Virus record (IMG/VR): IMGVR_UViG_3300031772_000043
Span: 1 to 58,395 of that record
Reading direction: 5' to 3' (one strand)
Length of the DNA: 58,395 nucleotides
Source of the DNA: a virus
Shown: in pieces, positions 1-58,395 of the stretch
Numbering within the stretch: position 1 is the stretch's first letter
How the letters are laid out: each line of letters opens with the position of its first letter
Translations under genes and position numbers: made by a program
Notes under the pieces: generated by a model
What the model saw: only the letters and a program-made list of their open reading frames with translations
What the model was told of the DNA's origin: nothing
The model's database searches: none

Positions 1-1
1 G

Positions 2-109
2 TGGCAGGAGCCGGCCGAGACCTTCGAGAAGGCTATCGACGCGTGCTACAAAGCGTACCCGATCGTAGCCCCGCGCATCGCTAAGCGCTTTCCTCTCCCC
101 CGCAGGTAA
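2..109 (+). CDS. C-terminal fragment of an unrecognised protein (5' end outside window)
   Basis: An open frame enters from before the window and ends at the TAA at 107-109, leaving 35 residues. The tail is rich in Ala, Tyr and Arg and ends in two Arg. It stops 10 bases before the end of the convergent minus-strand gene at 120, matching the tight convergent packing elsewhere. Too short to assign a family. A competing frame on the same strand stops earlier at about 93. Confidence 0.4.
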   Translation, partial: WQEPAETFEKAIDACYKAYPIVAPRIAKRFPLPRR

Positions 110-119
110 CTCTCCCCTC

Positions 120-1277
120 CTATAAATGGCCCTTCCCATCACGACGCGCGGTGTCTTTCTTGAAGATTACGTTCTGGGTCAGGGTTGATTCAATTCTGCG
201 TGTCAGCTCTTTCTCAGCTTCCGCGATCCAGAGAACAATCTTTTCCTTCAGGTCAGGAGGTGCCGAATCCCACCTAGCTCTAGCTTCCTCCCCTTTAAGA
301 TCTATAGCGCGAGAAAAAGCTTCTGGGAGAATCGGTTCTCCCGGCTTCGGTTCTCTCTTGGGGGCAATAGGCTGAGCTTTCGGTTTGCTAGATTTGTCCT
401 CTGCCTGCTGATTCTTTTCTGCGGCTGCAGGCTCTGACTGCTTAGCAATTTGGTTTAGCGGAAGTCCAGAGTCCGGTCCTCCCGATTCGTCGGCAATTAC
501 CCGAATAGTTTTCCAGTTGTTCTTGAGACTTGTCTTGAACATGCCACTAGTGCCCAAGTTGAAATCAAGCTCTCCAAGCTTGTCCGCTGCCCATTCTTTG
601 GTTGGAAACATGCGGCGAATCTTGGTCCCGTCTTCCAGGAAAAACTTAAAGTGGGAATCACGGGACTTGTAGCTTTTGAAGAACGCTTTGTCATGACCAA
701 CGGGTATTGCGTTGAACAGGTCGAATCCAGCTAAGCCCCCACGTGCATTGGGCTGCAGAATGTAACGCACCTGGACTTGCTTAGATTCCTGTTGCTTGCT
801 CAAGCGCTGAGCCTCTTCTGCGATGATTCGGCCCGAGGTAAAGACTTTCGTGCTGAAAAACGAAGCGGAGCCATCGGCTAGGATGGCCATGTGTTTCTTC
901 ATCGCAGTGAAGTACTGAATCCAGAGGTTGGCCGCCTCCCTCACATCACTCGGTGTTGTCTTGCCTTCAGCTATGGCTTTTAGCTTGGGCACAAAATCGT
1001 TTTCCCACCGAATCTTCTTGTCCTTGGACTTTGGGTCCATCAGTTTTTTGGCGACGGTTACCAGCTCTCTTATCGAGAGAAACGCGTAGCGGTTCACGTC
1101 GCCTACGCCCCGGCCTCGGATACCAGACAAAAACTCAACCACGTTCTTGAACGTAGTAATTAGAGCTACATCAGGAGGCACGGATACAGGCTCAGCATCC
1201 GCAGTACGCAGCCGAGAGAAACAGGCGACCAGCCATTGAGCCCTAGCCAGCTTCCTCAGAATTATTCCATGCATCAC
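120..1277 (-). CDS. Unrecognised 385-residue protein, possible virion component
   Basis: A minus-strand gene isolated among plus-strand small genes. Translation probably begins at GTG 1277, followed directly by ATG 1274, behind a GGGAG-like ribosome site. The N-terminus is a basic amphipathic stretch (LRKLARAQWLVA) like those of other minus-strand proteins here. The middle is mixed alpha/beta. Residues roughly 270-320 are a Lys/Pro/Glu/Ala-rich linker, and a helical C-terminal segment with a basic tail follows. No catalytic motif is visible. The assignment to the late/virion set rests only on strand and N-terminal resemblance. Confidence 0.7.
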   Translation of the reverse strand: MMHGIILRKLARAQWLVACFSRLRTADAEPVSVPPDVALITTFKNVVEFLSGIRGRGVGDVNRYAFLSIRELVTVAKKLMDPKSKDKKIRWENDFVPKLKAIAEGKTTPSDVREAANLWIQYFTAMKKHMAILADGSASFFSTKVFTSGRIIAEEAQRLSKQQESKQVQVRYILQPNARGGLAGFDLFNAIPVGHDKAFFKSYKSRDSHFKFFLEDGTKIRRMFPTKEWAADKLGELDFNLGTSGMFKTSLKNNWKTIRVIADESGGPDSGLPLNQIAKQSEPAAAEKNQQAEDKSSKPKAQPIAPKREPKPGEPILPEAFSRAIDLKGEEARARWDSAPPDLKEKIVLWIAEAEKELTRRIESTLTQNVIFKKDTARRDGKGHL

Positions 1278-1294
1278 CGAAGATAACTCCCTAT

Positions 1295-1309
1295 TTAGTT
1301 TGAAACTAA
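1295..1309. promoter_or_regulatory. Palindrome in divergent intergenic region
   Basis: TTAGTTT-G-AAACTAA is a perfect 7-bp inverted repeat with a one-base centre. It lies between the divergent genes starting at 1277 (minus) and 1405 (plus). This is a reasonable place for an operator, but no regulator is identified and the arms are AT-rich, so chance is possible. Confidence 0.3.
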
Positions 1310-1376
1310 GGTTCTACGGGCCCAAAAACCGGGTTGGAATGGTAAAGAAATCCAGCTCCGGAAATTTTGGGCGGCC

Positions 1377-1401
1377 AAGGGTTTAATTGAGAAGGGTTTA
1401 A
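1377..1401 (+). repeat. Direct repeat upstream of the gene at 1405
   Basis: AAGGGTTTAA occurs twice (1377-1386 and 1392-1401) with a 15-base period. The second copy ends just before the ATG at 1405 and supplies an AAGGG ribosome-binding-like stretch. It looks like a short duplication; two other 15-base duplications occur in the window. Confidence 0.5.
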
Positions 1402-1404
1402 CGT

Positions 1405-1593
1405 ATGCCTAGCGAAGTATTCGAGGCTCTGGTTTTAGCCGCGTCTGCTGACGACATCGACCACACGCCTCCGTATGAATTGCCCCTCTTGATGAGCGCG
1501 GAGCAAATGGCGGCGTTGAAGCGGGGTGAAAGTATTCCGATAGAGTACATTTCGATCTTTAACCCTAGAAAACTCACTAAGATCGAAGAGTAG
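1405..1593 (+). CDS. Unrecognised 62-residue protein
   Basis: First plus-strand gene after the divergent region. It starts at ATG 1405 behind AAGGG. The product is acidic, with no Cys, no membrane segment and a charged C-terminus. It begins the plus-strand run of small genes that continues to about 14.6 kb. No family is recognised. Confidence 0.55.
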   Translation: MPSEVFEALVLAASADDIDHTPPYELPLLMSAEQMAALKRGESIPIEYISIFNPRKLTKIEE

Positions 1594-1658
1594 GACTCGT
1601 AAATCTGTAAAACGTCTCTCTGAGATACCCGATTCCAGGACTGAACGAGGAGTAGAAG

Positions 1659-2114
1659 ATGGCGAAGAAGACAACGAAGAAGTCCCAGGCAGAAAAGCCC
1701 AAGTTCAAGTTCCACGAGGAAAACGAGTCCTGTGACGAAGATGTTCTCAGCACTGGACTAGTAGACCTGTTTCGAAGTGTTGAACTGAAAAAGTCGGGGA
1801 TAGAAAGTCTGACGGCAGCGTTAGATGTGCTGACTGCGGGGCTAACGGAGTGGACCGTCGAAGAAACTGACTTCCACCTTTATCCCAGCAAGTCTCCAGG
1901 ATCTTACGAACTAGAGGGCTGGTTTTCTCTCCGGGGTTCTCGCCTCGCTACAGAAGAAGAAAAGGCTAAAGCTCGTACGGTCTGTGAGCAGGACGATTTG
2001 CTCCGTGCGAAGAATCGGGCAAAGTCCGACCTGGCAGTGCTAAAGGATATCAAAAACAGAAATCCAGAGCTGTTTGCAAAGGTGCTCAAATCTGTGCGGG
2101 GCGTAAACGAGTGA
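1659..2114 (+). CDS. Unrecognised 151-residue charged protein
   Basis: ATG 1659 follows a clear GAGGAG ribosome site. The N-terminus is Lys-rich (MAKKTTKKSQ), followed by an acidic patch. A central region with aromatic residues is probably beta, and a long charged helix occupies the C-terminal third. It overlaps the next gene by four bases, suggesting translational coupling. No family is recognised. Confidence 0.65.
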   Translation: MAKKTTKKSQAEKPKFKFHEENESCDEDVLSTGLVDLFRSVELKKSGIESLTAALDVLTAGLTEWTVEETDFHLYPSKSPGSYELEGWFSLRGSRLATEEEKAKARTVCEQDDLLRAKNRAKSDLAVLKDIKNRNPELFAKVLKSVRGVNE

Positions 2115-2308
2115 CCCCCGAGGGAAACTGGAACCCGTGGTTTCGATATGTGGGAGCCATGATGATTGTTGGCACCGGATTTCTCCTCACTCACTCCGAG
2201 TGCTTGGAGATTGTCGGCGGCGTGATTTTCCTGGTTGCGATGCTCGCGTATCTGGCTAGATGGCTGCTCTGGGTAAAGAAGCTCTGGGTAAAGAAGTTCC
2301 ACTCCTAA
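2111..2308 (+). CDS. Small membrane protein, two transmembrane segments
   Basis: Starts at GTG 2111 overlapping the upstream stop (GTGA). In 65 residues there are two hydrophobic stretches (about residues 13-26 and 34-52) and a basic C-terminal tail. The tail contains a duplicated LWVKK unit produced by a perfect 15-base tandem repeat at 2266-2295. The function is unknown; the small size and two helices would fit a holin-like or superinfection-type membrane peptide, but nothing proves it. Confidence 0.6.
   Translation: MTPEGNWNPWFRYVGAMMIVGTGFLLTHSECLEIVGGVIFLVAMLAYLARWLLWVKKLWVKKFHS
2266..2295 (+). repeat. Perfect 15-base tandem duplication inside a coding region
   Basis: GCTCTGGGTAAAGAA is present twice head to tail (2266-2280, 2281-2295), in frame, duplicating LWVKK at the C-terminus of the small membrane protein. 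Confidence 0.85.
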
Positions 2309-2321
2309 TTCCGTTCTGAGT

Positions 2322-2340
2322 TGTTCGGCATTTCCGAACA
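2322..2340. promoter_or_regulatory. Inverted repeat after the membrane-protein gene
   Basis: TGTTCGG-CATTT-CCGAACA is a perfect 7-bp inverted repeat with a 5-base loop, just downstream of the stop at 2308. No T-run follows. It could be an RNA hairpin protecting the transcript end or a protein-binding site. Confidence 0.4.
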
Positions 2341-2367
2341 CTTGCCTCACATGCACAATATCCCTTT

Positions 2368-2392
2368 CCCTGTTTTCGCCTAGAAAACAGGG
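2368..2392 (+). terminator. Probable terminator hairpin
   Basis: CCCTGTTTTC and GAAAACAGGG form a perfect 10-bp stem with loop GCCTA, followed a few bases later by GTTTTT. It separates the first small gene group from the next, which starts with its own repeated 17-nt element at 2429. The T-run is displaced, so termination strength is uncertain. Confidence 0.6.
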
Positions 2393-2428
2393 TATGGGTG
2401 TTTTTACGGGTACCTTGTTCCACGGGCC

Positions 2429-2445
2429 GAACCCTGCCGATAGTA
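2429..2445 (+). promoter_or_regulatory. Repeated 17-nt element, copy 1
   Basis: GAACCCTGCCGATAGTA. One of six plus-strand copies in the window. It sits between a terminator-like hairpin (2368-2392) and the start of the next gene group (ATG 2464, AAAGGAGG ribosome site), which is where a promoter is expected. A G-rich stretch just upstream (CGGGCC) can pair with the AACCC half. Confidence 0.6.
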
Positions 2446-2463
2446 CAGGGAAAGGAGGTTCAA

Positions 2464-2712
2464 ATGTCGCAAGATCGCGTTTATGCACCGCATAGCTTTG
2501 AGCCTTGGCGTTTGAAGGACTTCGACTTCTGCAACGTGTGTTCGCTGCCCAGGCACAAACACGAGCAGATGTATGAGCCCAACGTAACAGCCACATTGTG
2601 TAATGAGCCTATTGAGGGCTTTGACGACACGGTTTGCGACAAACCAAAGAACCACAAAGAATATGACAATCCGTCGGAGCACACCTGTTCCGGAATCAGA
2701 GGCAACGCATGA
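2464..2712 (+). CDS. Small Cys/His-rich protein, probable zinc-binding
   Basis: ATG 2464 has a strong AAAGGAGG site eight bases away, so the earlier in-frame start is rejected. The 82-residue product has C-x2-C followed by His residues (FCNVC...RHKHE), and later C-x(n)-C-DKPKNHKEY and HTC elements, a spacing typical of small phage zinc-binding proteins. It is the first gene after the repeated element and overlaps the next by four bases. Specific function unknown. Confidence 0.65.
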   Translation: MSQDRVYAPHSFEPWRLKDFDFCNVCSLPRHKHEQMYEPNVTATLCNEPIEGFDDTVCDKPKNHKEYDNPSEHTCSGIRGNA

Positions 2713-3440
2713 CGATAGCTAAGTGTCCTCCGCACCGATTTGCACTTCGTCAGACAACAGGTCGCGAGACATGTATTGATTGTTTTGCGGAGGAGGAGGA
2801 GGAGGAAGACTACGGACCCTACGTAGCAGGCAAAGTTCAGGCAAACAGTGCCGACCGTGTAAGAAAAGCATATTCAGAACTGGGGGCAGCGGTTGAGGCC
2901 TGTGCCAGTGAACTGGAGCGCATGGGTTTTTCGTACAACGATTTATTGAGCCGTCAGGCTGCGCTGGTCGCTACTACACAGGTAGAGACTCGTGTGCGGA
3001 CTATTCGAGAGCTTGCACATGGTCTAGACTCAAGAGCAACCTACGCCGAAGACGGAACGCGGCGTACAAGTGTCCCTTTGCACTCTGTGCAAAGTCTAAC
3101 AGCTTTAGCGGATAGCGTGGAGAAGGGAACTGGGCGCTTGGGTTACAGTCCCGACTACATTAGGACCTTAGAAGCCGTTCTCGTGTCCATTCGGGGCTCA
3201 GGTGCGTGGGCAGCTATAGAGGCAACCGATTCAATCGGTCTTGGCTGTCAGGCAGATGGGCGTGCGGAGTTGCGTGAACACCTGGCTTCTTTGCCCGCAG
3301 ATCTAGAGATCCGAGTCAGAGCGAAGATGTTCAAGCTCGCAGCAGAAGCTTTGTTGTCAGCGCCCCCGGGTCCCGATACCAAAGAACATCATTACGCTTT
3401 CCTTTGTGCTCTCGCAGACAGGCTGGAGCAGAAAACCTGA
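2709..3440 (+). CDS. Unrecognised 243-residue helical protein
   Basis: Starts in an ATGA overlap. The N-terminus has C-x(n)-H and C-x2-C residues, followed by a run of seven acidic residues encoded by GAG repeats. The remainder is mainly helical, with many Ala, Leu and Arg. It ends in a TGATG overlap with the MazZ-like gene, so co-translation is likely. No family recognised. Confidence 0.65.
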   Translation: MTIAKCPPHRFALRQTTGRETCIDCFAEEEEEEDYGPYVAGKVQANSADRVRKAYSELGAAVEACASELERMGFSYNDLLSRQAALVATTQVETRVRTIRELAHGLDSRATYAEDGTRRTSVPLHSVQSLTALADSVEKGTGRLGYSPDYIRTLEAVLVSIRGSGAWAAIEATDSIGLGCQADGRAELREHLASLPADLEIRVRAKMFKLAAEALLSAPPGPDTKEHHYAFLCALADRLEQKT

Positions 3441-3856
3441 TGTACTCCGAAGACGAATTGATTCAGCAGGTACGCGAGCTTGTGGCTATCGCTGTAGAAA
3501 CGGGAAGAGATCAGGAGCGCCTAAAGACCAAGTTCAACGTGGCCGCGTTCTTTGACAACAAAGCTGCCTGGTCCTCCGCTACATTCGGTCCTGGTGACCG
3601 CTATCAAGGGGTATGCAACCATATCCGAAAAGAGCTTCAAGAAATTGAATCAGACCCCTCCGATCTGACCGAATGGGTAGATGTTGTTCTGCTCGCCATG
3701 GATGGCGCGTGGAGGGCGGCGGGCGCAGACGGAGAGGCTTTCGTTAGGGCCCTCATCGCCAAAGACGAAAAGAACCGCAGCAGAACCTGGTCTGACTGGA
3801 GGACACTTGCTCCAGATGCTGTAAGCGAACATGTGCGAGAGGGAAAAGAGCGATGA
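3440..3856 (+). CDS. MazZ-like dATP/dGTP diphosphohydrolase (DUF550 family)
   Basis: 138 residues with the family hallmarks: FGPGDR at about residue 48, a helix RKELQEIE, then DLTEWVDVVLLAMDGAWRA, and finally AKDEKNRSRTWSDWR near the end. The Glu/Asp residues of the E-x2-E and E-x2-D helices bind metal in the MazG-like all-alpha fold. Family members cleave dATP/dGTP to the monophosphate and PPi. In some phages MazZ supplies dGMP to make 2-aminoadenine DNA. The partner genes purZ and datZ are not in this window, and many phages carry this domain without them, so only the nucleotide-pool role is supported. The start is ATG 3440 (TGATG overlap). Confidence 0.85.
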   Translation: MYSEDELIQQVRELVAIAVETGRDQERLKTKFNVAAFFDNKAAWSSATFGPGDRYQGVCNHIRKELQEIESDPSDLTEWVDVVLLAMDGAWRAAGADGEAFVRALIAKDEKNRSRTWSDWRTLAPDAVSEHVREGKER

Positions 3857-4083
3857 ACTTCGAAGCGTTAGCGGACCTCATGGGAGGTAAAATCGAAACC
3901 GAAGGCGAAAAAGACCGTACGATATTTGTCGTGATCGGCACACCAGATAGGAAGGTGCTCTTCCTTCAACGAGAGTGGAACGGTAAAACCGCCTATCTTG
4001 CAAACCCGTCCAAAAAGGAACTTGCGCGAGCGAAGCGAAAGCCCTTTGACATGTTCTCAGAACTACCCAAGAGATTGATGTGA
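3853..4083 (+). CDS. Unrecognised 76-residue basic protein
   Basis: ATGA overlap with the MazZ-like gene. Predicted small alpha/beta protein with a beta-rich centre (TIFVVIG, KVLFLQ) and a basic C-terminus. It overlaps the next gene at a GTGA junction. No family recognised. Confidence 0.55.
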   Translation: MNFEALADLMGGKIETEGEKDRTIFVVIGTPDRKVLFLQREWNGKTAYLANPSKKELARAKRKPFDMFSELPKRLM

Positions 4084-4316
4084 CCGATACGGAATTTGAT
4101 CCTACCACCTGTGTAACCGCAGGCTCCTTACGTCTAGCAGGGCTGAAGGTCCCGGAAGCGATTCCAGACTGTGCCTGGGTTCCTCGTCACGCAATCTCTC
4201 TTCAGTTATCGGAAGTTGAGACAGCAAATACTGGAGAATTCCGTTTCAAGATCTTCGCTACTTTGAGGGAACCCCTTCGGTGGCTACAAGTAAATTGGCA
4301 CATTGATTTTGGGTGA
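4080..4316 (+). CDS. Unrecognised 78-residue protein
   Basis: GTG 4080 overlaps the preceding stop. The sequence is beta-rich with Trp near the C-terminus and ends in DFG. No motif or family recognised; the call rests on packing with neighbours and an uninterrupted frame. Confidence 0.5.
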   Translation: MTDTEFDPTTCVTAGSLRLAGLKVPEAIPDCAWVPRHAISLQLSEVETANTGEFRFKIFATLREPLRWLQVNWHIDFG

Positions 4317-4328
4317 GGAAGAAAAGCT

Positions 4329-4595
4329 ATGTACCGTGATTCCGATTCCGACACACCCATCAGTGCGTGGATAACTCACACGAGTTCTGGTCACGAAATT
4401 CACATGACCAATGTCAATTCCAAGTTGGGAGACGTTGTAGTATTCCCATTACGCCTTTCGGACGGAGAGTCTCAGCGTCTTCTCTCCGATTTCTATCAGA
4501 TGCTTCGCGGTCAGATGATCTTGCGACTTGGGCTCTTCCCCGCGCCGAAGCGGCCCACGTTCCTCGAACGTCTTCGTTGGCTCTTTTTCGGGTGA
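4329..4595 (+). CDS. Unrecognised 88-residue protein
   Basis: ATG 4329 follows GAGGAAGAAAAG. Mostly beta in the first half (SGHEIHMTNV), with a basic hydrophobic C-terminus (FLERLRWLFFG) that might touch membrane. The alternative frame overlapping it is less protein-like. Function unknown. Confidence 0.5.
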   Translation: MYRDSDSDTPISAWITHTSSGHEIHMTNVNSKLGDVVVFPLRLSDGESQRLLSDFYQMLRGQMILRLGLFPAPKRPTFLERLRWLFFG

Positions 4596-4601
4596 ACAAG
4601 T

Positions 4602-4835
4602 ATGGAGCAAGAAAAAGAGTCTCTAACTATCGAAAGAGCGAAGCGTGTCTTGGAACGCGCTGAACGCCGACTAGACTACCATCTTCGTATAGGGGACGCT
4701 CTGGAAGACGAGGCCCGAGACCTGTACTACACGAATATAGATTCTCCCGAAGGAAAGAAGTGGGGTCAGCTGAAAACGAAAGCTTGGCGCCATTTTGTGA
4801 TCGCCGGAGAACTCAGTGGAATTATCAGGAGGTAG
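4602..4835 (+). CDS. Small helical, probably coiled-coil protein
   Basis: 77 residues, nearly all predicted helix, with heptad-like spacing in the first half (ERAKRVLERAERRLDYHL) and high Arg/Glu content. Unknown function. Seven bases separate it from the preceding gene and three from the next. Confidence 0.55.
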   Translation: MEQEKESLTIERAKRVLERAERRLDYHLRIGDALEDEARDLYYTNIDSPEGKKWGQLKTKAWRHFVIAGELSGIIRR

Positions 4836-4838
4836 CGG

Positions 4839-5159
4839 ATGGGAATGAGTGTCGAAGAGTACGAAAAGTGGAAGTCAGCGCATCCTCGCGTAGTGGTAAC
4901 TGAGAACCCTAATGGTGGATGCGTTCTTACTGTTGATGGCGACGAAGTGTGGAGAGACTACACTAGTGAGCCAGAGGACATGTGTCTTACACGCGACCTC
5001 AGTGTTTTCGTGTACACCCTACGCTCCGCGATAGACGAGGCAGAGGTTAGAGGGGCGGACTGGGCTCTCAACGCCCTGGCTCGCAATAGAGGCAGCGTAC
5101 TGCCAGACGGTAAGTTAGCTACGGGTGAAAACGTTTGCCTCATGTACCGCTCAAAATAG
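4839..5159 (+). CDS. Unrecognised 106-residue protein
   Basis: ATG 4839 has AGGAGGTAGCGG just upstream. A beta-rich N-terminal half (RVVVTENPNGGCVLTVDG) is followed by a helical segment. Looks like a small globular phage protein; no family recognised. Confidence 0.6.
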   Translation: MGMSVEEYEKWKSAHPRVVVTENPNGGCVLTVDGDEVWRDYTSEPEDMCLTRDLSVFVYTLRSAIDEAEVRGADWALNALARNRGSVLPDGKLATGENVCLMYRSK

Positions 5160-5169
5160 AAAGCCCCCT

Positions 5170-5850
5170 ATGCAAATTACAGAGGGTAGCTGGGTTCGAA
5201 TTTGTGCAATGGGTGAACCGCGAAGTTCTTTGGCCGGAAGACTGAAGGTGGGCAGTGTGTGGTTGGTTCGTGCGGTCCACGAAGCAAGCTACTCTATTTC
5301 CGGCTCATTGAATGGTTACGTTTACTCCGTTCCAGAGAGTTTAGTACGGCCCTGGATTCCTCGCGCTGACGAGATGGTTCTGATAGGCACGCCTCTATGG
5401 CCGAGAATGTTGGCCTCCGTACACAACCCCAAAGGGACGTGGATGGTCACCTACTACGGGGAACAGCGCACCTTATTTTCTGTGCCCCTTGCTGAAACAA
5501 TCCCCTATCTGGGTCTGGGGAGGATGCCCATAGAAGTTCCGAAAGAGACTCGCGCCGCAGCGGAAGCCCTCAGCAAACAAGTACGCTTTCCCACGGTTTC
5601 CCACTTCCCTTCAACTTGTTTGCGGTGTGGTGCTCCTGCGTACGAAGGGCTCTTTTCTGCCGAGTGTTCTAGGAAGTTCTTGTGCGGAGTCCGTTCCCCT
5701 ACGACAACTCCACAAGTCCGCAAACTCTTGAAAAAGACTCCAATGGGAGCACTGGAAATAGTTTACCAAGCGGAGTTACCCGGCGAACCTCCTCAGGTTC
5801 ACCCAACACGTGAAGGAGCTATTGCTCTATGGCACGAGAGAAACTCATGA
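5170..5850 (+). CDS. Unrecognised 226-residue protein with a possible zinc ribbon
   Basis: Start chosen at ATG 5170, after the upstream stop; a longer in-frame start would overlap the previous gene. Residues near 150-175 carry CLRCGAP and later C-x(5)-C, a plausible zinc-knuckle. The N-terminal half is beta-rich with SH3-like turns. Its last 22 bases overlap the next gene, whose ribosome site lies inside it. Function unknown. Confidence 0.6.
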   Translation: MQITEGSWVRICAMGEPRSSLAGRLKVGSVWLVRAVHEASYSISGSLNGYVYSVPESLVRPWIPRADEMVLIGTPLWPRMLASVHNPKGTWMVTYYGEQRTLFSVPLAETIPYLGLGRMPIEVPKETRAAAEALSKQVRFPTVSHFPSTCLRCGAPAYEGLFSAECSRKFLCGVRSPTTTPQVRKLLKKTPMGALEIVYQAELPGEPPQVHPTREGAIALWHERNS

Positions 5851-6212
5851 AACGTACCGCAGTTCTTGAGGAGGCGGCTAATGTTTGTGAGCGCATGGTC
5901 ATTGGTGGTCGTGCGTGGACTGAAGAGCAGTCGATAGCTGCCGCCGCTCTATTTGCAGCGGCAGGTGAAATACGTGCCCTGCCAACTGACAATGAGGACC
6001 CCATGATTGCAACGCTGACTTTCAACCTCCCCGAAGAGCAGGAAGCCTTCGATGCCGCTATGGAAGGACAGGGGGCACGGATCGCTCTTTCTGAGATACG
6101 AACCCATCTTCGAAATAGACTCAAGTACGGAGAGATTAGTGAGGAGGTAAGCAATGAACTTAGAGAGGTTCAGACTCTACTGTTTGATTCTACCGAAGGT
6201 TTAGACCTATGA
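5829..6212 (+). CDS. Conserved-looking small phage protein, function unknown
   Basis: AAGGAG at 5813-5818 fits ATG 5829; ATG 5847 is an alternative in the ATGA overlap. The C-terminal half (MIATLTFNLPEEQEAFDAAM followed by ALSEIRTHLRNRLKYGE) resembles a short helical protein I know from many phages that have the same LPEE...LR.KLKY layout. No biochemical role is known to me. Confidence 0.6.
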   Translation: MAREKLMKRTAVLEEAANVCERMVIGGRAWTEEQSIAAAALFAAAGEIRALPTDNEDPMIATLTFNLPEEQEAFDAAMEGQGARIALSEIRTHLRNRLKYGEISEEVSNELREVQTLLFDSTEGLDL

Positions 6213-6589
6213 TGAAACTAGGGATTAACCCTGACGCGGGCCCTCCGTACGCAGGCTGGGATTTCTCCAAGGGGAACTTGGCTGTGGTAGCCAGTCGCAA
6301 TGGATACGGTTCCGTCCTGTGGTGGGTGGGTCTGGACATAGACCTACAGATCTCAGAATACGGAGCCCACGACCTAGGTGACCTGGGTCTGGACGACGCT
6401 CCAGACGGAATCCACGTCTGGCAAGGAAACTATATCTGGTCTAGTGGGGTAAACTACGAAGGAATAGATGAAGGAGGTGACGCTGAACCGAGAGGGGTCT
6501 TTCGCCCTCCAACCACTGAAGAGTGGGCTTTGATACAGAAAAACGAATGTCCTTGGAACATCGAAGACTGGAAGGTGAAGGATGAGTGA
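6209..6589 (+). CDS. Unrecognised 126-residue acidic protein
   Basis: Overlaps the preceding stop (ATGATG, either start possible). Trp- and Gly-rich, acidic, with a GLDDAPDGIHVW segment and PPTTEEW near the C-terminus. Probably beta-rich. No Cys cluster or membrane segment. Function unknown. Confidence 0.6.
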   Translation: MMKLGINPDAGPPYAGWDFSKGNLAVVASRNGYGSVLWWVGLDIDLQISEYGAHDLGDLGLDDAPDGIHVWQGNYIWSSGVNYEGIDEGGDAEPRGVFRPPTTEEWALIQKNECPWNIEDWKVKDE

Positions 6590-7055
6590 CCAACCTGCTA
6601 TGTCGCCGGAAGAGGCGGTAGTCCGCACCACAGTGGTCCTTACCGACCTACTCGCCTTCAGTGCGCCTGTCGCCTCCGCTGCCGAGACCAAGGCCTTAGC
6701 GTCTATTCTTGAGACTCTCAAGATAATTGCGGAGAGGCCCGACATGGTCTTGGGTCCTGACGCAAGTCAGAAGTTCGTCCAACACCAGAATAAAGAGAAG
6801 GCGTCGCTTCTCTACGTGCTGCAGAACACGGTCATCGAACAGGCTCACATCCTGGACGCCGCAGTCAAGACCTCCAGTGAAATGGGGTGGGACATGCTGA
6901 GTCAAAAGGGAATGATCTCTGCTTTTCGTTGGGTGAGCGAGTTGCTGAAAGCGGTTGCCGTGGACCTGGCTCCAGACCTGAAGGTCGACCGCGTCGATAT
7001 CGAAGAATATCGAAAGGGGCGCGAAAAAGATGGCCCCCCTCCTGCACAAATCTAA
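6582..7055 (+). CDS. Unrecognised 157-residue helical protein
   Basis: ATG 6582 behind AAGGTGAAGG. Predominantly helical, with an Ala-rich first half. The C-terminal 26 bases overlap the 2H phosphoesterase gene. No family recognised. Confidence 0.6.
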   Translation: MSDQPAMSPEEAVVRTTVVLTDLLAFSAPVASAAETKALASILETLKIIAERPDMVLGPDASQKFVQHQNKEKASLLYVLQNTVIEQAHILDAAVKTSSEMGWDMLSQKGMISAFRWVSELLKAVAVDLAPDLKVDRVDIEEYRKGREKDGPPPAQI

Positions 7056-7431
7056 AGGCCTATTTGAGTATCGTGTAGTAGACGGGTATCATCGCCTAGT
7101 TGTTCTAGTGGACCCAGAACTGCACCGGTACCTTAGAGCCTTAGTTCCTAGAGGAGCGACGTGCAATCGCCCGAGATACGCTCCTCACATCACAGTTGTT
7201 CGAGGAGAGGTCCCTCCTCGGCTAGACCTATGGGGTAAACTTGAAGGTCAGGAAGTAGAATTTGAGTACTCTGATTTTATCCACCACGACGGTACGTACT
7301 GGTGGATAAACTGCTTCAGTTCGACGCTAATTGATGTGCGTCTGGAACTGGGTTTACCGTCTAGCTATCGTCTAACTAGGCCTCCTGACGGCACCGAGTG
7401 CTTTCATTCTACTATCGGAAATTCGAAGTAA
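7030..7431 (+). CDS. 2H phosphoesterase superfamily protein
   Basis: 133 residues with the two signature tetrads: H53-I-T55 (in APHITVVRGE) and H126-S-T128 (FHSTIGNSK, three residues from the end). The spacing and the short beta-rich body fit the compact LigT/cyclic-phosphodiesterase fold. Family members act on 2',5' or 2',3'-cyclic phosphodiester bonds in RNA or nucleotides. Known phage relatives include RNA-repair-like proteins and the T4 anti-CBASS enzyme Acb1. The substrate cannot be read from sequence. The gene overlaps the preceding one by 26 bases and precedes a nuclease. Confidence 0.75.
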   Translation: MAPLLHKSKGLFEYRVVDGYHRLVVLVDPELHRYLRALVPRGATCNRPRYAPHITVVRGEVPPRLDLWGKLEGQEVEFEYSDFIHHDGTYWWINCFSSTLIDVRLELGLPSSYRLTRPPDGTECFHSTIGNSK

Positions 7432-7455
7432 ACCCTCACGGGTTATTTGCGTTTC

Positions 7456-7797
7456 ATGTATACGTACCTAGCTCGTTTGGTGAAGGTTGTAGATGGGGAT
7501 ACAATCGACATAGACATTTCGCTCGGATTCCGCATCACCATAATGCAGCGTTGCCGTCTTCGTGGGATAAACACACCTGAGACTCGTGGTGCTTCTAGAG
7601 AGGCAGGGCTGAAAGCTAGCGAGTTCACCAAAGCCTGGCTAGCCGGAGTAGAGCAGCTAACTATTCATTCGTTCAAACCATACGGTGACGACAAGTTTGG
7701 CCGCTTTCTAGTGCAGGTGTTTAAGACGCCTACCGAGCCCTCCTTGAACGATGCTCTTTTGGCTTCAGGCAATGCAGTACCGTTCATGGTGGATTGA
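7456..7797 (+). CDS. Thermonuclease-like (staphylococcal nuclease fold) endonuclease
   Basis: 113 residues from ATG 7456; TTG 7447 is possible. Contains VVDGDTIDIDI, RLRGINTPE, a following Glu, and DKFGRFL, the order of metal- and phosphate-binding motifs in staphylococcal nuclease homologues. Expected to hydrolyse DNA or RNA with Ca2+ or a similar metal. No signal peptide is visible, so it probably acts in the cytoplasm. A small AACCC/GGGTT hairpin precedes it. The stop codon lies inside copy 2 of the repeated element. Confidence 0.85.
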   Translation: MYTYLARLVKVVDGDTIDIDISLGFRITIMQRCRLRGINTPETRGASREAGLKASEFTKAWLAGVEQLTIHSFKPYGDDKFGRFLVQVFKTPTEPSLNDALLASGNAVPFMVD

Positions 7798-7812
7798 ACC
7801 CTGCTGATAGTA
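7796..7812 (+). promoter_or_regulatory. Repeated 17-nt element, copy 2
   Basis: GAACCCTGCTGATAGTA. It overlaps the nuclease stop codon and is followed 59 bases later by the next gene (ATG 7872, AGGAGG). Same orientation as all other copies. Confidence 0.55.
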
Positions 7813-7871
7813 CTGAAAACATCCGTTGCCGCTTTCTCCCCAAATGCTATTTAGTAGCTAGGAGGTGCGCT

Positions 7872-8000
7872 ATGGATTGGATTCATATCCTCGCTTTGCT
7901 TTACTTCTTGCTGCTGACGCCTCTGGCTTTTGTGGGGTCCTTGTCCCTTTATTTACTGGCGGCAGCGCTTTGGCCGGGCGAAGACACCGATCGCAAATAG
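7872..8000 (+). CDS. Small membrane protein of 42 residues
   Basis: ATG 7872 has a strong AGGAGG site seven bases upstream. One long or two closely spaced hydrophobic segments (residues about 4-35) are followed by a charged tail (PGEDTDRK). The first gene after repeated element copy 2. Unknown function. Confidence 0.6.
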   Translation: MDWIHILALLYFLLLTPLAFVGSLSLYLLAAALWPGEDTDRK

Positions 8001-8008
8001 GCAAAGCT

Positions 8009-8419
8009 GTGAGCGAAGAAGACGACCCCTTTGGTCCGTGGGTTCCTACATTCAAAGTGTGGAACCTAAAGAGAAAAGGAACTGCCTCTCCGCCCAAGGA
8101 TGCCGTATATGTCGGGCGCCCCTCAAAGTGGGGTAACCCGTTTCCTTTGAACGCCGAGGCCGACAGGGAGACCGTTCTCGCGCAGTACGAAGACTGGCTC
8201 TTGCGCCAGCCTGTCTTGCTCGCCGCTGTGCGCTCGGAACTGCGGGGCAAACATCTAAGTTGTTGGTGTGCCCCTAAATTATGCCACGCAGACGTTCTTC
8301 TACGAATTGCCAATACAGACCTGCAGGAATCAATTTATGAGCATGTCCAGAGCACAGAGGGAAGCCGCCAGGGCTTCCATGGACGCACGCCGCGCAAACG
8401 CAGCGGCACACCGGAATAG
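8009..8419 (+). CDS. DUF4326 family protein
   Basis: 136 residues from GTG 8009. Contains VYVGRPSKWGNPFPL, a helical segment, then LRGKHLSCWCAPKLCHADVLLRIAN, the conserved layout of DUF4326 with its Trp-Cys-Ala-Pro and Cys-His residues. The biochemical role of this family is not established. Unusually, its 3' end overlaps the PcfJ-like gene by 83 bases in another frame; the residues after the domain core may simply be tail. Confidence 0.75.
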   Translation: MSEEDDPFGPWVPTFKVWNLKRKGTASPPKDAVYVGRPSKWGNPFPLNAEADRETVLAQYEDWLLRQPVLLAAVRSELRGKHLSCWCAPKLCHADVLLRIANTDLQESIYEHVQSTEGSRQGFHGRTPRKRSGTPE

Positions 8420-9632
8420 CCAGGCTGTCAGCGCCGCACAAAAAGATGCGGATGTTAGGCAGGCCCTGGAAAGGAGTCGGACCCGAGAGGGAACTGAGGT
8501 AAACGAGATTCTCAGCACAGGTATGCACCACGCTTTCTTTCTCCGTCTCAGGGGTCAACCCGGATGGCAAGCTACTCTTTCTTTTCCGCGCGACAAGCTC
8601 GCCTCCTTGTTGGCAGTCGTTGAGAAGAAGGCCCCTAAACTCATGATTCAGGATTATGGCGGTGCCATGTACCACATTGCAACGCAACCTTGGATCCGTG
8701 CAATGGAAACGTGGGCACCTCAGGGAAAGGGTAAAGACACTCAGTTCCGATCCCTGTGCACTCACCTCTTTGCGAAGTTTCCTACGCCGGTATTTCTCTG
8801 GTCTGGCTTCTTCGAAAGCAACAGCCTAGTGTTTGCGCCCATCATCGCTAGTATCGCAGCGGGAGGGAGCCTATACGACCACGTAAAGACGGGTGCGTTG
8901 AAGGTGCCCCTCACTCGAAAGATGTGCCACGAGTTCCTGCGGAACACCGCGGATGTTGGTTTTATGGAAGCCATCCGAGGCGTGCAGGTAAGGGCCGCAA
9001 ACGGGGACCGCAAGTTACTTCGGGCGTGGATGTCCAGTACTCCTGGACGCTCTCTTCAGGGAGAGGACGAGGCGTTCTGGGCTACCGTGCTTCATTGGCT
9101 GTCTCAACAGTCTATGTTGGACATGAGCCGAGTGGGACCGCTCTGCGATTACATCGCCTTCAGGAGACGCCAGGATGCGACCTTCAGCATGAAGGGGCGA
9201 GGGGCACTGGCAACCCTGCGCAGTATGGAAGAATGGCACGGAAATCTGCAACGCGTAAAGGCGTCCGGGCACACTGTCTTCGCTCCTTCGGGATACAAGA
9301 CGGGATTCTTTGACCTGACACGTCCCAAAGCAACTCGGGACATTTGGCATGTTACGGAGATTCTCACGGCCAAAGAATTGGCGGATGAGGGTCGCTTGAT
9401 GCGGCATTGTGTTTATTCCTATCAGTGGGCAATCGAGAAGGGATCGACCTCCATCTGGGTTGTGACTAATGAGGATGACACCGGACACTGGCGTAAGCTG
9501 ACGGTTGAAGTTCGAAATGACCTCAAGAGAATCGTCCAAGTACGAGGATCCCTGAATCGAATGCCCGAAGCCCGAGAACTGAACCTGCTAACTAATTGGG
9601 CCGGTCAGAACGGGTTGACAGTTTCTGTGTAG
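8337..9632 (+). CDS. PcfJ-like protein
   Basis: 431 residues from ATG 8337 (AGGA eight bases upstream); ATG 8343 is possible. The C-terminal third has the PcfJ layout: TAKELADEGRLMRHCVYSY, then SIWVV, a beta strand KLTVEV, and VQVRGSLN. PcfJ was named from a conjugative plasmid; the family is common in phages and plasmids and its activity is unknown. The N-terminus is a basic Ala/Arg-rich helix and the middle is helical. It sits in the small-gene block with no clear functional partner. Confidence 0.75.
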   Translation: MSMSRAQREAARASMDARRANAAAHRNSQAVSAAQKDADVRQALERSRTREGTEVNEILSTGMHHAFFLRLRGQPGWQATLSFPRDKLASLLAVVEKKAPKLMIQDYGGAMYHIATQPWIRAMETWAPQGKGKDTQFRSLCTHLFAKFPTPVFLWSGFFESNSLVFAPIIASIAAGGSLYDHVKTGALKVPLTRKMCHEFLRNTADVGFMEAIRGVQVRAANGDRKLLRAWMSSTPGRSLQGEDEAFWATVLHWLSQQSMLDMSRVGPLCDYIAFRRRQDATFSMKGRGALATLRSMEEWHGNLQRVKASGHTVFAPSGYKTGFFDLTRPKATRDIWHVTEILTAKELADEGRLMRHCVYSYQWAIEKGSTSIWVVTNEDDTGHWRKLTVEVRNDLKRIVQVRGSLNRMPEARELNLLTNWAGQNGLTVSV

Positions 9633-9662
9633 AAAACAGAAGCAAGCCGGTAAAAGAGGCGC

Positions 9663-9974
9663 ATGTGGACACCTGAAAGTATCGCGCAACTTCTTGCCGA
9701 AGAAAACCCTGATGCTCTTCTGGCCGAAGGGTTTGAAGACGCTTTCCTAGGAGTTGTACGTCGTTGTGGCCAGCCCAGCGTTGCTGCTTATTCCTACGAA
9801 CTAGGAGTGGCGACGTTGGTAGCGAGGGAGAAGATGACGTACGAAGAAGCCGAGGAGTGGATGGAGTTCAACGTAGTTGGGGCCTGGATGGGTCCGGGCA
9901 CTCCGGCCTGGATTTGCTCGGGAGACCTTTCTGCGGTAGCTACTTCTCCCTCTAAGAAGGATAAAAGGAATTGA
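9663..9974 (+). CDS. Conserved-looking phage protein of 103 residues
   Basis: Contains NPDALLAEGFEDAFLGVVRR and MTYEEAEEWMEFNVVGAWMG, a pairing familiar from uncharacterised phage proteins. The C-terminus is Ser/Lys-rich. Function unknown. Ends one base before the next gene's ATG. Confidence 0.65.
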   Translation: MWTPESIAQLLAEENPDALLAEGFEDAFLGVVRRCGQPSVAAYSYELGVATLVAREKMTYEEAEEWMEFNVVGAWMGPGTPAWICSGDLSAVATSPSKKDKRN

Positions 9975-9975
9975 A

Positions 9976-10179
9976 ATGATTGATGACCGTCCCTCTTCCC
10001 CTCCGGCTCCGACGGGAGCCGCCAGCGTCCTGTGGACTCTAGTATTTCGTTTTCGTAGCATGTTGGCCGACTACCTGAGAGAAAACCCTCAAGAGGCGTT
10101 GCACCCAACTGTGCGAGCTGAACTGGGTAGAACACAGGTTCTCTTGGACACGTTGCGCGCTTTACCTGATTCAAAGTAA
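9976..10179 (+). CDS. Unrecognised 67-residue protein
   Basis: ATG 9976 behind AAAAGGAATTG. Pro-rich N-terminus, then one amphipathic helix. No family recognised. Confidence 0.5.
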   Translation: MIDDRPSSPPAPTGAASVLWTLVFRFRSMLADYLRENPQEALHPTVRAELGRTQVLLDTLRALPDSK

Positions 10180-10184
10180 AGCTT

Positions 10185-10649
10185 ATGGCAACTTGCACAG
10201 CCTGCGGAGCCCCGAGTGCTTACAATTCTGGATTCTCTCTGGAATGCGTAAACAAGCAGTGCTCTTTCTTTTCTCAAAGACAGTGGGATGACACTGTCGG
10301 CAAAGAGCCTTTTTCTGTGCTGACGTTTGGTTCAAACGACTTGCGAGTCACGTCGGTCAAGGACGTAAACTACATACTGCTAACCGTGAAATCGGGAACA
10401 GTGAACGTAAGAGTTGAGCAGGCAGATGAAGACGAATGGCGGCACACCTGTCAGGCAGCAGATGTCGTTCGTTCCACCTCCTCCGGAAAGCCCTTTCACC
10501 TCTATGTAGGAATGTGGAATCCAGAGTCTCCTGAATCTCACGAAGTTTTAGTGGAAATGCTGGACTCACTAGGAATATGCCTGTACTCTAACTCTCACAT
10601 TCTTCGCCGAGGACTTTCTCTTTCTAATCTCGCATTCAGCACTATCTAA
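10185..10649 (+). CDS. 154-residue protein with N-terminal zinc finger
   Basis: The first 30 residues hold CTACGAP and C-x4-C (ECVNKQC), a four-Cys arrangement suited to zinc. The remainder is beta-rich with a C-terminal helix. Unknown role. The shape resembles small phage proteins with a zinc-ribbon head and a beta body. Confidence 0.6.
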   Translation: MATCTACGAPSAYNSGFSLECVNKQCSFFSQRQWDDTVGKEPFSVLTFGSNDLRVTSVKDVNYILLTVKSGTVNVRVEQADEDEWRHTCQAADVVRSTSSGKPFHLYVGMWNPESPESHEVLVEMLDSLGICLYSNSHILRRGLSLSNLAFSTI

Positions 10650-10688
10650 TAGCACCCGACTTCTATCTGGACTCGCTAGGAGGTAGCT

Positions 10689-10901
10689 ATGACAATTCAC
10701 ATGAATGCGCGATGTGACTTTGACCGCTGCAAGACAATTCAGCCTTTTTCCTTGGACTCTGCTGCGGAAACCGGGGACATAATTTTGAATGGTCTTCGTC
10801 AAGGAGGATGGAAAGTGGAAGGGACTTTCAATGGAACTCCGGGCGGAGTGAAGTTGACGTGCCCCTTCTGCATGAAGCAGGCGAAGCTGCCTACTCCCTG
10901 A
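10689..10901 (+). CDS. Small zinc-ribbon-like protein
   Basis: 70 residues from ATG 10689, with a good CTAGGAGG site. Cys pairs at the N-terminus (RCDFDRC) and near the C-terminus (CPFC) frame a short beta core, a treble-clef or ribbon-like pattern. No specific partner known. Confidence 0.6.
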   Translation: MTIHMNARCDFDRCKTIQPFSLDSAAETGDIILNGLRQGGWKVEGTFNGTPGGVKLTCPFCMKQAKLPTP

Positions 10902-10941
10902 GTTCCTCCTGTAAAACACTCAGAGAAACCAAAGGCACCCC

Positions 10942-11211
10942 GTGACCAAAGTTCTGTTTTTCACCGCATCCTGGTGTCAGCCGTGCTTGGCCGTGAAGCG
11001 GATTCTCAAAGAGAATCCGGAAATCGCCGATAGGATAGAAGTAGTAGATATCGAAGAAAACGCGCTGCTGGCTAAGCAACACAGCATCCGAGGAGTTCCG
11101 ACTTTCGTCAAACCTGACGGAACTCGACACCTAGGCGCGCTTTCCAAAAAAGACTTGCTCGCGTTTGTTGGCGCGGCACCAAAGAAGGAAGAGAAACCCC
11201 ATGAACCCTGA
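10942..11211 (+). CDS. Thioredoxin-like protein
   Basis: 89 residues from GTG 10942. W11-C12-Q13-P14-C15 is the redox-active site, and GVPTF provides the cis-Pro loop. The order beta-active site-helix-beta-cisPro-beta-helix matches a minimal thioredoxin fold. Such phage proteins can recycle ribonucleotide reductase or act as thiol donors. No ribonucleotide reductase is in this window, so the target is unknown. The Lys/Glu/Pro-rich tail runs into the next gene's ribosome site. Confidence 0.85.
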   Translation: MTKVLFFTASWCQPCLAVKRILKENPEIADRIEVVDIEENALLAKQHSIRGVPTFVKPDGTRHLGALSKKDLLAFVGAAPKKEEKPHEP

Positions 11212-11647
11212 GACGACGAACAATTCTGTTGGGATGGCTGCCACTGAGAAGGATGGCGAGTGGATCGGAGAGGCCATGGAAGGAGTACTTCCTTCAGAAA
11301 TGGACTCCAGGGTCTGGCTGCAGGAAGAGGCTACCGAAGTGTCTCCCGGCCGTCTAGCAAATAAGTTTCGAGAGCTTGGGCACAACCTGGTGGTGCTTGC
11401 TTCTGTGGCCCCCATTCACGTGCATGGGTCCGAAGAGAAGAAGGTCAGCTACCACGTTATCGCATATCGGGCCGAGGGGGACAAGGTCAAGAAGCCTAAC
11501 GAGGCAGACATCTCTCGTGTGCGAAAGACCTTTTTCTGCCGTGATCTGACCTCGGAAGAAAGAGTCTACGAAGGCTCGGTCGGCGAATCTAAGGCCTACC
11601 ACTTCATGACGGTATTCAAGCAGCCTTCCATCATTCTTGAGGACTGA
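11201..11647 (+). CDS. Unrecognised 148-residue protein
   Basis: Start chosen at ATG 11201, preceded by AAGAAGGAAGAG. Mixed alpha/beta, with strands NLVVLASVAPIHV and YHVIAYR. Overlaps the thioredoxin by 11 bases and ends in a TGATG junction. No family recognised. Confidence 0.6.
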   Translation: MNPETTNNSVGMAATEKDGEWIGEAMEGVLPSEMDSRVWLQEEATEVSPGRLANKFRELGHNLVVLASVAPIHVHGSEEKKVSYHVIAYRAEGDKVKKPNEADISRVRKTFFCRDLTSEERVYEGSVGESKAYHFMTVFKQPSIILED

Positions 11648-11994
11648 TGTCAGACATTCATCCCAAGACTCCTACTGAATTGGTGGCGCAGATCTGGTGC
11701 GAGCCTAAAAACTCACATACGGAAATGAACCCCAATCTCGCGGAGAGCATGGTTACTCTATTGGAAAGAGAGCAGCGTCACACCGACGCCTGGGTGGATA
11801 CCGCTGCTTTTCACTGCCGGAATGAAGAATTCTACCGAGGAATTTGTCAGAAGGTAGGAGAAATACTGGGCGAAGCCGCTTACACCTCCGACGACGGTTC
11901 CAAACAGGACAACGTACTGGCCCTCAAATTACCGGAGCTAGTGCGCGCACTGAAGGAGAGTACCAGTGCATTCAAAGCCAATGGCGGATTCTGA
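11647..11994 (+). CDS. Conserved-looking phage protein of 115 residues
   Basis: The segment AAFHCRNEEFYRGICQKVGE followed by AYTSDDGSKQDNVLALKLPE is a layout I recognise from many uncharacterised phage proteins. Helical, acidic. Function unknown. Coupled to the preceding gene by TGATG. Confidence 0.65.
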   Translation: MSDIHPKTPTELVAQIWCEPKNSHTEMNPNLAESMVTLLEREQRHTDAWVDTAAFHCRNEEFYRGICQKVGEILGEAAYTSDDGSKQDNVLALKLPELVRALKESTSAFKANGGF

Positions 11995-12166
11995 GGGAGT
12001 ATTCTCCTCTCCGGAGACAAAGAGATACGTCTGCCATAAGTGCAAGCAAGAGACGGCCACATGCAGGGTCTGGGAGTCCTCCTGTGGCGGGTATGAAGAC
12101 TACAAGTACGAATGCCAGAACTCAAATTGTAGGCATTCTTGGTGGGTAGACGGCATCGACTCATAG
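11966..12166 (+). CDS. Small zinc-ribbon protein
   Basis: GTG 11966 is favoured because AAGGAG lies seven bases upstream; ATG 11981 is the alternative. C-x2-C (CHKCK) and C-x4-C (CQNSNC) frame a 30-residue loop with aromatic residues, a typical zinc ribbon as in transcription or replication accessory proteins. Overlaps the preceding gene by 29 bases. Confidence 0.6.
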   Translation: MHSKPMADSEGVFSSPETKRYVCHKCKQETATCRVWESSCGGYEDYKYECQNSNCRHSWWVDGIDS

Positions 12167-12192
12167 ATTAGTTATGGGTTCATGAGGGCCCC

Positions 12193-12714
12193 ATGCCAGA
12201 CGAAAAAGAGAAAGACCACAAGATCATCACCATTGGAAAATGGGCTGGTGCTATTGCGGGCATAATTGGTCTTGTCGCAACCGCCTGGACCGGAATCTCC
12301 AGGGCCAGCACCCTAATCGAGAAGGTCGAAACTACTGCTGCCACCATCGATCATTTGAAGGAGGCACAAGAAAGTCTGGCATCCTCGTTGCGAACGGGAG
12401 ACGAGAATTCCGTTAGAACGTGTCATGATGAACTAACGGTAGTCGTTGCTTCCATGCGCGCGAGAGCAGAACGCGACGGGGAGATAATTACTCAGCTTCG
12501 CATCGCCATTGCGTCCATAGAGTCTGCTAGAGGTGGGACTCGGGCGCGTATCTCTGCTTCCTTGGCGGCGCTGCCGGTGGCCGGACACCCTGCTCCGTCT
12601 CCGCCTTCTTTGGGGGACACCAGTCGGGCTCTAGGGCGTGTGGAAGCCCTGGAGATGGACGATCCTCTTGCAGACCTAAGTGCGGATTTCTCCCCAATAT
12701 CATCTGGGATGTAA
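12193..12714 (+). CDS. Membrane-anchored coiled-coil protein
   Basis: 173 residues. One transmembrane helix at about residues 16-34 (KWAGAIAGIIGLVATAW), then a long helical region likely to form a coiled coil, and a Pro/Ser-rich C-terminus ending in an acidic segment. The topology recalls holin- or spanin-like membrane proteins, and an M23-type peptidase lies two genes downstream, but no lysis assignment can be made from sequence alone. Confidence 0.6.
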   Translation: MPDEKEKDHKIITIGKWAGAIAGIIGLVATAWTGISRASTLIEKVETTAATIDHLKEAQESLASSLRTGDENSVRTCHDELTVVVASMRARAERDGEIITQLRIAIASIESARGGTRARISASLAALPVAGHPAPSPPSLGDTSRALGRVEALEMDDPLADLSADFSPISSGM

Positions 12715-12715
12715 C

Positions 12716-12732
12716 GAACCCTGCCGATAGTA
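12716..12732 (+). promoter_or_regulatory. Repeated 17-nt element, copy 3
   Basis: GAACCCTGCCGATAGTA. Lies just after a stop codon and only 16 bases before ATG 12749. A transcript starting here would need its 5' end within or immediately after the element for the GTGAGG ribosome site to be included. Confidence 0.6.
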
Positions 12733-12748
12733 GAGGGTAGGTGAGGTC

Positions 12749-13222
12749 ATGGGAAAAACCTATCATGGTACGCGGAAAAAGTTCGCTGTGGTGAAAACAC
12801 AAAAGCATAAGGACCGCGCAAAGTGGAAGGGTCAGAATGGAACGAGATTGCGGTCACTCGCTTCTGACCTAGCAGATTTCAAGGCAGCGGGCGGGGATGC
12901 CATCCTGCACACCCCTCGGCCGTTTACGGCCTTTAGCCCCCCTCCCCCGATTGCGGTGCCAGAGCCTGCGGTCCAAGGCTCTGGAGGCAATTCCCACGTC
13001 CATCTTTTCACCAAGTACAGCCTCGCAGAGCTAGAATCCCACAAGGATTACGCAGCTCGACAAGTTTCGCACCTCACTAAGCTGCTGAAGTGTCTAAGAG
13101 CTACAGACCCTTCAGCTCCGGCTCTGCGGCACTACGAGAGCCAGAAAAAGAAGTGGGACAGGCAGACAGGTATTCTAGGGTCTGTTTTGTTCGAGGCGAC
13201 TCAGAATCCTAAGTGGCGATGA
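12749..13222 (+). CDS. Unrecognised 157-residue basic protein
   Basis: First gene after repeated element copy 3. Lys/Arg-rich N-terminus, a Pro-rich linker (residues about 55-75), and a helical C-terminal half. Ends in ATGA overlap with the M23-type gene. No family recognised; the basic head could bind nucleic acid. Confidence 0.6.
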   Translation: MGKTYHGTRKKFAVVKTQKHKDRAKWKGQNGTRLRSLASDLADFKAAGGDAILHTPRPFTAFSPPPPIAVPEPAVQGSGGNSHVHLFTKYSLAELESHKDYAARQVSHLTKLLKCLRATDPSAPALRHYESQKKKWDRQTGILGSVLFEATQNPKWR

Positions 13223-13755
13223 ACACTCGTATTTACTTTCCTCTGCCGCAGTGGGCTGTAGAATTCCCTCGTTTCCTATCTAAGGACGGAGCCTTCGGCG
13301 CGGTACGAAAGCACGATATCCACACGGGTGTTGACCTATACACGGCTGAGGGAGCGCCTGTGCTAGCGATGGAGGACGGGCATGTAATCGCCGTGGTCCC
13401 CTTCACAGGGCCACCGGAGTCTCCTTGGTGGCTACCTACCCTGGCAGTCCTGATTGCCGGGGCTAGTGGAGTTCTTTGCTACGGAGAAGTAGTTACTGTT
13501 CTTCGCGAGGGCGATGACGTAAGGGGAGGGGAACCTATTGCCAACGTCATCCCTGTTCTCGCTGAAGGTAAGGCCAACCCTGAAATTTATGGACACTCCA
13601 GGGCAATGCTGCATCTGGAGTTGTACACGGCCTCAACACGCTCTCCCGTCTGGTGGAAGCTGAATGAGCCGTGCCCCGATTGTCTGAAAGATCCCATGCC
13701 TCTTCTAGTCCGGGCGTGGAACGAGAGGAGTGTCCATGGCGAAAAAGACTGCTGA
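13219..13755 (+). CDS. M23-type (LytM-like) metallopeptidase domain, possibly degenerate
   Basis: 178 residues from ATG 13219. H35-x3-D39 in HDIHTGVDLY gives two zinc ligands, and H132 in MLHLELY gives the third. The residue two before H132, normally the catalytic His of H-x-H, is Met130, so activity is doubtful unless nearby H126 substitutes. Active relatives cleave peptidoglycan crosslinks and serve as endolysins or tail peptidases. No signal peptide is visible. A hydrophobic insertion lies in the middle of the domain (WWLPTLAVLIAGASGVLCYG). Confidence 0.65.
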   Translation: MNTRIYFPLPQWAVEFPRFLSKDGAFGAVRKHDIHTGVDLYTAEGAPVLAMEDGHVIAVVPFTGPPESPWWLPTLAVLIAGASGVLCYGEVVTVLREGDDVRGGEPIANVIPVLAEGKANPEIYGHSRAMLHLELYTASTRSPVWWKLNEPCPDCLKDPMPLLVRAWNERSVHGEKDC

Positions 13756-14053
13756 AAAGAAGACTGCTGAAAAGAAGAGTGAATACTTTACGTGCGAGCG
13801 TCTCAACTGTACACTGCGTGAAGAGGTGTGCGGGAAACGTTGGCGAATTGCGTCGATGGCTGGCCCTAAGCGAGAACGTGTGTCGTCACTCGTACAGCAA
13901 TACATGTCGTGCCACGGATGTCCTATCGGACAGGAGAATGCACGCAAGGTGAAGGCCCCTGAGTTGTTTACTCTCCGTCTAGGGCATGTCGTAGCGCAGG
14001 GAGCTAAAGCGTCTAAGGCTTCTCGTGCTAAGGCCAAAGCAACGGCAGGATAA
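13736..14053 (+). CDS. Cys-rich small protein with Lys/Ala tails
   Basis: 105 residues from ATG 13736 (GAGAGGAG upstream). The N-terminus repeats KKTAE because of a perfect 15-base tandem duplication (13745-13774). The central Cys residues (FTCERLNC, EEVC, CHGC) suggest a zinc or iron-sulfur site. The C-terminus is an Ala/Lys-rich basic tail like those of DNA-binding proteins. Overlaps the peptidase gene by 20 bases. Confidence 0.6.
   Translation: MAKKTAEKKTAEKKSEYFTCERLNCTLREEVCGKRWRIASMAGPKRERVSSLVQQYMSCHGCPIGQENARKVKAPELFTLRLGHVVAQGAKASKASRAKAKATAG
13745..13774 (+). repeat. Perfect 15-base tandem duplication inside a coding region
   Basis: AAGACTGCTGAAAAG is present twice head to tail, in frame, giving KKTAEKKTAEKK. 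Same unit length as the repeats at 2266 and 1377. Confidence 0.85.
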
Positions 14054-14054
14054 A

Positions 14055-14231
14055 ATGAACTACCGGATATCAGCCAGAGAGTATTGCGAGTGCGCAGGGT
14101 GCCACGCCCAGTTTCCCCGAACTGAGATGCGAGAAGGGACCACCACCTTCTGGTGTGCTAGTTGTTGGGAGACTGGATTACAGCGTCTCCTAGCACTGGG
14201 TCTTTCCTCGCTCAGCGGAGGACGATGGTGA
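14055..14231 (+). CDS. Small zinc-ribbon-like protein
   Basis: 58 residues from ATG 14055. C-x-C-x2-C near residue 12 (YCECAGC) and C-x2-C near residue 37 (CASC) are arranged as in a two-knuckle zinc ribbon. Ends in a GTGA overlap with the next gene. Confidence 0.55.
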   Translation: MNYRISAREYCECAGCHAQFPRTEMREGTTTFWCASCWETGLQRLLALGLSSLSGGRW

Positions 14232-14611
14232 GTATCTTGGAGTCTACAGGAGTTTCAAGTTCCGACTTCAGGACCCGACCCCTGATATGTAGTTCTACTT
14301 CGCACGCAATTCGTATTGTGAAGAGAAGTGGGGAGTATAAGGCTCTGGTTCTCCGGCTATCTCACGACCCAGAATCCTGCTCGCAGCTTTTAGATGAAGT
14401 GCAGGCCACCCTAGAGGAGCACAGGGAACCGGGCTTCGCCAACCCTTACGATGTCACTCTCTTTGCTTGCTTGTTAGCATTCGAAGAGTTAGGGTTGAGT
14501 CTCTGCGTATGGGACACGATGCGTGCAAGGCTCAGAGAGGAACTGAACTGGTCGCGCCTAGCCGCTGTTTCGCAGGCGTCCGTTCTGGTCTCGGTAAAGA
14601 ACTTTAGTTGA
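14228..14611 (+). CDS. Unrecognised 127-residue protein
   Basis: GTG 14228 lies six bases after GGAGG and overlaps the preceding stop; ATG 14225 is the alternative. Mixed alpha/beta with a helical C-terminal half. Its 3' end overlaps the convergent minus-strand gene by 54 bases. No family recognised. Confidence 0.55.
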   Translation: MSILESTGVSSSDFRTRPLICSSTSHAIRIVKRSGEYKALVLRLSHDPESCSQLLDEVQATLEEHREPGFANPYDVTLFACLLAFEELGLSLCVWDTMRARLREELNWSRLAAVSQASVLVSVKNFS

Positions 14612-14758
14612 CAGCAGATACGAGATATGGTCCCAGATCTTCCAGGTCCTGTGGCCGTTCTGCAATCCGACAACGATATCCCCATCCCGTAAATCCTGAC
14701 GAGCTACTAGCCGCCTAATGGCGGCAATAAGACGGCTGTCTATCGGGTTAGGGACCAC
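14558..14758 (-). CDS. Unrecognised 66-residue protein
   Basis: Likely start GTG 14758, five bases after AGGAGG located inside the upstream gene. The sequence is protein-like (DSRLIAAIRRLVARQDLR, then DGDIVVGLQNG, then KIWDHISYLLS), suggesting a helix followed by a small beta element. Its end overlaps the convergent plus-strand gene. Unknown function; part of a two-gene minus island. Confidence 0.5.
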   Translation of the reverse strand: MVPNPIDSRLIAAIRRLVARQDLRDGDIVVGLQNGHRTWKIWDHISYLLSTKVLYRDQNGRLRNSG

Positions 14759-14945
14759 CGCCGCCTCCTGCTCCGTCGCCGCCCGCTCCTGCGTCTCCTC
14801 CAACACCTGGAGTAACATCCAGACCGTCAGCGGGGGAGCCTGCGTAGTCCTTACGCTTCTTATGCTTCTTACGCTTGGCTACCAATGCAAGAGCGACCTT
14901 TTCAAGCCGTAAGGAAAGTTCTAGGATACTAGGGTTTGTTCGCAT
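14748..14945 (-). CDS. Small basic protein with Gly-rich tail
   Basis: 65 residues: an amphipathic N-terminal helix (LRLEKVALALVAKRKK), a Lys-rich stretch, then a Gly/Asp/Ala-rich C-terminus ending in a run of Gly and a Pro. The N-terminus resembles that of other minus-strand proteins in the window, hinting at membership of the late set. Overlaps the next minus gene by 11 bases. Confidence 0.55.
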   Translation of the reverse strand: MRTNPSILELSLRLEKVALALVAKRKKHKKRKDYAGSPADGLDVTPGVGGDAGAGGDGAGGGGGP

Positions 14946-15021
14946 AGATTGCTCTTCTGTAAATAGCAGTGTAGGCTTTCTTGTAGAAGTCTGAATCTAT
15001 TTTCTGAAGTCAGAGGGCAAC

Positions 15022-15390
15022 ATGGCAACTGAAAGTGTCTATCTAGATAGTCTCAACGATCCAGAGCTTTACCTGGACTCTCCGCTTCCCCTGGAGATCT
15101 CAGGAGGGTCTGGAAACTTTGTAGCCTCCTGGATGGAAACCCGTATCGAAGGAGAGGGCCCTACAAAGGATGCGGCAGTAGACGATGTCCGGAGAGCCAT
15201 CCTGGCTCGTTACCGCATCATCGAGAAGAAGCTGAAGGCGGGAGAGCGCGTCCGAGACCCTGATGAGACCGTATGGATTTCCATGTGCCACTACGTGGCC
15301 AATGTGACCCGAGGCCGTATTCGTCAGGGAGAAGAGCAGCAGCTTCAGAGTCCAACGGACCCGGATTACAAGGGTCCTGTGTTCGGGTGA
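15022..15390 (+). CDS. Unrecognised 122-residue protein
   Basis: ATG 15022 behind AGAGGG. Acidic and beta-rich at the start, with a helical centre (AVDDVRRAILARYRIIEKKL) and a polar C-terminus. Lies between two minus-strand islands and ends two bases before the end of a convergent gene. No family recognised. Confidence 0.6.
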   Translation: MATESVYLDSLNDPELYLDSPLPLEISGGSGNFVASWMETRIEGEGPTKDAAVDDVRRAILARYRIIEKKLKAGERVRDPDETVWISMCHYVANVTRGRIRQGEEQQLQSPTDPDYKGPVFG

Positions 15391-15391
15391 A

Positions 15392-15772
15392 CTAATTCTT
15401 ACGCGTAGGTCGGTCCGGGGCTGGTTTCTCTTGCGAGGACTCCAGGTCCCGGACTTTTCTTTTGTACATCTTGGACTTTACCTGGGGCGCCCGGTCTCCG
15501 AACGAAAGCTTTCCAGTTGCGTACAAAGCGTCCAGCGTACGCAGAACTTCCAGCGCGCTGTCCAGCTTTGTCTTGACCTTTTCAAGGCGTTTTTGGGCGC
15601 CTTGGTTATTCGAGCGTTCCAGTAAACTCAACACAGATTCCAGGTCTTCAGAAGCCTCCAGCAGACCTAGATGTGCGTTTACGGTGTCTGCCACGAAGCG
15701 GTCAAAGTGAATCTTTGACCCTGCAACATGTAGAGCGACTTGAAGCAGCCTTTCAGAAATTGCTAAACGCAT
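15392..15772 (-). CDS. Helical 126-residue protein, possible virion component
   Basis: Almost entirely predicted helix, with an N-terminal amphipathic stretch (ERLLQVALHVAG) like other minus-strand proteins, a coiled-coil-like middle and a Lys/Pro/Arg-rich tail. Isolated minus-strand gene. No family recognised; the late/virion role is inferred from strand and N-terminus. Confidence 0.6.
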   Translation of the reverse strand: MRLAISERLLQVALHVAGSKIHFDRFVADTVNAHLGLLEASEDLESVLSLLERSNNQGAQKRLEKVKTKLDSALEVLRTLDALYATGKLSFGDRAPQVKSKMYKRKVRDLESSQEKPAPDRPTRKN

Positions 15773-15849
15773 GTTCGTAGATAACCAAACTCAGACCTGT
15801 CTCCTTTTAGTTAGGGAGTCAAACCGGACTGGTTATTTGTACGTGTTAG

Positions 15850-15927
15850 ACGCATCTTGGTTCTCCGAACCCTGCTGATAGTAGGCCAGGAGAAAGACCC
15901 GATTCCTGTCGGGCGACTGAGATGCGT
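15850..15927. promoter_or_regulatory. Long-range inverted repeat enclosing repeated element copy 4
   Basis: ACGCATCT (15850-15857) and AGATGCGT (15920-15927) are perfectly complementary and flank copy 4 of the 17-nt element. A small CCCGA/TCGGG hairpin lies just inside the right arm. If transcribed, the region could fold as a 78-nt stem with internal loops; as DNA it could be a pair of operator sites. Confidence 0.35.
15867..15883 (+). promoter_or_regulatory. Repeated 17-nt element, copy 4
   Basis: GAACCCTGCTGATAGTA in the 192-base divergent region between 15772 (minus) and 15965 (plus). Immediately upstream GGTTC can pair with GAACC. It heads the gene group running to about 23.1 kb. Confidence 0.6.
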
Positions 15928-15964
15928 TTTGCTTCTCGAAGAGTAGCAAACCGGAGGTACCTGA

Positions 15965-16351
15965 GTGAGCACGGATAGAAAGCAAGTCGAAAAGGAACTT
16001 CACCTCATCGACGACATTTGGTCCAAGACTCGACCTGGTAAACGCGTGTGTGGAGGAGACCGAGATGGAAATTCTTGTGTGTTCCCCGTAGAGGATATTC
16101 GATCTGTACTAGGTCGATTTGAGAGTCCGTCTGAGGCCGAAGCCTACGCTCTAAGTGCGGGGCATATCGAGCGGCTTGCGGAACTTGTAAAGAAACTGCT
16201 GGACGAGCGCGACGAAGCGCGACTAGCCCTTCATGAGATTTCTCAAGTTGCAGACCCGGCTTATGAAGCGTTCAACGAGCAAAAGCCGGTTGACATGGCA
16301 ACCGTATTGAGGACTACTCATAGATGGAGTCACTTCGTCCTAAGACCCTGA
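15965..16351 (+). CDS. Unrecognised 128-residue protein
   Basis: GTG 15965 preceded by GGAGG. Mostly helical, acidic, with a conserved-looking central helix (HIERLAELVKKLLDERDEAR). First gene of the group after repeated element copy 4. No family recognised. Confidence 0.6.
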   Translation: MSTDRKQVEKELHLIDDIWSKTRPGKRVCGGDRDGNSCVFPVEDIRSVLGRFESPSEAEAYALSAGHIERLAELVKKLLDERDEARLALHEISQVADPAYEAFNEQKPVDMATVLRTTHRWSHFVLRP

Positions 16352-16596
16352 AATTCCTTCTTATCGCCGTATGCCCGTACGACGAAGCAGAAGAGGTCTG
16401 GATACCGTATTGGTTGGAAGCTACTTCGTTTGAAACCGCCCAGGTTGAAGCGAAACAGATAGCTTTCCACCTCTACACGGCCAGCACCCAACAACTTGAT
16501 AGATTTAGATTCAAGTTGTTTCGTATGGATTTTCCGCTTCCGACAGACCATCAAGACAGGTGGCTTTCGGAGTTTCGTAAACAAGCTCCAACTTAA
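16324..16596 (+). CDS. Unrecognised 90-residue protein
   Basis: ATG 16324 lies inside the previous gene's 3' end (28-base overlap). Alternating strands and helices (LLIAVCPYD, WIPYWLEA, then a helix) suggest a small alpha/beta fold. No family recognised. Confidence 0.55.
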   Translation: MESLRPKTLKFLLIAVCPYDEAEEVWIPYWLEATSFETAQVEAKQIAFHLYTASTQQLDRFRFKLFRMDFPLPTDHQDRWLSEFRKQAPT

Positions 16597-16620
16597 ACAA
16601 CTTACCAAACCGAGCCTCTA

Positions 16621-17883
16621 ATGACGTCTAACTGGTGGCACACTCCCAACACCCCGGCCCCAAGCCGATCCGACATAAATGAATGGATTTATCAGTGGGC
16701 GCTGCAGGCGCTGACGTTGAAGGCTCTGAAAGAAGGCGGGCCGCCTCCACTCCGAGTGGGCGCTCTTGGTCCAGTCTCTGACCCTGACGTGTACCTGAAG
16801 CTTGTGGCGTTGTTAGACGCCCATAAGGCGGTGGTGGCAGAGGAATCGCTGTACGTCTGGGACGATGATTTCGAAGAAGTCCGTGCCTGGGATACTGGGG
16901 CGGCTTTCATTGCGACTACTGATAATGGGACAAGATTGGGGGTAAACGCGGTAACGACAGATCCAGAATTCCTGGAGGAAATTCGTGCGTTTCTCCACAC
17001 AAACATCTTGAAGAAGGCCCCCACTCATCAGGGTAAGGTATACGTCCTTACGCAGGGACCTGACGGTATCTCTCCCTCTTCTCTGGGTTTCGCAGCCGTG
17101 CCTTTAGAGTTGGACAATTACGAGCCCTCCATTCAGCCTTTAATTTCTCAGGCTGTTCTGGATCTGGCTACACAATGGCCGGATGGGCGTCTGACAATCC
17201 TAGAAGGTCCTCCAGGATGCGGGAAAACCTTCCTAATCCGGTCACTGGTTCACGCAGTTCCCAAGGCCAAGTTCATCTTCGTACCTCCGGCTCTGGTTCC
17301 GAGTCTGGGAGATCCCTCGCTAGCTTCGGCTTTGCTGTCTTTGCGCGATCACGATGACTCCGAAGACCGGGTCTATCATGGGCCGACGATTCTGATCTGC
17401 GAGGACGCTGACTCCATTCTGGTTACTCGTGCCATTGACAACATGCCAGCTATTTCCTCTGTCCTGAACTTGACAAGTGGACTTTTAGGTGACGTGATCG
17501 ACATGCGGGTGATTGCCACGACCAATGCTCCTCGCACAAAGATTGAACCTGCCTTGCTCAGAAATGGGCGACTGGCTCACTACATTCAGGTTGCTCCGCT
17601 GAGCCAGAGTCAAGCATCTTCAGTCCTGGACCGTTTGTTGGGAGAGAAGCAGGTTGTAGATAGCTGGCCACACGCCCAAGTTCCTAAGCATTCCGGTGGG
17701 ATGGGATTCTCCACAGATTCAGTTCAAGAACTTCCAGACAAGGTTCTTCTCGCGGATGTCTTCAAAGAAGCTAAAAAGCGCGGGTGGAGGCCAGACAGGG
17801 GCAGCCGCACTTCAGATTTGCACAAGGTCGTAGTACGACGACCTAGGTCGTACGCAGTTTCATCCACCAAAGTTACGAGCTGA
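16621..17883 (+). CDS. AAA-family ATPase
   Basis: 420 residues. The AAA module occupies the C-terminal half: Walker A GPPGCGKT at residues 196-203, Walker B ILICEDAD with the acidic pair at 261-262, sensor 1 in VIATTN, and a second-region Arg in LLRNGRL. The N-terminal half is a substrate-recognition-like domain without known motifs. AAA ATPases of this type remodel proteins or protein-DNA complexes; in phages they appear in replication, packaging or chaperone roles. Two membrane-linked or unknown neighbours give no further clue. Confidence 0.8.
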   Translation: MTSNWWHTPNTPAPSRSDINEWIYQWALQALTLKALKEGGPPPLRVGALGPVSDPDVYLKLVALLDAHKAVVAEESLYVWDDDFEEVRAWDTGAAFIATTDNGTRLGVNAVTTDPEFLEEIRAFLHTNILKKAPTHQGKVYVLTQGPDGISPSSLGFAAVPLELDNYEPSIQPLISQAVLDLATQWPDGRLTILEGPPGCGKTFLIRSLVHAVPKAKFIFVPPALVPSLGDPSLASALLSLRDHDDSEDRVYHGPTILICEDADSILVTRAIDNMPAISSVLNLTSGLLGDVIDMRVIATTNAPRTKIEPALLRNGRLAHYIQVAPLSQSQASSVLDRLLGEKQVVDSWPHAQVPKHSGGMGFSTDSVQELPDKVLLADVFKEAKKRGWRPDRGSRTSDLHKVVVRRPRSYAVSSTKVTS

Positions 17884-17885
17884 AA

Positions 17886-18317
17886 ATGAAAACAAAGCCT
17901 AGATGGTTCTGGTACCAAGTTGTTGGGTCACTGTTGGCGGTGCTTCCTGCATTGGCGTGCTTCGTAGCGTCTATCTATATTCTAGAAGAATCGGAGCTTG
18001 AGACTCCTTTTCTTGCCTACCTCACAGTATCCGTAGTAACCCTCCTGACAGGATATTCTATGGCCCGACAGGGAGAGCGGCAGGAGGAGGACGAACGTCT
18101 TCGTAAACTGATTAGGGAGGTGCTGCAGGAAGAAGGAGCTATCAAACGACCGTCACCATTTTATGTGCCCCCTCCAACTCCAGCGCTCATATCGGCCGGG
18201 CAGCTTAGCGCGGAGAAGAAGACCCCTACTTCTCCGGCAGCAACTCCTCCGGCAATACCTTCAACCAACGGGCAAAATGGAAAGACATCTTCTGTTGTGG
18301 AAGCGGACGTAGACTAA
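17886..18317 (+). CDS. Membrane protein with two transmembrane helices
   Basis: 143 residues. Hydrophobic segments at about 9-30 and 42-58, followed by a charged helix (REVLQEEGAIK) and a Pro/Thr/Ser-rich C-terminus. Two bases after the AAA ATPase gene, so the two may be co-expressed. Function unknown. Confidence 0.65.
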   Translation: MKTKPRWFWYQVVGSLLAVLPALACFVASIYILEESELETPFLAYLTVSVVTLLTGYSMARQGERQEEDERLRKLIREVLQEEGAIKRPSPFYVPPPTPALISAGQLSAEKKTPTSPAATPPAIPSTNGQNGKTSSVVEADVD

Positions 18318-18637
18318 TGTTACTCGTTGATATTGCAGTAGGGGACGCCTACGGCGCTGGTTTTGAATTTAAGGACGATGAACTCATCAGGGCGTATAAT
18401 ACAGGCTTCGCCTTTTTGCCTCATGCGCTCTCCGCTAAAGGACCCGGCTGCTATACCGATGACACTCAAATGTCTATCGCAATTGCGGAGGTGGTCCTAG
18501 CTAATCGAGAAAGCCCGTCAGATCTCCGGCCCATTGATTTTGCACAGGCATTTGGCTTCTGTTTTTTGGTGGAATTGAGCCAGAAATTGGCTATTCCGCC
18601 TTGCGGATGGACCCCATTCCGAGAGTCTTTGATCTAA
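18317..18637 (+). pseudogene. Shortened ADP-ribosylglycohydrolase (DraG-like)
   Basis: The first 80 residues match the N-terminus of ADP-ribosylglycohydrolases: GDAYGAGFEF and then YTDDTQMSIAIAE, where Thr-Asp-Asp provides metal ligands. Full-length relatives are around 250-350 residues, with a second metal-binding Asp motif near the C-terminus. Here the frame departs from the family after IDFAQAF and stops at residue 106, so half the active site is missing. A +1 frame stays open through the same region into the next gene, which suggests a frameshift or deletion scar. Could be a remnant or a shortened binding domain. Confidence 0.6.
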
Positions 18638-18651
18638 CTAAGGGCGAAAAT

Positions 18652-19938
18652 ATGCGAAAAATCCATGTTATCGGCGGCGGAACTAACTATCATGTTAGGC
18701 CTCATTTGGCCCTTTCTGCCCCTGCAGGAGGCACTACGGCACGCAGGTTAGAATCTATGATCTGCTACTGGCCTAATGAGCTGTTTGCGAACTACGATGT
18801 GCATCTCCATCTGACAAAGATGGCAGGAGGCAAAGCCCCGCTGGACACCAATGCCGATGTGGAAAAGTTGGTTGACTCTATCATCGCCGACCCCGAGTCT
18901 AAGATGGTGTTCTTTACTGCCGCTTTGTGCGACTTTGAAGGCCACATTATGGAGGCTATGCCAAACCAGCCTGGTCTGGTCCATGACACCCCATCGGGCA
19001 AGGACCAGCCACGACTTCGCACCCAGAACCCGACTGGATACGTGGGATACGGGATGAACATCTATCCTGCTCCGAAGATCATCAGCAAGATCCGCGAGAC
19101 CAGGAAGGACATTTTCCTCATCGGGTTCAAGACGACTGCGGGTGCGACGGAGGACGAGCAATTCGATGCGGGACTCAAGCTGTGCAAGGAATCTCATTGC
19201 AACCTGGTGGTCGCGAACGACCTGCACACTAGGTTGAACATGATCATCACGCCCGAACAGGCCAGATACTCAGTTACAACCGATCGGGACCGCCTCCTCA
19301 CAGACCTGGTCGAGATGGCGGGCCATCGCTCTCAGGGTACTTTTGCTCGGTGTGACGTGAGGGACGGCGAGCTAGTAGAATTCAACTCTCCGGAAGTTCC
19401 GGATAGTCTGCGCACGGTTGTTCAGTCGTGCGTGGACAAGGGGGCTTACCTCCCGTTCAACGGCAAGTGCGTGGGACACTTTGCTTTTAAGCGACCTGAC
19501 GGTTCGGTGCTTTGTAGTATTCGCAGGTCGAACTACAACACGGGTATCAAGATGGTCAAGATGATCACGCTCAACGAGCGAGAGACCATCGCGTACGGAG
19601 CACGTCCAAGCGCAGGCAGTCGGTCACAATGGATCATGTTCAACAAGAACCCGAACCTAGACTGTGTTGTTCACTTTCACTGCCCTCTCAAGCCCGGAAA
19701 GCACGTGAGCGTTCGCCCACAGAAACTTAGGGAATGTGGGTCAAACGAATGCGGAGAAAACACTGCAGCTGGATTGGTGCCTGTGTCAGACGACAACGAA
19801 ATCTATGCAGTGATGCTGGACAACCACGGCCCCAATATCCTCTTCAACTCAAAAGTGGACCCCGCCAGAGTTTGGGCTTTCATCGAAGAGAACTTCGATC
19901 TAACAAAGACGACTCGCGGATACAGCACGGATAAGTGA
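18652..19938 (+). CDS. CoaB-like / class II aldolase-like fusion protein
   Basis: 428 residues from ATG 18652. Residues 1 to about 225 resemble the phosphopantothenoylcysteine synthetase (CoaB) fold: MRKIHVIGGGT, VRPHLALSAPAGGTARRL-like, FFTAALCDFEG, LIGFKTTAGA and CNLVVANDLHTR. The remainder resembles class II aldolase/adducin proteins: ARPSAGS (usually PSSE), VVHFHCP giving the H-x-H zinc ligands, and DNHGPNILF for the third His. CoaB uses CTP or ATP to join phosphopantothenate and cysteine; class II aldolases act on phosphorylated sugars. The combination and its substrate are unknown to me. Confidence 0.7.
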   Translation: MRKIHVIGGGTNYHVRPHLALSAPAGGTTARRLESMICYWPNELFANYDVHLHLTKMAGGKAPLDTNADVEKLVDSIIADPESKMVFFTAALCDFEGHIMEAMPNQPGLVHDTPSGKDQPRLRTQNPTGYVGYGMNIYPAPKIISKIRETRKDIFLIGFKTTAGATEDEQFDAGLKLCKESHCNLVVANDLHTRLNMIITPEQARYSVTTDRDRLLTDLVEMAGHRSQGTFARCDVRDGELVEFNSPEVPDSLRTVVQSCVDKGAYLPFNGKCVGHFAFKRPDGSVLCSIRRSNYNTGIKMVKMITLNERETIAYGARPSAGSRSQWIMFNKNPNLDCVVHFHCPLKPGKHVSVRPQKLRECGSNECGENTAAGLVPVSDDNEIYAVMLDNHGPNILFNSKVDPARVWAFIEENFDLTKTTRGYSTDK

Positions 19939-19950
19939 GCGAGAAGAGCC

Positions 19951-20304
19951 ATGAAGATTGTTCACGACCCTGGTGACTTGGTTTACTACGAGGGTAAGCC
20001 CGTCACTATACTTGGGCCTGTGGTGCGCGTGGACGGCGTTCCTGGGCACCACGTCAAGCACCAGAACGGCGACTTGGCTTTGGTTCCGGCTGTAGTGCTC
20101 CTGACTGTCGAGGCTTTCCTGCTTCAGGAATGCACACGAGTTATGCTCTTGCACGAACAGTGGGAGTCCGATCTAATCGTCAATGACGAAAACACCTTCC
20201 TAGAGACGCTAGACGCGGAAAGCTACAAGAGTCTCCTGGCGTTGCAAAACCAGAGGCACGAGGTACTGCAGCAAGTTGCTGCGCTAGCTAAAAAGAAGAA
20301 CTGA
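19951..20304 (+). CDS. Unrecognised 117-residue protein with SH3-like start
   Basis: The first 50 residues read as a small beta barrel (GDLVYYEGKPVTILGPVVRV then GHHVKHQNGDLALVP), the type found in phage SH3-like proteins. A helical C-terminal half follows, ending in Lys residues. Twelve bases after the fusion gene. Function unknown. Confidence 0.6.
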   Translation: MKIVHDPGDLVYYEGKPVTILGPVVRVDGVPGHHVKHQNGDLALVPAVVLLTVEAFLLQECTRVMLLHEQWESDLIVNDENTFLETLDAESYKSLLALQNQRHEVLQQVAALAKKKN

Positions 20305-20323
20305 TGAGTAACTGAAAGATAGC

Positions 20324-20342
20324 TTCTCAGCAGGGCTGAGAA
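20324..20342 (+). terminator. Possible terminator hairpin before the homing endonuclease
   Basis: TTCTCAGC-AGG-GCTGAGAA is a perfect 8-bp stem with a 3-base loop, followed by AATCCTTTG. The T-run is poor, so it may be an attenuator or transcript-end hairpin. It separates the preceding gene from the mobile endonuclease gene. Confidence 0.5.
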
Positions 20343-20370
20343 AATCCTTTGTTGGTGTTTATATAGGGCT

Positions 20371-21321
20371 GTGCGCCGACTTACGGAACTAGAATTTCTG
20401 GCAAAGCTAGAGAAAGCTAGGGACAATATTTGCCCTGAGGAGGCCTATGAAAACACTCGAACCAAAATGGGAGTCCGGTGTATTCGTTGCGGCCACCGAT
20501 GGAAAGCTGTCCCCTCCAGCTTGTTGCGCGGCGTGGGATGCCCGGAATGCGGAAAAGTAAAAGCAAGGGGCGTACCTAAGCATCCGCAGGCCGCCGAGCG
20601 TTTCGCTCAACGCCTTCTAGGCGGGACGGTAAACGTCCTGACCGAATATCGAGGCGCAATAATGCCAATCAGGGCTAAGTGCCAAGTGTGTGACCACGAA
20701 TGGACTACTACGCCGCTACGTCTTCAAAAGAATGGGTGCCTTCCTTGCAGCCGTAAAGCCCACGGTGTTAGCGCCCGAAAGAGTCCTCTAGACTTTGAGC
20801 AACAGGTAGTCGCTATTCATGGATCTCTGATCCGAATGTGTGGGACCTATACTACCGGCAAGGAACGCATCCAAACTGAGTGCACCAAATGTGGATATCA
20901 CTGGACTCCTGTAGCGGGACGATTAGTGCGGGCCGACGCCAGGGGCTGCCCAGGATGCAATGCATCCAAGGGTGAAAGACATATTAGGCAGCTTCTCACC
21001 CGTCACGACGTTCTGTTTACCCAAGAGCACACATTTCCAGACTTGGTCAGTCTCGATGGAGGTCGCTTGCGCTTTGACTTCGCGGTATGGACCGCTCCAA
21101 GTATTCTAAGTCACTTGATTGAGTACGACGGCGTTCACCACTTTCGTCCTCTGAAGCACAGAGGAGGTATGAAGCGCTTTCGTAAGCAACAACGAAATGA
21201 TAAACTAAAAGATGTCTATTGCTCGGATAAGGGCATCCCACTAGTGCGTATTCGCAGCCTAAAATTGAGTGACGTTAATATCGAGGAGGTCCAGTGTCCA
21301 TCACCAAACAAGTTCTTGTAA
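20371..21321 (+). CDS. EDxHD-type free-standing homing endonuclease
   Basis: 316 residues from GTG 20371. Three zinc-ribbon repeats of the form C-x2-C-G/D-H-x-W ... G-C-x2-C occur at about residues 36-65, 105-130 and 170-200. A PD-(D/E)xK-like catalytic domain follows: KGERHIRQLL, RFDFAVW, LIEYDGVHHF and a C-terminal NDKLKDVYC...GIPLVRI. This is the layout of Vsr-like EDxHD homing endonucleases such as I-Bth0305I, in which the ribbons bind DNA. Inserted between unrelated genes and overlapping the PTH2 start by 28 bases, it is a selfish element spreading by double-strand break repair. Confidence 0.8.
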   Translation: MRRLTELEFLAKLEKARDNICPEEAYENTRTKMGVRCIRCGHRWKAVPSSLLRGVGCPECGKVKARGVPKHPQAAERFAQRLLGGTVNVLTEYRGAIMPIRAKCQVCDHEWTTTPLRLQKNGCLPCSRKAHGVSARKSPLDFEQQVVAIHGSLIRMCGTYTTGKERIQTECTKCGYHWTPVAGRLVRADARGCPGCNASKGERHIRQLLTRHDVLFTQEHTFPDLVSLDGGRLRFDFAVWTAPSILSHLIEYDGVHHFRPLKHRGGMKRFRKQQRNDKLKDVYCSDKGIPLVRIRSLKLSDVNIEEVQCPSPNKFL

Positions 21322-21719
21322 TACGCACAAAGTATCCAGATGGAAAGGGAGGGTTTTTTAAACCTCGGACAGGTAAACTCATTGCTCAGGGCGCGCACGC
21401 TTCGCTGAAGGTGTTGCTCGACCTCATGAGCGCATGGCGAGACACTGACGCCGTGACGCGAGCTCTTACCGTCGAGTCTGGAAGTGCCATCCAGGATTGG
21501 CTAGATGGGTCTTTCACGAAGATCTGCGTGAGCGTCGACTCCGAAGAAGAACTACTGGAAATCTATGAGAAGGCAAAGAAGGCCCTAGTCCCCTGCGCTT
21601 TAATCCAGGATAGCGGACGAACTGAATTCCATGGCGTGCCTACTAAAACCGTAGTTGCGGTAGGGCCCGCATGGTCTGACGAAATAGACCTCATTACTGG
21701 AGGTCTACCTCTGCTATGA
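21294..21719 (+). CDS. Peptidyl-tRNA hydrolase, PTH2 family
   Basis: 141 residues from GTG 21294, with a GAGGAGG site inside the upstream gene. Matches PTH2 in order: GKLIAQGAHASLKV, FTKICVSVDSEEELLEIYEKA, CALIQDSGRTEF, TKTVVAVGPAWSDEID and ITGGLPLL. PTH2 enzymes release peptides from peptidyl-tRNA that has dropped off ribosomes; they are typical of archaea and eukaryotes and scattered in bacteria and phages. Could recycle tRNAs during intense phage translation. Ends in an ATGA overlap with the methyltransferase gene. Confidence 0.85.
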   Translation: MSITKQVLVIRTKYPDGKGGFFKPRTGKLIAQGAHASLKVLLDLMSAWRDTDAVTRALTVESGSAIQDWLDGSFTKICVSVDSEEELLEIYEKAKKALVPCALIQDSGRTEFHGVPTKTVVAVGPAWSDEIDLITGGLPLL

Positions 21720-22450
21720 AGACTAAAAGCGGTAGCGTCTGGACCAGCCAAGGAGACGCTTTTGATTGGCTGAGTCGCATCAAGGATGAGTCGGTGGACT
21801 TGGTCATCTCGGATTTTCCGTACGAATCCATGGAGAAGTACCGAGCTACGGGCACCACTACGAGGCTTTCAAAAAGCAAATCCTCAAACAATGAGTGGTT
21901 TGGAGTGGTACCTAACGATCGTCTCCCCTCCCTATGCGCTGAGCTATACCGCGTCCTGAAGCCAAAGACACACTGCTACCTGTTTTGTGACGACGAAACT
22001 TCAGATGTTCTGAAGCAGGCCGGGGTGCAGGCGGGCTTTTACTGTTGGAAAAGATTGGTTTGGGATAAGCAGGCGCTGGGAATGGGATACCATTACAGAG
22101 CGAAGTACGAATTCATTCTCTTCTTTGAGAAGGGAAAATCTGCATGGAAGCCGGAGCCGGGGAAGCTGTTTCACGGAACTAGGCAGCTCCACGACCGCTC
22201 GTTGCCCGACATCCTACAAGCGAAGAGGATCAAGAGTGACGAGGCATACCCGACAGAAAAACCGTTAGAGCTAGTGGAAGCTCTTCTACTCAACTCGTCC
22301 GATGAGGGGGATTTAGTTATCGACCCTTTCATGGGGTCTGGGGTAACTGGGGCTGCTGCCCTAAAGAATGGCCGCTACTTTTGGGGCTGCGATATTGCAC
22401 CTGAAAGCCTGAGGCGAACTGACGTCCTTCTACAGAATTACGGTGAGTGA
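21716..22450 (+). CDS. DNA methyltransferase (beta-class, N6-adenine or N4-cytosine)
   Basis: 244 residues. Catalytic motif IV appears first as SDFPYE (a variant of S/D-P-P-Y), a variable target-recognition stretch follows, and the SAM-binding motif I comes last as DPFMGSGVTGAAALKNGRYFWGCDI. The order IV then I defines the beta class. YPTEKP is the usual motif X-like entry. It probably methylates phage DNA to evade host restriction. No restriction enzyme gene is nearby. The recognition sequence cannot be predicted. Confidence 0.9.
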   Translation: MKTKSGSVWTSQGDAFDWLSRIKDESVDLVISDFPYESMEKYRATGTTTRLSKSKSSNNEWFGVVPNDRLPSLCAELYRVLKPKTHCYLFCDDETSDVLKQAGVQAGFYCWKRLVWDKQALGMGYHYRAKYEFILFFEKGKSAWKPEPGKLFHGTRQLHDRSLPDILQAKRIKSDEAYPTEKPLELVEALLLNSSDEGDLVIDPFMGSGVTGAAALKNGRYFWGCDIAPESLRRTDVLLQNYGE

Positions 22451-22452
22451 GA

Positions 22453-22890
22453 ATGCGAAAGAAGAAGTTGAATCCAGGTACCATCTCTGACATTCAGAGA
22501 GCAATGGATTCAGAAGATCTTATCGGAGTTGTAGTCTTCTTCAAAGAAGGAAACTCTGTGGTATGCCTGGGTGACGTGGCCGGAACAGGGATTGCGCTAC
22601 AGGCTGACACTGTGTACGAGTCCATGCAGTCACTCGAAACTGTGGCACGAACTCTTGACCGGCAACTTGCAGAAGATTTTGGGTCTGAAGTAGTAGCTAT
22701 GGGCTTCAGTGAAGAAGAGGCGATAGCCAAAACAGCCGCCGTAGAAAGCCTCAGAGACTTCTTAGGCCAGAGGGTAGCCTCTGTCACTGAGACGCCCACG
22801 GCACTAGAAGTGACCCTATCCTCGGATTTGGAATATCCGGGCCCTTGGGAGTGGGAAGGTTTTGCAGTAAGGGTAAGGGCCAAACTGTGA
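22453..22890 (+). CDS. Unrecognised 145-residue protein
   Basis: ATG 22453 is preferred over GTG 22447. Beta strands (DLIGVVVFFKEGNSVVCLGDV) then helices and a final strand pair. Acidic centre, basic N-terminus. Directly follows the methyltransferase and may be co-transcribed. No family recognised. Confidence 0.6.
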   Translation: MRKKKLNPGTISDIQRAMDSEDLIGVVVFFKEGNSVVCLGDVAGTGIALQADTVYESMQSLETVARTLDRQLAEDFGSEVVAMGFSEEEAIAKTAAVESLRDFLGQRVASVTETPTALEVTLSSDLEYPGPWEWEGFAVRVRAKL

Positions 22891-23159
22891 CCCCAACTAA
22901 CGGCGAAAAGCCTTTTCTGCGTCAGACACAAAGGCCTCATATGGCGTTTGGAGGCCACGACACCTATCCGGAACGCGTGGGATTCGCCGTAGACTCTTAC
23001 GAAGCGGAGACTAGAGCACCGCACTCGTTGCAGGCTACTAATACCAGACGTTGCCTGACCAGTTCATGTAAAAGAGCATGTGCAGAAAGACGCGCTGGTC
23101 GGGACGGTGATCTGGGATGGCTGCTCGGTCTCGATCAAGCCTCGCGGTATCGAGCCTGA
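22887..23159 (+). CDS. Possible 90-residue protein at the end of the plus-strand group
   Basis: GTG 22887 overlaps the preceding stop (GTGA). The sequence is polar with several Arg and Cys and no clear fold. The final 25 bases overlap the convergent metallophosphoesterase. Coding potential is uncertain: the N-terminal two thirds look plausible, the C-terminus less so. Confidence 0.35.
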   Translation: MTPTNGEKPFLRQTQRPHMAFGGHDTYPERVGFAVDSYEAETRAPHSLQATNTRRCLTSSCKRACAERRAGRDGDLGWLLGLDQASRYRA

Positions 23160-24487
23160 AGATACGCAGCGTTGACAGTATCTCGGCCTGTCTCTCCGAA
23201 CTCCCGATGCAGTGTGATGCGGTTCATGTCGCGCCCCGCCCGGTAGCCCACGTTCGCCGCCCATGCGTCTCGGGCTGCGAGCGTGCGGAAGGACTCAATC
23301 ACGCAGCCTCGCAACTCTTTTTTGACCGTATGATGGATGTGACCGCAGTACCAGAAGCGGTGTAAGGTGGAGCCCCAGTCCTCTGACCTTTCACTGGCCA
23401 TGATTGACTCCAGGTCTCCGTGCTTCTGGTTGTGTCCGTGGGTGACACCAATCAGGTTCTTCCCGAACCGGAACCAATGGAATCTACTCGGGCTCATGTC
23501 GATAGTGACTCTGGGTTCCTTGGTATAGTAGGCGTTTAGCGCCACACTCAGAAACACGGCAGAGTGGTCGTCGTGATTTCCGATTTCGTTGATGACGGTC
23601 ACCGTTTCGTGGTGAGCCAGCGCCTGGTCGATCATGTAGACCATGATCTCTAGCCCGACCTGAAGAACCTTCTGCCAGCGGCCATCCACGTCCAGCGGAT
23701 TTCCCGACCGTGCGGTCTTGTTGTCCTGGCTGTCGGAGTGGAAGAAATCGCCCAAATTTACTACCAGGGCTCGCTTAGTTCGTGGTCCGCGCAAGACCAA
23801 GTCTCGCATGGCGTCGCACATGATTCTCTGCGCCTTGGCTAGGTCGAAGCTCTCACCCGTCTCTGGTGCCCAGGACAGCATCCCGATATGAGGGTCACCC
23901 ATCGGGTAGACACCCAGTAAGTCGTCGGACACCACGCCGGGTGGGGAAGGAATACGACCTTCACGCGCAGGGACTTGCGCAGGTAGATCACGGATCAGTC
24001 GCTCTAGAATCTGCTCTCGGGTCTCGTACTCCTTCTTGGTCTTGACCCATTGCGCGAGAGTATGGCCGTCCCCTGACACGAGAGTGGACACGCCAGCAAT
24101 GGTGTGACCATCCGGAATTTGGTCGGTGAGTTCGCCCTTGGCCTGCGCTGTAGGAGCGTCAATCCACTGCTTGGTCACTGTCCCGAATTCATCTGTTTCA
24201 GAGGAAACTCTCTTGACGTAGTACCCGTCTGGAACAGCCGCCAGCGGCAATTTTTCTACGGGTCCTCGAATAGCCTTGCCTTCGGTCTTTTTTGCCGCCG
24301 CCATTGATCGGAGCAGTGACCATCCGTTACATGAGTCAACATCCGTTCGTGTAACTGCTCCGTTGCTTGCTTTCAGGAAGTCGTCCCTCATCATATCCTT
24401 GACGGAGATGCTAAGGCGTTCGCTGCATTCGATGAGCTGTTGCACCACCCATGCGACGTGTTTGGAAGTCCCTCGGTGCGGCTTCAT
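23135..24487 (-). CDS. Metallophosphoesterase with N-terminal helical domain
   Basis: 450 residues from ATG 24487 (AAGGATTGC upstream). The first about 60 residues look like a helix-turn-helix-like head. The catalytic domain follows with GDPHIG, VVNLGDFFHSDSQ, NEIGNHDDHSA, THGHNQKHGD and YCGHIHH, the five metal-binding blocks of calcineurin-like phosphoesterases in order. Relatives include SbcD/Mre11-like nucleases and phosphatases. In phages such genes are often carried with late genes, consistent with the minus strand. The substrate (DNA end, RNA or phosphoprotein) is unknown. Confidence 0.85.
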   Translation of the reverse strand: MKPHRGTSKHVAWVVQQLIECSERLSISVKDMMRDDFLKASNGAVTRTDVDSCNGWSLLRSMAAAKKTEGKAIRGPVEKLPLAAVPDGYYVKRVSSETDEFGTVTKQWIDAPTAQAKGELTDQIPDGHTIAGVSTLVSGDGHTLAQWVKTKKEYETREQILERLIRDLPAQVPAREGRIPSPPGVVSDDLLGVYPMGDPHIGMLSWAPETGESFDLAKAQRIMCDAMRDLVLRGPRTKRALVVNLGDFFHSDSQDNKTARSGNPLDVDGRWQKVLQVGLEIMVYMIDQALAHHETVTVINEIGNHDDHSAVFLSVALNAYYTKEPRVTIDMSPSRFHWFRFGKNLIGVTHGHNQKHGDLESIMASERSEDWGSTLHRFWYCGHIHHTVKKELRGCVIESFRTLAARDAWAANVGYRAGRDMNRITLHREFGETGRDTVNAAYLQARYREA

Positions 24488-24620
24488 GCAATCCTTCTTT
24501 GTGCGAACTGCTGCGCGTTAGCTCCAGCGGTTACTCCACGTACATAAGCCTCTTTACAAGGGCTTCTAAGCACGAGAGTGCCTGGAGCAGAAGTGCAGTC
24601 CCCCTCTTTTACAGAAGAAG
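24488..24620 (-). other. Intergenic stretch between two minus-strand genes
   Basis: 133 bases with no convincing coding frame. It holds the ribosome site for the metallophosphoesterase (AAGGATTGC before ATG 24487) and a weak hairpin (AAGCC/GGGCTT) that could end the upstream minus transcript. No promoter-like repeat seen. Confidence 0.4.
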
Positions 24621-25751
24621 TTACGCGCCGAAGAAATCGCTGAAGGTGCCCTTGGGGATCCCGCGCTCCTTGTCCGGCTCGGTTTTCTTGGGACTCTTCT
24701 TCAGCGCTCTCAGGTATCCTACGATTACATCTTTGCGCTTCTGGAGAATCTGTTGCGCCTTCATGACCAGCTCCTGCGCCTTCGGACTCTTCATGACCAG
24801 CTCAGGCTGCTTCTGCGCGAACTGCATTACGCCCAGAGCGCGAGCCGCCATAACGAAGGAACGGTAAGACAGATAGAGAGCTTTCTTCGACTTGGAGTCC
24901 AGGAACTCCCCCAGGTCTAGCTTCTGGGATCCTAGCTCCAAATGCAGAGCTTCCTGGTAGAACTCCTTATTTCGGTTCAATTCAGGATTGATTTTTCGCT
25001 TGCTGTACAGTGCCATGATGTTGTCTTCGAGCGCGCCGGACAACTCAGAGGTAGTACCAAACAGCTCACCGGCCTTGGCCACGAGTAGTCTGCTGATTTG
25101 GTCTACAACTCCTCGCATCTCACGTTCAGCTTCGTTCAGTTGTTGCTGAACTGCTTCAAGCGCAGAAGAGTCTGCTGCCGGGGCTGCTTCTGGAGGAGCC
25201 TCAACCGGAACCTGGGACTGTGCTTTCTGTAGCGCGGCTTGTACCTGGGGGATGACCTTTGCAAGCTGTTCCATGGCTTTGTAAAGGCGATCTCGATAGC
25301 GAGGATCGTTCTTCGCGCTTTCTACCCACTCGTGATTCTGCAGCCGAGAGCCTAGCATCGCCACGGTCAGAAAACGTTCAAACGCCATGAAGAAGTACAT
25401 GGCGGCAGTGCTGCCGCGAGAGGATTGACTCAGCGTCTTCCAGAGCGCTTCGGAGTCTGACTTTACGGTGTCTAGGGCCTCGGTGTCTACGACCCCCGAA
25501 TCCGTAACTACGCGTGCTATCTGTTCACTGATCGCGTTCAGCGCTTTTTGTCCTTCTTCTGGCAGAGAAGGGAGAAGAGCCTTGAACGCACGGGTGAATT
25601 TCCCCCGGACGTCTAGCAGGACCTTCTTAGAACGCTCGGCCATTCGGTCGATCATCTCTTCTTCAGTAGCCAGGGCTACCTTACGGAGACGCTCAACCAA
25701 ACTCATTTTTTGCGCGACCTTACGGAGACGCCGATCTAGGTCTTTTCGCAT
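24621..25751 (-). CDS. Large helical protein, possible virion component
   Basis: 376 residues from ATG 25751 (CCAGGA upstream). The N-terminus carries two copies of RLRKVA within 25 residues, encoded by a 15-base direct repeat (25678-25692 and 25717-25731). The body is almost wholly helical with coiled-coil character and a Pro/Ala-rich linker near the middle; the C-terminus is Lys-rich and ends in SDFFGA. No enzymatic motif. The N-terminus matches the basic amphipathic type shared by other minus-strand proteins. Confidence 0.7.
   Translation of the reverse strand: MRKDLDRRLRKVAQKMSLVERLRKVALATEEEMIDRMAERSKKVLLDVRGKFTRAFKALLPSLPEEGQKALNAISEQIARVVTDSGVVDTEALDTVKSDSEALWKTLSQSSRGSTAAMYFFMAFERFLTVAMLGSRLQNHEWVESAKNDPRYRDRLYKAMEQLAKVIPQVQAALQKAQSQVPVEAPPEAAPAADSSALEAVQQQLNEAEREMRGVVDQISRLLVAKAGELFGTTSELSGALEDNIMALYSKRKINPELNRNKEFYQEALHLELGSQKLDLGEFLDSKSKKALYLSYRSFVMAARALGVMQFAQKQPELVMKSPKAQELVMKAQQILQKRKDVIVGYLRALKKSPKKTEPDKERGIPKGTFSDFFGA
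25678..25731 (-). repeat. 15-base direct repeat at the start of the helical protein gene
   Basis: ACCTTACGGAGACGC occurs at 25678-25692 and 25717-25731 (39-base offset, in frame). It encodes RLRKVA twice and lies directly behind the start codon, suggesting duplication of an N-terminal signal-like segment. Confidence 0.8.
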
Positions 25752-25777
25752 CAGAAAATCCTGGTCAGGAGACGGTG

Positions 25778-26248
25778 ATGAGGCTAGATAACCCCAACAC
25801 AAACCTCTATAATAGCATTGAAACTGTTGCTTTTACCGGCACCCAAAAAGGGATGACTGAGGCTCAGTGTCGGAAGATAAGGGAATTGCTTCAGAAAATG
25901 AAGCCAAGGGTGTTGATACATGGTGATTGTGTGGGCGCCGACGCTGTTGCGCACGAAATTGCCCAAGATCTCGGTATTGAGGTCCACATACGGCCAGGTA
26001 ACCTGAAAAACAAAAGAGCGTTCACTTCAGGTGCCAAACTTCTGGCCCCTCCTGAAAACCCGTTGGATAGGAATCCAAAGATGGTGGACGCGGCGCAGGC
26101 CCTGATAGCGTGTCCTTCGGGCAAAGAGCAGGAACTGAGGTCTGGAACCTGGGCCACCATTCGGTACGCCAAAAAAGTGGATACCTTACATTGGATAGTG
26201 TACCCTGACGGAGAAATGGCGGGTCCTTGGGGTTTCGAACCCTTCTGA
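25778..26248 (+). CDS. SLOG-domain nucleotide-binding protein (YspA/LOG-like)
   Basis: 156 residues from ATG 25778 (AGGAG six bases upstream). Rossmann-like elements: VAFTGTQKGMT, VLIHGDCVGADAVAHEIAQ, then NPKMVDAAQALIACPSG and RSGTWATIRYAKK. The last blocks are the family's nucleotide-binding signature. SLOG proteins bind or cleave nucleotide ligands and appear in anti-phage systems, cytokinin-like LOG enzymes and DprA. A phage copy could sense or remove a nucleotide signal; the direct role is unknown. Only 26 bases separate it from the divergent gene at 25751. Confidence 0.8.
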   Translation: MRLDNPNTNLYNSIETVAFTGTQKGMTEAQCRKIRELLQKMKPRVLIHGDCVGADAVAHEIAQDLGIEVHIRPGNLKNKRAFTSGAKLLAPPENPLDRNPKMVDAAQALIACPSGKEQELRSGTWATIRYAKKVDTLHWIVYPDGEMAGPWGFEPF

Positions 26249-26253
26249 TAGTA
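26237..26253 (+). promoter_or_regulatory. Repeated 17-nt element, copy 5 (one mismatch)
   Basis: GAACCCTTCTGATAGTA differs from the consensus at one position. It overlaps the SLOG gene stop codon and precedes the replication block (ATG 26294). GGGTT just upstream pairs with AACCC across a TCG loop. Confidence 0.55.
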
Positions 26254-26293
26254 CAGTCCCAGCAGTCTCTTTGCGGAGACAGAAAGAGCTATC

Positions 26294-26635
26294 ATGCGTG
26301 ACTTCAATGGAAAGATCAAAGCAGTAAGTAGGAGAATCGCACACTTGCGTTCCCGCGTTACTGACAACAATGTCAGTGAAAAGTCTGCCGCATATGACAG
26401 GGCTGAAGTTACAGCCCTTTCTGACTTACTTCGTGTGGCCGCTGTGTACAATGACGCCAGAGGACCTGAAGGCTCTCACGTAGAGAACACGCTATACATG
26501 GTTCAGGACGTTATCAGTACCACCCTGGCCAGCACCCAAGACGCACCTACCAAGGAGCGTCTCCAAGAGGCGTGGAATCGGTGCAGTGAGAGCCTAAGAG
26601 TCATCCGAAAAATGGCGGACGATGAAAAGACTTGA
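26294..26635 (+). CDS. Unrecognised 113-residue helical protein
   Basis: First gene after repeated element copy 5. Helical throughout with many charged residues and no Cys. Overlaps the exonuclease gene by 14 bases. No family recognised. Confidence 0.6.
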   Translation: MRDFNGKIKAVSRRIAHLRSRVTDNNVSEKSAAYDRAEVTALSDLLRVAAVYNDARGPEGSHVENTLYMVQDVISTTLASTQDAPTKERLQEAWNRCSESLRVIRKMADDEKT

Positions 26636-27485
26636 GAGTGTAAGACCCCGATACGTAGTGGTCGATTTCCAGAACACACTCTGGAAATCCTGGATGGTAA
26701 AACCTGCAGCAGGCGAAGACCTCCTCAGGTCCGACGGGTATCCAACAGGACACGTATTTCGTTTCTTTCGCACTATTCACAAGTGGAAACGAGATTTCGC
26801 TGGGCACCTTGTGTTTTGCTACGAGGGAGGGGAACGCTATCGCTACGAGCTATTCCCTGGGTATAAGGCCGGGCGCAAGGACAAAAGTCAAGACTTTGAC
26901 CCCGCACCAGATGTGGTCAAGCTGCTGAGCCTGGTCCGGTGTACTGAGCTAAAACCCGTAGAGGCCGAAGCTGACGACGCTATAGCTGCCTTTGTCTCCA
27001 GGCACCCCGAAGCCAACCATCTAATTTTGAGTTCGGACAAGGACCTGTGGACCTGCAGGGGACCCAACGTTGAGATCGTTTCGTTTCAGGAAATTCTGTC
27101 TGAGAAAGACATCGAAAAATCCTGCGAAAAGCATTTTGGAGTTTTGCCTCACTCTATCACCTTAGCGAAGGCGTTGTTTGGAGATAAGAGCGACGGGTTA
27201 CCCGGAGTCCCCCGACTGCTGAAGAAACACGTGGCAGACGTGCTAAAAACAGCAGAGAGCCCCGACGACTTCTACAAATCCATCGCCAAAGTACCTGCGT
27301 CTACTCGGGATAAGCTGTGGGCCCACGAAGAGCAAGTCAGGAACATGCATCAAGTTGTGCAGCTGCGACGGGACGTAAAACTACGAAAGCGGGAACGTGA
27401 AGGGGATGAAAGCGCTCTGCGCCGGTTCCTGACCACCTTCGAATGTGCTTCGTTGGTGCCTCACGCTAAGTTTATGTGCACGTAG
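26622..27485 (+). CDS. 5'-3' exonuclease / flap endonuclease (PIN-like FEN family)
   Basis: 287 residues. VVDFQNTLW gives the first Asp; EAEADD (114-119) and SSDKDL (137-142) give the acidic metal cluster; GDKSDGLPGV is the helix-hairpin-helix entry. This is the 5' nuclease that removes RNA primers and flaps in replication, as in T5 D15 or the N-terminal domain of DNA polymerase I. No polymerase domain is fused. It sits at the head of the replication block with dUTPase and helicases. Confidence 0.9.
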   Translation: MKRLESVRPRYVVVDFQNTLWKSWMVKPAAGEDLLRSDGYPTGHVFRFFRTIHKWKRDFAGHLVFCYEGGERYRYELFPGYKAGRKDKSQDFDPAPDVVKLLSLVRCTELKPVEAEADDAIAAFVSRHPEANHLILSSDKDLWTCRGPNVEIVSFQEILSEKDIEKSCEKHFGVLPHSITLAKALFGDKSDGLPGVPRLLKKHVADVLKTAESPDDFYKSIAKVPASTRDKLWAHEEQVRNMHQVVQLRRDVKLRKREREGDESALRRFLTTFECASLVPHAKFMCT

Positions 27486-27507
27486 ACTTGTCCTGTAAAA
27501 CAGCGCT

Positions 27508-27807
27508 ATGGCGACTGCTGTAGAGTTCCAAAACGTGCTAGAATTAGTCCAGCACCTTTGCGAGGAGTTGGTGGATGATCCCGATTCTGTAGAGGTAGTT
27601 GGGGCATACGTGGGAGTGACTGGAGCCATCCAGATCACGGGGCCCACCAGTGAGATCGCCAAGATCATCGGTTCCAACAAGGCCAGAATTTCAGCAATAG
27701 AGTCCATAGTCGGTGCAGTATCGGCTAAGTATGGATTTCGCGTCTTGCTGAACGTGTTGAACAACGAGAAAAAGCGTGCGCTAGAAGAGGGTCACGAAGA
27801 TGTCTAA
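27508..27807 (+). CDS. KhpA-like KH-domain RNA-binding protein
   Basis: 99 residues with the single-KH layout of bacterial KhpA: a helix, LVDDPDSVEVV, a strand AIQITGPTSEIAKIIG, the loop G-S-N-K in place of the usual G-x-x-G, a helix ARISAIESIVGAVSAKYG, then the strand FRVLLNVL. KhpA binds RNA, often with a partner KhpB, and affects translation and cell division in Gram-positives. The altered fourth loop residue may change RNA affinity. Lies directly before dut; no strong ribosome site was seen at ATG 27508. Confidence 0.75.
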   Translation: MATAVEFQNVLELVQHLCEELVDDPDSVEVVGAYVGVTGAIQITGPTSEIAKIIGSNKARISAIESIVGAVSAKYGFRVLLNVLNNEKKRALEEGHEDV

Positions 27808-28249
27808 GAGGGAAAGTACCGCAACGATAGTCAAGTTTCAGCGTTTGAACCCAGATGCCGTCATTCCTGAGAAGGCATCTTTAGGCGCCGCAGGCTTCGA
27901 CCTTGTCTCTGTGGAAGACGCCACCATCAAACCCATGGATCGCGCCGTCATCAGCACCGGTATCGCAATGGAGGTTCCGCCTGGGTTCGAGGCGCAGGTG
28001 CGCCCCCGCAGTGGCCTAGCTGCCAAGTATGGGGTAACCGTGCTGAATTCTCCAGGCACCATCGATTCAGACTACAGGGGCGAGGTCAAGGTCATCCTGC
28101 AGAACTTCGGACCTACGTTTGTTGTCAAGAAGGGCGAACGAATTGCCCAAGTGGTAATTCAGCGCGTACCTTCCATCCAATTCGAGACCGTCGAAGAGCT
28201 TACCGATACAACCCGAGGTACTGGCGGTTTAGGCAGTACAGGACGATAA
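27800..28249 (+). CDS. dut: dUTP diphosphatase
   Basis: 149 residues with all five trimeric dUTPase motifs in order: AAGFDLVS, RPRSGLA, GTIDSDYRGE, KKGERIAQVVIQ and, at the C-terminus, RGTGGLGSTG. It converts dUTP to dUMP and PPi, keeping uracil out of phage DNA and feeding dTMP synthesis. The Gly-rich last motif closes over the neighbouring active site in the homotrimer. Overlaps the KH gene by 8 bases and the helicase gene by one. Confidence 0.97.
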   Translation: MSKRESTATIVKFQRLNPDAVIPEKASLGAAGFDLVSVEDATIKPMDRAVISTGIAMEVPPGFEAQVRPRSGLAAKYGVTVLNSPGTIDSDYRGEVKVILQNFGPTFVVKKGERIAQVVIQRVPSIQFETVEELTDTTRGTGGLGSTGR

Positions 28250-30975
28250 TGGGCGACAGCCCAGAGAAGACGAAGCTCTGCGTTCTGAATAACGTTCTGT
28301 GGGTCCCCACCCAGTACGTAGATCAAGACGTAAAAGAAGAGTTTACTTACCGATTCGAAGAGATCGAATACCAACCCATGTTGGACCTCCCCCAGAAGTG
28401 CGCTAATTGCGAACTTTGGGGTAAAAAGTGGAGACCAGGTTCGATGACGTGTGCCCAGAAGGGATACACGCTAGAGGATATCTGCAAGAGCTTCAGCCAC
28501 AAGAAAATGCCGGTTTCCAAGGAAATCGTACTCAAGACGTACCGAGAGCGCCACGACGGATGGACTCAGTTTGCCCGCGGAGACCTGGGAAAAATTCGAA
28601 GGTGTTTCCGGGAACTTGGGATTGATGATCAACGAGTTGCGCCGGAATTGGGGTTTGACCTGACCTGTCACCGGGCGCTGTATGAGGAGCAACAGCAGGT
28701 AGCGGAGGCCTGGCTCAAGAAGGGCTACGGACTTATTCAGGCTCCGACGGCATGGGGGAAGTGTCTCGGACGCGGTACTCCTGTACTAATGTACGATGGC
28801 AGCACCAAGGCTGCCGAAGACGTCCAAAAGAACGACCTTCTGATGGGCCCAGACAGCCTGCCACGTCGAATTGTTTCCACGGTGCAAGGGAGAGAACCCA
28901 TGTACCGTGTGACGCCAAAAAAGGGTGATCCATACGTAGTTAACGAGTCACACATATTGTCTCTGAAACTGAGTAAATCCAAAGGTTCAGACAGTGTCGA
29001 CTTAGTAAACATCAGCGTAAAAGACTACCTGAAGAAAAACAAGTGGTTTAAGCACCGCGCTAAGGGCTGGAGAGCCGCTATAGATTTCCAGTCGGGCGCT
29101 CCACTGCACCCTGATCTTCCTCCTTACTTGTTGGGAATATGGCTAGGTGATGGAGCTTCAAAGTTACCGGCTGTCACCTCCGCAGACCCTGAAATTGTGG
29201 AGATGTTGCAAGAGTATGCGAGTACACGTGGTCTAAGTCTTCGTGTGGATGCATCGGGTGGTAGGTGTCCGACATATCACGTCACGACCAAGTCAGTAGG
29301 GCGGGCGTATCGAGCCAATGCCCTGGTGAACGCACTCAAGGACCTTGGACTGTGGGCCAACAAGCACATTCCTCACCAGTACAAGACAGCGTCTAGAAAT
29401 GATAGGCTACAGCTTCTGGCGGGGCTAATAGACTCTGACGGGCATTTGAAACTTGGTGGGGGTTACGATTTCATATCCAAAAATGAGTCGCTTGCTGACG
29501 CTTTGTGCTTCGTAGCTAGGTCGTTAGGCCTGGCTGCGTACAAACAGGAATGCCGTAAACGGTGTACTAACAACGGCGTGGAGGGAACCTACTATAGAGT
29601 GGGCCTGTCCGGAAACGTAGGTATCATACCGTGTCGAGTTTCCCGGAAGACGTCTGTTATCCCGAGAACTACTAAGAAAGACCCCCTTGTCGTGGGGATC
29701 AAAGTAGAACCTATTGGAGATGGTGACTATTTTGGTTTCGAAATAGAGGGACCTGACCGACTATTCCTTCTAGGTGACTTCACTGTCACTCACAACACTG
29801 TCGTGTGGGCGTGGTTAGTCGCACGCCTAGGCTATCGAGTGATTCTACTTGCTCAGGAAGTACGACATCTCATGGTCGGCTTCGAAGGACTATACGAACA
29901 CACGAATATCGCAGAGCTAGAGGAAGCCCACGGAGAACACCTGATCGGGGTCCTCAACAAAGACTGGTCTTGGGGCAAGGATCAGGATGGGACCCGAATA
30001 CGTAAGTTCGTGGACCGACCCGGCAAGTATTATCCGATTACGTTTGCCACCTTCCAATCATTGGCGTCCAAGCGCGGCGTGAAGATGCGGAAGAAGTTGA
30101 AGAATTACTTCGGACTGGTTTGGTGTGAAGAGTGTCACCATGAGTCCGCGCCTACCTTTCACGCTGCCACTAAGTCATTCAACGCCAAGTATCGTGGGGG
30201 TCAGACGGCTACCCCTTCGCGCAAGGACCAAACTCATGTTGCCATCTTCGATACCCTGGGCCCGGTTACAGCCCGTGGGCACAAGGAGCAACTAACTCCG
30301 ATCGTGAAATTTCACGCCACGAACATCCATGTTCCAGACAGCGTATTTCGTGGTCGATACATCATACCGATGCTGGTCAACTTCTTAGCCCGAAACGCCC
30401 ACTACCAGGATTGTCTCTACGAAGAGATCATGAAGGAATGCGAAGAGGGTCGAAAGATTCTGGTCGTCACCGAACGCCGAAACCAGGCGATGAGACTACG
30501 GCAGAAAATCAAACTCCAAGGCCATGGGTGTGAACTCATGATTGGCGGCCAGAAGCTCAAGGAACAGAACTGGTACGCGGAAGAACTTATGTCGGGAAGG
30601 CTGAGTGTCATCATAGGTACTCAGGTGATCAACGAGAACGTGAACATCCCGCCTCTTGACTCCATCCACCAGCCCTTCCCGAACTTTGGCAAAGAGCGAG
30701 AAGAGCAACGAGTGGGAAGAATTAGAAGACCTCTTTCTTCCTCAAACCTCGCCTACCTTCAAGACAACAACATCGTGTGGGAGAAGCCACAGCCTAGAGT
30801 ACACGTCTACACGTGGTATTCGGGGCACAATATGGCGGGCTCCGCAGTTGGGTTTCGAGAGAAACTCTACAAGAAGTGGGGGTTCACCTTTGACCAGCCG
30901 GTGGAAGAACTTCCAAAAAAGCGACGCGCCAAGACCATGAAGGACTGGCTAGAAGAGTTCAAGGGCGATGAGTAA
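28249..30975 (+). CDS. Superfamily 2 helicase interrupted by an intein
   Basis: 908 residues before splicing, 563 after. The N-terminus has a Cys cluster (CANC ... C ... C, residues about 45-80). The Walker A motif APTAWGK-T is split by the intein between Lys171 and the +1 Thr517. Later motifs: CEECHHE (DEAD-box-like, acidic pair at 627-628), a TATPSR block for motif III, and EEQRVGRIRRP for motif VI. SF2 helicases of this RAD25/UvsW-like type unwind branched or origin DNA. Splicing is needed to rebuild the ATP-binding loop. Overlaps dut by one base. Confidence 0.9.
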   Translation: MGDSPEKTKLCVLNNVLWVPTQYVDQDVKEEFTYRFEEIEYQPMLDLPQKCANCELWGKKWRPGSMTCAQKGYTLEDICKSFSHKKMPVSKEIVLKTYRERHDGWTQFARGDLGKIRRCFRELGIDDQRVAPELGFDLTCHRALYEEQQQVAEAWLKKGYGLIQAPTAWGKCLGRGTPVLMYDGSTKAAEDVQKNDLLMGPDSLPRRIVSTVQGREPMYRVTPKKGDPYVVNESHILSLKLSKSKGSDSVDLVNISVKDYLKKNKWFKHRAKGWRAAIDFQSGAPLHPDLPPYLLGIWLGDGASKLPAVTSADPEIVEMLQEYASTRGLSLRVDASGGRCPTYHVTTKSVGRAYRANALVNALKDLGLWANKHIPHQYKTASRNDRLQLLAGLIDSDGHLKLGGGYDFISKNESLADALCFVARSLGLAAYKQECRKRCTNNGVEGTYYRVGLSGNVGIIPCRVSRKTSVIPRTTKKDPLVVGIKVEPIGDGDYFGFEIEGPDRLFLLGDFTVTHNTVVWAWLVARLGYRVILLAQEVRHLMVGFEGLYEHTNIAELEEAHGEHLIGVLNKDWSWGKDQDGTRIRKFVDRPGKYYPITFATFQSLASKRGVKMRKKLKNYFGLVWCEECHHESAPTFHAATKSFNAKYRGGQTATPSRKDQTHVAIFDTLGPVTARGHKEQLTPIVKFHATNIHVPDSVFRGRYIIPMLVNFLARNAHYQDCLYEEIMKECEEGRKILVVTERRNQAMRLRQKIKLQGHGCELMIGGQKLKEQNWYAEELMSGRLSVIIGTQVINENVNIPPLDSIHQPFPNFGKEREEQRVGRIRRPLSSSNLAYLQDNNIVWEKPQPRVHVYTWYSGHNMAGSAVGFREKLYKKWGFTFDQPVEELPKKRRAKTMKDWLEEFKGDE
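28762..29796 (+). mobile_element. Intein with LAGLIDADG homing endonuclease
   Basis: Residues 172-516 of the helicase (345 residues). Starts with Cys172 (CLGRGTPVLMYDG, splicing block A), has NESHILSL for block B, two LAGLIDADG helices (LLGIWLGDGAS and LLAGLIDSDGH), a FGFEIEGPDRLFLLGDF block F and terminal HN with +1 Thr. All residues needed for self-splicing are present. The insertion lies in the Walker A Gly-Lys-Thr, a favoured intein site because any disruption kills the host gene. Confidence 0.93.
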
Positions 30976-31123
30976 CGATGCGTTGTGGTTCACCCTCAGG
31001 TGGACAGGGTCTGGGTACATAGTCGGCGTGGGGTTGATGTGTACGGACTACTTCTATCTGCAGACTGCGGGCTGGTGCCTGTTAGTAGCGGCGTCGGTGG
31101 CGTTTCTAGCTCGGACAAAATAG
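30968..31123 (+). CDS. Small membrane protein of 51 residues
   Basis: ATG 30968 overlaps the helicase stop. The product has two hydrophobic segments (about residues 16-27 and 34-48), with W, Y and F at the edges and an Arg-Thr-Lys end. Lies between helicase and exonuclease genes. Function unknown; the start lacks a strong separate ribosome site, so translation may be coupled. Confidence 0.55.
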   Translation: MSNDALWFTLRWTGSGYIVGVGLMCTDYFYLQTAGWCLLVAASVAFLARTK

Positions 31124-31132
31124 GAGTGTAAG

Positions 31133-31780
31133 ATGAGCCGCAAGAGCAGCAAGGAAGTTTTCTTTAGCCTCGACATAGAGGCAGATGGGCCCATTCCAGT
31201 TAGAAACTCGATGCTATCTCTGGGGGCCGTAGCTTTTGACGAGACCGGAGCCGAGGTCGGATACTGGGAAGCCAACCTGGCCCCCTTACCCGGGGCGGCG
31301 CAAGATGAGCGCACGATGCGTGATTTTTGGAACAAGAACCCTGAGGCCTGGGCGTACTGCACATCCAACGTTCAGGACCCGGCTGTAGCCCTTCCCGCCT
31401 TTGTGCAGTGGGTGAATTCAGTCGGAGCCGACAAGCAAAAAGTAGCGGTAGCTTTTCCCTCGGGCTTTGATTTCACGTGGATCTACATGTACTTGATGAT
31501 GTTCGGAGGGCAGAGTCCCTTTAGTTTCTCGTGTATCGACATCAAGTCTTACGTGTCCGCCATGAGGCGTGCTCCTTACCGTGATTGTAGTAAGCGTACC
31601 TGGCCCGCGCGCTGGTTCGAACCCAAGTTGAAGCACACGCACAAGGCCGTGGACGACGCCAGAGAGCAGGGTCTCTCCTTCATGAAGATGAGAGCCGAAA
31701 ATCTGTCTCCGTCTACAGACGGGATCGTTTATGAGATCGGTCTCGTGTCCAACAATTTCTGGGACAGCCAAAAGCCATGA
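31133..31780 (+). CDS. DnaQ-like 3'-5' exonuclease (DEDDh)
   Basis: 215 residues from ATG 31133 (TAGGAG upstream). FFSLDIEADGP provides the first Asp-x-Glu pair, FDFTWIYMYL the middle Asp, and HTHKAVDDAREQG the His-Asp of the DEDDh motif. Such nucleases proofread DNA or trim RNA (as in RNase T). No polymerase is fused. Next to a DnaB-type helicase and an SF2 helicase, consistent with replication or repair. Confidence 0.85.
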   Translation: MSRKSSKEVFFSLDIEADGPIPVRNSMLSLGAVAFDETGAEVGYWEANLAPLPGAAQDERTMRDFWNKNPEAWAYCTSNVQDPAVALPAFVQWVNSVGADKQKVAVAFPSGFDFTWIYMYLMMFGGQSPFSFSCIDIKSYVSAMRRAPYRDCSKRTWPARWFEPKLKHTHKAVDDAREQGLSFMKMRAENLSPSTDGIVYEIGLVSNNFWDSQKP

Positions 31781-32343
31781 GGTCGGGCCGTAGAACACAA
31801 GACTACCATCTGATCAAGACACAAGCTGACGCTCTGTTCTATGCAGCAGACATCCCGTCAACTGCCTGGGGTCCGCTCCTTACGGAGGAACCTCGATTCA
31901 AGCTAGTTGTGTTAGACGACAACAACGTCTCCCCGAAAACGCAGGCTGAGTGGTTTGCCCGGCTCAGGGAAAAGGAGTTTTTCAGCCATCCCTACCTTAT
32001 CCTTATCTCTTCGGATGTGGACGACTCGCTCTCCACCGGCATCGGCTACGACATCATGAAGAGAGCGTTGTCCAAAGAGATCAGAGTTCAGATTACGGAG
32101 TCGTCCCGGATTTCTACGGAGGTCGTAAACGAGGAAACCGTGTTCATGCTTACAAACCTGACTGATGAGGCTCCGCCCGAGCGCATCCAGTCAGCGCGAG
32201 ACTGGTGCTATCGACACCAAACTTGCTTTCGTTTGATTTGCGCTACCGGGGACCCAGCTAGTCTTCTGCGCCGAATGAAACTCAAGTTCAACGCAGCTTT
32301 TTACTTGGACTCTAGGATAGTCGTAGAGAAAACACTCGCATGA
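31777..32343 (+). CDS. Unrecognised 188-residue protein, NTPase-like without Walker A
   Basis: Sits between the exonuclease and the DnaB-type helicase with ATGA overlaps on both sides. Repeating strands LVVLDD, LILISS, VFMLTN and LICATGD are reminiscent of the core of an ASCE NTPase (Walker B and sensor 1), but no phosphate-binding loop is present. Could be a helicase loader or clamp-loader-like accessory protein; this is inference from context. Confidence 0.55.
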   Translation: MRSGRRTQDYHLIKTQADALFYAADIPSTAWGPLLTEEPRFKLVVLDDNNVSPKTQAEWFARLREKEFFSHPYLILISSDVDDSLSTGIGYDIMKRALSKEIRVQITESSRISTEVVNEETVFMLTNLTDEAPPERIQSARDWCYRHQTCFRLICATGDPASLLRRMKLKFNAAFYLDSRIVVEKTLA

Positions 32344-33671
32344 AGATCATTCGTCCCAAGTCAGAAACAAAAGCTATTCTCTCCTGTCTCCAGAGCAATA
32401 ATAAGGTAAAGACAGAATTGCTGGGCAGGCTGTCGCCAGACCACTTTGGTTACCGGCCCATGAACAACGCGTTCCGTATCATCGAAAAGATGATGACGCA
32501 TTCGGCCCTGGACCTGCCCTCCATGGAGACCTTCCTAGAGTCTCCAGAACTAGATCAAGAGACAGCAGACCTCCTCAAGGCGCCCACCGTCAGCCCCATC
32601 CAGAAGCCTGATGATGCTCGTCGCCTAGTAGACATCCTGGAGCACTACCGGGTTGTCAGAAGGTTTTACCAGTTTAGTCAGGGAACCATATCAGAGCTGA
32701 AGCAAGCGACAACTGTCGATTTGTCTGCCCTGATGGGAGACATGGAATCGTGCTTGAGCGATATGAGGTCAGACGCTGACGAAGCGCCGTTGTACCACGT
32801 CGGAAAGGGTGCAGAGGATGCGGACTCAGACCTGCTGATGGAGGAAGTGTTTTCGAACGATGTGGTCAAAATCATCCCGAGTACCTTCGGCAACTTTGAT
32901 CGCATCGCGGGCGGGTTTGGTCTAACAGACCTGTTCATCCCTGCCTCACACAAGAAAGGGGGTAAATCAATCCTGACGCTAAACATGACGGCAAACATGT
33001 ACACGCTCAACAACGTGGACGTGATCTACATCCCTCTTGAAATGAGCAAGCAGGAGACGGCAGAGCGACTTATTTCTCGCCTGTCTGGAGTGGAGCATAC
33101 CCGCATCCGCACGAAGACTACATCTTCTACGGAAATAAGCATCATGCAGAAGGCATGGCGCAGGTTCAAGGCGCATGGCCAAAAACATGGATGCCGGTTC
33201 ACTGTTTGGCCTGCGTCACACGTCACGATCCCCCACCTTCGACTAAAGCTGAAGCCGTTCAAGTACAAAGTCATTGTCATTGACTACATCAATCTTCTCG
33301 ACCATCCTCACGCAGACAAGCTTCAGGAGTGGCAGAAGCTCAACGAGCTTGCACGAGAACTGAAGCTCCTTACCAAAGACCTGGAGGCGCTCATCATAGC
33401 TCCTACCCAGATGAATGAGGACGGGTCTTTGCGCTACGCTAGAGGCCTTGCAGAGCACGCAAACACTGTGTGGACCTGGAAATACGGCGAAGAAGAACAG
33501 GGAACTCACATTATTACGATTGACCAGCCTGCAGTACGAGGCTGGGCACCCTTCAAGTTTCAGCTTCTAGAAGACTTTTCTAGAATGGCTATTTCGGACC
33601 ACCACGGGGGAGACCCCGATTTTGATATGGGCAAGAAAACAAAGGTAGACACTATGAAAGGAATTCGTTGA
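32340..33671 (+). CDS. DnaB-type replicative helicase
   Basis: 443 residues. The N-terminal helical domain (about 1-150) is followed by a RecA-like core: degenerate Walker A SHKKGGKS (203-210, Ser for the first Gly), EMSKQETAERLISR, Walker B VIVIDY with Asp315, and the DnaB-like APTQMNEDGSLRYARGLAEHA block. A ring helicase that drives the fork. The unusual first P-loop residue is tolerated in some DnaB-like proteins. Next gene starts two bases after the stop. Confidence 0.85.
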   Translation: MKIIRPKSETKAILSCLQSNNKVKTELLGRLSPDHFGYRPMNNAFRIIEKMMTHSALDLPSMETFLESPELDQETADLLKAPTVSPIQKPDDARRLVDILEHYRVVRRFYQFSQGTISELKQATTVDLSALMGDMESCLSDMRSDADEAPLYHVGKGAEDADSDLLMEEVFSNDVVKIIPSTFGNFDRIAGGFGLTDLFIPASHKKGGKSILTLNMTANMYTLNNVDVIYIPLEMSKQETAERLISRLSGVEHTRIRTKTTSSTEISIMQKAWRRFKAHGQKHGCRFTVWPASHVTIPHLRLKLKPFKYKVIVIDYINLLDHPHADKLQEWQKLNELARELKLLTKDLEALIIAPTQMNEDGSLRYARGLAEHANTVWTWKYGEEEQGTHIITIDQPAVRGWAPFKFQLLEDFSRMAISDHHGGDPDFDMGKKTKVDTMKGIR

Positions 33672-33672
33672 G

Positions 33673-33891
33673 ATGCCGAAGGACTCACACGTTCAGATCA
33701 CTGGGACTATCAGTGACGTTCATCCTGGAGGGCAGTTCGCTGTTACTCTGGAGACAGGGATTAGTGTAACTGCCCGTCTCTGTGGGAAGATGCGCAAAAA
33801 CAGAATCCGGGTTATCTTGGGAGACACAGTGGAGGTTTCACTATCTCCATATGACCTAACCCACGGAATTGTAACATTTCGGCATAAGTAA
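33673..33891 (+). CDS. infA: Translation initiation factor IF-1 homologue
   Basis: 72 residues, the same length as bacterial IF-1. Single OB fold with the conserved tract GKMRKNRIRVILGDTVEV, the closing SPYDLTHGIVTFR, and an N-terminal GTISDVHPGGQFAVTLE strand pair. In bacteria IF-1 fills the ribosomal A site during initiation. A phage copy could bias initiation towards phage messages or support translation when host factors fall. Two bases after the helicase and overlapping the next zinc protein by one base. Confidence 0.9.
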   Translation: MPKDSHVQITGTISDVHPGGQFAVTLETGISVTARLCGKMRKNRIRVILGDTVEVSLSPYDLTHGIVTFRHK

Positions 33892-34112
33892 TGCGACCCA
33901 CCCTCGCTCATTGCGGCAAATGCAACGCTCAGGTGTCTATCCTTTCTAAGGAAAGGGCGCCGACTACTTGTCCCCTATGCAAGCAGTCGTTGAGGTTTGA
34001 GACATTCGGCGTCTGTGCTTCCTGTCAGTGTAAAGTGGGCAAGGGTGTCATAAAGTGTGAAGCGTGTAAACTGACTACAGACCCGTCCTATGCGGGAAAA
34101 CCTCCCAGGTGA
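33891..34112 (+). CDS. Small protein with two zinc ribbons
   Basis: 73 residues with four C-x2-C pairs: CGKC, CPLC, CASC (followed by QC) and CEAC. The spacing suggests two stacked ribbons, as in ribosome- or RNA-polymerase-associated small proteins. It begins one base into the IF-1 stop (TAATG). Confidence 0.65.
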   Translation: MRPTLAHCGKCNAQVSILSKERAPTTCPLCKQSLRFETFGVCASCQCKVGKGVIKCEACKLTTDPSYAGKPPR

Positions 34113-34115
34113 GTC

Positions 34116-34361
34116 ATGCAGGTACAGTGTAAAAACTGCGGTTTCAACGGTTCGTTTGTAGGCGGCGTAGGCGAGCGGCCAACAACGTGTCCCGTTTGTC
34201 GTACAGCCTCTTTGGCCTATCCCGTGCCCACAACTGCTTGCCTCCAGTGTAATACGAATTTCCCTACGCCTGACCCTACGTGCCCTGCGTGCGGTGTAGA
34301 CCGGCTAACTAGAGGGCGTTCCGTAGAAAACCCGACGGCTGCCCCTCAGCCTATCAAGTAG
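34116..34361 (+). CDS. Small protein with two zinc ribbons
   Basis: 81 residues with CKNC, CPVC, CLQC and CPAC pairs, a close structural analogue of its upstream neighbour though little conserved otherwise. Pro/Ala tail. May have arisen by duplication of the adjacent gene. Confidence 0.65.
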   Translation: MQVQCKNCGFNGSFVGGVGERPTTCPVCRTASLAYPVPTTACLQCNTNFPTPDPTCPACGVDRLTRGRSVENPTAAPQPIK

Positions 34362-34366
34362 GTTTC

Positions 34367-34756
34367 ATGCCAAATTTTGTGTCTCCGTCTCAGTTACTTC
34401 GCAAGAAGTACGAAGTGCGCAAGCATGACATCGTAAAGGCAGCGCCGATTCCCGTAAGCGAGATATGTAATTCTTGCTGGTACAGGGACATGTGCATCTT
34501 TAGGACTCTTTTACGCCAACCTCCTAGGACATGCTGCGTATACGAGCTTTTCGGGGACCAAGGCAAGCAAGAGACCACCATTGAAGAGCTTGTAAAGTTC
34601 ACATGCGATAATCGTTGCGTAACCCGCAGGACATGGGTAGGGGACCCGTGCCCTCACGACGCTAGCTACTGTGAAAATCACTGCCCCGTCTCGAAGCACA
34701 TCATGGGAACAGGGCCCTCAAAGGCAGATGATGTGCCTTACGAAAGCTTCGGATGA
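34367..34756 (+). CDS. Cys-rich 129-residue protein
   Basis: Ten Cys, arranged CNSC ... C ... CC, then C-x3-C ... C ... C ... C. The pattern could hold zinc or an iron-sulfur cluster. Basic N-terminus (LRKKYEVRKHD). Ends in an ATGA overlap with the phosphatase gene. No family recognised. Confidence 0.6.
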   Translation: MPNFVSPSQLLRKKYEVRKHDIVKAAPIPVSEICNSCWYRDMCIFRTLLRQPPRTCCVYELFGDQGKQETTIEELVKFTCDNRCVTRRTWVGDPCPHDASYCENHCPVSKHIMGTGPSKADDVPYESFG

Positions 34757-35211
34757 CCCATTTCTTTCCAGTTCGACAGAGTTACGACTTTGTACAGCCC
34801 AACATTGCGATGGGTGGGGCAGTGTTAGACTCTACCGCACTGTTTGAGGAGTTTGACATTATCGTGATGTGCGCTGGCGAGTGGCAGCCCACCCTTACGT
34901 TGCCGGAAGACCGCACAAAACGGGTCATTCGCCTACCATTTGACGACACCTATGAGGCTCTCATTCCTAGCGTCCTTCGTTCGCTCCACCTAACGGCAAA
35001 CGAGTTGGTGGCGCAGCACAAGACCGGAAAAAGAATCCTCATCACGTGTATGGCAGGCCGAAATAGAAGCGGAATTCTAGCAGGGCTAGTGCTCATGAAA
35101 CGATTTGGCATGTCAGGCGATGAAGCCATTCTAGTGATCCGAGATGCGCGTGGGCCTGCTGCTCTGTCAAACCCCTCTTTCTCCTCCTACCTCCAGAGTC
35201 TTCACCTATGA
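34753..35211 (+). CDS. Dual-specificity protein phosphatase-like protein
   Basis: 152 residues. P-loop C99-M-A-G-R-N-R105-S gives the Cys nucleophile and phosphate-binding Arg of DSP/tyrosine phosphatases. FDDTYE upstream can supply the general-acid Asp. A compact family member that would remove phosphate from protein or RNA 5' ends. In phages its target is unknown. ATGA overlap upstream and ATG overlap with the clamp gene. Confidence 0.8.
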   Translation: MTHFFPVRQSYDFVQPNIAMGGAVLDSTALFEEFDIIVMCAGEWQPTLTLPEDRTKRVIRLPFDDTYEALIPSVLRSLHLTANELVAQHKTGKRILITCMAGRNRSGILAGLVLMKRFGMSGDEAILVIRDARGPAALSNPSFSSYLQSLHL

Positions 35212-36284
35212 AAATTACACTAGAAGGTCCCGCGTTTAGGGATGCCATGAAGACTGCCGCCGTCCTCTTTGACGCGGAGATTGAGGTACTCGTAACGGCA
35301 GACGCGGCTGCCGGGACGCTGGTCCTGGAATCCGGTCGAAATGGTGTGTACTGCAAACAGAGTATTGAAGCAGACGTGGAAGAAGAAGGAGCTATAGTTC
35401 TGTCTTGTGCTCACTTCTCAACCTTAGCGTTTCAGGAACAGTTGTATCTCGAATCCGACGGCAAGCACATCGAGTTTCGGTCGGGCAAGTTCAAGGGCAC
35501 CGTGGCTGGCAGCGCGGATGGAGGGGCCATCGAGGCGCAGCGTCCGGAAAAGCTGTTCAAGGTGACCGCAACCCTCCCTACTGACATTTTCAGGTCCGCT
35601 GTCGCTCGCGTAGCTTTCGGGTCTGCGCTCCCCGGTGCGCAGGCTGGAATTAGGGTTCAGGCCGCAGACAAGCTGACGGTCTCCACCACAGACCAATACC
35701 GAGCCACTCTCTACAAAGAAGACCTGGCTGTGCATCAGGCTGAGTTCGATATTCTGCTGCAGCCCGTGTTCCTGAATACAATCTTGGGCAGGATTCAGGA
35801 CATGGAGGTAGGACTCGGAGCCTCCAGAGGTACGTTTAGAATTCGCACCTTGGGGTTAGATGTGTTCCACCCAGCGATCCAATCCAAGCCCGAAGACATC
35901 GAAGAGTGGATTACCAACGGCATCGACCACAGTAAACGAATCTGTGCGGTGACCTCTACGGCAGAGGAGTTCGCGCAGGCCCTAAGAGAGGTGTCTTCCA
36001 TCCACATGGGGGCGCTGTCCTATGACACGCATGTTGACTGCATGATCAAAGGCGACAAAATTCATATGAGATGCACGGCGGACCACGGCAGTGTTACCAC
36101 CTCTCTTGCGCTGCAGAAATCAGACGCGGAGAAGTTTTTGACGAAGCTGTCTTCCCGCTACACAATGGAACTAATGAACCTGATCAAAGCTGGACCTATT
36201 GAAATCGAATTCTGGGCAGACTTTATCCTTGTTTCTGGGCTCTCAGGAAAATTCAAGGGTCTAATCCCCACGGTCGCCGCCTGA
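35208..36284 (+). CDS. DNA polymerase sliding clamp (DnaN-like)
   Basis: 358 residues, close to bacterial beta clamp length (about 366). Three sequential beta-rich repeats of about 120 residues fit the three-domain clamp fold. Recognisable elements are VSTTDQYRATLYKE (cf. ATDGHRLA in DnaN), a VFLNTILGRI helix, and a C-terminal FILVSGLSGKFKGLIP. The clamp would tether the phage polymerase, which is not in this window. Similarity is moderate. Confidence 0.65.
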   Translation: MKITLEGPAFRDAMKTAAVLFDAEIEVLVTADAAAGTLVLESGRNGVYCKQSIEADVEEEGAIVLSCAHFSTLAFQEQLYLESDGKHIEFRSGKFKGTVAGSADGGAIEAQRPEKLFKVTATLPTDIFRSAVARVAFGSALPGAQAGIRVQAADKLTVSTTDQYRATLYKEDLAVHQAEFDILLQPVFLNTILGRIQDMEVGLGASRGTFRIRTLGLDVFHPAIQSKPEDIEEWITNGIDHSKRICAVTSTAEEFAQALREVSSIHMGALSYDTHVDCMIKGDKIHMRCTADHGSVTTSLALQKSDAEKFLTKLSSRYTMELMNLIKAGPIEIEFWADFILVSGLSGKFKGLIPTVAA

Positions 36285-36688
36285 TGCTAAAAGATCTATC
36301 CATACCTTGGAACACGCTTCCCGAGGGTAAGGTCGTCTGTCAGACGCCTTTGCTCTGGGTTGTGCGTACCGGCGTGGTAGTGAACAAGCCTAAGAGACAG
36401 AAGAAGTTCGAAGACGGAAACATTCTGCTATCTCTGATGGAGGGCGAGACGAACTCTGTTTTAGGCTATGTCCTGCAGCCTAAAAAAGAGTTTCATGCGG
36501 TATTCTGTCAGGAGTCTTACGTGTCCTTCCTGGCTGAAGTGGAGGGGCACACAACTCCTAAAGTCCTATACAAGGATCAAAAGGTATACCTCTACCGATT
36601 CAACTCGAACAAGGCACCCAGTTACTGGTTCTTGGTGCGCAACAGGATCACAGCTATTCCGGCCACTCCAGAAGTAGAACAGAGTTAA
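36284..36688 (+). CDS. Unrecognised 134-residue protein
   Basis: TGATG overlap with the clamp gene. Beta-rich with aromatic residues in YVLQPKKEFHAVF and a basic stretch (KPKRQKKFEDG). Its position between clamp and exonuclease suggests a replication role, by context only. Confidence 0.55.
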   Translation: MLKDLSIPWNTLPEGKVVCQTPLLWVVRTGVVVNKPKRQKKFEDGNILLSLMEGETNSVLGYVLQPKKEFHAVFCQESYVSFLAEVEGHTTPKVLYKDQKVYLYRFNSNKAPSYWFLVRNRITAIPATPEVEQS

Positions 36689-36690
36689 AC

Positions 36691-37434
36691 ATGCCTAAGA
36701 AATGTATTGTGCTGGATATCGAGTCAGTTCCGGCACATGCTGCAGTGTTAGACGAAAAGGGTCACGACTTCGCCCTCCCTATCTTTCACCGCATTGTATG
36801 TCTGTCCTACGCAGTTCTGGATGGGTCTTTCAAGGTGACTGAAGTGGGTACGTTGGGCCTGAACCGGCAGTCAGAAGAAGACGCTATCCGCCACCTGTCG
36901 TCCTTGATCGACAAAGACACGATGATTGTAACGTGGTCGGGACGCAGGTTCGACATGCCGGTATTTCTTTACCGGGCACTTGCCTACGGCATCCCGTGCC
37001 CGTGGTACTTCAAGAATGAATTCGACAAGAGATTCACTCTAACAGGACATTTCGACCTGCAGGACAACATGATGCTGTTCGGGGCTGCGGATAAAATTCG
37101 GCTAGACCACGCTGCTGCCGTTATAGGGTTGCCAGGGAAGATGGACGTAGCTGGCGCTGACGTAGCAGACTTGTGGGCCCGAAATAGATTTTTGACCATT
37201 GGTACCTACTGCGTAACCGACGTAATTCAAACTGCAATCCTGTTTATACGCTGGGCTTTTCTTCGCGGGCTAGCTACTGCAGACGAAGTTAACGGGGCGC
37301 TAAACTCAATTGCGTCTTATCCCTCTACGACTTATCTACCAACTGACGCCGCTTCACTCGTGTCTGTCGCAGAAGGCATCAAAAAAGTAGTTAGTAATTG
37401 CGACTGGGACTCTCTCAAGATCGTCAAGAGATAG
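36691..37434 (+). CDS. PolB-like 3'-5' exonuclease (predicted)
   Basis: 247 residues. VLDIESVP gives the Asp-x-Glu, VTWSGRRFDMPVFLYRA the second Asp, HFDLQDNM a further acidic residue, and YCVTDVIQTAIL the last Asp, as in the stand-alone PolB-type exonuclease family (PF10108). No polymerase domain. Presumably proofreads or trims DNA for the replication complex. Confidence 0.8.
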   Translation: MPKKCIVLDIESVPAHAAVLDEKGHDFALPIFHRIVCLSYAVLDGSFKVTEVGTLGLNRQSEEDAIRHLSSLIDKDTMIVTWSGRRFDMPVFLYRALAYGIPCPWYFKNEFDKRFTLTGHFDLQDNMMLFGAADKIRLDHAAAVIGLPGKMDVAGADVADLWARNRFLTIGTYCVTDVIQTAILFIRWAFLRGLATADEVNGALNSIASYPSTTYLPTDAASLVSVAEGIKKVVSNCDWDSLKIVKR

Positions 37435-37452
37435 ACCCGACCGAGGAAATAA

Positions 37453-37962
37453 ATGTCCATCTCCTGGGACGAGAATCAACTCCCCGCCCTAATCAGCTGG
37501 ATCGAGAGTCAACTTCCCCTACAGCAGGGAGAGTTGGCCGTCCTGTCCATGGACATTCCAGAGAATTGCTTTGCAGGTCAAGTTGACCTAGAGGAAAAAG
37601 AGTTCCAAGTTTTCACTAACATCAATAGCCCTATGACCGACACCACAGTGAATGTCGTCTTGGCTTACATTGTAACCATGGCTTTTGATAAGAACGGATG
37701 GGAACCAGCTCCGGCCTCCGAAGTTTTGTTTGACTGCCATCGCCAGGTGTGTCAGACTCTTTTGGAGTTCAACGAAGATTTCTCAAAGCACGTAGAAGAG
37801 TGCTGGGATATTCTTGAAGCTTGGCACACGACACACGCGAGCCCCGATGCGACACCTACGACAACGACAGCCCCAGCAACAGACTCAGAAAGTCTAGTTG
37901 AAGAGATGGGTGCGTCTTTGTTCAGGTTGAACCCTGCCGATAGTAAGGGTTACGTCAACTAG
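37453..37962 (+). CDS. Unrecognised 169-residue protein
   Basis: ATG 37453 after GAGGAAATAA. Acidic, mixed alpha/beta with a Thr/Pro/Ala-rich linker near residue 140. Its C-terminus (LNPADSKGYVN) is encoded in part by repeated element copy 6, so the gene end and the element overlap. No family recognised. Confidence 0.6.
   Translation: MSISWDENQLPALISWIESQLPLQQGELAVLSMDIPENCFAGQVDLEEKEFQVFTNINSPMTDTTVNVVLAYIVTMAFDKNGWEPAPASEVLFDCHRQVCQTLLEFNEDFSKHVEECWDILEAWHTTHASPDATPTTTTAPATDSESLVEEMGASLFRLNPADSKGYVN
37929..37945 (+). promoter_or_regulatory. Repeated 17-nt element, copy 6
   Basis: GAACCCTGCCGATAGTA, ending 40 bases before the first tRNA-Gln. It lies within the last codons of the preceding gene, showing that the element is kept even where it must be coding. 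GGTT upstream pairs with AACC. Confidence 0.6.
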
Positions 37963-37985
37963 GCAGAGATGCCCCCCGAAGTTGA

Positions 37986-38056
37986 TCGGGGCTCGTCCAA
38001 TGGCAGGACAGTGGACTTTGGATCCATGAATGGGGGTTCGATTCCCTCGCCCCGAA
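37986..38056 (+). tRNA. tRNA-Gln (anticodon TTG)
   Basis: 71 bases without encoded CCA. Acceptor TCGGGGC/GCCCCGA, D-stem GTCC/GGAC, anticodon stem GTGGA/TCCAT with loop CTTTGGA (TTG), T-arm GGGGG-TTCGATT-CCCTC and discriminator A. U1:A72 is typical of bacterial tRNA-Gln. Folds as a standard cloverleaf. Confidence 0.93.
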
Positions 38057-38072
38057 TGTTGATTATGACTAT

Positions 38073-38143
38073 TCCGGGATCGTCTAATGGTAGGACGGCG
38101 GACTCTGACTCCGCTAATGTTGGTTCGATCCCAGCTCCCGGAA
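38073..38143 (+). tRNA. tRNA-Gln (anticodon CTG)
   Basis: 71 bases. Acceptor TCCGGGA/TCCCGGA, D-stem GTCT/GGAC, anticodon stem GCGGA/TCCGC with loop CTCTGAC (CTG), T-arm GTTGG-TTCGATC-CCAGC and discriminator A. Sixteen bases after the TTG-Gln gene, so both Gln codons are served from one transcript. Confidence 0.93.
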
Positions 38144-38146
38144 TGC

Positions 38147-38304
38147 TTTGTCCTTGGATCACGTGCGCGCGGGTAGCGCCCGCACGTGGAGGACAAAATG
38201 GCAAACTACAAAAATCGAAAGCCCAAGTCGTACTAGGGTTGCTGTGGAATGTGTTGTCTAAGAACAACAGATGGCAGGCGAAACGGCCGAATTTTGACCT
38301 GCCA
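38147..38304 (+). ncRNA. Structured intergenic RNA candidate with three hairpins
   Basis: Hairpin 1 (38147-38197): TTTGTCC/GGACAAA outer stem, CACGTGC/GCACGTG, and GCGC/GCGC with loop GGGTA. Hairpin 2 (38252-38269): TGTTGT/ACAACA. Hairpin 3 (38272-38304): TGGCAGG/CCTGCCA. No long frame crosses the region. A GGAGG ribosome site and an ATG (38198) sit on the 3' arm of hairpin 1. Follows the two tRNAs directly and may be co-processed with them. Confidence 0.45.
38198..38236 (+). CDS. Possible 12-residue basic peptide
   Basis: ATG 38198 lies five bases after GGAGG and directly after hairpin 1. It encodes MANYKNRKPKSY and a TAG. Ribosome site and hairpin overlap, so translation could be structure-controlled. 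Could also be a chance reading in a structural RNA. Confidence 0.25.
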   Translation: MANYKNRKPKSY

Positions 38305-38348
38305 GGAACGTCGAGCCCAGGTCACTGAGCGCGAAGAAAGAACCGAGT

Positions 38349-38693
38349 ATGAGTTGGGAAGACGGACGCTTGAACCTGAGTCCGGAAGAGACTAAGTACC
38401 AAGAGGCTGTGCGTCAGTATCAGGTGGACCTCAGTAAGTATGAGACCGATGCCCGAGCATACCAGGCGCGTTTGCTTGCTCTTTCCGAGGACGAGGCACG
38501 GCCATCGAGACCCATTCCGCCAACCCCACCAATTAGACCCCTCAAGTTTGATTTTGGACCTTCATCAGAAATCCCGGGCCCTATAAACGAAACCGACGAG
38601 TTCAACCGCGGGGTTGAGACCGTAGCTTTGGCAGTAGAGAAACTGGTACAAGATTTCGAACTCGTGGCATACATTCGAAAGCTCAAGCGATGA
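38349..38693 (+). CDS. Unrecognised 114-residue protein
   Basis: ATG 38349 after a purine-rich leader (GAAGAAAGAACC). Two charged helices flank a Pro-rich linker (SRPIPPTPPIRP). Ends in an ATGA overlap with the phosphoesterase gene. No family recognised. Confidence 0.6.
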   Translation: MSWEDGRLNLSPEETKYQEAVRQYQVDLSKYETDARAYQARLLALSEDEARPSRPIPPTPPIRPLKFDFGPSSEIPGPINETDEFNRGVETVALAVEKLVQDFELVAYIRKLKR

Positions 38694-39385
38694 AGCCGAC
38701 TGACTATGACCCCAAGCACCCTCCAAAACTAAGAGAAGTCAAAATCTGTTGTATATCGGATACCCACACTGAGACAAATAATCTCAGTATTCCGCAGTGC
38801 GACATCGTGATCCACGCAGGTGATATCACCTATAGAGGTGAACTAGACAAGCTCTCTCGCTTTGACGAGTGGGGAGGAAGACTTCCTCTTCCTACTGAGA
38901 GGAAAATTGTAATCGCAGGAAACCACGACATCACGTTAGAACGCGAGCACGAGGTCGCTGAAGCGCATCTCACACAGTGGACCTACCTACGCGATAGCGC
39001 TGTAACTGTGCTCGGGTTGAAGGTATACGGGACTCCTTGGAGCCCCTCCTTCTACCCCGAGAGCTGGGTCTTTAACCAAGACCGCGGAGAACCGGCCCGA
39101 CAGAGGTGGGAACAAATCCCCACAGACACAGATATCCTGGTAGTACACGGACCTCCTTACGGATACGGGGACGCGGTACGTGGGGTCAACGTGGGTTGCG
39201 TAGACCTCACAAACCGTCTAAACTTGATTCGTCCCCGATTGACAGTGTGCGGTCACATCCACGAAGGCTATGGAATTTTTGCTGCCCCTTGGGGCACAGT
39301 TGTAAACGCTTCTGTAATGACAGGCGGGTACAAGCCAAAAAATAAACCCATCGTTATTACCGTGACGGTTCCGACGGAGTCTTGA
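38690..39385 (+). CDS. Metallophosphoesterase (MPPED-like)
   Basis: 231 residues with CISDTHTE, VIHAGDITYRG, VIAGNHD, VVHGPPYGYGD and CGHIHEGYG, the five metal-binding blocks of calcineurin-like phosphoesterases, here of the small cyclic-nucleotide-type or MPPED-like variety. Distinct from the larger enzyme at 23135. Possible substrates include cyclic nucleotides; if it acts on defence signals it could be counter-defensive, but that is speculation. Confidence 0.85.
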   Translation: MKPTDYDPKHPPKLREVKICCISDTHTETNNLSIPQCDIVIHAGDITYRGELDKLSRFDEWGGRLPLPTERKIVIAGNHDITLEREHEVAEAHLTQWTYLRDSAVTVLGLKVYGTPWSPSFYPESWVFNQDRGEPARQRWEQIPTDTDILVVHGPPYGYGDAVRGVNVGCVDLTNRLNLIRPRLTVCGHIHEGYGIFAAPWGTVVNASVMTGGYKPKNKPIVITVTVPTES

Positions 39386-39392
39386 AGTACTG

Positions 39393-39436
39393 AAGATTGA
39401 TTTTCATCGCCTTATCTAGGATTGTGGGTCAATCTT
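39393..39436 (+). promoter_or_regulatory. Long-loop inverted repeat before tRNA-Ser
   Basis: AAGATTGA (39393-39400) and TCAATCTT (39429-39436) are perfectly complementary with a 28-base loop; the right arm ends one base before tRNA-Ser. May fold in the leader and influence 5' processing. Weak support. Confidence 0.3.
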
Positions 39437-39437
39437 T

Positions 39438-39524
39438 AGAGGGTTGGCCGAGTGGTCTAAGGCGGCGGTTTTGAAAACCGCTGAACCCTAACGGGTTCCG
39501 GGGGTTCGAATCCCTCACCCTCTG
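39438..39524 (+). tRNA. tRNA-Ser (anticodon TGA)
   Basis: 87 bases with the long variable arm typical of tRNA-Ser (CCC/GGG helix between anticodon and T arms). Acceptor AGAGGGT/ACCCTCT, anticodon stem GCGGT/ACCGC with TGA, T-arm GGGGG-TTCGAAT-CCCTC and discriminator G. CCA not encoded. Confidence 0.95.
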
Positions 39525-39542
39525 TTAGAATGGAGTCCCAAG

Positions 39543-39782
39543 ATGTTCGGAAACAGTGCGTTGTTCCACGATGAGTTCCGCTTGCTTCTAAAAGAGCAGC
39601 TAGGTTTTGACGAGGTTGCGGGGCCTGACCCCACCAAGCTAGCCTCGTTCTCTAGGCTTGCGTGTGTACACTCTGTTGTAGTAGACTCTTGGGTGAGAGG
39701 ACTGGGACGTCCCACGCCTCCACAGGAACGAACACTGATCGCTATGATGAAATCAGTGATGCTACATTCTCAGACCCTATGA
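39543..39782 (+). CDS. Unrecognised 79-residue protein
   Basis: ATG 39543 shortly after tRNA-Ser. Helical, mixed charge. Overlaps the next gene by four bases. No family recognised. Confidence 0.55.
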   Translation: MFGNSALFHDEFRLLLKEQLGFDEVAGPDPTKLASFSRLACVHSVVVDSWVRGLGRPTPPQERTLIAMMKSVMLHSQTL

Positions 39783-39955
39783 AGTTTCTAAGTCTTGAAA
39801 CCGCCGAGGCCGTCGCTAAGCGGGTAAACCACCAACTTAAAGAGTGGGACATCCCCATCTCGGCCCGACCTAATTTTATCATTCTGGTAGCCTTAGTGGT
39901 CCGAGAGCTTCGCGCAGAAGCCAGGAGCCAGAAGCCAACCTCCACCGACGAATAG
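39779..39955 (+). CDS. Unrecognised 58-residue helical protein
   Basis: ATG 39779 (ATGA overlap); the longer in-frame start upstream would overlap the previous gene heavily. A single long helix region with a charged C-terminus. Ends just before the terminator at 39965. Confidence 0.5.
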   Translation: MKFLSLETAEAVAKRVNHQLKEWDIPISARPNFIILVALVVRELRAEARSQKPTSTDE

Positions 39956-39964
39956 TTTCTTGCC

Positions 39965-39986
39965 AAGCCCCCATCCGGGGGCTTTT
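39965..39986 (+). terminator. Strong rho-independent terminator
   Basis: AAGCCCCC-ATCC-GGGGGCTT, an 8-bp stem with a 4-base loop, followed by TTTT (39983-39986). Marks the end of the replication block transcript. Confidence 0.9.
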
Positions 39987-40015
39987 GTCGTTAACCCATA
40001 ATCGAACCAGGAATC

Positions 40016-40228
40016 ATGAAAATCGCAATCGCAGAACTCGAAAACCAGTTTGAAACCTCTTTAGACGCCTACTGCCACAGTCTAGAGCACGGCGACGAAG
40101 AACGAGCACGGGAAGAAGCGTATAGAGCCGGAGATTATCTAGACGCCATCAAAGTCCTGAAGACCCCAGATGCTGCCAGAGTTCTGAAGCATCGTAGGTT
40201 TATGGAAGCAGTGATGGCGGCTGGCTGA
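40016..40228 (+). CDS. Unrecognised 70-residue helical protein
   Basis: ATG 40016 behind AGGAATC. Helical, acidic first half. The last plus-strand gene; ends four bases from the end of the minus-strand block, so convergent transcripts meet here. No family recognised. Confidence 0.6.
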   Translation: MKIAIAELENQFETSLDAYCHSLEHGDEERAREEAYRAGDYLDAIKVLKTPDAARVLKHRRFMEAVMAAG

Positions 40229-40232
40229 ACTG

Positions 40233-40793
40233 TTAGCTCTTAGTGCTCCCCTTGGAGGGAAACACACCAGCTTCTCTCAGGCGTCTTAGTGCCGAGGCGG
40301 CTCCTGTCTTAGACCACCTGTCGTAAAGCCTTACAATATCCTGAGGGGTCTTCAGATCGGTAAGTTCACGGACTTCGTCTAGTATGCGGACGTAGTCGTT
40401 GAATCCGTCTGACAGATTCAAATAGACGTGAGTCAATCCATCTGGAGACAAAGGGGCTGCGCTTTGGTAAGCCCGCTCTCCTAACTGGACGACGTAATGA
40501 CGCGTTATGCCCTTACGGCTCACGTGCTCTGCGAAGAACCCGGTCAGGAATAGCGCTGCGTCTCCTGCACGGCGCAGACGCATAAAGCGCTCGTGTGAAT
40601 CCTTGGATTCCAGAGCCTGTCCCAGTTGCAGAACAATGGGGGTTGAGTAATCTGCTGGCTGGTTTACCTGACGAATTAGCAAGTTCACCAGGTAAAACTC
40701 AGTCCACTGTTCTATTTTGAGGTGTAAGCGGCTAGAGGCTTCTGCTATTGCCTCGTAAAAGAAGAGTTGAAGGTCTTCGCTTTTGAATGCCAC
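40233..40793 (-). CDS. Unrecognised 186-residue helical protein
   Basis: Last gene of the minus-strand block. Mostly helical with the segment DAALFLTGFFAEHVSRKGITRHYVVQLGERAYQ split by short loops. It vaguely resembles bacterial uncharacterised helical proteins with an F-x2-GFF/L-x-EH pattern; not enough to assign. Start overlaps the next gene's stop region. Possibly a late accessory protein. Confidence 0.65.
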   Translation of the reverse strand: MAFKSEDLQLFFYEAIAEASSRLHLKIEQWTEFYLVNLLIRQVNQPADYSTPIVLQLGQALESKDSHERFMRLRRAGDAALFLTGFFAEHVSRKGITRHYVVQLGERAYQSAAPLSPDGLTHVYLNLSDGFNDYVRILDEVRELTDLKTPQDIVRLYDRWSKTGAASALRRLREAGVFPSKGSTKS

Positions 40794-41060
40794 TTACCTG
40801 CGCTGATCCAGCACGGTAGCGTTGGCCATTGACGCCTTCCATGCCTTTTCGACTAACGTATTAACCTGAGTTAGGCCCTCTACCATCTCAGGGTCTTTCG
40901 CTACCTTCCTCAGCTTAGAAACTGCTAATGCAATTTGCATGAGTAGGCCGGAAGCAGGCCCACCCATCATCGCGTTATTGCCCGCAGCCCGCTCCTGGAC
41001 TTTCAGCTTCTTGAGGGTTCTAGCCGCTCGGAGTAGTCGTTTTTGTAGGTCTGAACGCAT
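40794..41060 (-). CDS. Small basic helical protein
   Basis: 88 residues from ATG 41060 (AGGATAGGC upstream); GTG 41084 is the alternative. The N-terminus MRSDLQKRLLRAARTLKKLK is the clearest example of the basic amphipathic head shared by minus-strand proteins. The rest is helical with a short Gly/Met stretch. No family recognised. Confidence 0.6.
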   Translation of the reverse strand: MRSDLQKRLLRAARTLKKLKVQERAAGNNAMMGGPASGLLMQIALAVSKLRKVAKDPEMVEGLTQVNTLVEKAWKASMANATVLDQRR

Positions 41061-41073
41061 TGTACTGCCTATC

Positions 41074-44000
41074 CTATATCCCACTCAGATCTATATCCAG
41101 ATCTTCGCTGTTGATTGCGTCCAACGCCGTTTGTACTCTAGGCATGATTGTCTCGTAGAGAGACAGCAGGTCCGGACGCTTCTTTTGTAGAAGAAGCTTG
41201 AAGGCTAGAGCCGAGGGCGAATTGTTCTTCGTGCAGAACTCGATGGCCTTCTCGTACAGGGCGTGTAGAGCAGCCTTGTCAGGCTTTGGACGTGGTGTTA
41301 CGGGCGTTGCAGGGGCGGAGACTGCCGGGGCCGCTGTCGGGGGCTTAGGCGCGTCTACGGTCTCCTCTACAAACGGGACCTCATCCAGAAGCCGCTGCTT
41401 CTCTTTCGGCGGCAGGGGGAGAGCCTCTATGACCGTCTTGAGTTCCTCTGGAGTATATGCGCGCAAGGACACTATCGCCCGGACTCGCTTAAGGCGACGT
41501 ATACTGTCATCCTTGTCCTGAGTCAGAAGACCTTTCAGATTCTCCAGGCGACTGGGCTTAGAAGGAGGAGCGGGCGGGGCCTCTTCAAGCGCCTTTTTCA
41601 GCGCGTTGATGGCGTCTGAAGCCTCGCCCTTTGTCCACGGCGGGGCCCCCAGGTCGGTTACCTTGGGGCGTCCCAGCTTCTTCAGCTCGGCTTCAAGTTC
41701 CTGTACCTTAGCCGTCTGCTTTTCAGTAGCCGGATCGCTACGCCACTCGCCCTTGGGACGTGCAGGTGCAGCAACCGGAGGCGCGATAGCACCCAGAGGG
41801 TCTTGTCCCGCCTGAACCTGTCTAAGATAATTGGCAAGTCCCTGTAGGTACTTGATAAAGCCCTGCTTAGCGGTGGAGGACAGATCCTTGGACTTGATTG
41901 CCTTAGCTACTTCGCTATAGGTCAACCCCTTCAGCCCTGTCTCAAGCTCTCCGTTGAGAGTGAGCAGTTCTTCGGGCGTCAGACCCGCCTGCCTTGTCAC
42001 GTAGTCTAGGATTTCTTCCGTGACCTGAATATTGCCCAATTCCTTTGGCAGTCGACCCCTGGGCTTCTGTTCTGAAGGTGCGGGAGCCACTGCGGGCGCA
42101 GGCGCAGCGACCGGTGCAGGCATCCGGAGAATTTTACCCAGTGCTAGAATAGACCCGTCTTTGGCCACAGGGACGAAAGCTAGGTCTTCTGCCTGGATAT
42201 CTTTCTTTACCTGCAATGAGATGTAGCCCGCATCCGCTGCCTGAAGAAGGGCATTCTTAGCGGCATCCGGAGACACTTTTCCTTCAAGACCCTGTACCAC
42301 GTCAGCAACGTTGAACCCGCTCTTGGTCTCATTTGCCTTCACTGCATCAAGGACCTGAACCACAACAGCTTGGTCAACCTTTTTTCGGATGGTCGGAGGA
42401 GGCCCCTTGGGCTTTTTCTCTTCCTTAGGCACGCTCTTTGGTTCGGCAGCCGTTGGTTCTGGCAACTGGATACCCGGGATATCCGCGTCCTGCAGACCAT
42501 TTTCGTGCATGTACTGAATCAGGTCATCAAACAGAACTGCTGCAGGTCCCTTCAACGGGGCCCTAACCTTCTGAAGTCCGCTCTTCTGCACTGTCCGCAA
42601 TAGCGACAGGGCGGTACTAGAATCCTCGGCGTCCAGTTCGAACTCCGTAGACATCATGTTCCAGATGTTCCGCTGCAGTCGGGCCTTGGCGGTATCGCGC
42701 TGCGCGGGTTCCTCTTCGTCGTCCGGAGTGACCTCGTCCGACGTAAGGAAATCCACCGCTTGCTGCAACTCAGGAGAGAACGTCTTTCCTCGTCCTCTTA
42801 GGGTGTCTGTAAGCTCTTCTTCCTCTTCTTCGGAGACGGAAGCGGGTTCCGGCATATCTGCCGCTAGCTCGTCTGCGTTGAAGTCGGGCTCGTTTTCTTC
42901 TACAGCCTTTAGATTTGGAGTTCCATCCTTGGCAAAGTAGGACTCACGACCCCCTAGAGGTGGAATAGATACTCCACGGAAATCTGGCAAATGATCTGCG
43001 TTTACGAGACCCTTCTCCAGGAAGAATTCCGCGATGATTTCAACCACATTTTGAAGGACGGTGTCTTGAGTCTTTGCGGATGCTTGCTCCAGCGAAATGC
43101 TTTTTAGAACGCGAACTGCGTCCGCAAACATGTTCTTCTGGTCGTCATCCAGCTCGTACTCCTTTGCCATCTCATCAAAGATCGTACTACGTAGTTCTTT
43201 ACGCTCCGCCTCTTCTGGAACCGGAGGCTTGGCCTCTAGAATTTCCTGCAGCGATGGAACGGCTTCCACCGGGGCTTCTTTCGCTTGCGCCGGATGGCTG
43301 AATTCAATCCCAGTCAAAGAACTGAAGTCGGGGTGCCCAGGAACACCAGAATCGAATTCTGCCCTGTTCTTGCCCAGGTGTACGAGAATCTTCTTTACGA
43401 GAGGCGTGTATGCGGGACGCTTATCCAGTAGGGCCTGAAAGATAGAGGCCGCAGTTCTGCCCTCTTCCATGTGAAGCTGAACGCTGACCATGATCTTGTA
43501 GGCAGTCTCTGCCTCGGACCTATTCAATCCCAGGGCCTTGACCATTACCTCGAAACTAGGAGTTCGCTCACCCGCTGCTGGCGAAATTTCTTCCTTCTGT
43601 TTCTCTGTGGCTGGCTTGATTTCATCCTGCTGCGTCGGAGAGGCGGGGGGAGCGCCTTCGCCGAACACCTTGTCGAGCCCGTAATTGTCTCGCATGTTCG
43701 CGAGACCCTTAGTCCTGTTCAGCCGATTCAGATAGTTCTTCATCTGCTGGAAGAGGTAGGTGAGGCTGTAGGGCTTTGCGTTCTTCTTATCCAGGGCAGA
43801 GAACTCTTCACCCATGGCGTCCAAGTCCTTACCGCTTTCGGCAAGGTCAGACATGCGTACAAGCATGTCTAGAACACGCTGTTCCGTGGCGGATACGGGC
43901 TCAATGCCGCCTTCAGTCCCCGCCTCCTCCTGCATCTGCTCTTGCAGAGAGCGGATGAACGGAGTCATCTGCTGTTCGAGAGGCTTTGTGTTGTCGAACT

Positions 44001-47000
44001 CTTTGGTTGTCGGAAACTTATGTGACCCATCGTAGAGGGACACGAGATTCCACTTGCCGTTTTCGGTCTTCAGATCGGAGTGCAACGAAAGGAAGAACGC
44101 CAAGCGCTTTGCCAGACTGAGAGCGGACGAGGCGTCTTCGCTCTTAGACGCCTTCAGTCCCTTCAGGATCTCGGGCATGGTCTTGCCACGGAGCATGACA
44201 CGAATGATATCGTGAAGGGTTTTGGCAGCTTCTTTGTTTCCCAAAGAAGGTTGAGCGTTTAGAAGGGACTCGACCGCCGAATCGTTGCTCGACAGATCCA
44301 GAGTCTTCTTCAGAATCTCTACCGGTTTGACGATAGAAACTCGATTCATATTTGTCAGGTCCCAGACTTCTGGAGATACCTTGATGTCCTCTCCATTGTC
44401 GATCAGGAACTCAGCAATAGACCGAATGACCTCGTTCTGGTCGGGAAGCGTCTGAGTCTCCGAGAAACCCGGCTTGAAGTCATGGATACTTTTACCCGCA
44501 GCAAAGTGCTTTCTTAGCGCCGACAGTAAGAGACCGAAGTTTTCAACGCGCTTCTGCCAGGCCTTCTTGGACTCTTCGGGATCCAGATGCAGCGAAACTG
44601 ACTGAAGCTCTTCAGCAAGCGTGCGCTCAGTATTTGTGGACAGCTCTGTTCCTTGGGGCTTGAATCGTACCTTGTCCCTCATATCCGCAATTTCGTCTGC
44701 GGACAAATCGGAAGTAACCTTATCGGCCTTCCCGCTGGGTGGTTTGATTCTGGTACTGTCGGGTTTCGACTCGATCGGTGCAGGTTCTGCCTTGGGCTTA
44801 GGAGCGAACTTTTCCGGAGCAGGCTGGTAAGGCTTGCGCGTGTCCTTTTCAACTCCTGGTCCCCACTCCACGCTCTCTTCTCCGGGCTTAAGAGAGCGGG
44901 GCGGCGAGTACCCGGGTCCTTTGACGTCGTCCTTACTCGGCAGTTCGAACATGTTTTCGACTGCGTAGCTGCCATCCCCACGAACCAAGTCGTCTCGATC
45001 CTGAAGGAAATTTCTTACGTTTTGGAGCAGACCCAACTCCTTGTTGGAGTTGTGATTCTTTAGGTGCTGTTCTAGCTTTTGCTGAAGAGGCTCAATCTTA
45101 GATTTGAGTTCTTCGCGCTTGGTGTCAACCGCGTCCTCTTGCTTGCGCAGAAGCTCCGTGAACTGTTGCTGCTGCTTGCGGATTTCCTCGATCTTTTGCT
45201 TTAGCTGCCGAAGGCCTTTGCGCACTTCCGCTTCAGCTTGGCCAACGATCTTTTCTCTCAAAGATCTCAGAGAGTCACGAGCTTCTTTGGACTCGGCCTC
45301 CAGGTCGGCGTAAGCCTCGTCAAGGTCTGCTCCCTTAGCGTCCTTCAAATACGCGTAGTTCTGAAGCTTCTCTTCTTTCCAGATGGCGTCAGCGCGCTCA
45401 GCAGGATCTTCAATCGCATCCACGTCTTCGGTATCGAAGACGTCAGAGATAGAACCCGACTTGATTGCAGCTAGCAACTCTCCGAGAAGCTTAGTCTCCT
45501 TCAGCTTCAGGGCCAGCTCTTGCGCACTTTCAGGTCCCGCCTGAGAAATAGCCTGGTCTCTTAGCTCTTCGCGGGCTTGTAGTGCGTCTTTACCGCTCTT
45601 CTGCAGTGTTTGAATCTGGGCCTTGGTGTTGGAGAGCGACTCTTTTAGTGCGTCCAATTCTGCGCGCAGACCGACCGATTTCTCGTCCAGGAGCTTGACG
45701 CCCTTTTCTGCTACGCGGTCTACATCCTTCTGCCTCTGATTGACGAGATCGTGAATTGAGCCTCCGGACTTGGCTGTGGATTCCAACTCCGTCATCAAGG
45801 CTTTGAGGAGTTCAGGATCTGCTTTGGGGAAACTCTTCTGTATCTGCTGGAAGAGAGGCACCTTAGGAGGTTCGACTCTAGGCTTCTTAGGCGTGAGAGC
45901 TTCGTTTCTCTCCATCGCACTAAGTTCGTCCCTAAAAGACGACTTCCCCACATGTTTTGTGTTGTACGCGACAAAGTCAGGGTACTTAGACTCGTAGAAG
46001 CTCTTGCGCTTCTCCAGGTCTGCATCAAACGCCGTCTCGAACTTCTTTAGGGCTCGCTCGTAGACTTTACGTATTACTGCCATAGCCTCTGGGGCAATTT
46101 GTCCATCTTCATCCACTTCAACGCCGAACTCGTCGGCTGCAATTTCCTGTAGACGTGCCCCGAGTGAAGACGCAGGGCGTTGACCTTCCGGAAGAATGTC
46201 GTGACTCTTATCCTCGTCGTCCTGGTCTCTACGCAGGTTTCCGGGGATGGCCCACATCCATCGCAGAATGTTTTCCTCGTCTTGAGGGAACTTAGACCTA
46301 TTAGCTCCCAGCAGACCGTTAAGGACGTGTTGAAACCCTGCTGCGTTTTCTTCCGACGCCTGATTTAGGTAGGATAGGAACTTGTCTTGAGCAAGGCCCT
46401 TTTCTCCCTTGCCTAGAAGCACCGCACTAAAGGGGTTTAGCATCCGACTCAGACCCTTGTCTGTTTCGGCCTTTTCCTTCAAAATTTCGACTAGGGTGTT
46501 TTGGGCCTTTTCCTGCTTGACCTTCAGAGCATTCATTTGGCTCTTGTATACTTTTGGGTCTTCCTTGCTGTAAGAGAAGGGGGGTCGAGCGGCGATCTCC
46601 TGGATAGAAAGACGCTTGCCCTCGGCGCCCACACCCATAATTCCTTCCAGAATGGTGCGCTCTTCTTCGTTCAGTCTGGGGTCATCCTCTACGGTTAGAA
46701 CTTCTCCCACCACGTCCAAGAGCTTGTCAATGTTTTCCTGGGCCAGGGCCTGCTCGGCGATAGACTCTGGATCCGCCCCTTCTTGGGCTGCCAGATCCAT
46801 AGGAGACAGGGCCTCTTCACCCTCCTCCGAGTCGGAGCCCGGAGCCGACGGGCTCACAAATCTCTTAGACCGAATTGTCTGGGTATAGCGAACCGTGACC
46901 GTGTCTCCTCCATTTTGAGGAGAGAACTCCAGGGTTCCTCCGAAAGGGTTAGCTCTATATTGGTTTTTCCCTACAACGCTCTGGCTTTCCAGTCCTGGTG

Positions 47001-48987
47001 CTTCGATTAGAAATGTCTTGTCGAGATTTTCCCTACTAAACCAGATGTTTCCAGAAGAAGTCGCAAAAAGAAATGAATTGGGATCCTTGGCGACTTTTGC
47101 TTTCGTTTCGACACTCCACTTGCCTTCAACCCTGTTTAGCTTGACGCCTGTTTCTGGATCCGTAACTGAGATTTGAGCGGTGGGGTGTGCCTTTTTGAGG
47201 GGGATCAAGACGTGTTTGCTTTTGTTCTCGACTTGGCCCTCTTTGTTTTTAGGGAGTCTCGTCTTGAACGCGATACCGCGGGCTGACGTAAAGTCATGTC
47301 CTGCTGAGTCTTGCACTTTTAGGTCTTCAAGTCTGAACCCTGTTACACGTTCTCCTCCTGAGACCAGCTCAACGAGACCTCCGTCTTCAGGGATTGTGAT
47401 GCTACTGACTCCCGCCCTTGAGACGTTTTCTACCTGCTGTTCTCTTTTGTACTTATCAAAGACGCTCTTAAGAGCGTTTGTCACGCGTCGATACACGGTG
47501 GGAGCCGCGAACACCCGAAAATCCTTGGGGTCAGGTGTCTCTTGCTTATTCCTTTTGTCGCGGTCGAACTCCAGAATGGCTTGTCGAAATGCATCAAGCG
47601 CCACAGTCTGTAGGTCTGCAATTCCAACACCCGCTTTTTCGAACACATCACGGACAGCCCGGAATGGTACAGGCTTCCCGGAGAAGTACGAAGCTCCGTC
47701 AAGAATCCATTTGTTCAATAGTCCCGTGTAGTACTTAGAAAAGTCTACAATTTCTCGGTCTAGTTCGTTGGCCCCCTGGCGGACCTTTTTGATGTACTGA
47801 AGAGTAGGCCGATCTAGACTTCGGCCCCCTGCTTCTCCAAACTCAGGAAAATCTTCGTCTTGTGCCTCCGACTGCATTTCGTAGACACGTTCAGAAATCA
47901 AGCTAGCCAGCGGATAAAGCCGCCCCAGTTTAGGGGCTAACTCAGCTTCTACGAAGTCCCGAGCCAAGCTCCTGTTGTCGGGGCTGTCGTCAGCTTCTCT
48001 CTTGGCCAGAAGGTGCTCCAACTTCATAAAGTCACTAGCATCTGGGAGATTAGAGGAATCCGACTTGCTCTCTTCGAGTTCAGCAACTTCGTCCTCGATT
48101 AGAGGAACGATAGTCTCCGATACGAACGCGGGATTTGGGTGGTCCAAAATCGCTGTCCAGAGATTTTGTGCTCGCGCCTTTAGCCCCTCTACGGCCTGAT
48201 ACTCTGCCTTTGGATCTTTTTCCAGGGTAAGTTTCTTCGTATTCTTTCCAGGAATGAAGTACTCGACACGATAAGTGTTTCCGCTGGCAGAAGCGTCTCC
48301 AAAGTGCAGGAAGCCATCAGCGTAGCTGTATGCAACTTCGCCCGGCCCAGGCAGATTCGTGGGCTTTTCGTTCTTTAGGCTGGTGAGCTTTGTTCGAAGC
48401 TCTTTCCCTGTCTTAGAGTTGGTGACCTTCAACCCCTGCGTCAGATCAACACCCTTCTCCAATTTAGCACGGAGCGAGTTGTTGACGGAAACCTCTTTTA
48501 CGAGGGGCTTCCACTTGAACCAGGCTTCGTTCAAGTGCCAGAGACTTTCCTTGCTTTCCATAGGACGCTTAGGTGCGGCCTTGGGGCTTTCCTCGTCCCC
48601 GTCCTCGTCGTCCTCACCTTCTGCTTCGGATTCTTCATCCTCGTCATCCGGAGGGGCCTCCAGCCACAGGTAGTCGATCTTGACGCGCCGCCCTACGTCT
48701 TCTGGCGAGAAGAAGACTGTGTTCTCCAAGACGAAAAAGTGTGACTTGCCAAAGGTCTGGTCCTCGGACCGGGCAAACTCTTCATGAGTCTTTAGCTCAG
48801 AGATATCCAAGGAGTCAGGCAGAACGTTTGGGTTCTGCAGCTGCACCTCGCCGCCTTCGGGGATGACAACCTTTTCTGTCTCTTTTTGCGGAGCGCTTAA
48901 CGACTCAGTCGCCAGCTTTGTGAAGTCTGGATACTGCTGAGTGTATCGGGTCACTCGAACAATTCGATTGGCAATTTTGCGGGGCAT
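41074..48987 (-). CDS. Giant 2637-residue protein, probable virion component
   Basis: One uninterrupted frame, the largest in the window, behind GAGG eight bases before ATG 48987. The N-terminal third has two similar beta-type segments (NTVFFSPED near 48720 and NIWFSREN near 47040). A long coiled-coil region follows (about 45700-45000), with Pro/Lys linkers. At least two, possibly four, copies of a roughly 75-residue helical module occur (43205-42975, 42690-42470). A short T/K-GEAS element resembling DUF3072 lies near 41650. No enzymatic motif or transmembrane segment seen. Size and position suggest a tail, baseplate or internal virion protein. Confidence 0.8.
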   Translation of the reverse strand: MPRKIANRIVRVTRYTQQYPDFTKLATESLSAPQKETEKVVIPEGGEVQLQNPNVLPDSLDISELKTHEEFARSEDQTFGKSHFFVLENTVFFSPEDVGRRVKIDYLWLEAPPDDEDEESEAEGEDDEDGDEESPKAAPKRPMESKESLWHLNEAWFKWKPLVKEVSVNNSLRAKLEKGVDLTQGLKVTNSKTGKELRTKLTSLKNEKPTNLPGPGEVAYSYADGFLHFGDASASGNTYRVEYFIPGKNTKKLTLEKDPKAEYQAVEGLKARAQNLWTAILDHPNPAFVSETIVPLIEDEVAELEESKSDSSNLPDASDFMKLEHLLAKREADDSPDNRSLARDFVEAELAPKLGRLYPLASLISERVYEMQSEAQDEDFPEFGEAGGRSLDRPTLQYIKKVRQGANELDREIVDFSKYYTGLLNKWILDGASYFSGKPVPFRAVRDVFEKAGVGIADLQTVALDAFRQAILEFDRDKRNKQETPDPKDFRVFAAPTVYRRVTNALKSVFDKYKREQQVENVSRAGVSSITIPEDGGLVELVSGGERVTGFRLEDLKVQDSAGHDFTSARGIAFKTRLPKNKEGQVENKSKHVLIPLKKAHPTAQISVTDPETGVKLNRVEGKWSVETKAKVAKDPNSFLFATSSGNIWFSRENLDKTFLIEAPGLESQSVVGKNQYRANPFGGTLEFSPQNGGDTVTVRYTQTIRSKRFVSPSAPGSDSEEGEEALSPMDLAAQEGADPESIAEQALAQENIDKLLDVVGEVLTVEDDPRLNEEERTILEGIMGVGAEGKRLSIQEIAARPPFSYSKEDPKVYKSQMNALKVKQEKAQNTLVEILKEKAETDKGLSRMLNPFSAVLLGKGEKGLAQDKFLSYLNQASEENAAGFQHVLNGLLGANRSKFPQDEENILRWMWAIPGNLRRDQDDEDKSHDILPEGQRPASSLGARLQEIAADEFGVEVDEDGQIAPEAMAVIRKVYERALKKFETAFDADLEKRKSFYESKYPDFVAYNTKHVGKSSFRDELSAMERNEALTPKKPRVEPPKVPLFQQIQKSFPKADPELLKALMTELESTAKSGGSIHDLVNQRQKDVDRVAEKGVKLLDEKSVGLRAELDALKESLSNTKAQIQTLQKSGKDALQAREELRDQAISQAGPESAQELALKLKETKLLGELLAAIKSGSISDVFDTEDVDAIEDPAERADAIWKEEKLQNYAYLKDAKGADLDEAYADLEAESKEARDSLRSLREKIVGQAEAEVRKGLRQLKQKIEEIRKQQQQFTELLRKQEDAVDTKREELKSKIEPLQQKLEQHLKNHNSNKELGLLQNVRNFLQDRDDLVRGDGSYAVENMFELPSKDDVKGPGYSPPRSLKPGEESVEWGPGVEKDTRKPYQPAPEKFAPKPKAEPAPIESKPDSTRIKPPSGKADKVTSDLSADEIADMRDKVRFKPQGTELSTNTERTLAEELQSVSLHLDPEESKKAWQKRVENFGLLLSALRKHFAAGKSIHDFKPGFSETQTLPDQNEVIRSIAEFLIDNGEDIKVSPEVWDLTNMNRVSIVKPVEILKKTLDLSSNDSAVESLLNAQPSLGNKEAAKTLHDIIRVMLRGKTMPEILKGLKASKSEDASSALSLAKRLAFFLSLHSDLKTENGKWNLVSLYDGSHKFPTTKEFDNTKPLEQQMTPFIRSLQEQMQEEAGTEGGIEPVSATEQRVLDMLVRMSDLAESGKDLDAMGEEFSALDKKNAKPYSLTYLFQQMKNYLNRLNRTKGLANMRDNYGLDKVFGEGAPPASPTQQDEIKPATEKQKEEISPAAGERTPSFEVMVKALGLNRSEAETAYKIMVSVQLHMEEGRTAASIFQALLDKRPAYTPLVKKILVHLGKNRAEFDSGVPGHPDFSSLTGIEFSHPAQAKEAPVEAVPSLQEILEAKPPVPEEAERKELRSTIFDEMAKEYELDDDQKNMFADAVRVLKSISLEQASAKTQDTVLQNVVEIIAEFFLEKGLVNADHLPDFRGVSIPPLGGRESYFAKDGTPNLKAVEENEPDFNADELAADMPEPASVSEEEEEELTDTLRGRGKTFSPELQQAVDFLTSDEVTPDDEEEPAQRDTAKARLQRNIWNMMSTEFELDAEDSSTALSLLRTVQKSGLQKVRAPLKGPAAVLFDDLIQYMHENGLQDADIPGIQLPEPTAAEPKSVPKEEKKPKGPPPTIRKKVDQAVVVQVLDAVKANETKSGFNVADVVQGLEGKVSPDAAKNALLQAADAGYISLQVKKDIQAEDLAFVPVAKDGSILALGKILRMPAPVAAPAPAVAPAPSEQKPRGRLPKELGNIQVTEEILDYVTRQAGLTPEELLTLNGELETGLKGLTYSEVAKAIKSKDLSSTAKQGFIKYLQGLANYLRQVQAGQDPLGAIAPPVAAPARPKGEWRSDPATEKQTAKVQELEAELKKLGRPKVTDLGAPPWTKGEASDAINALKKALEEAPPAPPSKPSRLENLKGLLTQDKDDSIRRLKRVRAIVSLRAYTPEELKTVIEALPLPPKEKQRLLDEVPFVEETVDAPKPPTAAPAVSAPATPVTPRPKPDKAALHALYEKAIEFCTKNNSPSALAFKLLLQKKRPDLLSLYETIMPRVQTALDAINSEDLDIDLSGI

Positions 48988-49004
48988 TTACTGAGCCTCA
49001 GATA

Positions 49005-49628
49005 TCAGACGTTTGAAAGATCGGGGATAGAGGTGCTGCCTGGTTTTGTTTTGTCTGGAATCTCACCTGGCAGCTCTGGCTCTGTGCCGATGCCCTCTTC
49101 TTCCTTCTTTTTCTTCTTGCCTACGTCCTTGGACGGAAGCTCATGCTTGACGGGACTCGTCTTTTCTTCTTTGTGTGCTTTACCTGCCAGAGTTCCTAGA
49201 ATCTTGGTCAGGTCTTGCATGTCGGAGAGCTTGGACTTTTCTGCCCCAAGCTGGGTGGCGAAATCCGACAACGCACTTACTTGGGTGCCGGGGAGGGCTT
49301 CCTCTCCGCCTTGAAGCAGCTTTTGTAGCTCTTCGCTGGATTCGGTCAACTTAGTCCCCAGTTTGTCCACAAGGGACTGCATCTCGCCGAACATCTCTTT
49401 CAGCTTATGCTTTTTAGGGAGCGTACGCATAAGAGCTAGAAAAGAGTCCGAATTGTCCTGAAGAATGGATAGTGCGGTAGTTTCGGGCTTGACTGTTTCC
49501 AGGATCGGAGACCCTACACCCTGAGGGTCTGAGTTTGAGATCGCTTCGATAACACGATAAATCCTCGGCTGCATTAGCAGCGGAGCATTTGCGTGCACGA
49601 AGCGGAGTTTCCGAATTGCAGAATCCAT
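49005..49628 (-). CDS. Unrecognised 207-residue protein
   Basis: Helical N-terminal half, then coiled-coil-like segments, and a Lys-rich C-terminal stretch (KKKKKEEE) followed by a Pro/Thr tail. Ends 18 bases upstream of the giant gene's start; GTG or ATG overlap with the 5' neighbour. No family recognised. Confidence 0.65.
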   Translation of the reverse strand: MDSAIRKLRFVHANAPLLMQPRIYRVIEAISNSDPQGVGSPILETVKPETTALSILQDNSDSFLALMRTLPKKHKLKEMFGEMQSLVDKLGTKLTESSEELQKLLQGGEEALPGTQVSALSDFATQLGAEKSKLSDMQDLTKILGTLAGKAHKEEKTSPVKHELPSKDVGKKKKKEEEGIGTEPELPGEIPDKTKPGSTSIPDLSNV

Positions 49629-52549
49629 TACCGGCCCTTAGGAATGTCACGAACCTGCTGAACTAGCTGGTCTCCCATTGGGGGTGGACCACTCACCTGG
49701 TCCAAATAAGGACCTGGAGGGTATTCTCGACTGGGAGGTTTACCATTTTGCGGTCGGTTTGGCAGCGGATTTACCAAGCTGTCGGCCTGTACGTCGGAGG
49801 CATCTTCTGCCCCCTCCCCGCTTTTGCCCGAAGACATTTCTACGTCTTTGGCACTCATGTGGGTGTACAGAGAGTCGTGCAGAGGTGCCAAAATAACCTC
49901 AAATCCATTTACGGAACTTGGGGCCTCTTCCTTCATAGCGCGAGGCATTGTTGAGTGTAGGTAGAGCACGGGCTTTCCCTTTGAACTCAAATCGCGACGC
50001 ACATCCTTGATTCTCGGGTCTCCCTTAAACATAGACCGAAGCTTTGCGACTGCTTCGTCTACTTCGGCCTCATCCGCTCCCGAGGGAGCAACAGGGTCGC
50101 GGGGAAGATTGTTGAATTTCAGGCCGGGCTTGGTCTTTTTGTGCACATCGTCAAGTATCTCCTGCTCCGAAAAGTCCACCGCAGGCGTGATGGGCTTAGA
50201 CTGATCAGGATTTACCAGAAATACTTCTTCGGTCTGCACGACTGGGCCATGGTCCTCGACGACGGGCGGCTGACCGTCGAGTACAGGCAGGGGGAAGGGA
50301 GCATTACCGCCCGCGGGAGGAAAAGGGAGGCTGCTGTCTCCCGGAGGCGCCACACGAGGCGGCACCTTCAACGTTACATCTCCAGGAAAACGGCCGAAGG
50401 GCGTAGCAGGAGGCGGCATCAGTGCAGGCGGTGGCGCCATCTCAACTGGAGCGGGGGCGGAGGTTTCTTTCGGAACTTGAACGATGTAGAAGACTTCGTC
50501 TTCGCCAATCACGTGACCAAAGGGAAGGTCAGGGGGCGGCGGAGGCCCCTCCACAGGACCCGGAAGAGCCATGGGCATGGGTACGGGCGTCAGGCCAGGC
50601 ATCATGCCCGGTTCACCACAAGCTTCGCGTGAAGGGGTAATCCAGGGACGATTGAGGGTGATCTCTTTGCCGTTATCGATGCGTCGAACCTTGTACTTCG
50701 GCATCGAGGTACCGTGCTTAGACCGGACAGCCTGGACCATTTCGACCATGGTCTGGTCCCCTGAGTCGGGGTCCTTGGCCATCCAGCGAGTTCCTGGCTC
50801 AGGAATCAGACCAATAGCCCCGTTTGCGTAGCGAATTAGATCGGTTTCCACCGCCACCAGGATATTACTTCCGGTGCGGAGACGAGACGCCATGTGAGCT
50901 ACCCGCGCTCGGAGCGGATGTGTTTCAGGCAGATTGTTCGCAACGTCCACCAGCTTTTCGGCGCCTGTGAGGGTAAGCGTTCCCTGCCTAACGCTCGCTG
51001 CGGTTCGAGCCTTGGCTCTTGGGATGTAGGTCATCGCGAGACGAAAGGCCGCAGACCGAGAGATCGGAAAATCGGTATACCGGTATACGCCGAAGTCCTT
51101 CGCGACAAATTCATCCGCATCTTCCATGATCTGGAAGATTTCCACCTTGTAGTTGAACTCGCTTCGAATCTCGGACAGGAAGAAGTTAATTTCCTCCTCG
51201 CGATCGAACGGCACTTCATAGGTGAAGTGTCCTGCCTTACGGGCATTCTTCTTTCGAAGGAAATCACGAAATTGTGGGTCTCGTACGGCGTTGGCCGTAA
51301 AGGTGACCCGCATAACGGGTCCCGCAATTCGCAGTGTTGAGGCTTGCTTCGGCATTCTCTCACCCTCACCGATAGTCTCCAGCAGTGTTTTATCTGCTGC
51401 GACTGCAAAGTTTCCGCTGACTAAAACCGGCTCATTAGCAATCATGTAGACCCGGTATTGAAATTCTCCCCTTCGATTTGATTGGGGAAACTGTTCGAGC
51501 ATCTGCTCTAACCGCTCATCAATAACCTTCCCGCAGAATAGTTCTCCGGATCTGCGGTCAGACTCCACGAACAACATCCTCACGAACGGGTCAGTTTCCG
51601 CGATAAGCTGCAGCTGTTCAATGAAATCTTTGTCAGCTAAAACTTCAACTTTTTCAAGTAGACTGGCTTCTTTGACGCGTACAAAGCTCTTGCACCTAAC
51701 ATAAGAGCCCTGGCTCCAGTCAAAAGAAGGACACGCATTTCCGTTCTTACGACAAAAAGCAAAGCGGTCTGTAAGCGCCGTGTGCATCTCTGGAAGTCGC
51801 TTGTCGGGACAATCGTCCTTAGACACCTTCCAATTGCCCTTCGCACCCATGTAGGCAGGGATAAGCCCAAGCTCTTCCACGTGGTAGTTTTTGACACGAT
51901 CCAGGGCGTCAGAAACCCGCTGGGCTGTTAGATGAGAGGACCTCTTTTTCAGGAGGTTTTCGACTCTAATCAAAACTCCATGAGGAGAAGGCACAGATCC
52001 TAAACGAAGGGTCGAAGACGTCTCTTGCAATGCAGGACCCGTCTCTTCGAAGTATTGATTCCATCGTCCTAGAATTGACTCCCTCTCGGAGGGCCAAAAT
52101 TCATCAATGTAATTCCAGTAACTACGAACCTTCTCTACAAAAGCTTCTTTAGGGGGACGCTTAGAGTTGACCTTGATCGTATTGATCGTGTCTGCTTCCA
52201 GCTTAGCGTACCTGGTGTACCCGCGTTCTAGCCCCTCCATGGTGGAGTCCAGAAGCTCAATGACTTCGTCTGGCTCTAGATTTTCGTCCTCGACAACGGA
52301 CGAGATCCCTACTCTAATTTTATCCAGCAAGTTCAGCTGTGCGTCAATCTTAGGGGGAAGACTTAGTTCTTTCACCTCGATAAAAAACTTGCTAGCACCT
52401 TCCAGGTCGTCCTGGTACGCGAGAGCTAGAGGAATCAGGTTAGTAAGGTGATGCGCTACGCCGCTTTTGACGAGAGCCTCCCACTCCGCTTCTGATATCT
52501 CCAGAAACGCCTTGGACAAGTCTTTCGGAGAACCGCTCTGTTCAGCCAT
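49628..52549 (-). CDS. Large multi-domain protein with Pro-rich linker
   Basis: 973 residues from ATG 52549 (overlaps the upstream stop; TTG 52564 is possible). N-terminal helical region, a Cys cluster near residues 245-290 (C-PDKR ... C ... C ... C), a beta-rich middle (EEINFFLSEIRSEFNYKVE), then a long Pro/Met/Gly-rich linker (about 660-790) and a C-terminal alpha/beta segment. No known family. Architecture is compatible with a structural or packaging-associated virion protein. Confidence 0.75.
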   Translation of the reverse strand: MAEQSGSPKDLSKAFLEISEAEWEALVKSGVAHHLTNLIPLALAYQDDLEGASKFFIEVKELSLPPKIDAQLNLLDKIRVGISSVVEDENLEPDEVIELLDSTMEGLERGYTRYAKLEADTINTIKVNSKRPPKEAFVEKVRSYWNYIDEFWPSERESILGRWNQYFEETGPALQETSSTLRLGSVPSPHGVLIRVENLLKKRSSHLTAQRVSDALDRVKNYHVEELGLIPAYMGAKGNWKVSKDDCPDKRLPEMHTALTDRFAFCRKNGNACPSFDWSQGSYVRCKSFVRVKEASLLEKVEVLADKDFIEQLQLIAETDPFVRMLFVESDRRSGELFCGKVIDERLEQMLEQFPQSNRRGEFQYRVYMIANEPVLVSGNFAVAADKTLLETIGEGERMPKQASTLRIAGPVMRVTFTANAVRDPQFRDFLRKKNARKAGHFTYEVPFDREEEINFFLSEIRSEFNYKVEIFQIMEDADEFVAKDFGVYRYTDFPISRSAAFRLAMTYIPRAKARTAASVRQGTLTLTGAEKLVDVANNLPETHPLRARVAHMASRLRTGSNILVAVETDLIRYANGAIGLIPEPGTRWMAKDPDSGDQTMVEMVQAVRSKHGTSMPKYKVRRIDNGKEITLNRPWITPSREACGEPGMMPGLTPVPMPMALPGPVEGPPPPPDLPFGHVIGEDEVFYIVQVPKETSAPAPVEMAPPPALMPPPATPFGRFPGDVTLKVPPRVAPPGDSSLPFPPAGGNAPFPLPVLDGQPPVVEDHGPVVQTEEVFLVNPDQSKPITPAVDFSEQEILDDVHKKTKPGLKFNNLPRDPVAPSGADEAEVDEAVAKLRSMFKGDPRIKDVRRDLSSKGKPVLYLHSTMPRAMKEEAPSSVNGFEVILAPLHDSLYTHMSAKDVEMSSGKSGEGAEDASDVQADSLVNPLPNRPQNGKPPSREYPPGPYLDQVSGPPPMGDQLVQQVRDIPKGR

Positions 52550-53540
52550 TAGAAACCGACTCAATGATGTGAAGGAAGGCGGCGTCTAGATTTCTAGAGG
52601 AGACCATCTCCATCAAAGGGCTCTCCAGATTTGTCTGGATTTGCGTGCCGCCTTCAGCAAGGATCTGGATATCGCGATAAAGACTGGCAGCACACCTTAG
52701 GGCCTGCCGTTCTACCTTAGGTTCTCTGGCCGTCTGTGCCCTAGCCGCAAGAGTCATGAAACCTCTTCGTAGCCCTTGCAGTTGTGCAATCTTCTGACTA
52801 GGGACCAACGCAGCGCTAGCAACCCTGCGCAAGATTGAATTAGCTAGGCCCCTGGTATCGATGATCAGGTCGATATGGTCAGTGACGCATTCATTGAGGC
52901 GCTTCTCAAGGTCTGAGCCCCTCATGCCCTTTAGAAGTTCGGCGTCAGCCCCCATTTCTTTCAGAATTGCAGTGGAGAGCGCTTCTCGAAGTTGCCGAAC
53001 TTCGGGTCTGGCGTGCAGTTTAAGCTTTCGGAAAACCTTTTCCATCTTGCGCCTAAACTCATCCCAGTCCTGTCCCCCTGCGAGACGCAGCAACTCTTCG
53101 GATTCCTCCGCGCACCCAGCTTGTCGGATGTCTCTTGCTAGACTTGTGATCATAGTAGATTGTGCCTGCCCGCTAGGTATCCCTACATAACTCAAATTAC
53201 CCGTAGATCCGGGCTCGGACCCTTGGTTTTTCTGCGCACGAGCCTTGTCTCTCGCCTTGTCTCTAAGCTCAGATACTTGCCTCTTTTGTCCCTTAGGCCA
53301 CAGTTCACAAACTATCTGTGTCGCGTCCGGGTCTTTAACCAGCTTCTTGTACTGAATTCCGTTTTCGTTTAGGTCGTCAAAGAAGGCTTTGGGAGAGGCA
53401 TCTTTGTCTCTTCTGAACTTCAGGACAATGACGTCTGTACCCGTCAACGGATCTTTAACAGTCCGCATGTCAATGTATCGAAGTCGGTGCGACTTCAATA
53501 GCTTGACTGCAATACCCCTTATGTCGGCAGAACCGGGCAT
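52542..53540 (-). CDS. Unrecognised 332-residue protein
   Basis: ATG 53540. A small alpha/beta N-terminal domain (DVIVLKFRRDKDASPKAFFDDL) is followed by a Gln/Lys-rich linker and a long helical C-terminal region. No catalytic motif recognised. Confidence 0.7.
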   Translation of the reverse strand: MPGSADIRGIAVKLLKSHRLRYIDMRTVKDPLTGTDVIVLKFRRDKDASPKAFFDDLNENGIQYKKLVKDPDATQIVCELWPKGQKRQVSELRDKARDKARAQKNQGSEPGSTGNLSYVGIPSGQAQSTMITSLARDIRQAGCAEESEELLRLAGGQDWDEFRRKMEKVFRKLKLHARPEVRQLREALSTAILKEMGADAELLKGMRGSDLEKRLNECVTDHIDLIIDTRGLANSILRRVASAALVPSQKIAQLQGLRRGFMTLAARAQTAREPKVERQALRCAASLYRDIQILAEGGTQIQTNLESPLMEMVSSRNLDAAFLHIIESVSNG

Positions 53541-53542
53541 AG

Positions 53543-53920
53543 CTATCTCCGACGTGTACGATTAAACAATTCGGAAAGACGTCGAAGGCGTTCTGCTTCT
53601 TCGGGTATCGCCTTGATCTCTTCGACCTCTTGCTGCACGGCATGTTCTTCCGTGCGTGCTACCGCAATCGTGGCTTCGGCTTCTGCGTGAACCTTGGTCA
53701 GGTCTTCTCGCAGCTGAACCTCTTTGGCCGCAATTTCAGGGTCTGGCTCTGGAGCGGGACGCTTGCGTTGCGCTATAAGGAATACCACGCCCCCAATAGC
53801 ACCAGCCGCCGCCAGGATATATCCCCAGTACTTTTTAGCCAGGTCAGGCTTCAGCCACGCCAAGAGCAATAAGGCTCCAGCCGCCAGAATTCCAATTAGG
53901 ATTAGGTAGAACTGTTCCAT
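53543..53920 (-). CDS. Membrane protein with two helices and a coiled-coil tail
   Basis: 125 residues. Hydrophobic segments at about 4-22 and 32-50, a basic-Pro loop, then a charged helical tail with heptads. Topology fits holin- or tail-associated membrane proteins; no further evidence for lysis. Confidence 0.7.
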   Translation of the reverse strand: MEQFYLILIGILAAGALLLLAWLKPDLAKKYWGYILAAAGAIGGVVFLIAQRKRPAPEPDPEIAAKEVQLREDLTKVHAEAEATIAVARTEEHAVQQEVEEIKAIPEEAERLRRLSELFNRTRRR

Positions 53921-53926
53921 AAGACC

Positions 53927-54349
53927 TCAGATGATGATAGGTTCAAATGTGGGGAGAACGTGAAGACTTTCCTCGAACTGTCCCTCAACCCACATTTCCA
54001 AAATTACGTCCGAGGTGGCACCTGTAATCTGCAACATCACTGTGTGGTAGATTAGACCTTCTCCTAGGAAGGTTACAGGGAACACATGCCATAGAAGCTC
54101 GTTAGGAGCGATTACCTCATCCACCATTACGGTGAGGAAAGAGCCCGATAGGAGCGGATCGTCACTCACTCCAAGGTTCAAAACTTGGGTAATAACAACA
54201 CGCAAAGAATCTGAACTGGACGTATTCCGAAAGAAAATCTTAGGCTGCAGAATGGGTGCAACTGGAAGATTTGTTTCAAGTGTCTCCGTCCGCGTCTGGT
54301 TCGGTGCCGTCATCCGAACTGGGTACAACTGGCGTACTGGGATTAGCAT
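53927..54349 (-). CDS. Beta-rich 140-residue protein
   Basis: Alternating hydrophobic strands (IFFRNTSSSDSLRVVITQVL, then LWHVFPVTFLGEG, then VILEMWVEG) suggest a beta-sandwich of the sort seen in virion decoration, tail or head-completion proteins. Overlaps the next minus gene. No family recognised. Confidence 0.65.
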   Translation of the reverse strand: MLIPVRQLYPVRMTAPNQTRTETLETNLPVAPILQPKIFFRNTSSSDSLRVVITQVLNLGVSDDPLLSGSFLTVMVDEVIAPNELLWHVFPVTFLGEGLIYHTVMLQITGATSDVILEMWVEGQFEESLHVLPTFEPIII

Positions 54350-54588
54350 CCTAGGTTCCTCGCAATCCGTTCTAGGCGCACTGCCATGGCAGTCAAAGTA
54401 TCGTAGGGCTCAATCTTCTTGAGAGAACATATCCTCTCGAAATGGGCCTTAGCTCGGCGCCATTGCTCTACCAGCAGTTTAGACTCGTAGATATCACTAG
54501 AATAGTGCTTCACTACCCAGCGCCACACAGAATCGGCAGCAGGGTTCATAGCATCAGGTCCATTTTTGTACGAAGGAGATGGCTTCAT
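54343..54588 (-). CDS. Unrecognised 81-residue helical protein
   Basis: Short helical protein with Trp residues near the middle and Cys near the end. Overlaps both neighbours by four to seven bases, so it is translated as part of the block. Confidence 0.6.
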   Translation of the reverse strand: MKPSPSYKNGPDAMNPAADSVWRWVVKHYSSDIYESKLLVEQWRRAKAHFERICSLKKIEPYDTLTAMAVRLERIARNLGC

Positions 54589-55046
54589 AGTCCCTCCTCC
54601 AGTCTCAGCTTAGACCGAAGTTCGTTGTTGGCGTCAGGCCCCGTATCCAACTGCTCAGTAAGAGGGATGTAAGGGTCGTCAGCCCGGGTAACAGGCACGG
54701 TTCTAGATAGCGACCCGAGTAAATTTGGGTGCCCAGGAATAGGATCGGTTTGAACCTCTACTCGGATCCGCATGTCGGTTTGAACTGGAGGGTGACTGAA
54801 CTGGAAGACAAAATCTCCTTCACTGCTCTCCCCGTTGCCAAATCTTCGGTCGAAGTCTATCGTCAACAGCACCTGATTGCGGTATAGGAGAGAACAGGTA
54901 CCTTCTCTGACGTAACCCGGAAAACCAAGCTCTTGGTCGGGATCCAACACGTATACAGCGACCAATACCGTATCTCCGTCCGCGATATACTCGGCGCGGG
55001 CGTCCAAGACCAGCTTGGCTGGGACAGGTATGGTGGGAGGGGCCAT
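54585..55046 (-). CDS. Beta-rich 153-residue protein
   Basis: Repeated strands (EYIADGDTVLVAVYVLDPDQ, then TCSLLYRNQVLLTIDFDRRF, then MRIRVEVQ) suggest an Ig-like or carbohydrate-binding fold; such domains are common on phage virion surfaces. No sequence family recognised. Confidence 0.65.
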   Translation of the reverse strand: MAPPTIPVPAKLVLDARAEYIADGDTVLVAVYVLDPDQELGFPGYVREGTCSLLYRNQVLLTIDFDRRFGNGESSEGDFVFQFSHPPVQTDMRIRVEVQTDPIPGHPNLLGSLSRTVPVTRADDPYIPLTEQLDTGPDANNELRSKLRLEEGL

Positions 55047-55460
55047 TTATAGGATGGGAGTAGGGGCACGGAACGTAGTTCCCTGGGACCCTGTGGTTAC
55101 GTTTCTGTTCCGGTAAGTCACTGTCAGGGGATCGCTGATCAAGAGAGTCACATGTTCTACTTGCGTGGCAGCAGCGGCATCGTAGGAGAACGTAACTGTC
55201 AACTCGTACTGCGCAAAGGCAGCCGGTGTCAGGTCAAGTGCGCCTGTGTACAAGAAGGAACTGCCCGGGGCCAAGGCCAGAAAAATCTCTCCCAAGTTTC
55301 CTAGCGCGAGGTCTTTAGCTAGGGCCCCCGTAGTCGGATCGACTCTGAATATTTCACATAGGGGATTTGAGTCTGGTGTTACCAATGTGCCATTCGTTCG
55401 TTTGGAAACGAGGCTAACTGCCACAAACTGCTGGTCGCGATGTGCTAAAATTTGGGGCAT
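55047..55460 (-). CDS. Beta-rich 137-residue protein
   Basis: Similar beta pattern to its neighbour (ILAHRDQQFVAVSLVSKRTNG, TVTYRNRNVTTG). Could be a second Ig-like or head/tail protein, perhaps related by duplication at fold level. No family recognised. Confidence 0.65.
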   Translation of the reverse strand: MPQILAHRDQQFVAVSLVSKRTNGTLVTPDSNPLCEIFRVDPTTGALAKDLALGNLGEIFLALAPGSSFLYTGALDLTPAAFAQYELTVTFSYDAAAATQVEHVTLLISDPLTVTYRNRNVTTGSQGTTFRAPTPIL

Positions 55461-57109
55461 TAGACTGCCTCCTCAAGGGTCGTAGGTAGTTCGTCATCAT
55501 CGATACTGCGATTAAAGCTGCGGCTCAGAGATACTCGCTGCTCCATCTTATCGATTAGAGAATTCACATTCTCAATAGCCTTTTCGATGTCGCTTCGGGC
55601 TTTGATGACTCTAGGCAAACTGGCGGGTTTCGGAAAGTACAGAGCAGCTCCAGTTTTGGTCTTCATGACTTCCGGAGTCTGTCCCATTGCTGCCGCAAAA
55701 GAGGACTTCTTGGACGATAGAATCATGACCAGGTGGTCTCTAAAAGAGACACCGTTCTCGTCTTGCTGGTCGTCACCAGGTGCGTTAGCCCATAGAATGA
55801 TCATACGGTATTTGTCATCGAACTCCACAAAACCGGAAAATCTGGACTTACGGATCAGTTCTAGCGTCAGCCGAGCAATATGCTTTCCAATGAACTCGTC
55901 CTCCTTTAGCTCCACCGAAGGAAACGCGTCATCAATCTGATCTGGGGCGAAAGGAAGGCGCACGAGCCGTACGATACTTGTGTCGTTTTCGCCGGGCTGG
56001 GACACACTTTCTAGTGCTGCCTGCTCCGCCTCATACTGCTCTGCACCTCTTCCAACTCGTACCAATCCAGCTTGGGCCTGAAATAGCTCTTCTAGCCTCT
56101 GGGCAGCTCTTTCTAGCTTTTTCCGATCCGTGGAGATAAGTGTCGCCTTGCTGCCCTCCAGCGACCCGCTGACTACTCCATGAGTCTTCTCTTGTATCCG
56201 CTTCAAAACGTGGGTCCACGTCCCTGGTGTGCCGCCCCCAACATTTGACTCGTCGAATACCAGGTTTATTTGGTAAGATTCTGGTGTAGTCAGGATGTTA
56301 GCTGGATACTCGTACTTGGTGTTGTCTTCCATCTTCCAGTCAGGCCGCACACCTGTTACGGCTCTGACCAGGGCAGGAACGTCGGATTCCGCGAGTGCGT
56401 ACCACCGCTCTCCATCTACGGAAGGCGAATGGAGGTGGTACAATGAAATTCGTGGACCCTCGGCTGCCGTTCCGGTGGAACGGTTAAACAGAGACGCTAC
56501 TTCGTCGTAACGCTTGTTCAAAAACTCGGTCTGCTGTGTGCCTGCTCGGGCTTCGTCGTTCCCCACTTCATAGTGGGCTCCCTCTGTAGCGGTCTTCTTG
56601 ACAGCCGAAATCAAGTCTTCAACAAGACGCACTAACTCCGCACCTGTGTGCTGCGTGACTACCCTTCCCAGGTTGTCTCGAATGTGCTCTGAGTCATGAA
56701 GACGCAGCTCATACATCTTCTCACGTAGACGACGCAAAGGCTTGTCTAGAGCTTGCGCCTCTCCACCAGAGAATCCTGGGTCATTGTTCTCAAAGGACCC
56801 TCCGCTAGTGTTCTTGACCCAATCATAACGCTTGCGAAAGCTGGGTAGCTTAAATCCTCTCGACTCAAGTCCGCTGCGCAATTGGTCTAGAAGATGTACC
56901 GGATTCTCCGTAACTGGCAGGGATTCGGACACTAGATTGTTGTGGGAGTACAAAATAGAGACGAGGGTACTCATGTCCCTATCGAAAAGGGAGGGATCCC
57001 CGACTACGTTCTCCAAGGCGGATAGGCGCACCTTTGGATTCGTCAGAACCTCATAGGCAAGCTTCTGAAGGAAAATAGCACGCTTCTCAAGTAAAACTCG
57101 GGCTGACAT
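55460..57109 (-). CDS. Unrecognised 549-residue protein
   Basis: Start ATG 57109, overlapping the 5' neighbour. The N-terminal basic amphipathic head (EKRAIFLQKLAYEVL) is of the shared type; helical domain to about 200, then alpha/beta segments with Gly/Thr loops, and a C-terminal helical region with an acidic end. No family recognised. Likely a structural protein by size and context. Confidence 0.7.
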   Translation of the reverse strand: MSARVLLEKRAIFLQKLAYEVLTNPKVRLSALENVVGDPSLFDRDMSTLVSILYSHNNLVSESLPVTENPVHLLDQLRSGLESRGFKLPSFRKRYDWVKNTSGGSFENNDPGFSGGEAQALDKPLRRLREKMYELRLHDSEHIRDNLGRVVTQHTGAELVRLVEDLISAVKKTATEGAHYEVGNDEARAGTQQTEFLNKRYDEVASLFNRSTGTAAEGPRISLYHLHSPSVDGERWYALAESDVPALVRAVTGVRPDWKMEDNTKYEYPANILTTPESYQINLVFDESNVGGGTPGTWTHVLKRIQEKTHGVVSGSLEGSKATLISTDRKKLERAAQRLEELFQAQAGLVRVGRGAEQYEAEQAALESVSQPGENDTSIVRLVRLPFAPDQIDDAFPSVELKEDEFIGKHIARLTLELIRKSRFSGFVEFDDKYRMIILWANAPGDDQQDENGVSFRDHLVMILSSKKSSFAAAMGQTPEVMKTKTGAALYFPKPASLPRVIKARSDIEKAIENVNSLIDKMEQRVSLSRSFNRSIDDDELPTTLEEAV

Positions 57110-57928
57110 TTATGGCCTCTTGGGTTTCTTGGGGCGCACCGTAGTCCAGGCTCCCAAATCGTATCCGTCTGAACACAGCTGGTCAAACAGCTTGCGCAAC
57201 AGGCGAGAGGCGGGCTTAGACATAGTGTAGCCGTCGTAGCACAAGGAATTGTGTAGTTCGCGTACAGACCGCTGTAGGGAGGTCTTAGCGTGAAGTGAGG
57301 AGGAGCTAGCATTGGACTTGTACGCGGGCACGTCTTGTCGCGCACACTCACTTAGCCAGAATTTAAGAGCCAGGGCCCATTGATCTTCAATTCCCTTGGG
57401 GGCTAGGATAGTGTCACGACGTTTAGGGTCACGAAGAACCCTGTTCCATAACCGAATAGCCTCAGGTGAGGCTCCTTCTGGGGGCTTGTTCAGCTTAGGG
57501 GACGCTCCGTTTGCTTGGCGTGCTAACCGCAACTTGGTCGCTGCAGACACAGTCGAGGCGGCTGCAATGACCTGTTTTACTTCTGCCTGAAGGTTCAGTG
57601 GCATCAAGGGTCGATTCAAAAAGCCTTTTTCTTTGAGAAAAGACGTAGAATCTTCGAGGTCCTGGGGCTTCCAAACCAGAGCTATTGCCTCTTGCAGGTG
57701 GTCTAGGCGCACCTTGTTCTTGACGTAAACTTTGGCCATATTGCGCACTTGATCGTCATTAGTAGTGCCGATAGTACGCAATCTACCCAAGAATTGAGTG
57801 TAGTATTCTTGTGGCAGAACACTGAAAATCTTCAGCCAGCCCTGGTCTTCCTCAAGAATATCCCAAAGGAGATGCTTGGGAGCGTATAGGATCGCCTTCT
57901 TTTGCTGGTCTAGAGGTAGGATATCCAT
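57110..57928 (-). CDS. Unrecognised 272-residue helical protein
   Basis: Helical, many Lys and Leu, with a basic Pro-rich C-terminus (VRPKKPKRP). No catalytic motif. Overlaps both neighbours by one to four bases, so co-translated. Confidence 0.65.
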   Translation of the reverse strand: MDILPLDQQKKAILYAPKHLLWDILEEDQGWLKIFSVLPQEYYTQFLGRLRTIGTTNDDQVRNMAKVYVKNKVRLDHLQEAIALVWKPQDLEDSTSFLKEKGFLNRPLMPLNLQAEVKQVIAAASTVSAATKLRLARQANGASPKLNKPPEGASPEAIRLWNRVLRDPKRRDTILAPKGIEDQWALALKFWLSECARQDVPAYKSNASSSSLHAKTSLQRSVRELHNSLCYDGYTMSKPASRLLRKLFDQLCSDGYDLGAWTTVRPKKPKRP

Positions 57929-58332
57929 TAGATGAACTCCCTGAGAACCTGGAGTTCCGCACGTGCCTCTTCGACCTGTGCCAAAGCGGTGGCGAGTGCC
58001 GCATTAGGCTTGGCGTGTAGGAGACTTGCGGCCTGCACGATAGTGGCTGCCCCTATCTTGGAGCCGCCCTTCTCTAGAATTCTGGAGATCTCGTTTCGGG
58101 TAGAGGTTTGGCTCTTACCGGTGGCAACAACGTGGGCCACCTTCTGCGCAAGAGATACCGCCGTATGGTCTGGTAGGGTAGTAACCAGACTACGAATCTC
58201 CGCGCCGAGCATGTGAAGCAGCTTCCGGGACGGTGGAGCCATCACACGTTCAAGGTCTGCTTGTACCACCTGTCGCATCCGACGGGCAGCAAGGAGCATC
58301 TGCTTCTCTGCGTTAGTAAGGGTAGAGGTCAT
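57928..58332 (-). CDS. Unrecognised 134-residue helical protein
   Basis: First gene of the minus block within the window. Helical throughout with an Ala/Leu/Arg-rich N-terminus. Only its 5' leader (58333-58395) lies beyond. No family recognised. Confidence 0.65.
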   Translation of the reverse strand: MTSTLTNAEKQMLLAARRMRQVVQADLERVMAPPSRKLLHMLGAEIRSLVTTLPDHTAVSLAQKVAHVVATGKSQTSTRNEISRILEKGGSKIGAATIVQAASLLHAKPNAALATALAQVEEARAELQVLREFI

Positions 58333-58351
58333 CAGATTCTCTCGTGTAGTG

Positions 58352-58379
58352 GAAGGCCCTTTGAAAATTGGGGGCCTTC
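58352..58379. terminator. Inverted repeat upstream of the minus block's visible first gene
   Basis: GAAGGCCC (58352-58359) and GGGCCTTC (58372-58379) are perfectly complementary with a 12-base loop. It may terminate a transcript from further right or act as a leader hairpin; neither side has a T-run. Confidence 0.4.
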
Positions 58380-58395
58380 AACAATAACCTGGGTT

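Follow-up and report, generated by a model that had tools for sequence, protein, structure and literature searches.

Initiation factor IF-1 is a small protein that aids ribosomes in starting translation, and phages can carry genes for it. Specifically, IF1 and IF3 genes were reported in huge phages in 2020, together with the idea that such phages hijack host initiation (Al-Shayeb 2020, PMC7162821), and an isolated phage of Sinorhizobium, Phosso (469 kb), also carries an IF-1 annotation. In a wider search, we find 133 viral contigs with an IF-1 match, a number that is an upper bound because some of the matched contigs are host DNA. One such contig (L030) encodes an IF-1 identical to that of E. 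coli and is host DNA. Likewise, the record filed as "Acinetobacter phage MD-2021a" (CAKLQH020000005.1; L223) is bacterial around infA (ansA, truA, leuB, leuC, leuD), and thus phage collections contain host DNA. Many of the IF-1 hits in phage collections carry no annotation. Given the 2020 report, phage Phosso, and the 133 contigs that form the upper bound, the notion that IF-1 is rarely reported in phages, put forward in a sequence-only reading of the locus described here, is outdated. Phage IF-1 as a kind is already known. Most of the phage IF-1s sampled are canonical, with R66 present in 55 of the 57 other distinct phage IF-1s, whereas the lineage considered here carries a non-canonical form. 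The lineage resembles the huge-phage precedent (PMC7162821) in having IF-1 along with other translation genes and in the ribosome redirection proposed for it; it differs in an apparently separate origin (AU p 0.036) and in a fixed place for the gene, behind dnaB.

The stretch of DNA analyzed, which we call the window, is a virus record of 58,395 bases. Because it is linear and has no terminal repeats, the window probably represents part of a larger genome. On its plus strand, at 33673-33891, lies an open reading frame of 72 amino acids that begins with the ATG at 33673 and ends with the TAA at 33891, the position at which the sequence-only reading had recognized an OB-fold IF-1. We confirm that this gene encodes an IF-1 homolog. 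The PF01176 profile search suggested in that reading gives a match over residues 8-70 with an E value of 6.5e-17 (61.4 bits, cut-off 30.2), and the NCBIfam equivalog model TIGR00008 (infA) scores 80.1 bits, above its cut-off of 61.15. When all six frames of the window are compared with a profile built solely from canonical, mostly proteobacterial, cellular IF-1 sequences, this reading frame is the one significant match (E 6.7e-27, 94 bits); the best score among 20 base-shuffled windows and the reversed window is 15 bits. The motifs GKMRKNRIR, GDTVEV, and SPYDLTHG, on which the original assignment relied, are all found in the protein. In addition, PHROG 30201, annotated as unknown function, covers the full length of the reading frame (E 2.5e-22), and this phage family can, on that match, be named as IF-1.

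The predicted fold agrees. An AlphaFold2 model made from 26 aligned sequences (pLDDT 87.4) has the strand order of IF-1: five strands (7-17, 21-26, 31-36, 52-57, and 64-70) form an OB barrel, and a short helix (39-42) follows the third of them. The 14 best Foldseek matches of the model in the PDB are all IF-1, including 1hr0_W and 9fco_I, two chains from 30S complexes. We considered and rejected other OB-fold proteins (Csp, S1, RsgA): the RsgA_N match is below its cut-off, and RsgA ranks far under IF-1 in Foldseek. Profile, tree, and fold thus all identify the protein as IF-1.

The protein is not, however, a typical IF-1. In a model of C. difficile IF1 on the 30S subunit, K39 contacts G530, R41 and R46 contact A1492/A1493, and H35, Y60, R64, and R66 lie on the side facing protein S12 (PMC10913371). 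Aligned with E. coli IF-1, the window protein keeps K39, R41, and R46 and carries the changes H35 to R, Y44 to R, K64 to H, and R66 to I. Because positions 35, 64, and 66 face S12 in the C. difficile model, the alteration falls on the S12 side. The window protein is like bacterial IF-1 (TIGR00008/PF01176) in length, OB fold, score over the curated cut-off, GKMRKN helix, K39, R41, R46, Y60, and R70. It differs in having H64/I66 for K/R64 and R66, R44 for the usual Y, and R35 for H; its loop reads HPGGQ where that of E. coli IF-1 reads LPNTM. The missing S12-side basic residues, K/R64 and R66, are the canonical norm and stand outside the formal family definition. Across the phage clade, R41 and H64 do not vary, and no copy has R at 66; at the other two decoding-center positions, L010 has D39 and L008 has H46.

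The same combination, H64 with a hydrophobic residue at 66, occurs in many chromosomal IF-1s of Myxococcota and Desulfobacterota (L087-L089, L178-L185, L224-L230, L284-L306), among loci that were drawn from top hits and whose residue fractions are not population frequencies. Because bacteria have the change in chromosomal IF-1s scoring above the infA cut-off, we take H64/I66 as the mark of a subfamily and not as grounds for exclusion from the family. Loss of R66 as a phage-specific adaptation is ruled out, since copies in Myxococcota and Desulfobacterota show it as well. Judged by these residues, the window IF-1 belongs to a non-canonical subfamily (H64, hydrophobic 66), a point that the sequence-only reading had missed. 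The Myxococcota copies resemble it further in the GGQF loop, RIRVILGD, and SPYDLTHG, at 60-61% identity (L087-L089). Many of them, unlike the window protein, have an apparent charged N-terminal extension and GRMRK in place of GKMRK. The extension appears in HGM-type Myxococcota IF-1s (L087, L089, L178-L184), for example GRRRKGRRRFDDSEQDDTRDDH, given putative start codons.

The location of the gene is as distinctive as its residues. The IF-1 ATG begins one base past the stop codon of a DnaB-type replicative helicase (32340-33671, plus strand; PF03796 E 2e-25, phrog_19 E 2.3e-48), and so the placement of IF-1 beside such a helicase in a replication block, as first read, holds up. A Shine-Dalgarno-like AAAGGA, with a presumed function in IF-1 initiation, lies within the last helicase codons (33657-33662, plus strand), 10 nt 5' of the IF-1 ATG; AAGGRA is present at about the same site in four of five relatives and absent from the fifth (L009). 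Downstream, the IF-1 stop overlaps (TAATG) the ATG of a small cysteine-rich, zinc-ribbon-like protein (33891-34112, plus strand) that has no family match in Pfam or PHROG profile searches, and a second small zinc-ribbon-like protein follows at 34116-34361 (plus strand; DZR_2 E 2.8e-4, under the curated cut-off). Profile searches and synteny together define a replication block of conserved order (26622-37434, plus strand): 5'-3' exonuclease, dUTPase-like protein (named from its sequence, not from a profile search), SF2 helicase, exonuclease-like protein, DnaB, IF-1, zinc ribbons, phosphatase, a 358-aa protein without assignment, and PolB-type exonuclease. Within this block, the SF2 helicase gene (28249-30975) contains an intein, with Hint and LAGLIDADG domains, that splits the Walker A motif (WGK/CLGRG). 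A larger insert occupies the identical site in one relative (L007:1415-5431, a 1339-codon frame), and three others (L008, L010, L011) have an uninterrupted WGKTV and no insert.

Five viral contigs, of 94, 164, 388, 424, and 392 kb, carry relatives of the window IF-1, and the block flanking IF-1 is collinear in all five. Their IF-1/DnaB identities are, in that order, 83/73, 71/69, 67/45, 68/63, and 79/80%. IF-1 is therefore conserved about equally to DnaB or above it. In the window and its five relatives alike (6 of 6 phages), dnaB is directly upstream of IF-1. Three of the five collinear contigs, at 388-424 kb, exceed the huge-phage threshold of 200 kb; the window itself is a 58 kb linear fragment. 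Among the six phage IF-1 copies, most pairs are saturated for dS, and dN is 0.12-0.32. The three computable pairs give omega values of 0.09-0.17, and these low values indicate that the gene is under purifying selection. Given its adjacency to dnaB, the collinearity, the conservation, and the purifying selection, IF-1 is fixed and under selection in this lineage, not a recent stray insertion.

Where the lineage obtained the gene can be approached from its cellular relatives. A profile made from the phage sequences only (A3) gives best scores of 118.7 bits in Myxococcota, 88.6 in Desulfobacterota, 86.7 in Pseudomonadota, and 84.2 in Acidobacteriota, from samples of 379, 99, 299, and 99 genomes, respectively, that cover part of the phyla only. 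In a species-level genome collection, the three best among the matches listed are Myxococcales/Deltaproteobacteria metagenome-assembled genomes at 60-61% identity; the Deltaproteobacteria contig among them is classed as Myxococcota in our tree. Some Myxococcota copies are carried by contigs of chromosome scale, at position 9.00 Mb in G406 and 9.30 Mb in G585. Thus, these copies are not stray phage DNA, and binning error is excluded as a general explanation. A 162-row IF-1 tree places the window in a set of 23 rows containing Myxococcota and phages only (support 98/93), made up of 14 Myxococcota rows, the one Deltaproteobacteria row, and 8 phage rows. That set is nested within 37 non-canonical rows (support 95/86). 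The alignment behind this tree has only 72 columns, and many of its forks are unsupported.

Two results set how firmly each part of the origin can be stated. With columns 35, 44, and 63-66 removed, the phages remain among Myxococcota, Desulfobacterota, and Acidobacteriota rows and the Myxococcota-only grouping is lost, and the test fails to reject (p 0.26) a topology in which the phages branch outside every cellular row of the non-canonical set. For these reasons, we place good confidence in the kinship of the window IF-1 with the non-canonical subfamily, as judged from sequence, and moderate confidence in Myxococcota being nearest to it; transfer would have run from host to phage. The Myxococcota relatives also hint at the identity of the virus host. 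As to whether phages obtained IF-1 once, forcing all phage IF-1s into one clade lowers lnL by 77.7 (p-AU 0.036), and so a single origin for all of them is rejected, weakly. Among open-licence papers, we found nothing relevant on IF-1 paralogs or on a phage IF-1 linked to Myxococcota.

Some of the bacteria in question carry more than one IF-1. Two IF-1 matches occur in several Desulfobacterota genomes; in G255 and G219, these are an HGL-type copy and a second match. In the Myxococcota genome G024, the infA in the secY-map-infA-rpsM-rpsK-rpoA region (L176) lacks the GKMRK helix and has RGRI, and a phage-like HGM-type IF-1 is present on another contig; the neighboring genes were named by reading translations, not by profile search. 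Each of the two G024 copies lacks features kept by the other. In L176 and in its counterpart in the Myxococcota genome G022 (L177), the IF-1-like protein is highly divergent and the GKMRK helix is missing (ATLSTQAKRVTVKVLPGD...).

The window contains a second translation-related gene, which encodes peptidyl-tRNA hydrolase 2 (PTH2; 21294-21719, plus strand; PF01981 E 1.9e-27). PTH2 is the archaeal/eukaryotic-type enzyme, and we find it in 12 of 21 IF-1-bearing phage contigs, including 2 of the 5 close relatives, and in none of the bacterial control genomes. As a host marker PTH2 is uninformative, occurring in 5 of 113 Myxococcota genomes versus 12 of 21 phage contigs. A linked kit of bS21 and IF3 with IF-1 was also considered and rejected, with bS21 and IF3_C in 0 of the 5 close relatives; together, the translation families tested besides IF-1 (PTH2, bS21, and IF3_C) form no uniform kit across these five. 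A tRNA search places two tRNA-Gln genes (TTG and CTG anticodons) at 37986-38144 and a tRNA-Ser gene (TGA anticodon) at 39437-39525, all on the plus strand. Elsewhere, a 106-aa reading frame (18317-18637) resembles the first part of ADP-ribosylglycohydrolase (PF03747) and may represent a gene fragment or a frameshift. On the minus strand, a 2637-aa protein (41074-48987) is accompanied by a run of large reading frames (49005-58332). Where tested, these large minus-strand frames (41074-58332) match no PHROG, nor any Pfam family over the cut-off; judged by their place, they probably encode virion proteins of a phage group about which little is known.

What might the phage do with IF-1? We consider it probable that a huge-phage lineage captured a non-canonical IF-1, likely from a Myxococcota-like host, for supplying or replacing host IF-1 during infection. 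Regarding 30S binding, expression timing, host identity, and the effect on initiation, we infer the following course. The lineage would have taken up an IF-1 of the H64/hydrophobic-66 type, which would then have become fixed in the replication operon directly behind dnaB. The Shine-Dalgarno-like sequence in the dnaB tail and the overlap of the IF-1 stop with the next start suggest that IF-1 would be translated with the helicase from one message, in the replication phase. Like other IF-1s, the protein would sit in the A site of the 30S subunit, via K39, R41, and R46 at G530 and A1492/A1493, and would supply or replace host IF-1 while phage messages dominate; we regard this role, that of an initiation factor bound in the A site, as its most likely activity. 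The altered S12-facing side may change the residence time on the 30S subunit or the start sites accepted. That the phage copy adjusts ribosome initiation, as the sequence-only reading proposed, is a plausible suggestion, and we find no support for its companion claim, that the copy lets the phage survive loss of host IF-1.

Within capture for supply or replacement, one of two outcomes is plain gene dosage: the protein would equal the main host IF-1 and keep the ratio of IF-1 to ribosomes high, with specificity unchanged. We give this outcome considerable weight, short of favoring it, and our confidence in it overlaps with that in the capture itself. Strong purifying selection on the phage gene is consistent with dosage, as is the presence of the same residue pattern in presumably functional cellular IF-1s, because of which the change facing S12 need not have arisen as an adaptation of the phage. 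However, the ribosomal region of G024 has a divergent IF-1 and the phage-like copy lies elsewhere, and so either of the two could be the main factor in such hosts. We regard as unlikely the more elaborate possibility that the protein is a specialized factor, of a subfamily kept by some bacteria as a second, unlinked IF-1, whose S12-side surface shifts start-site choice toward phage messages.

Other readings depart from initiation or from the phage altogether. IF1 from E. coli acts as an RNA chaperone and antiterminator and can substitute for Csps in B. subtilis (review PMC3017892). With that precedent and the location of the gene in a replication operon, the window protein could be a cold-shock-like OB-fold that melts RNA or promotes terminator read-through instead of serving the ribosome. 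RNA chaperone activity is a serious rival or side role, although as the sole explanation it is rather improbable: the contacts to the 16S rRNA decoding center (K39, R41, R46) are kept in most copies, yet those basic residues could serve both activities. The invariant H64 and the absence of R at 66 throughout the phage clade could instead fit an inhibitor that fills the A site, fails at proper initiation without the R66 contact, and dampens host translation. We find little to recommend this notion, since identical residues occur in bacterial chromosomal IF-1s and the phage depends on translation by the same ribosomes. Finally, some "phage" IF-1 records are host DNA, as the Acinetobacter record and L030 demonstrate, and the window or the gene might be bacterial DNA mis-filed as viral. 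This is extremely improbable: phage-type DnaB, phage-type 5'-3' exonuclease, large unassigned reading frames, and tRNAs share one contig with IF-1, and the synteny with five collinear relatives on long viral contigs refutes the reading.

As far as can be tested, what is new here is the non-canonical subfamily, the separate origin, the fixed dnaB-IF-1 arrangement, and the Myxococcota lead. These findings point to more than one acquisition of IF-1 among huge phages, and to one huge-phage lineage with a non-canonical IF-1 subfamily of which we found no description in open-licence papers. For this unassigned huge-phage group, Myxococcota offer a testable host lead. From the ribosome side, the phage protein represents a natural IF-1 variant in which the decoding-center contacts are kept and the S12 side is changed, and it could be useful for probing the role of the S12 contact.
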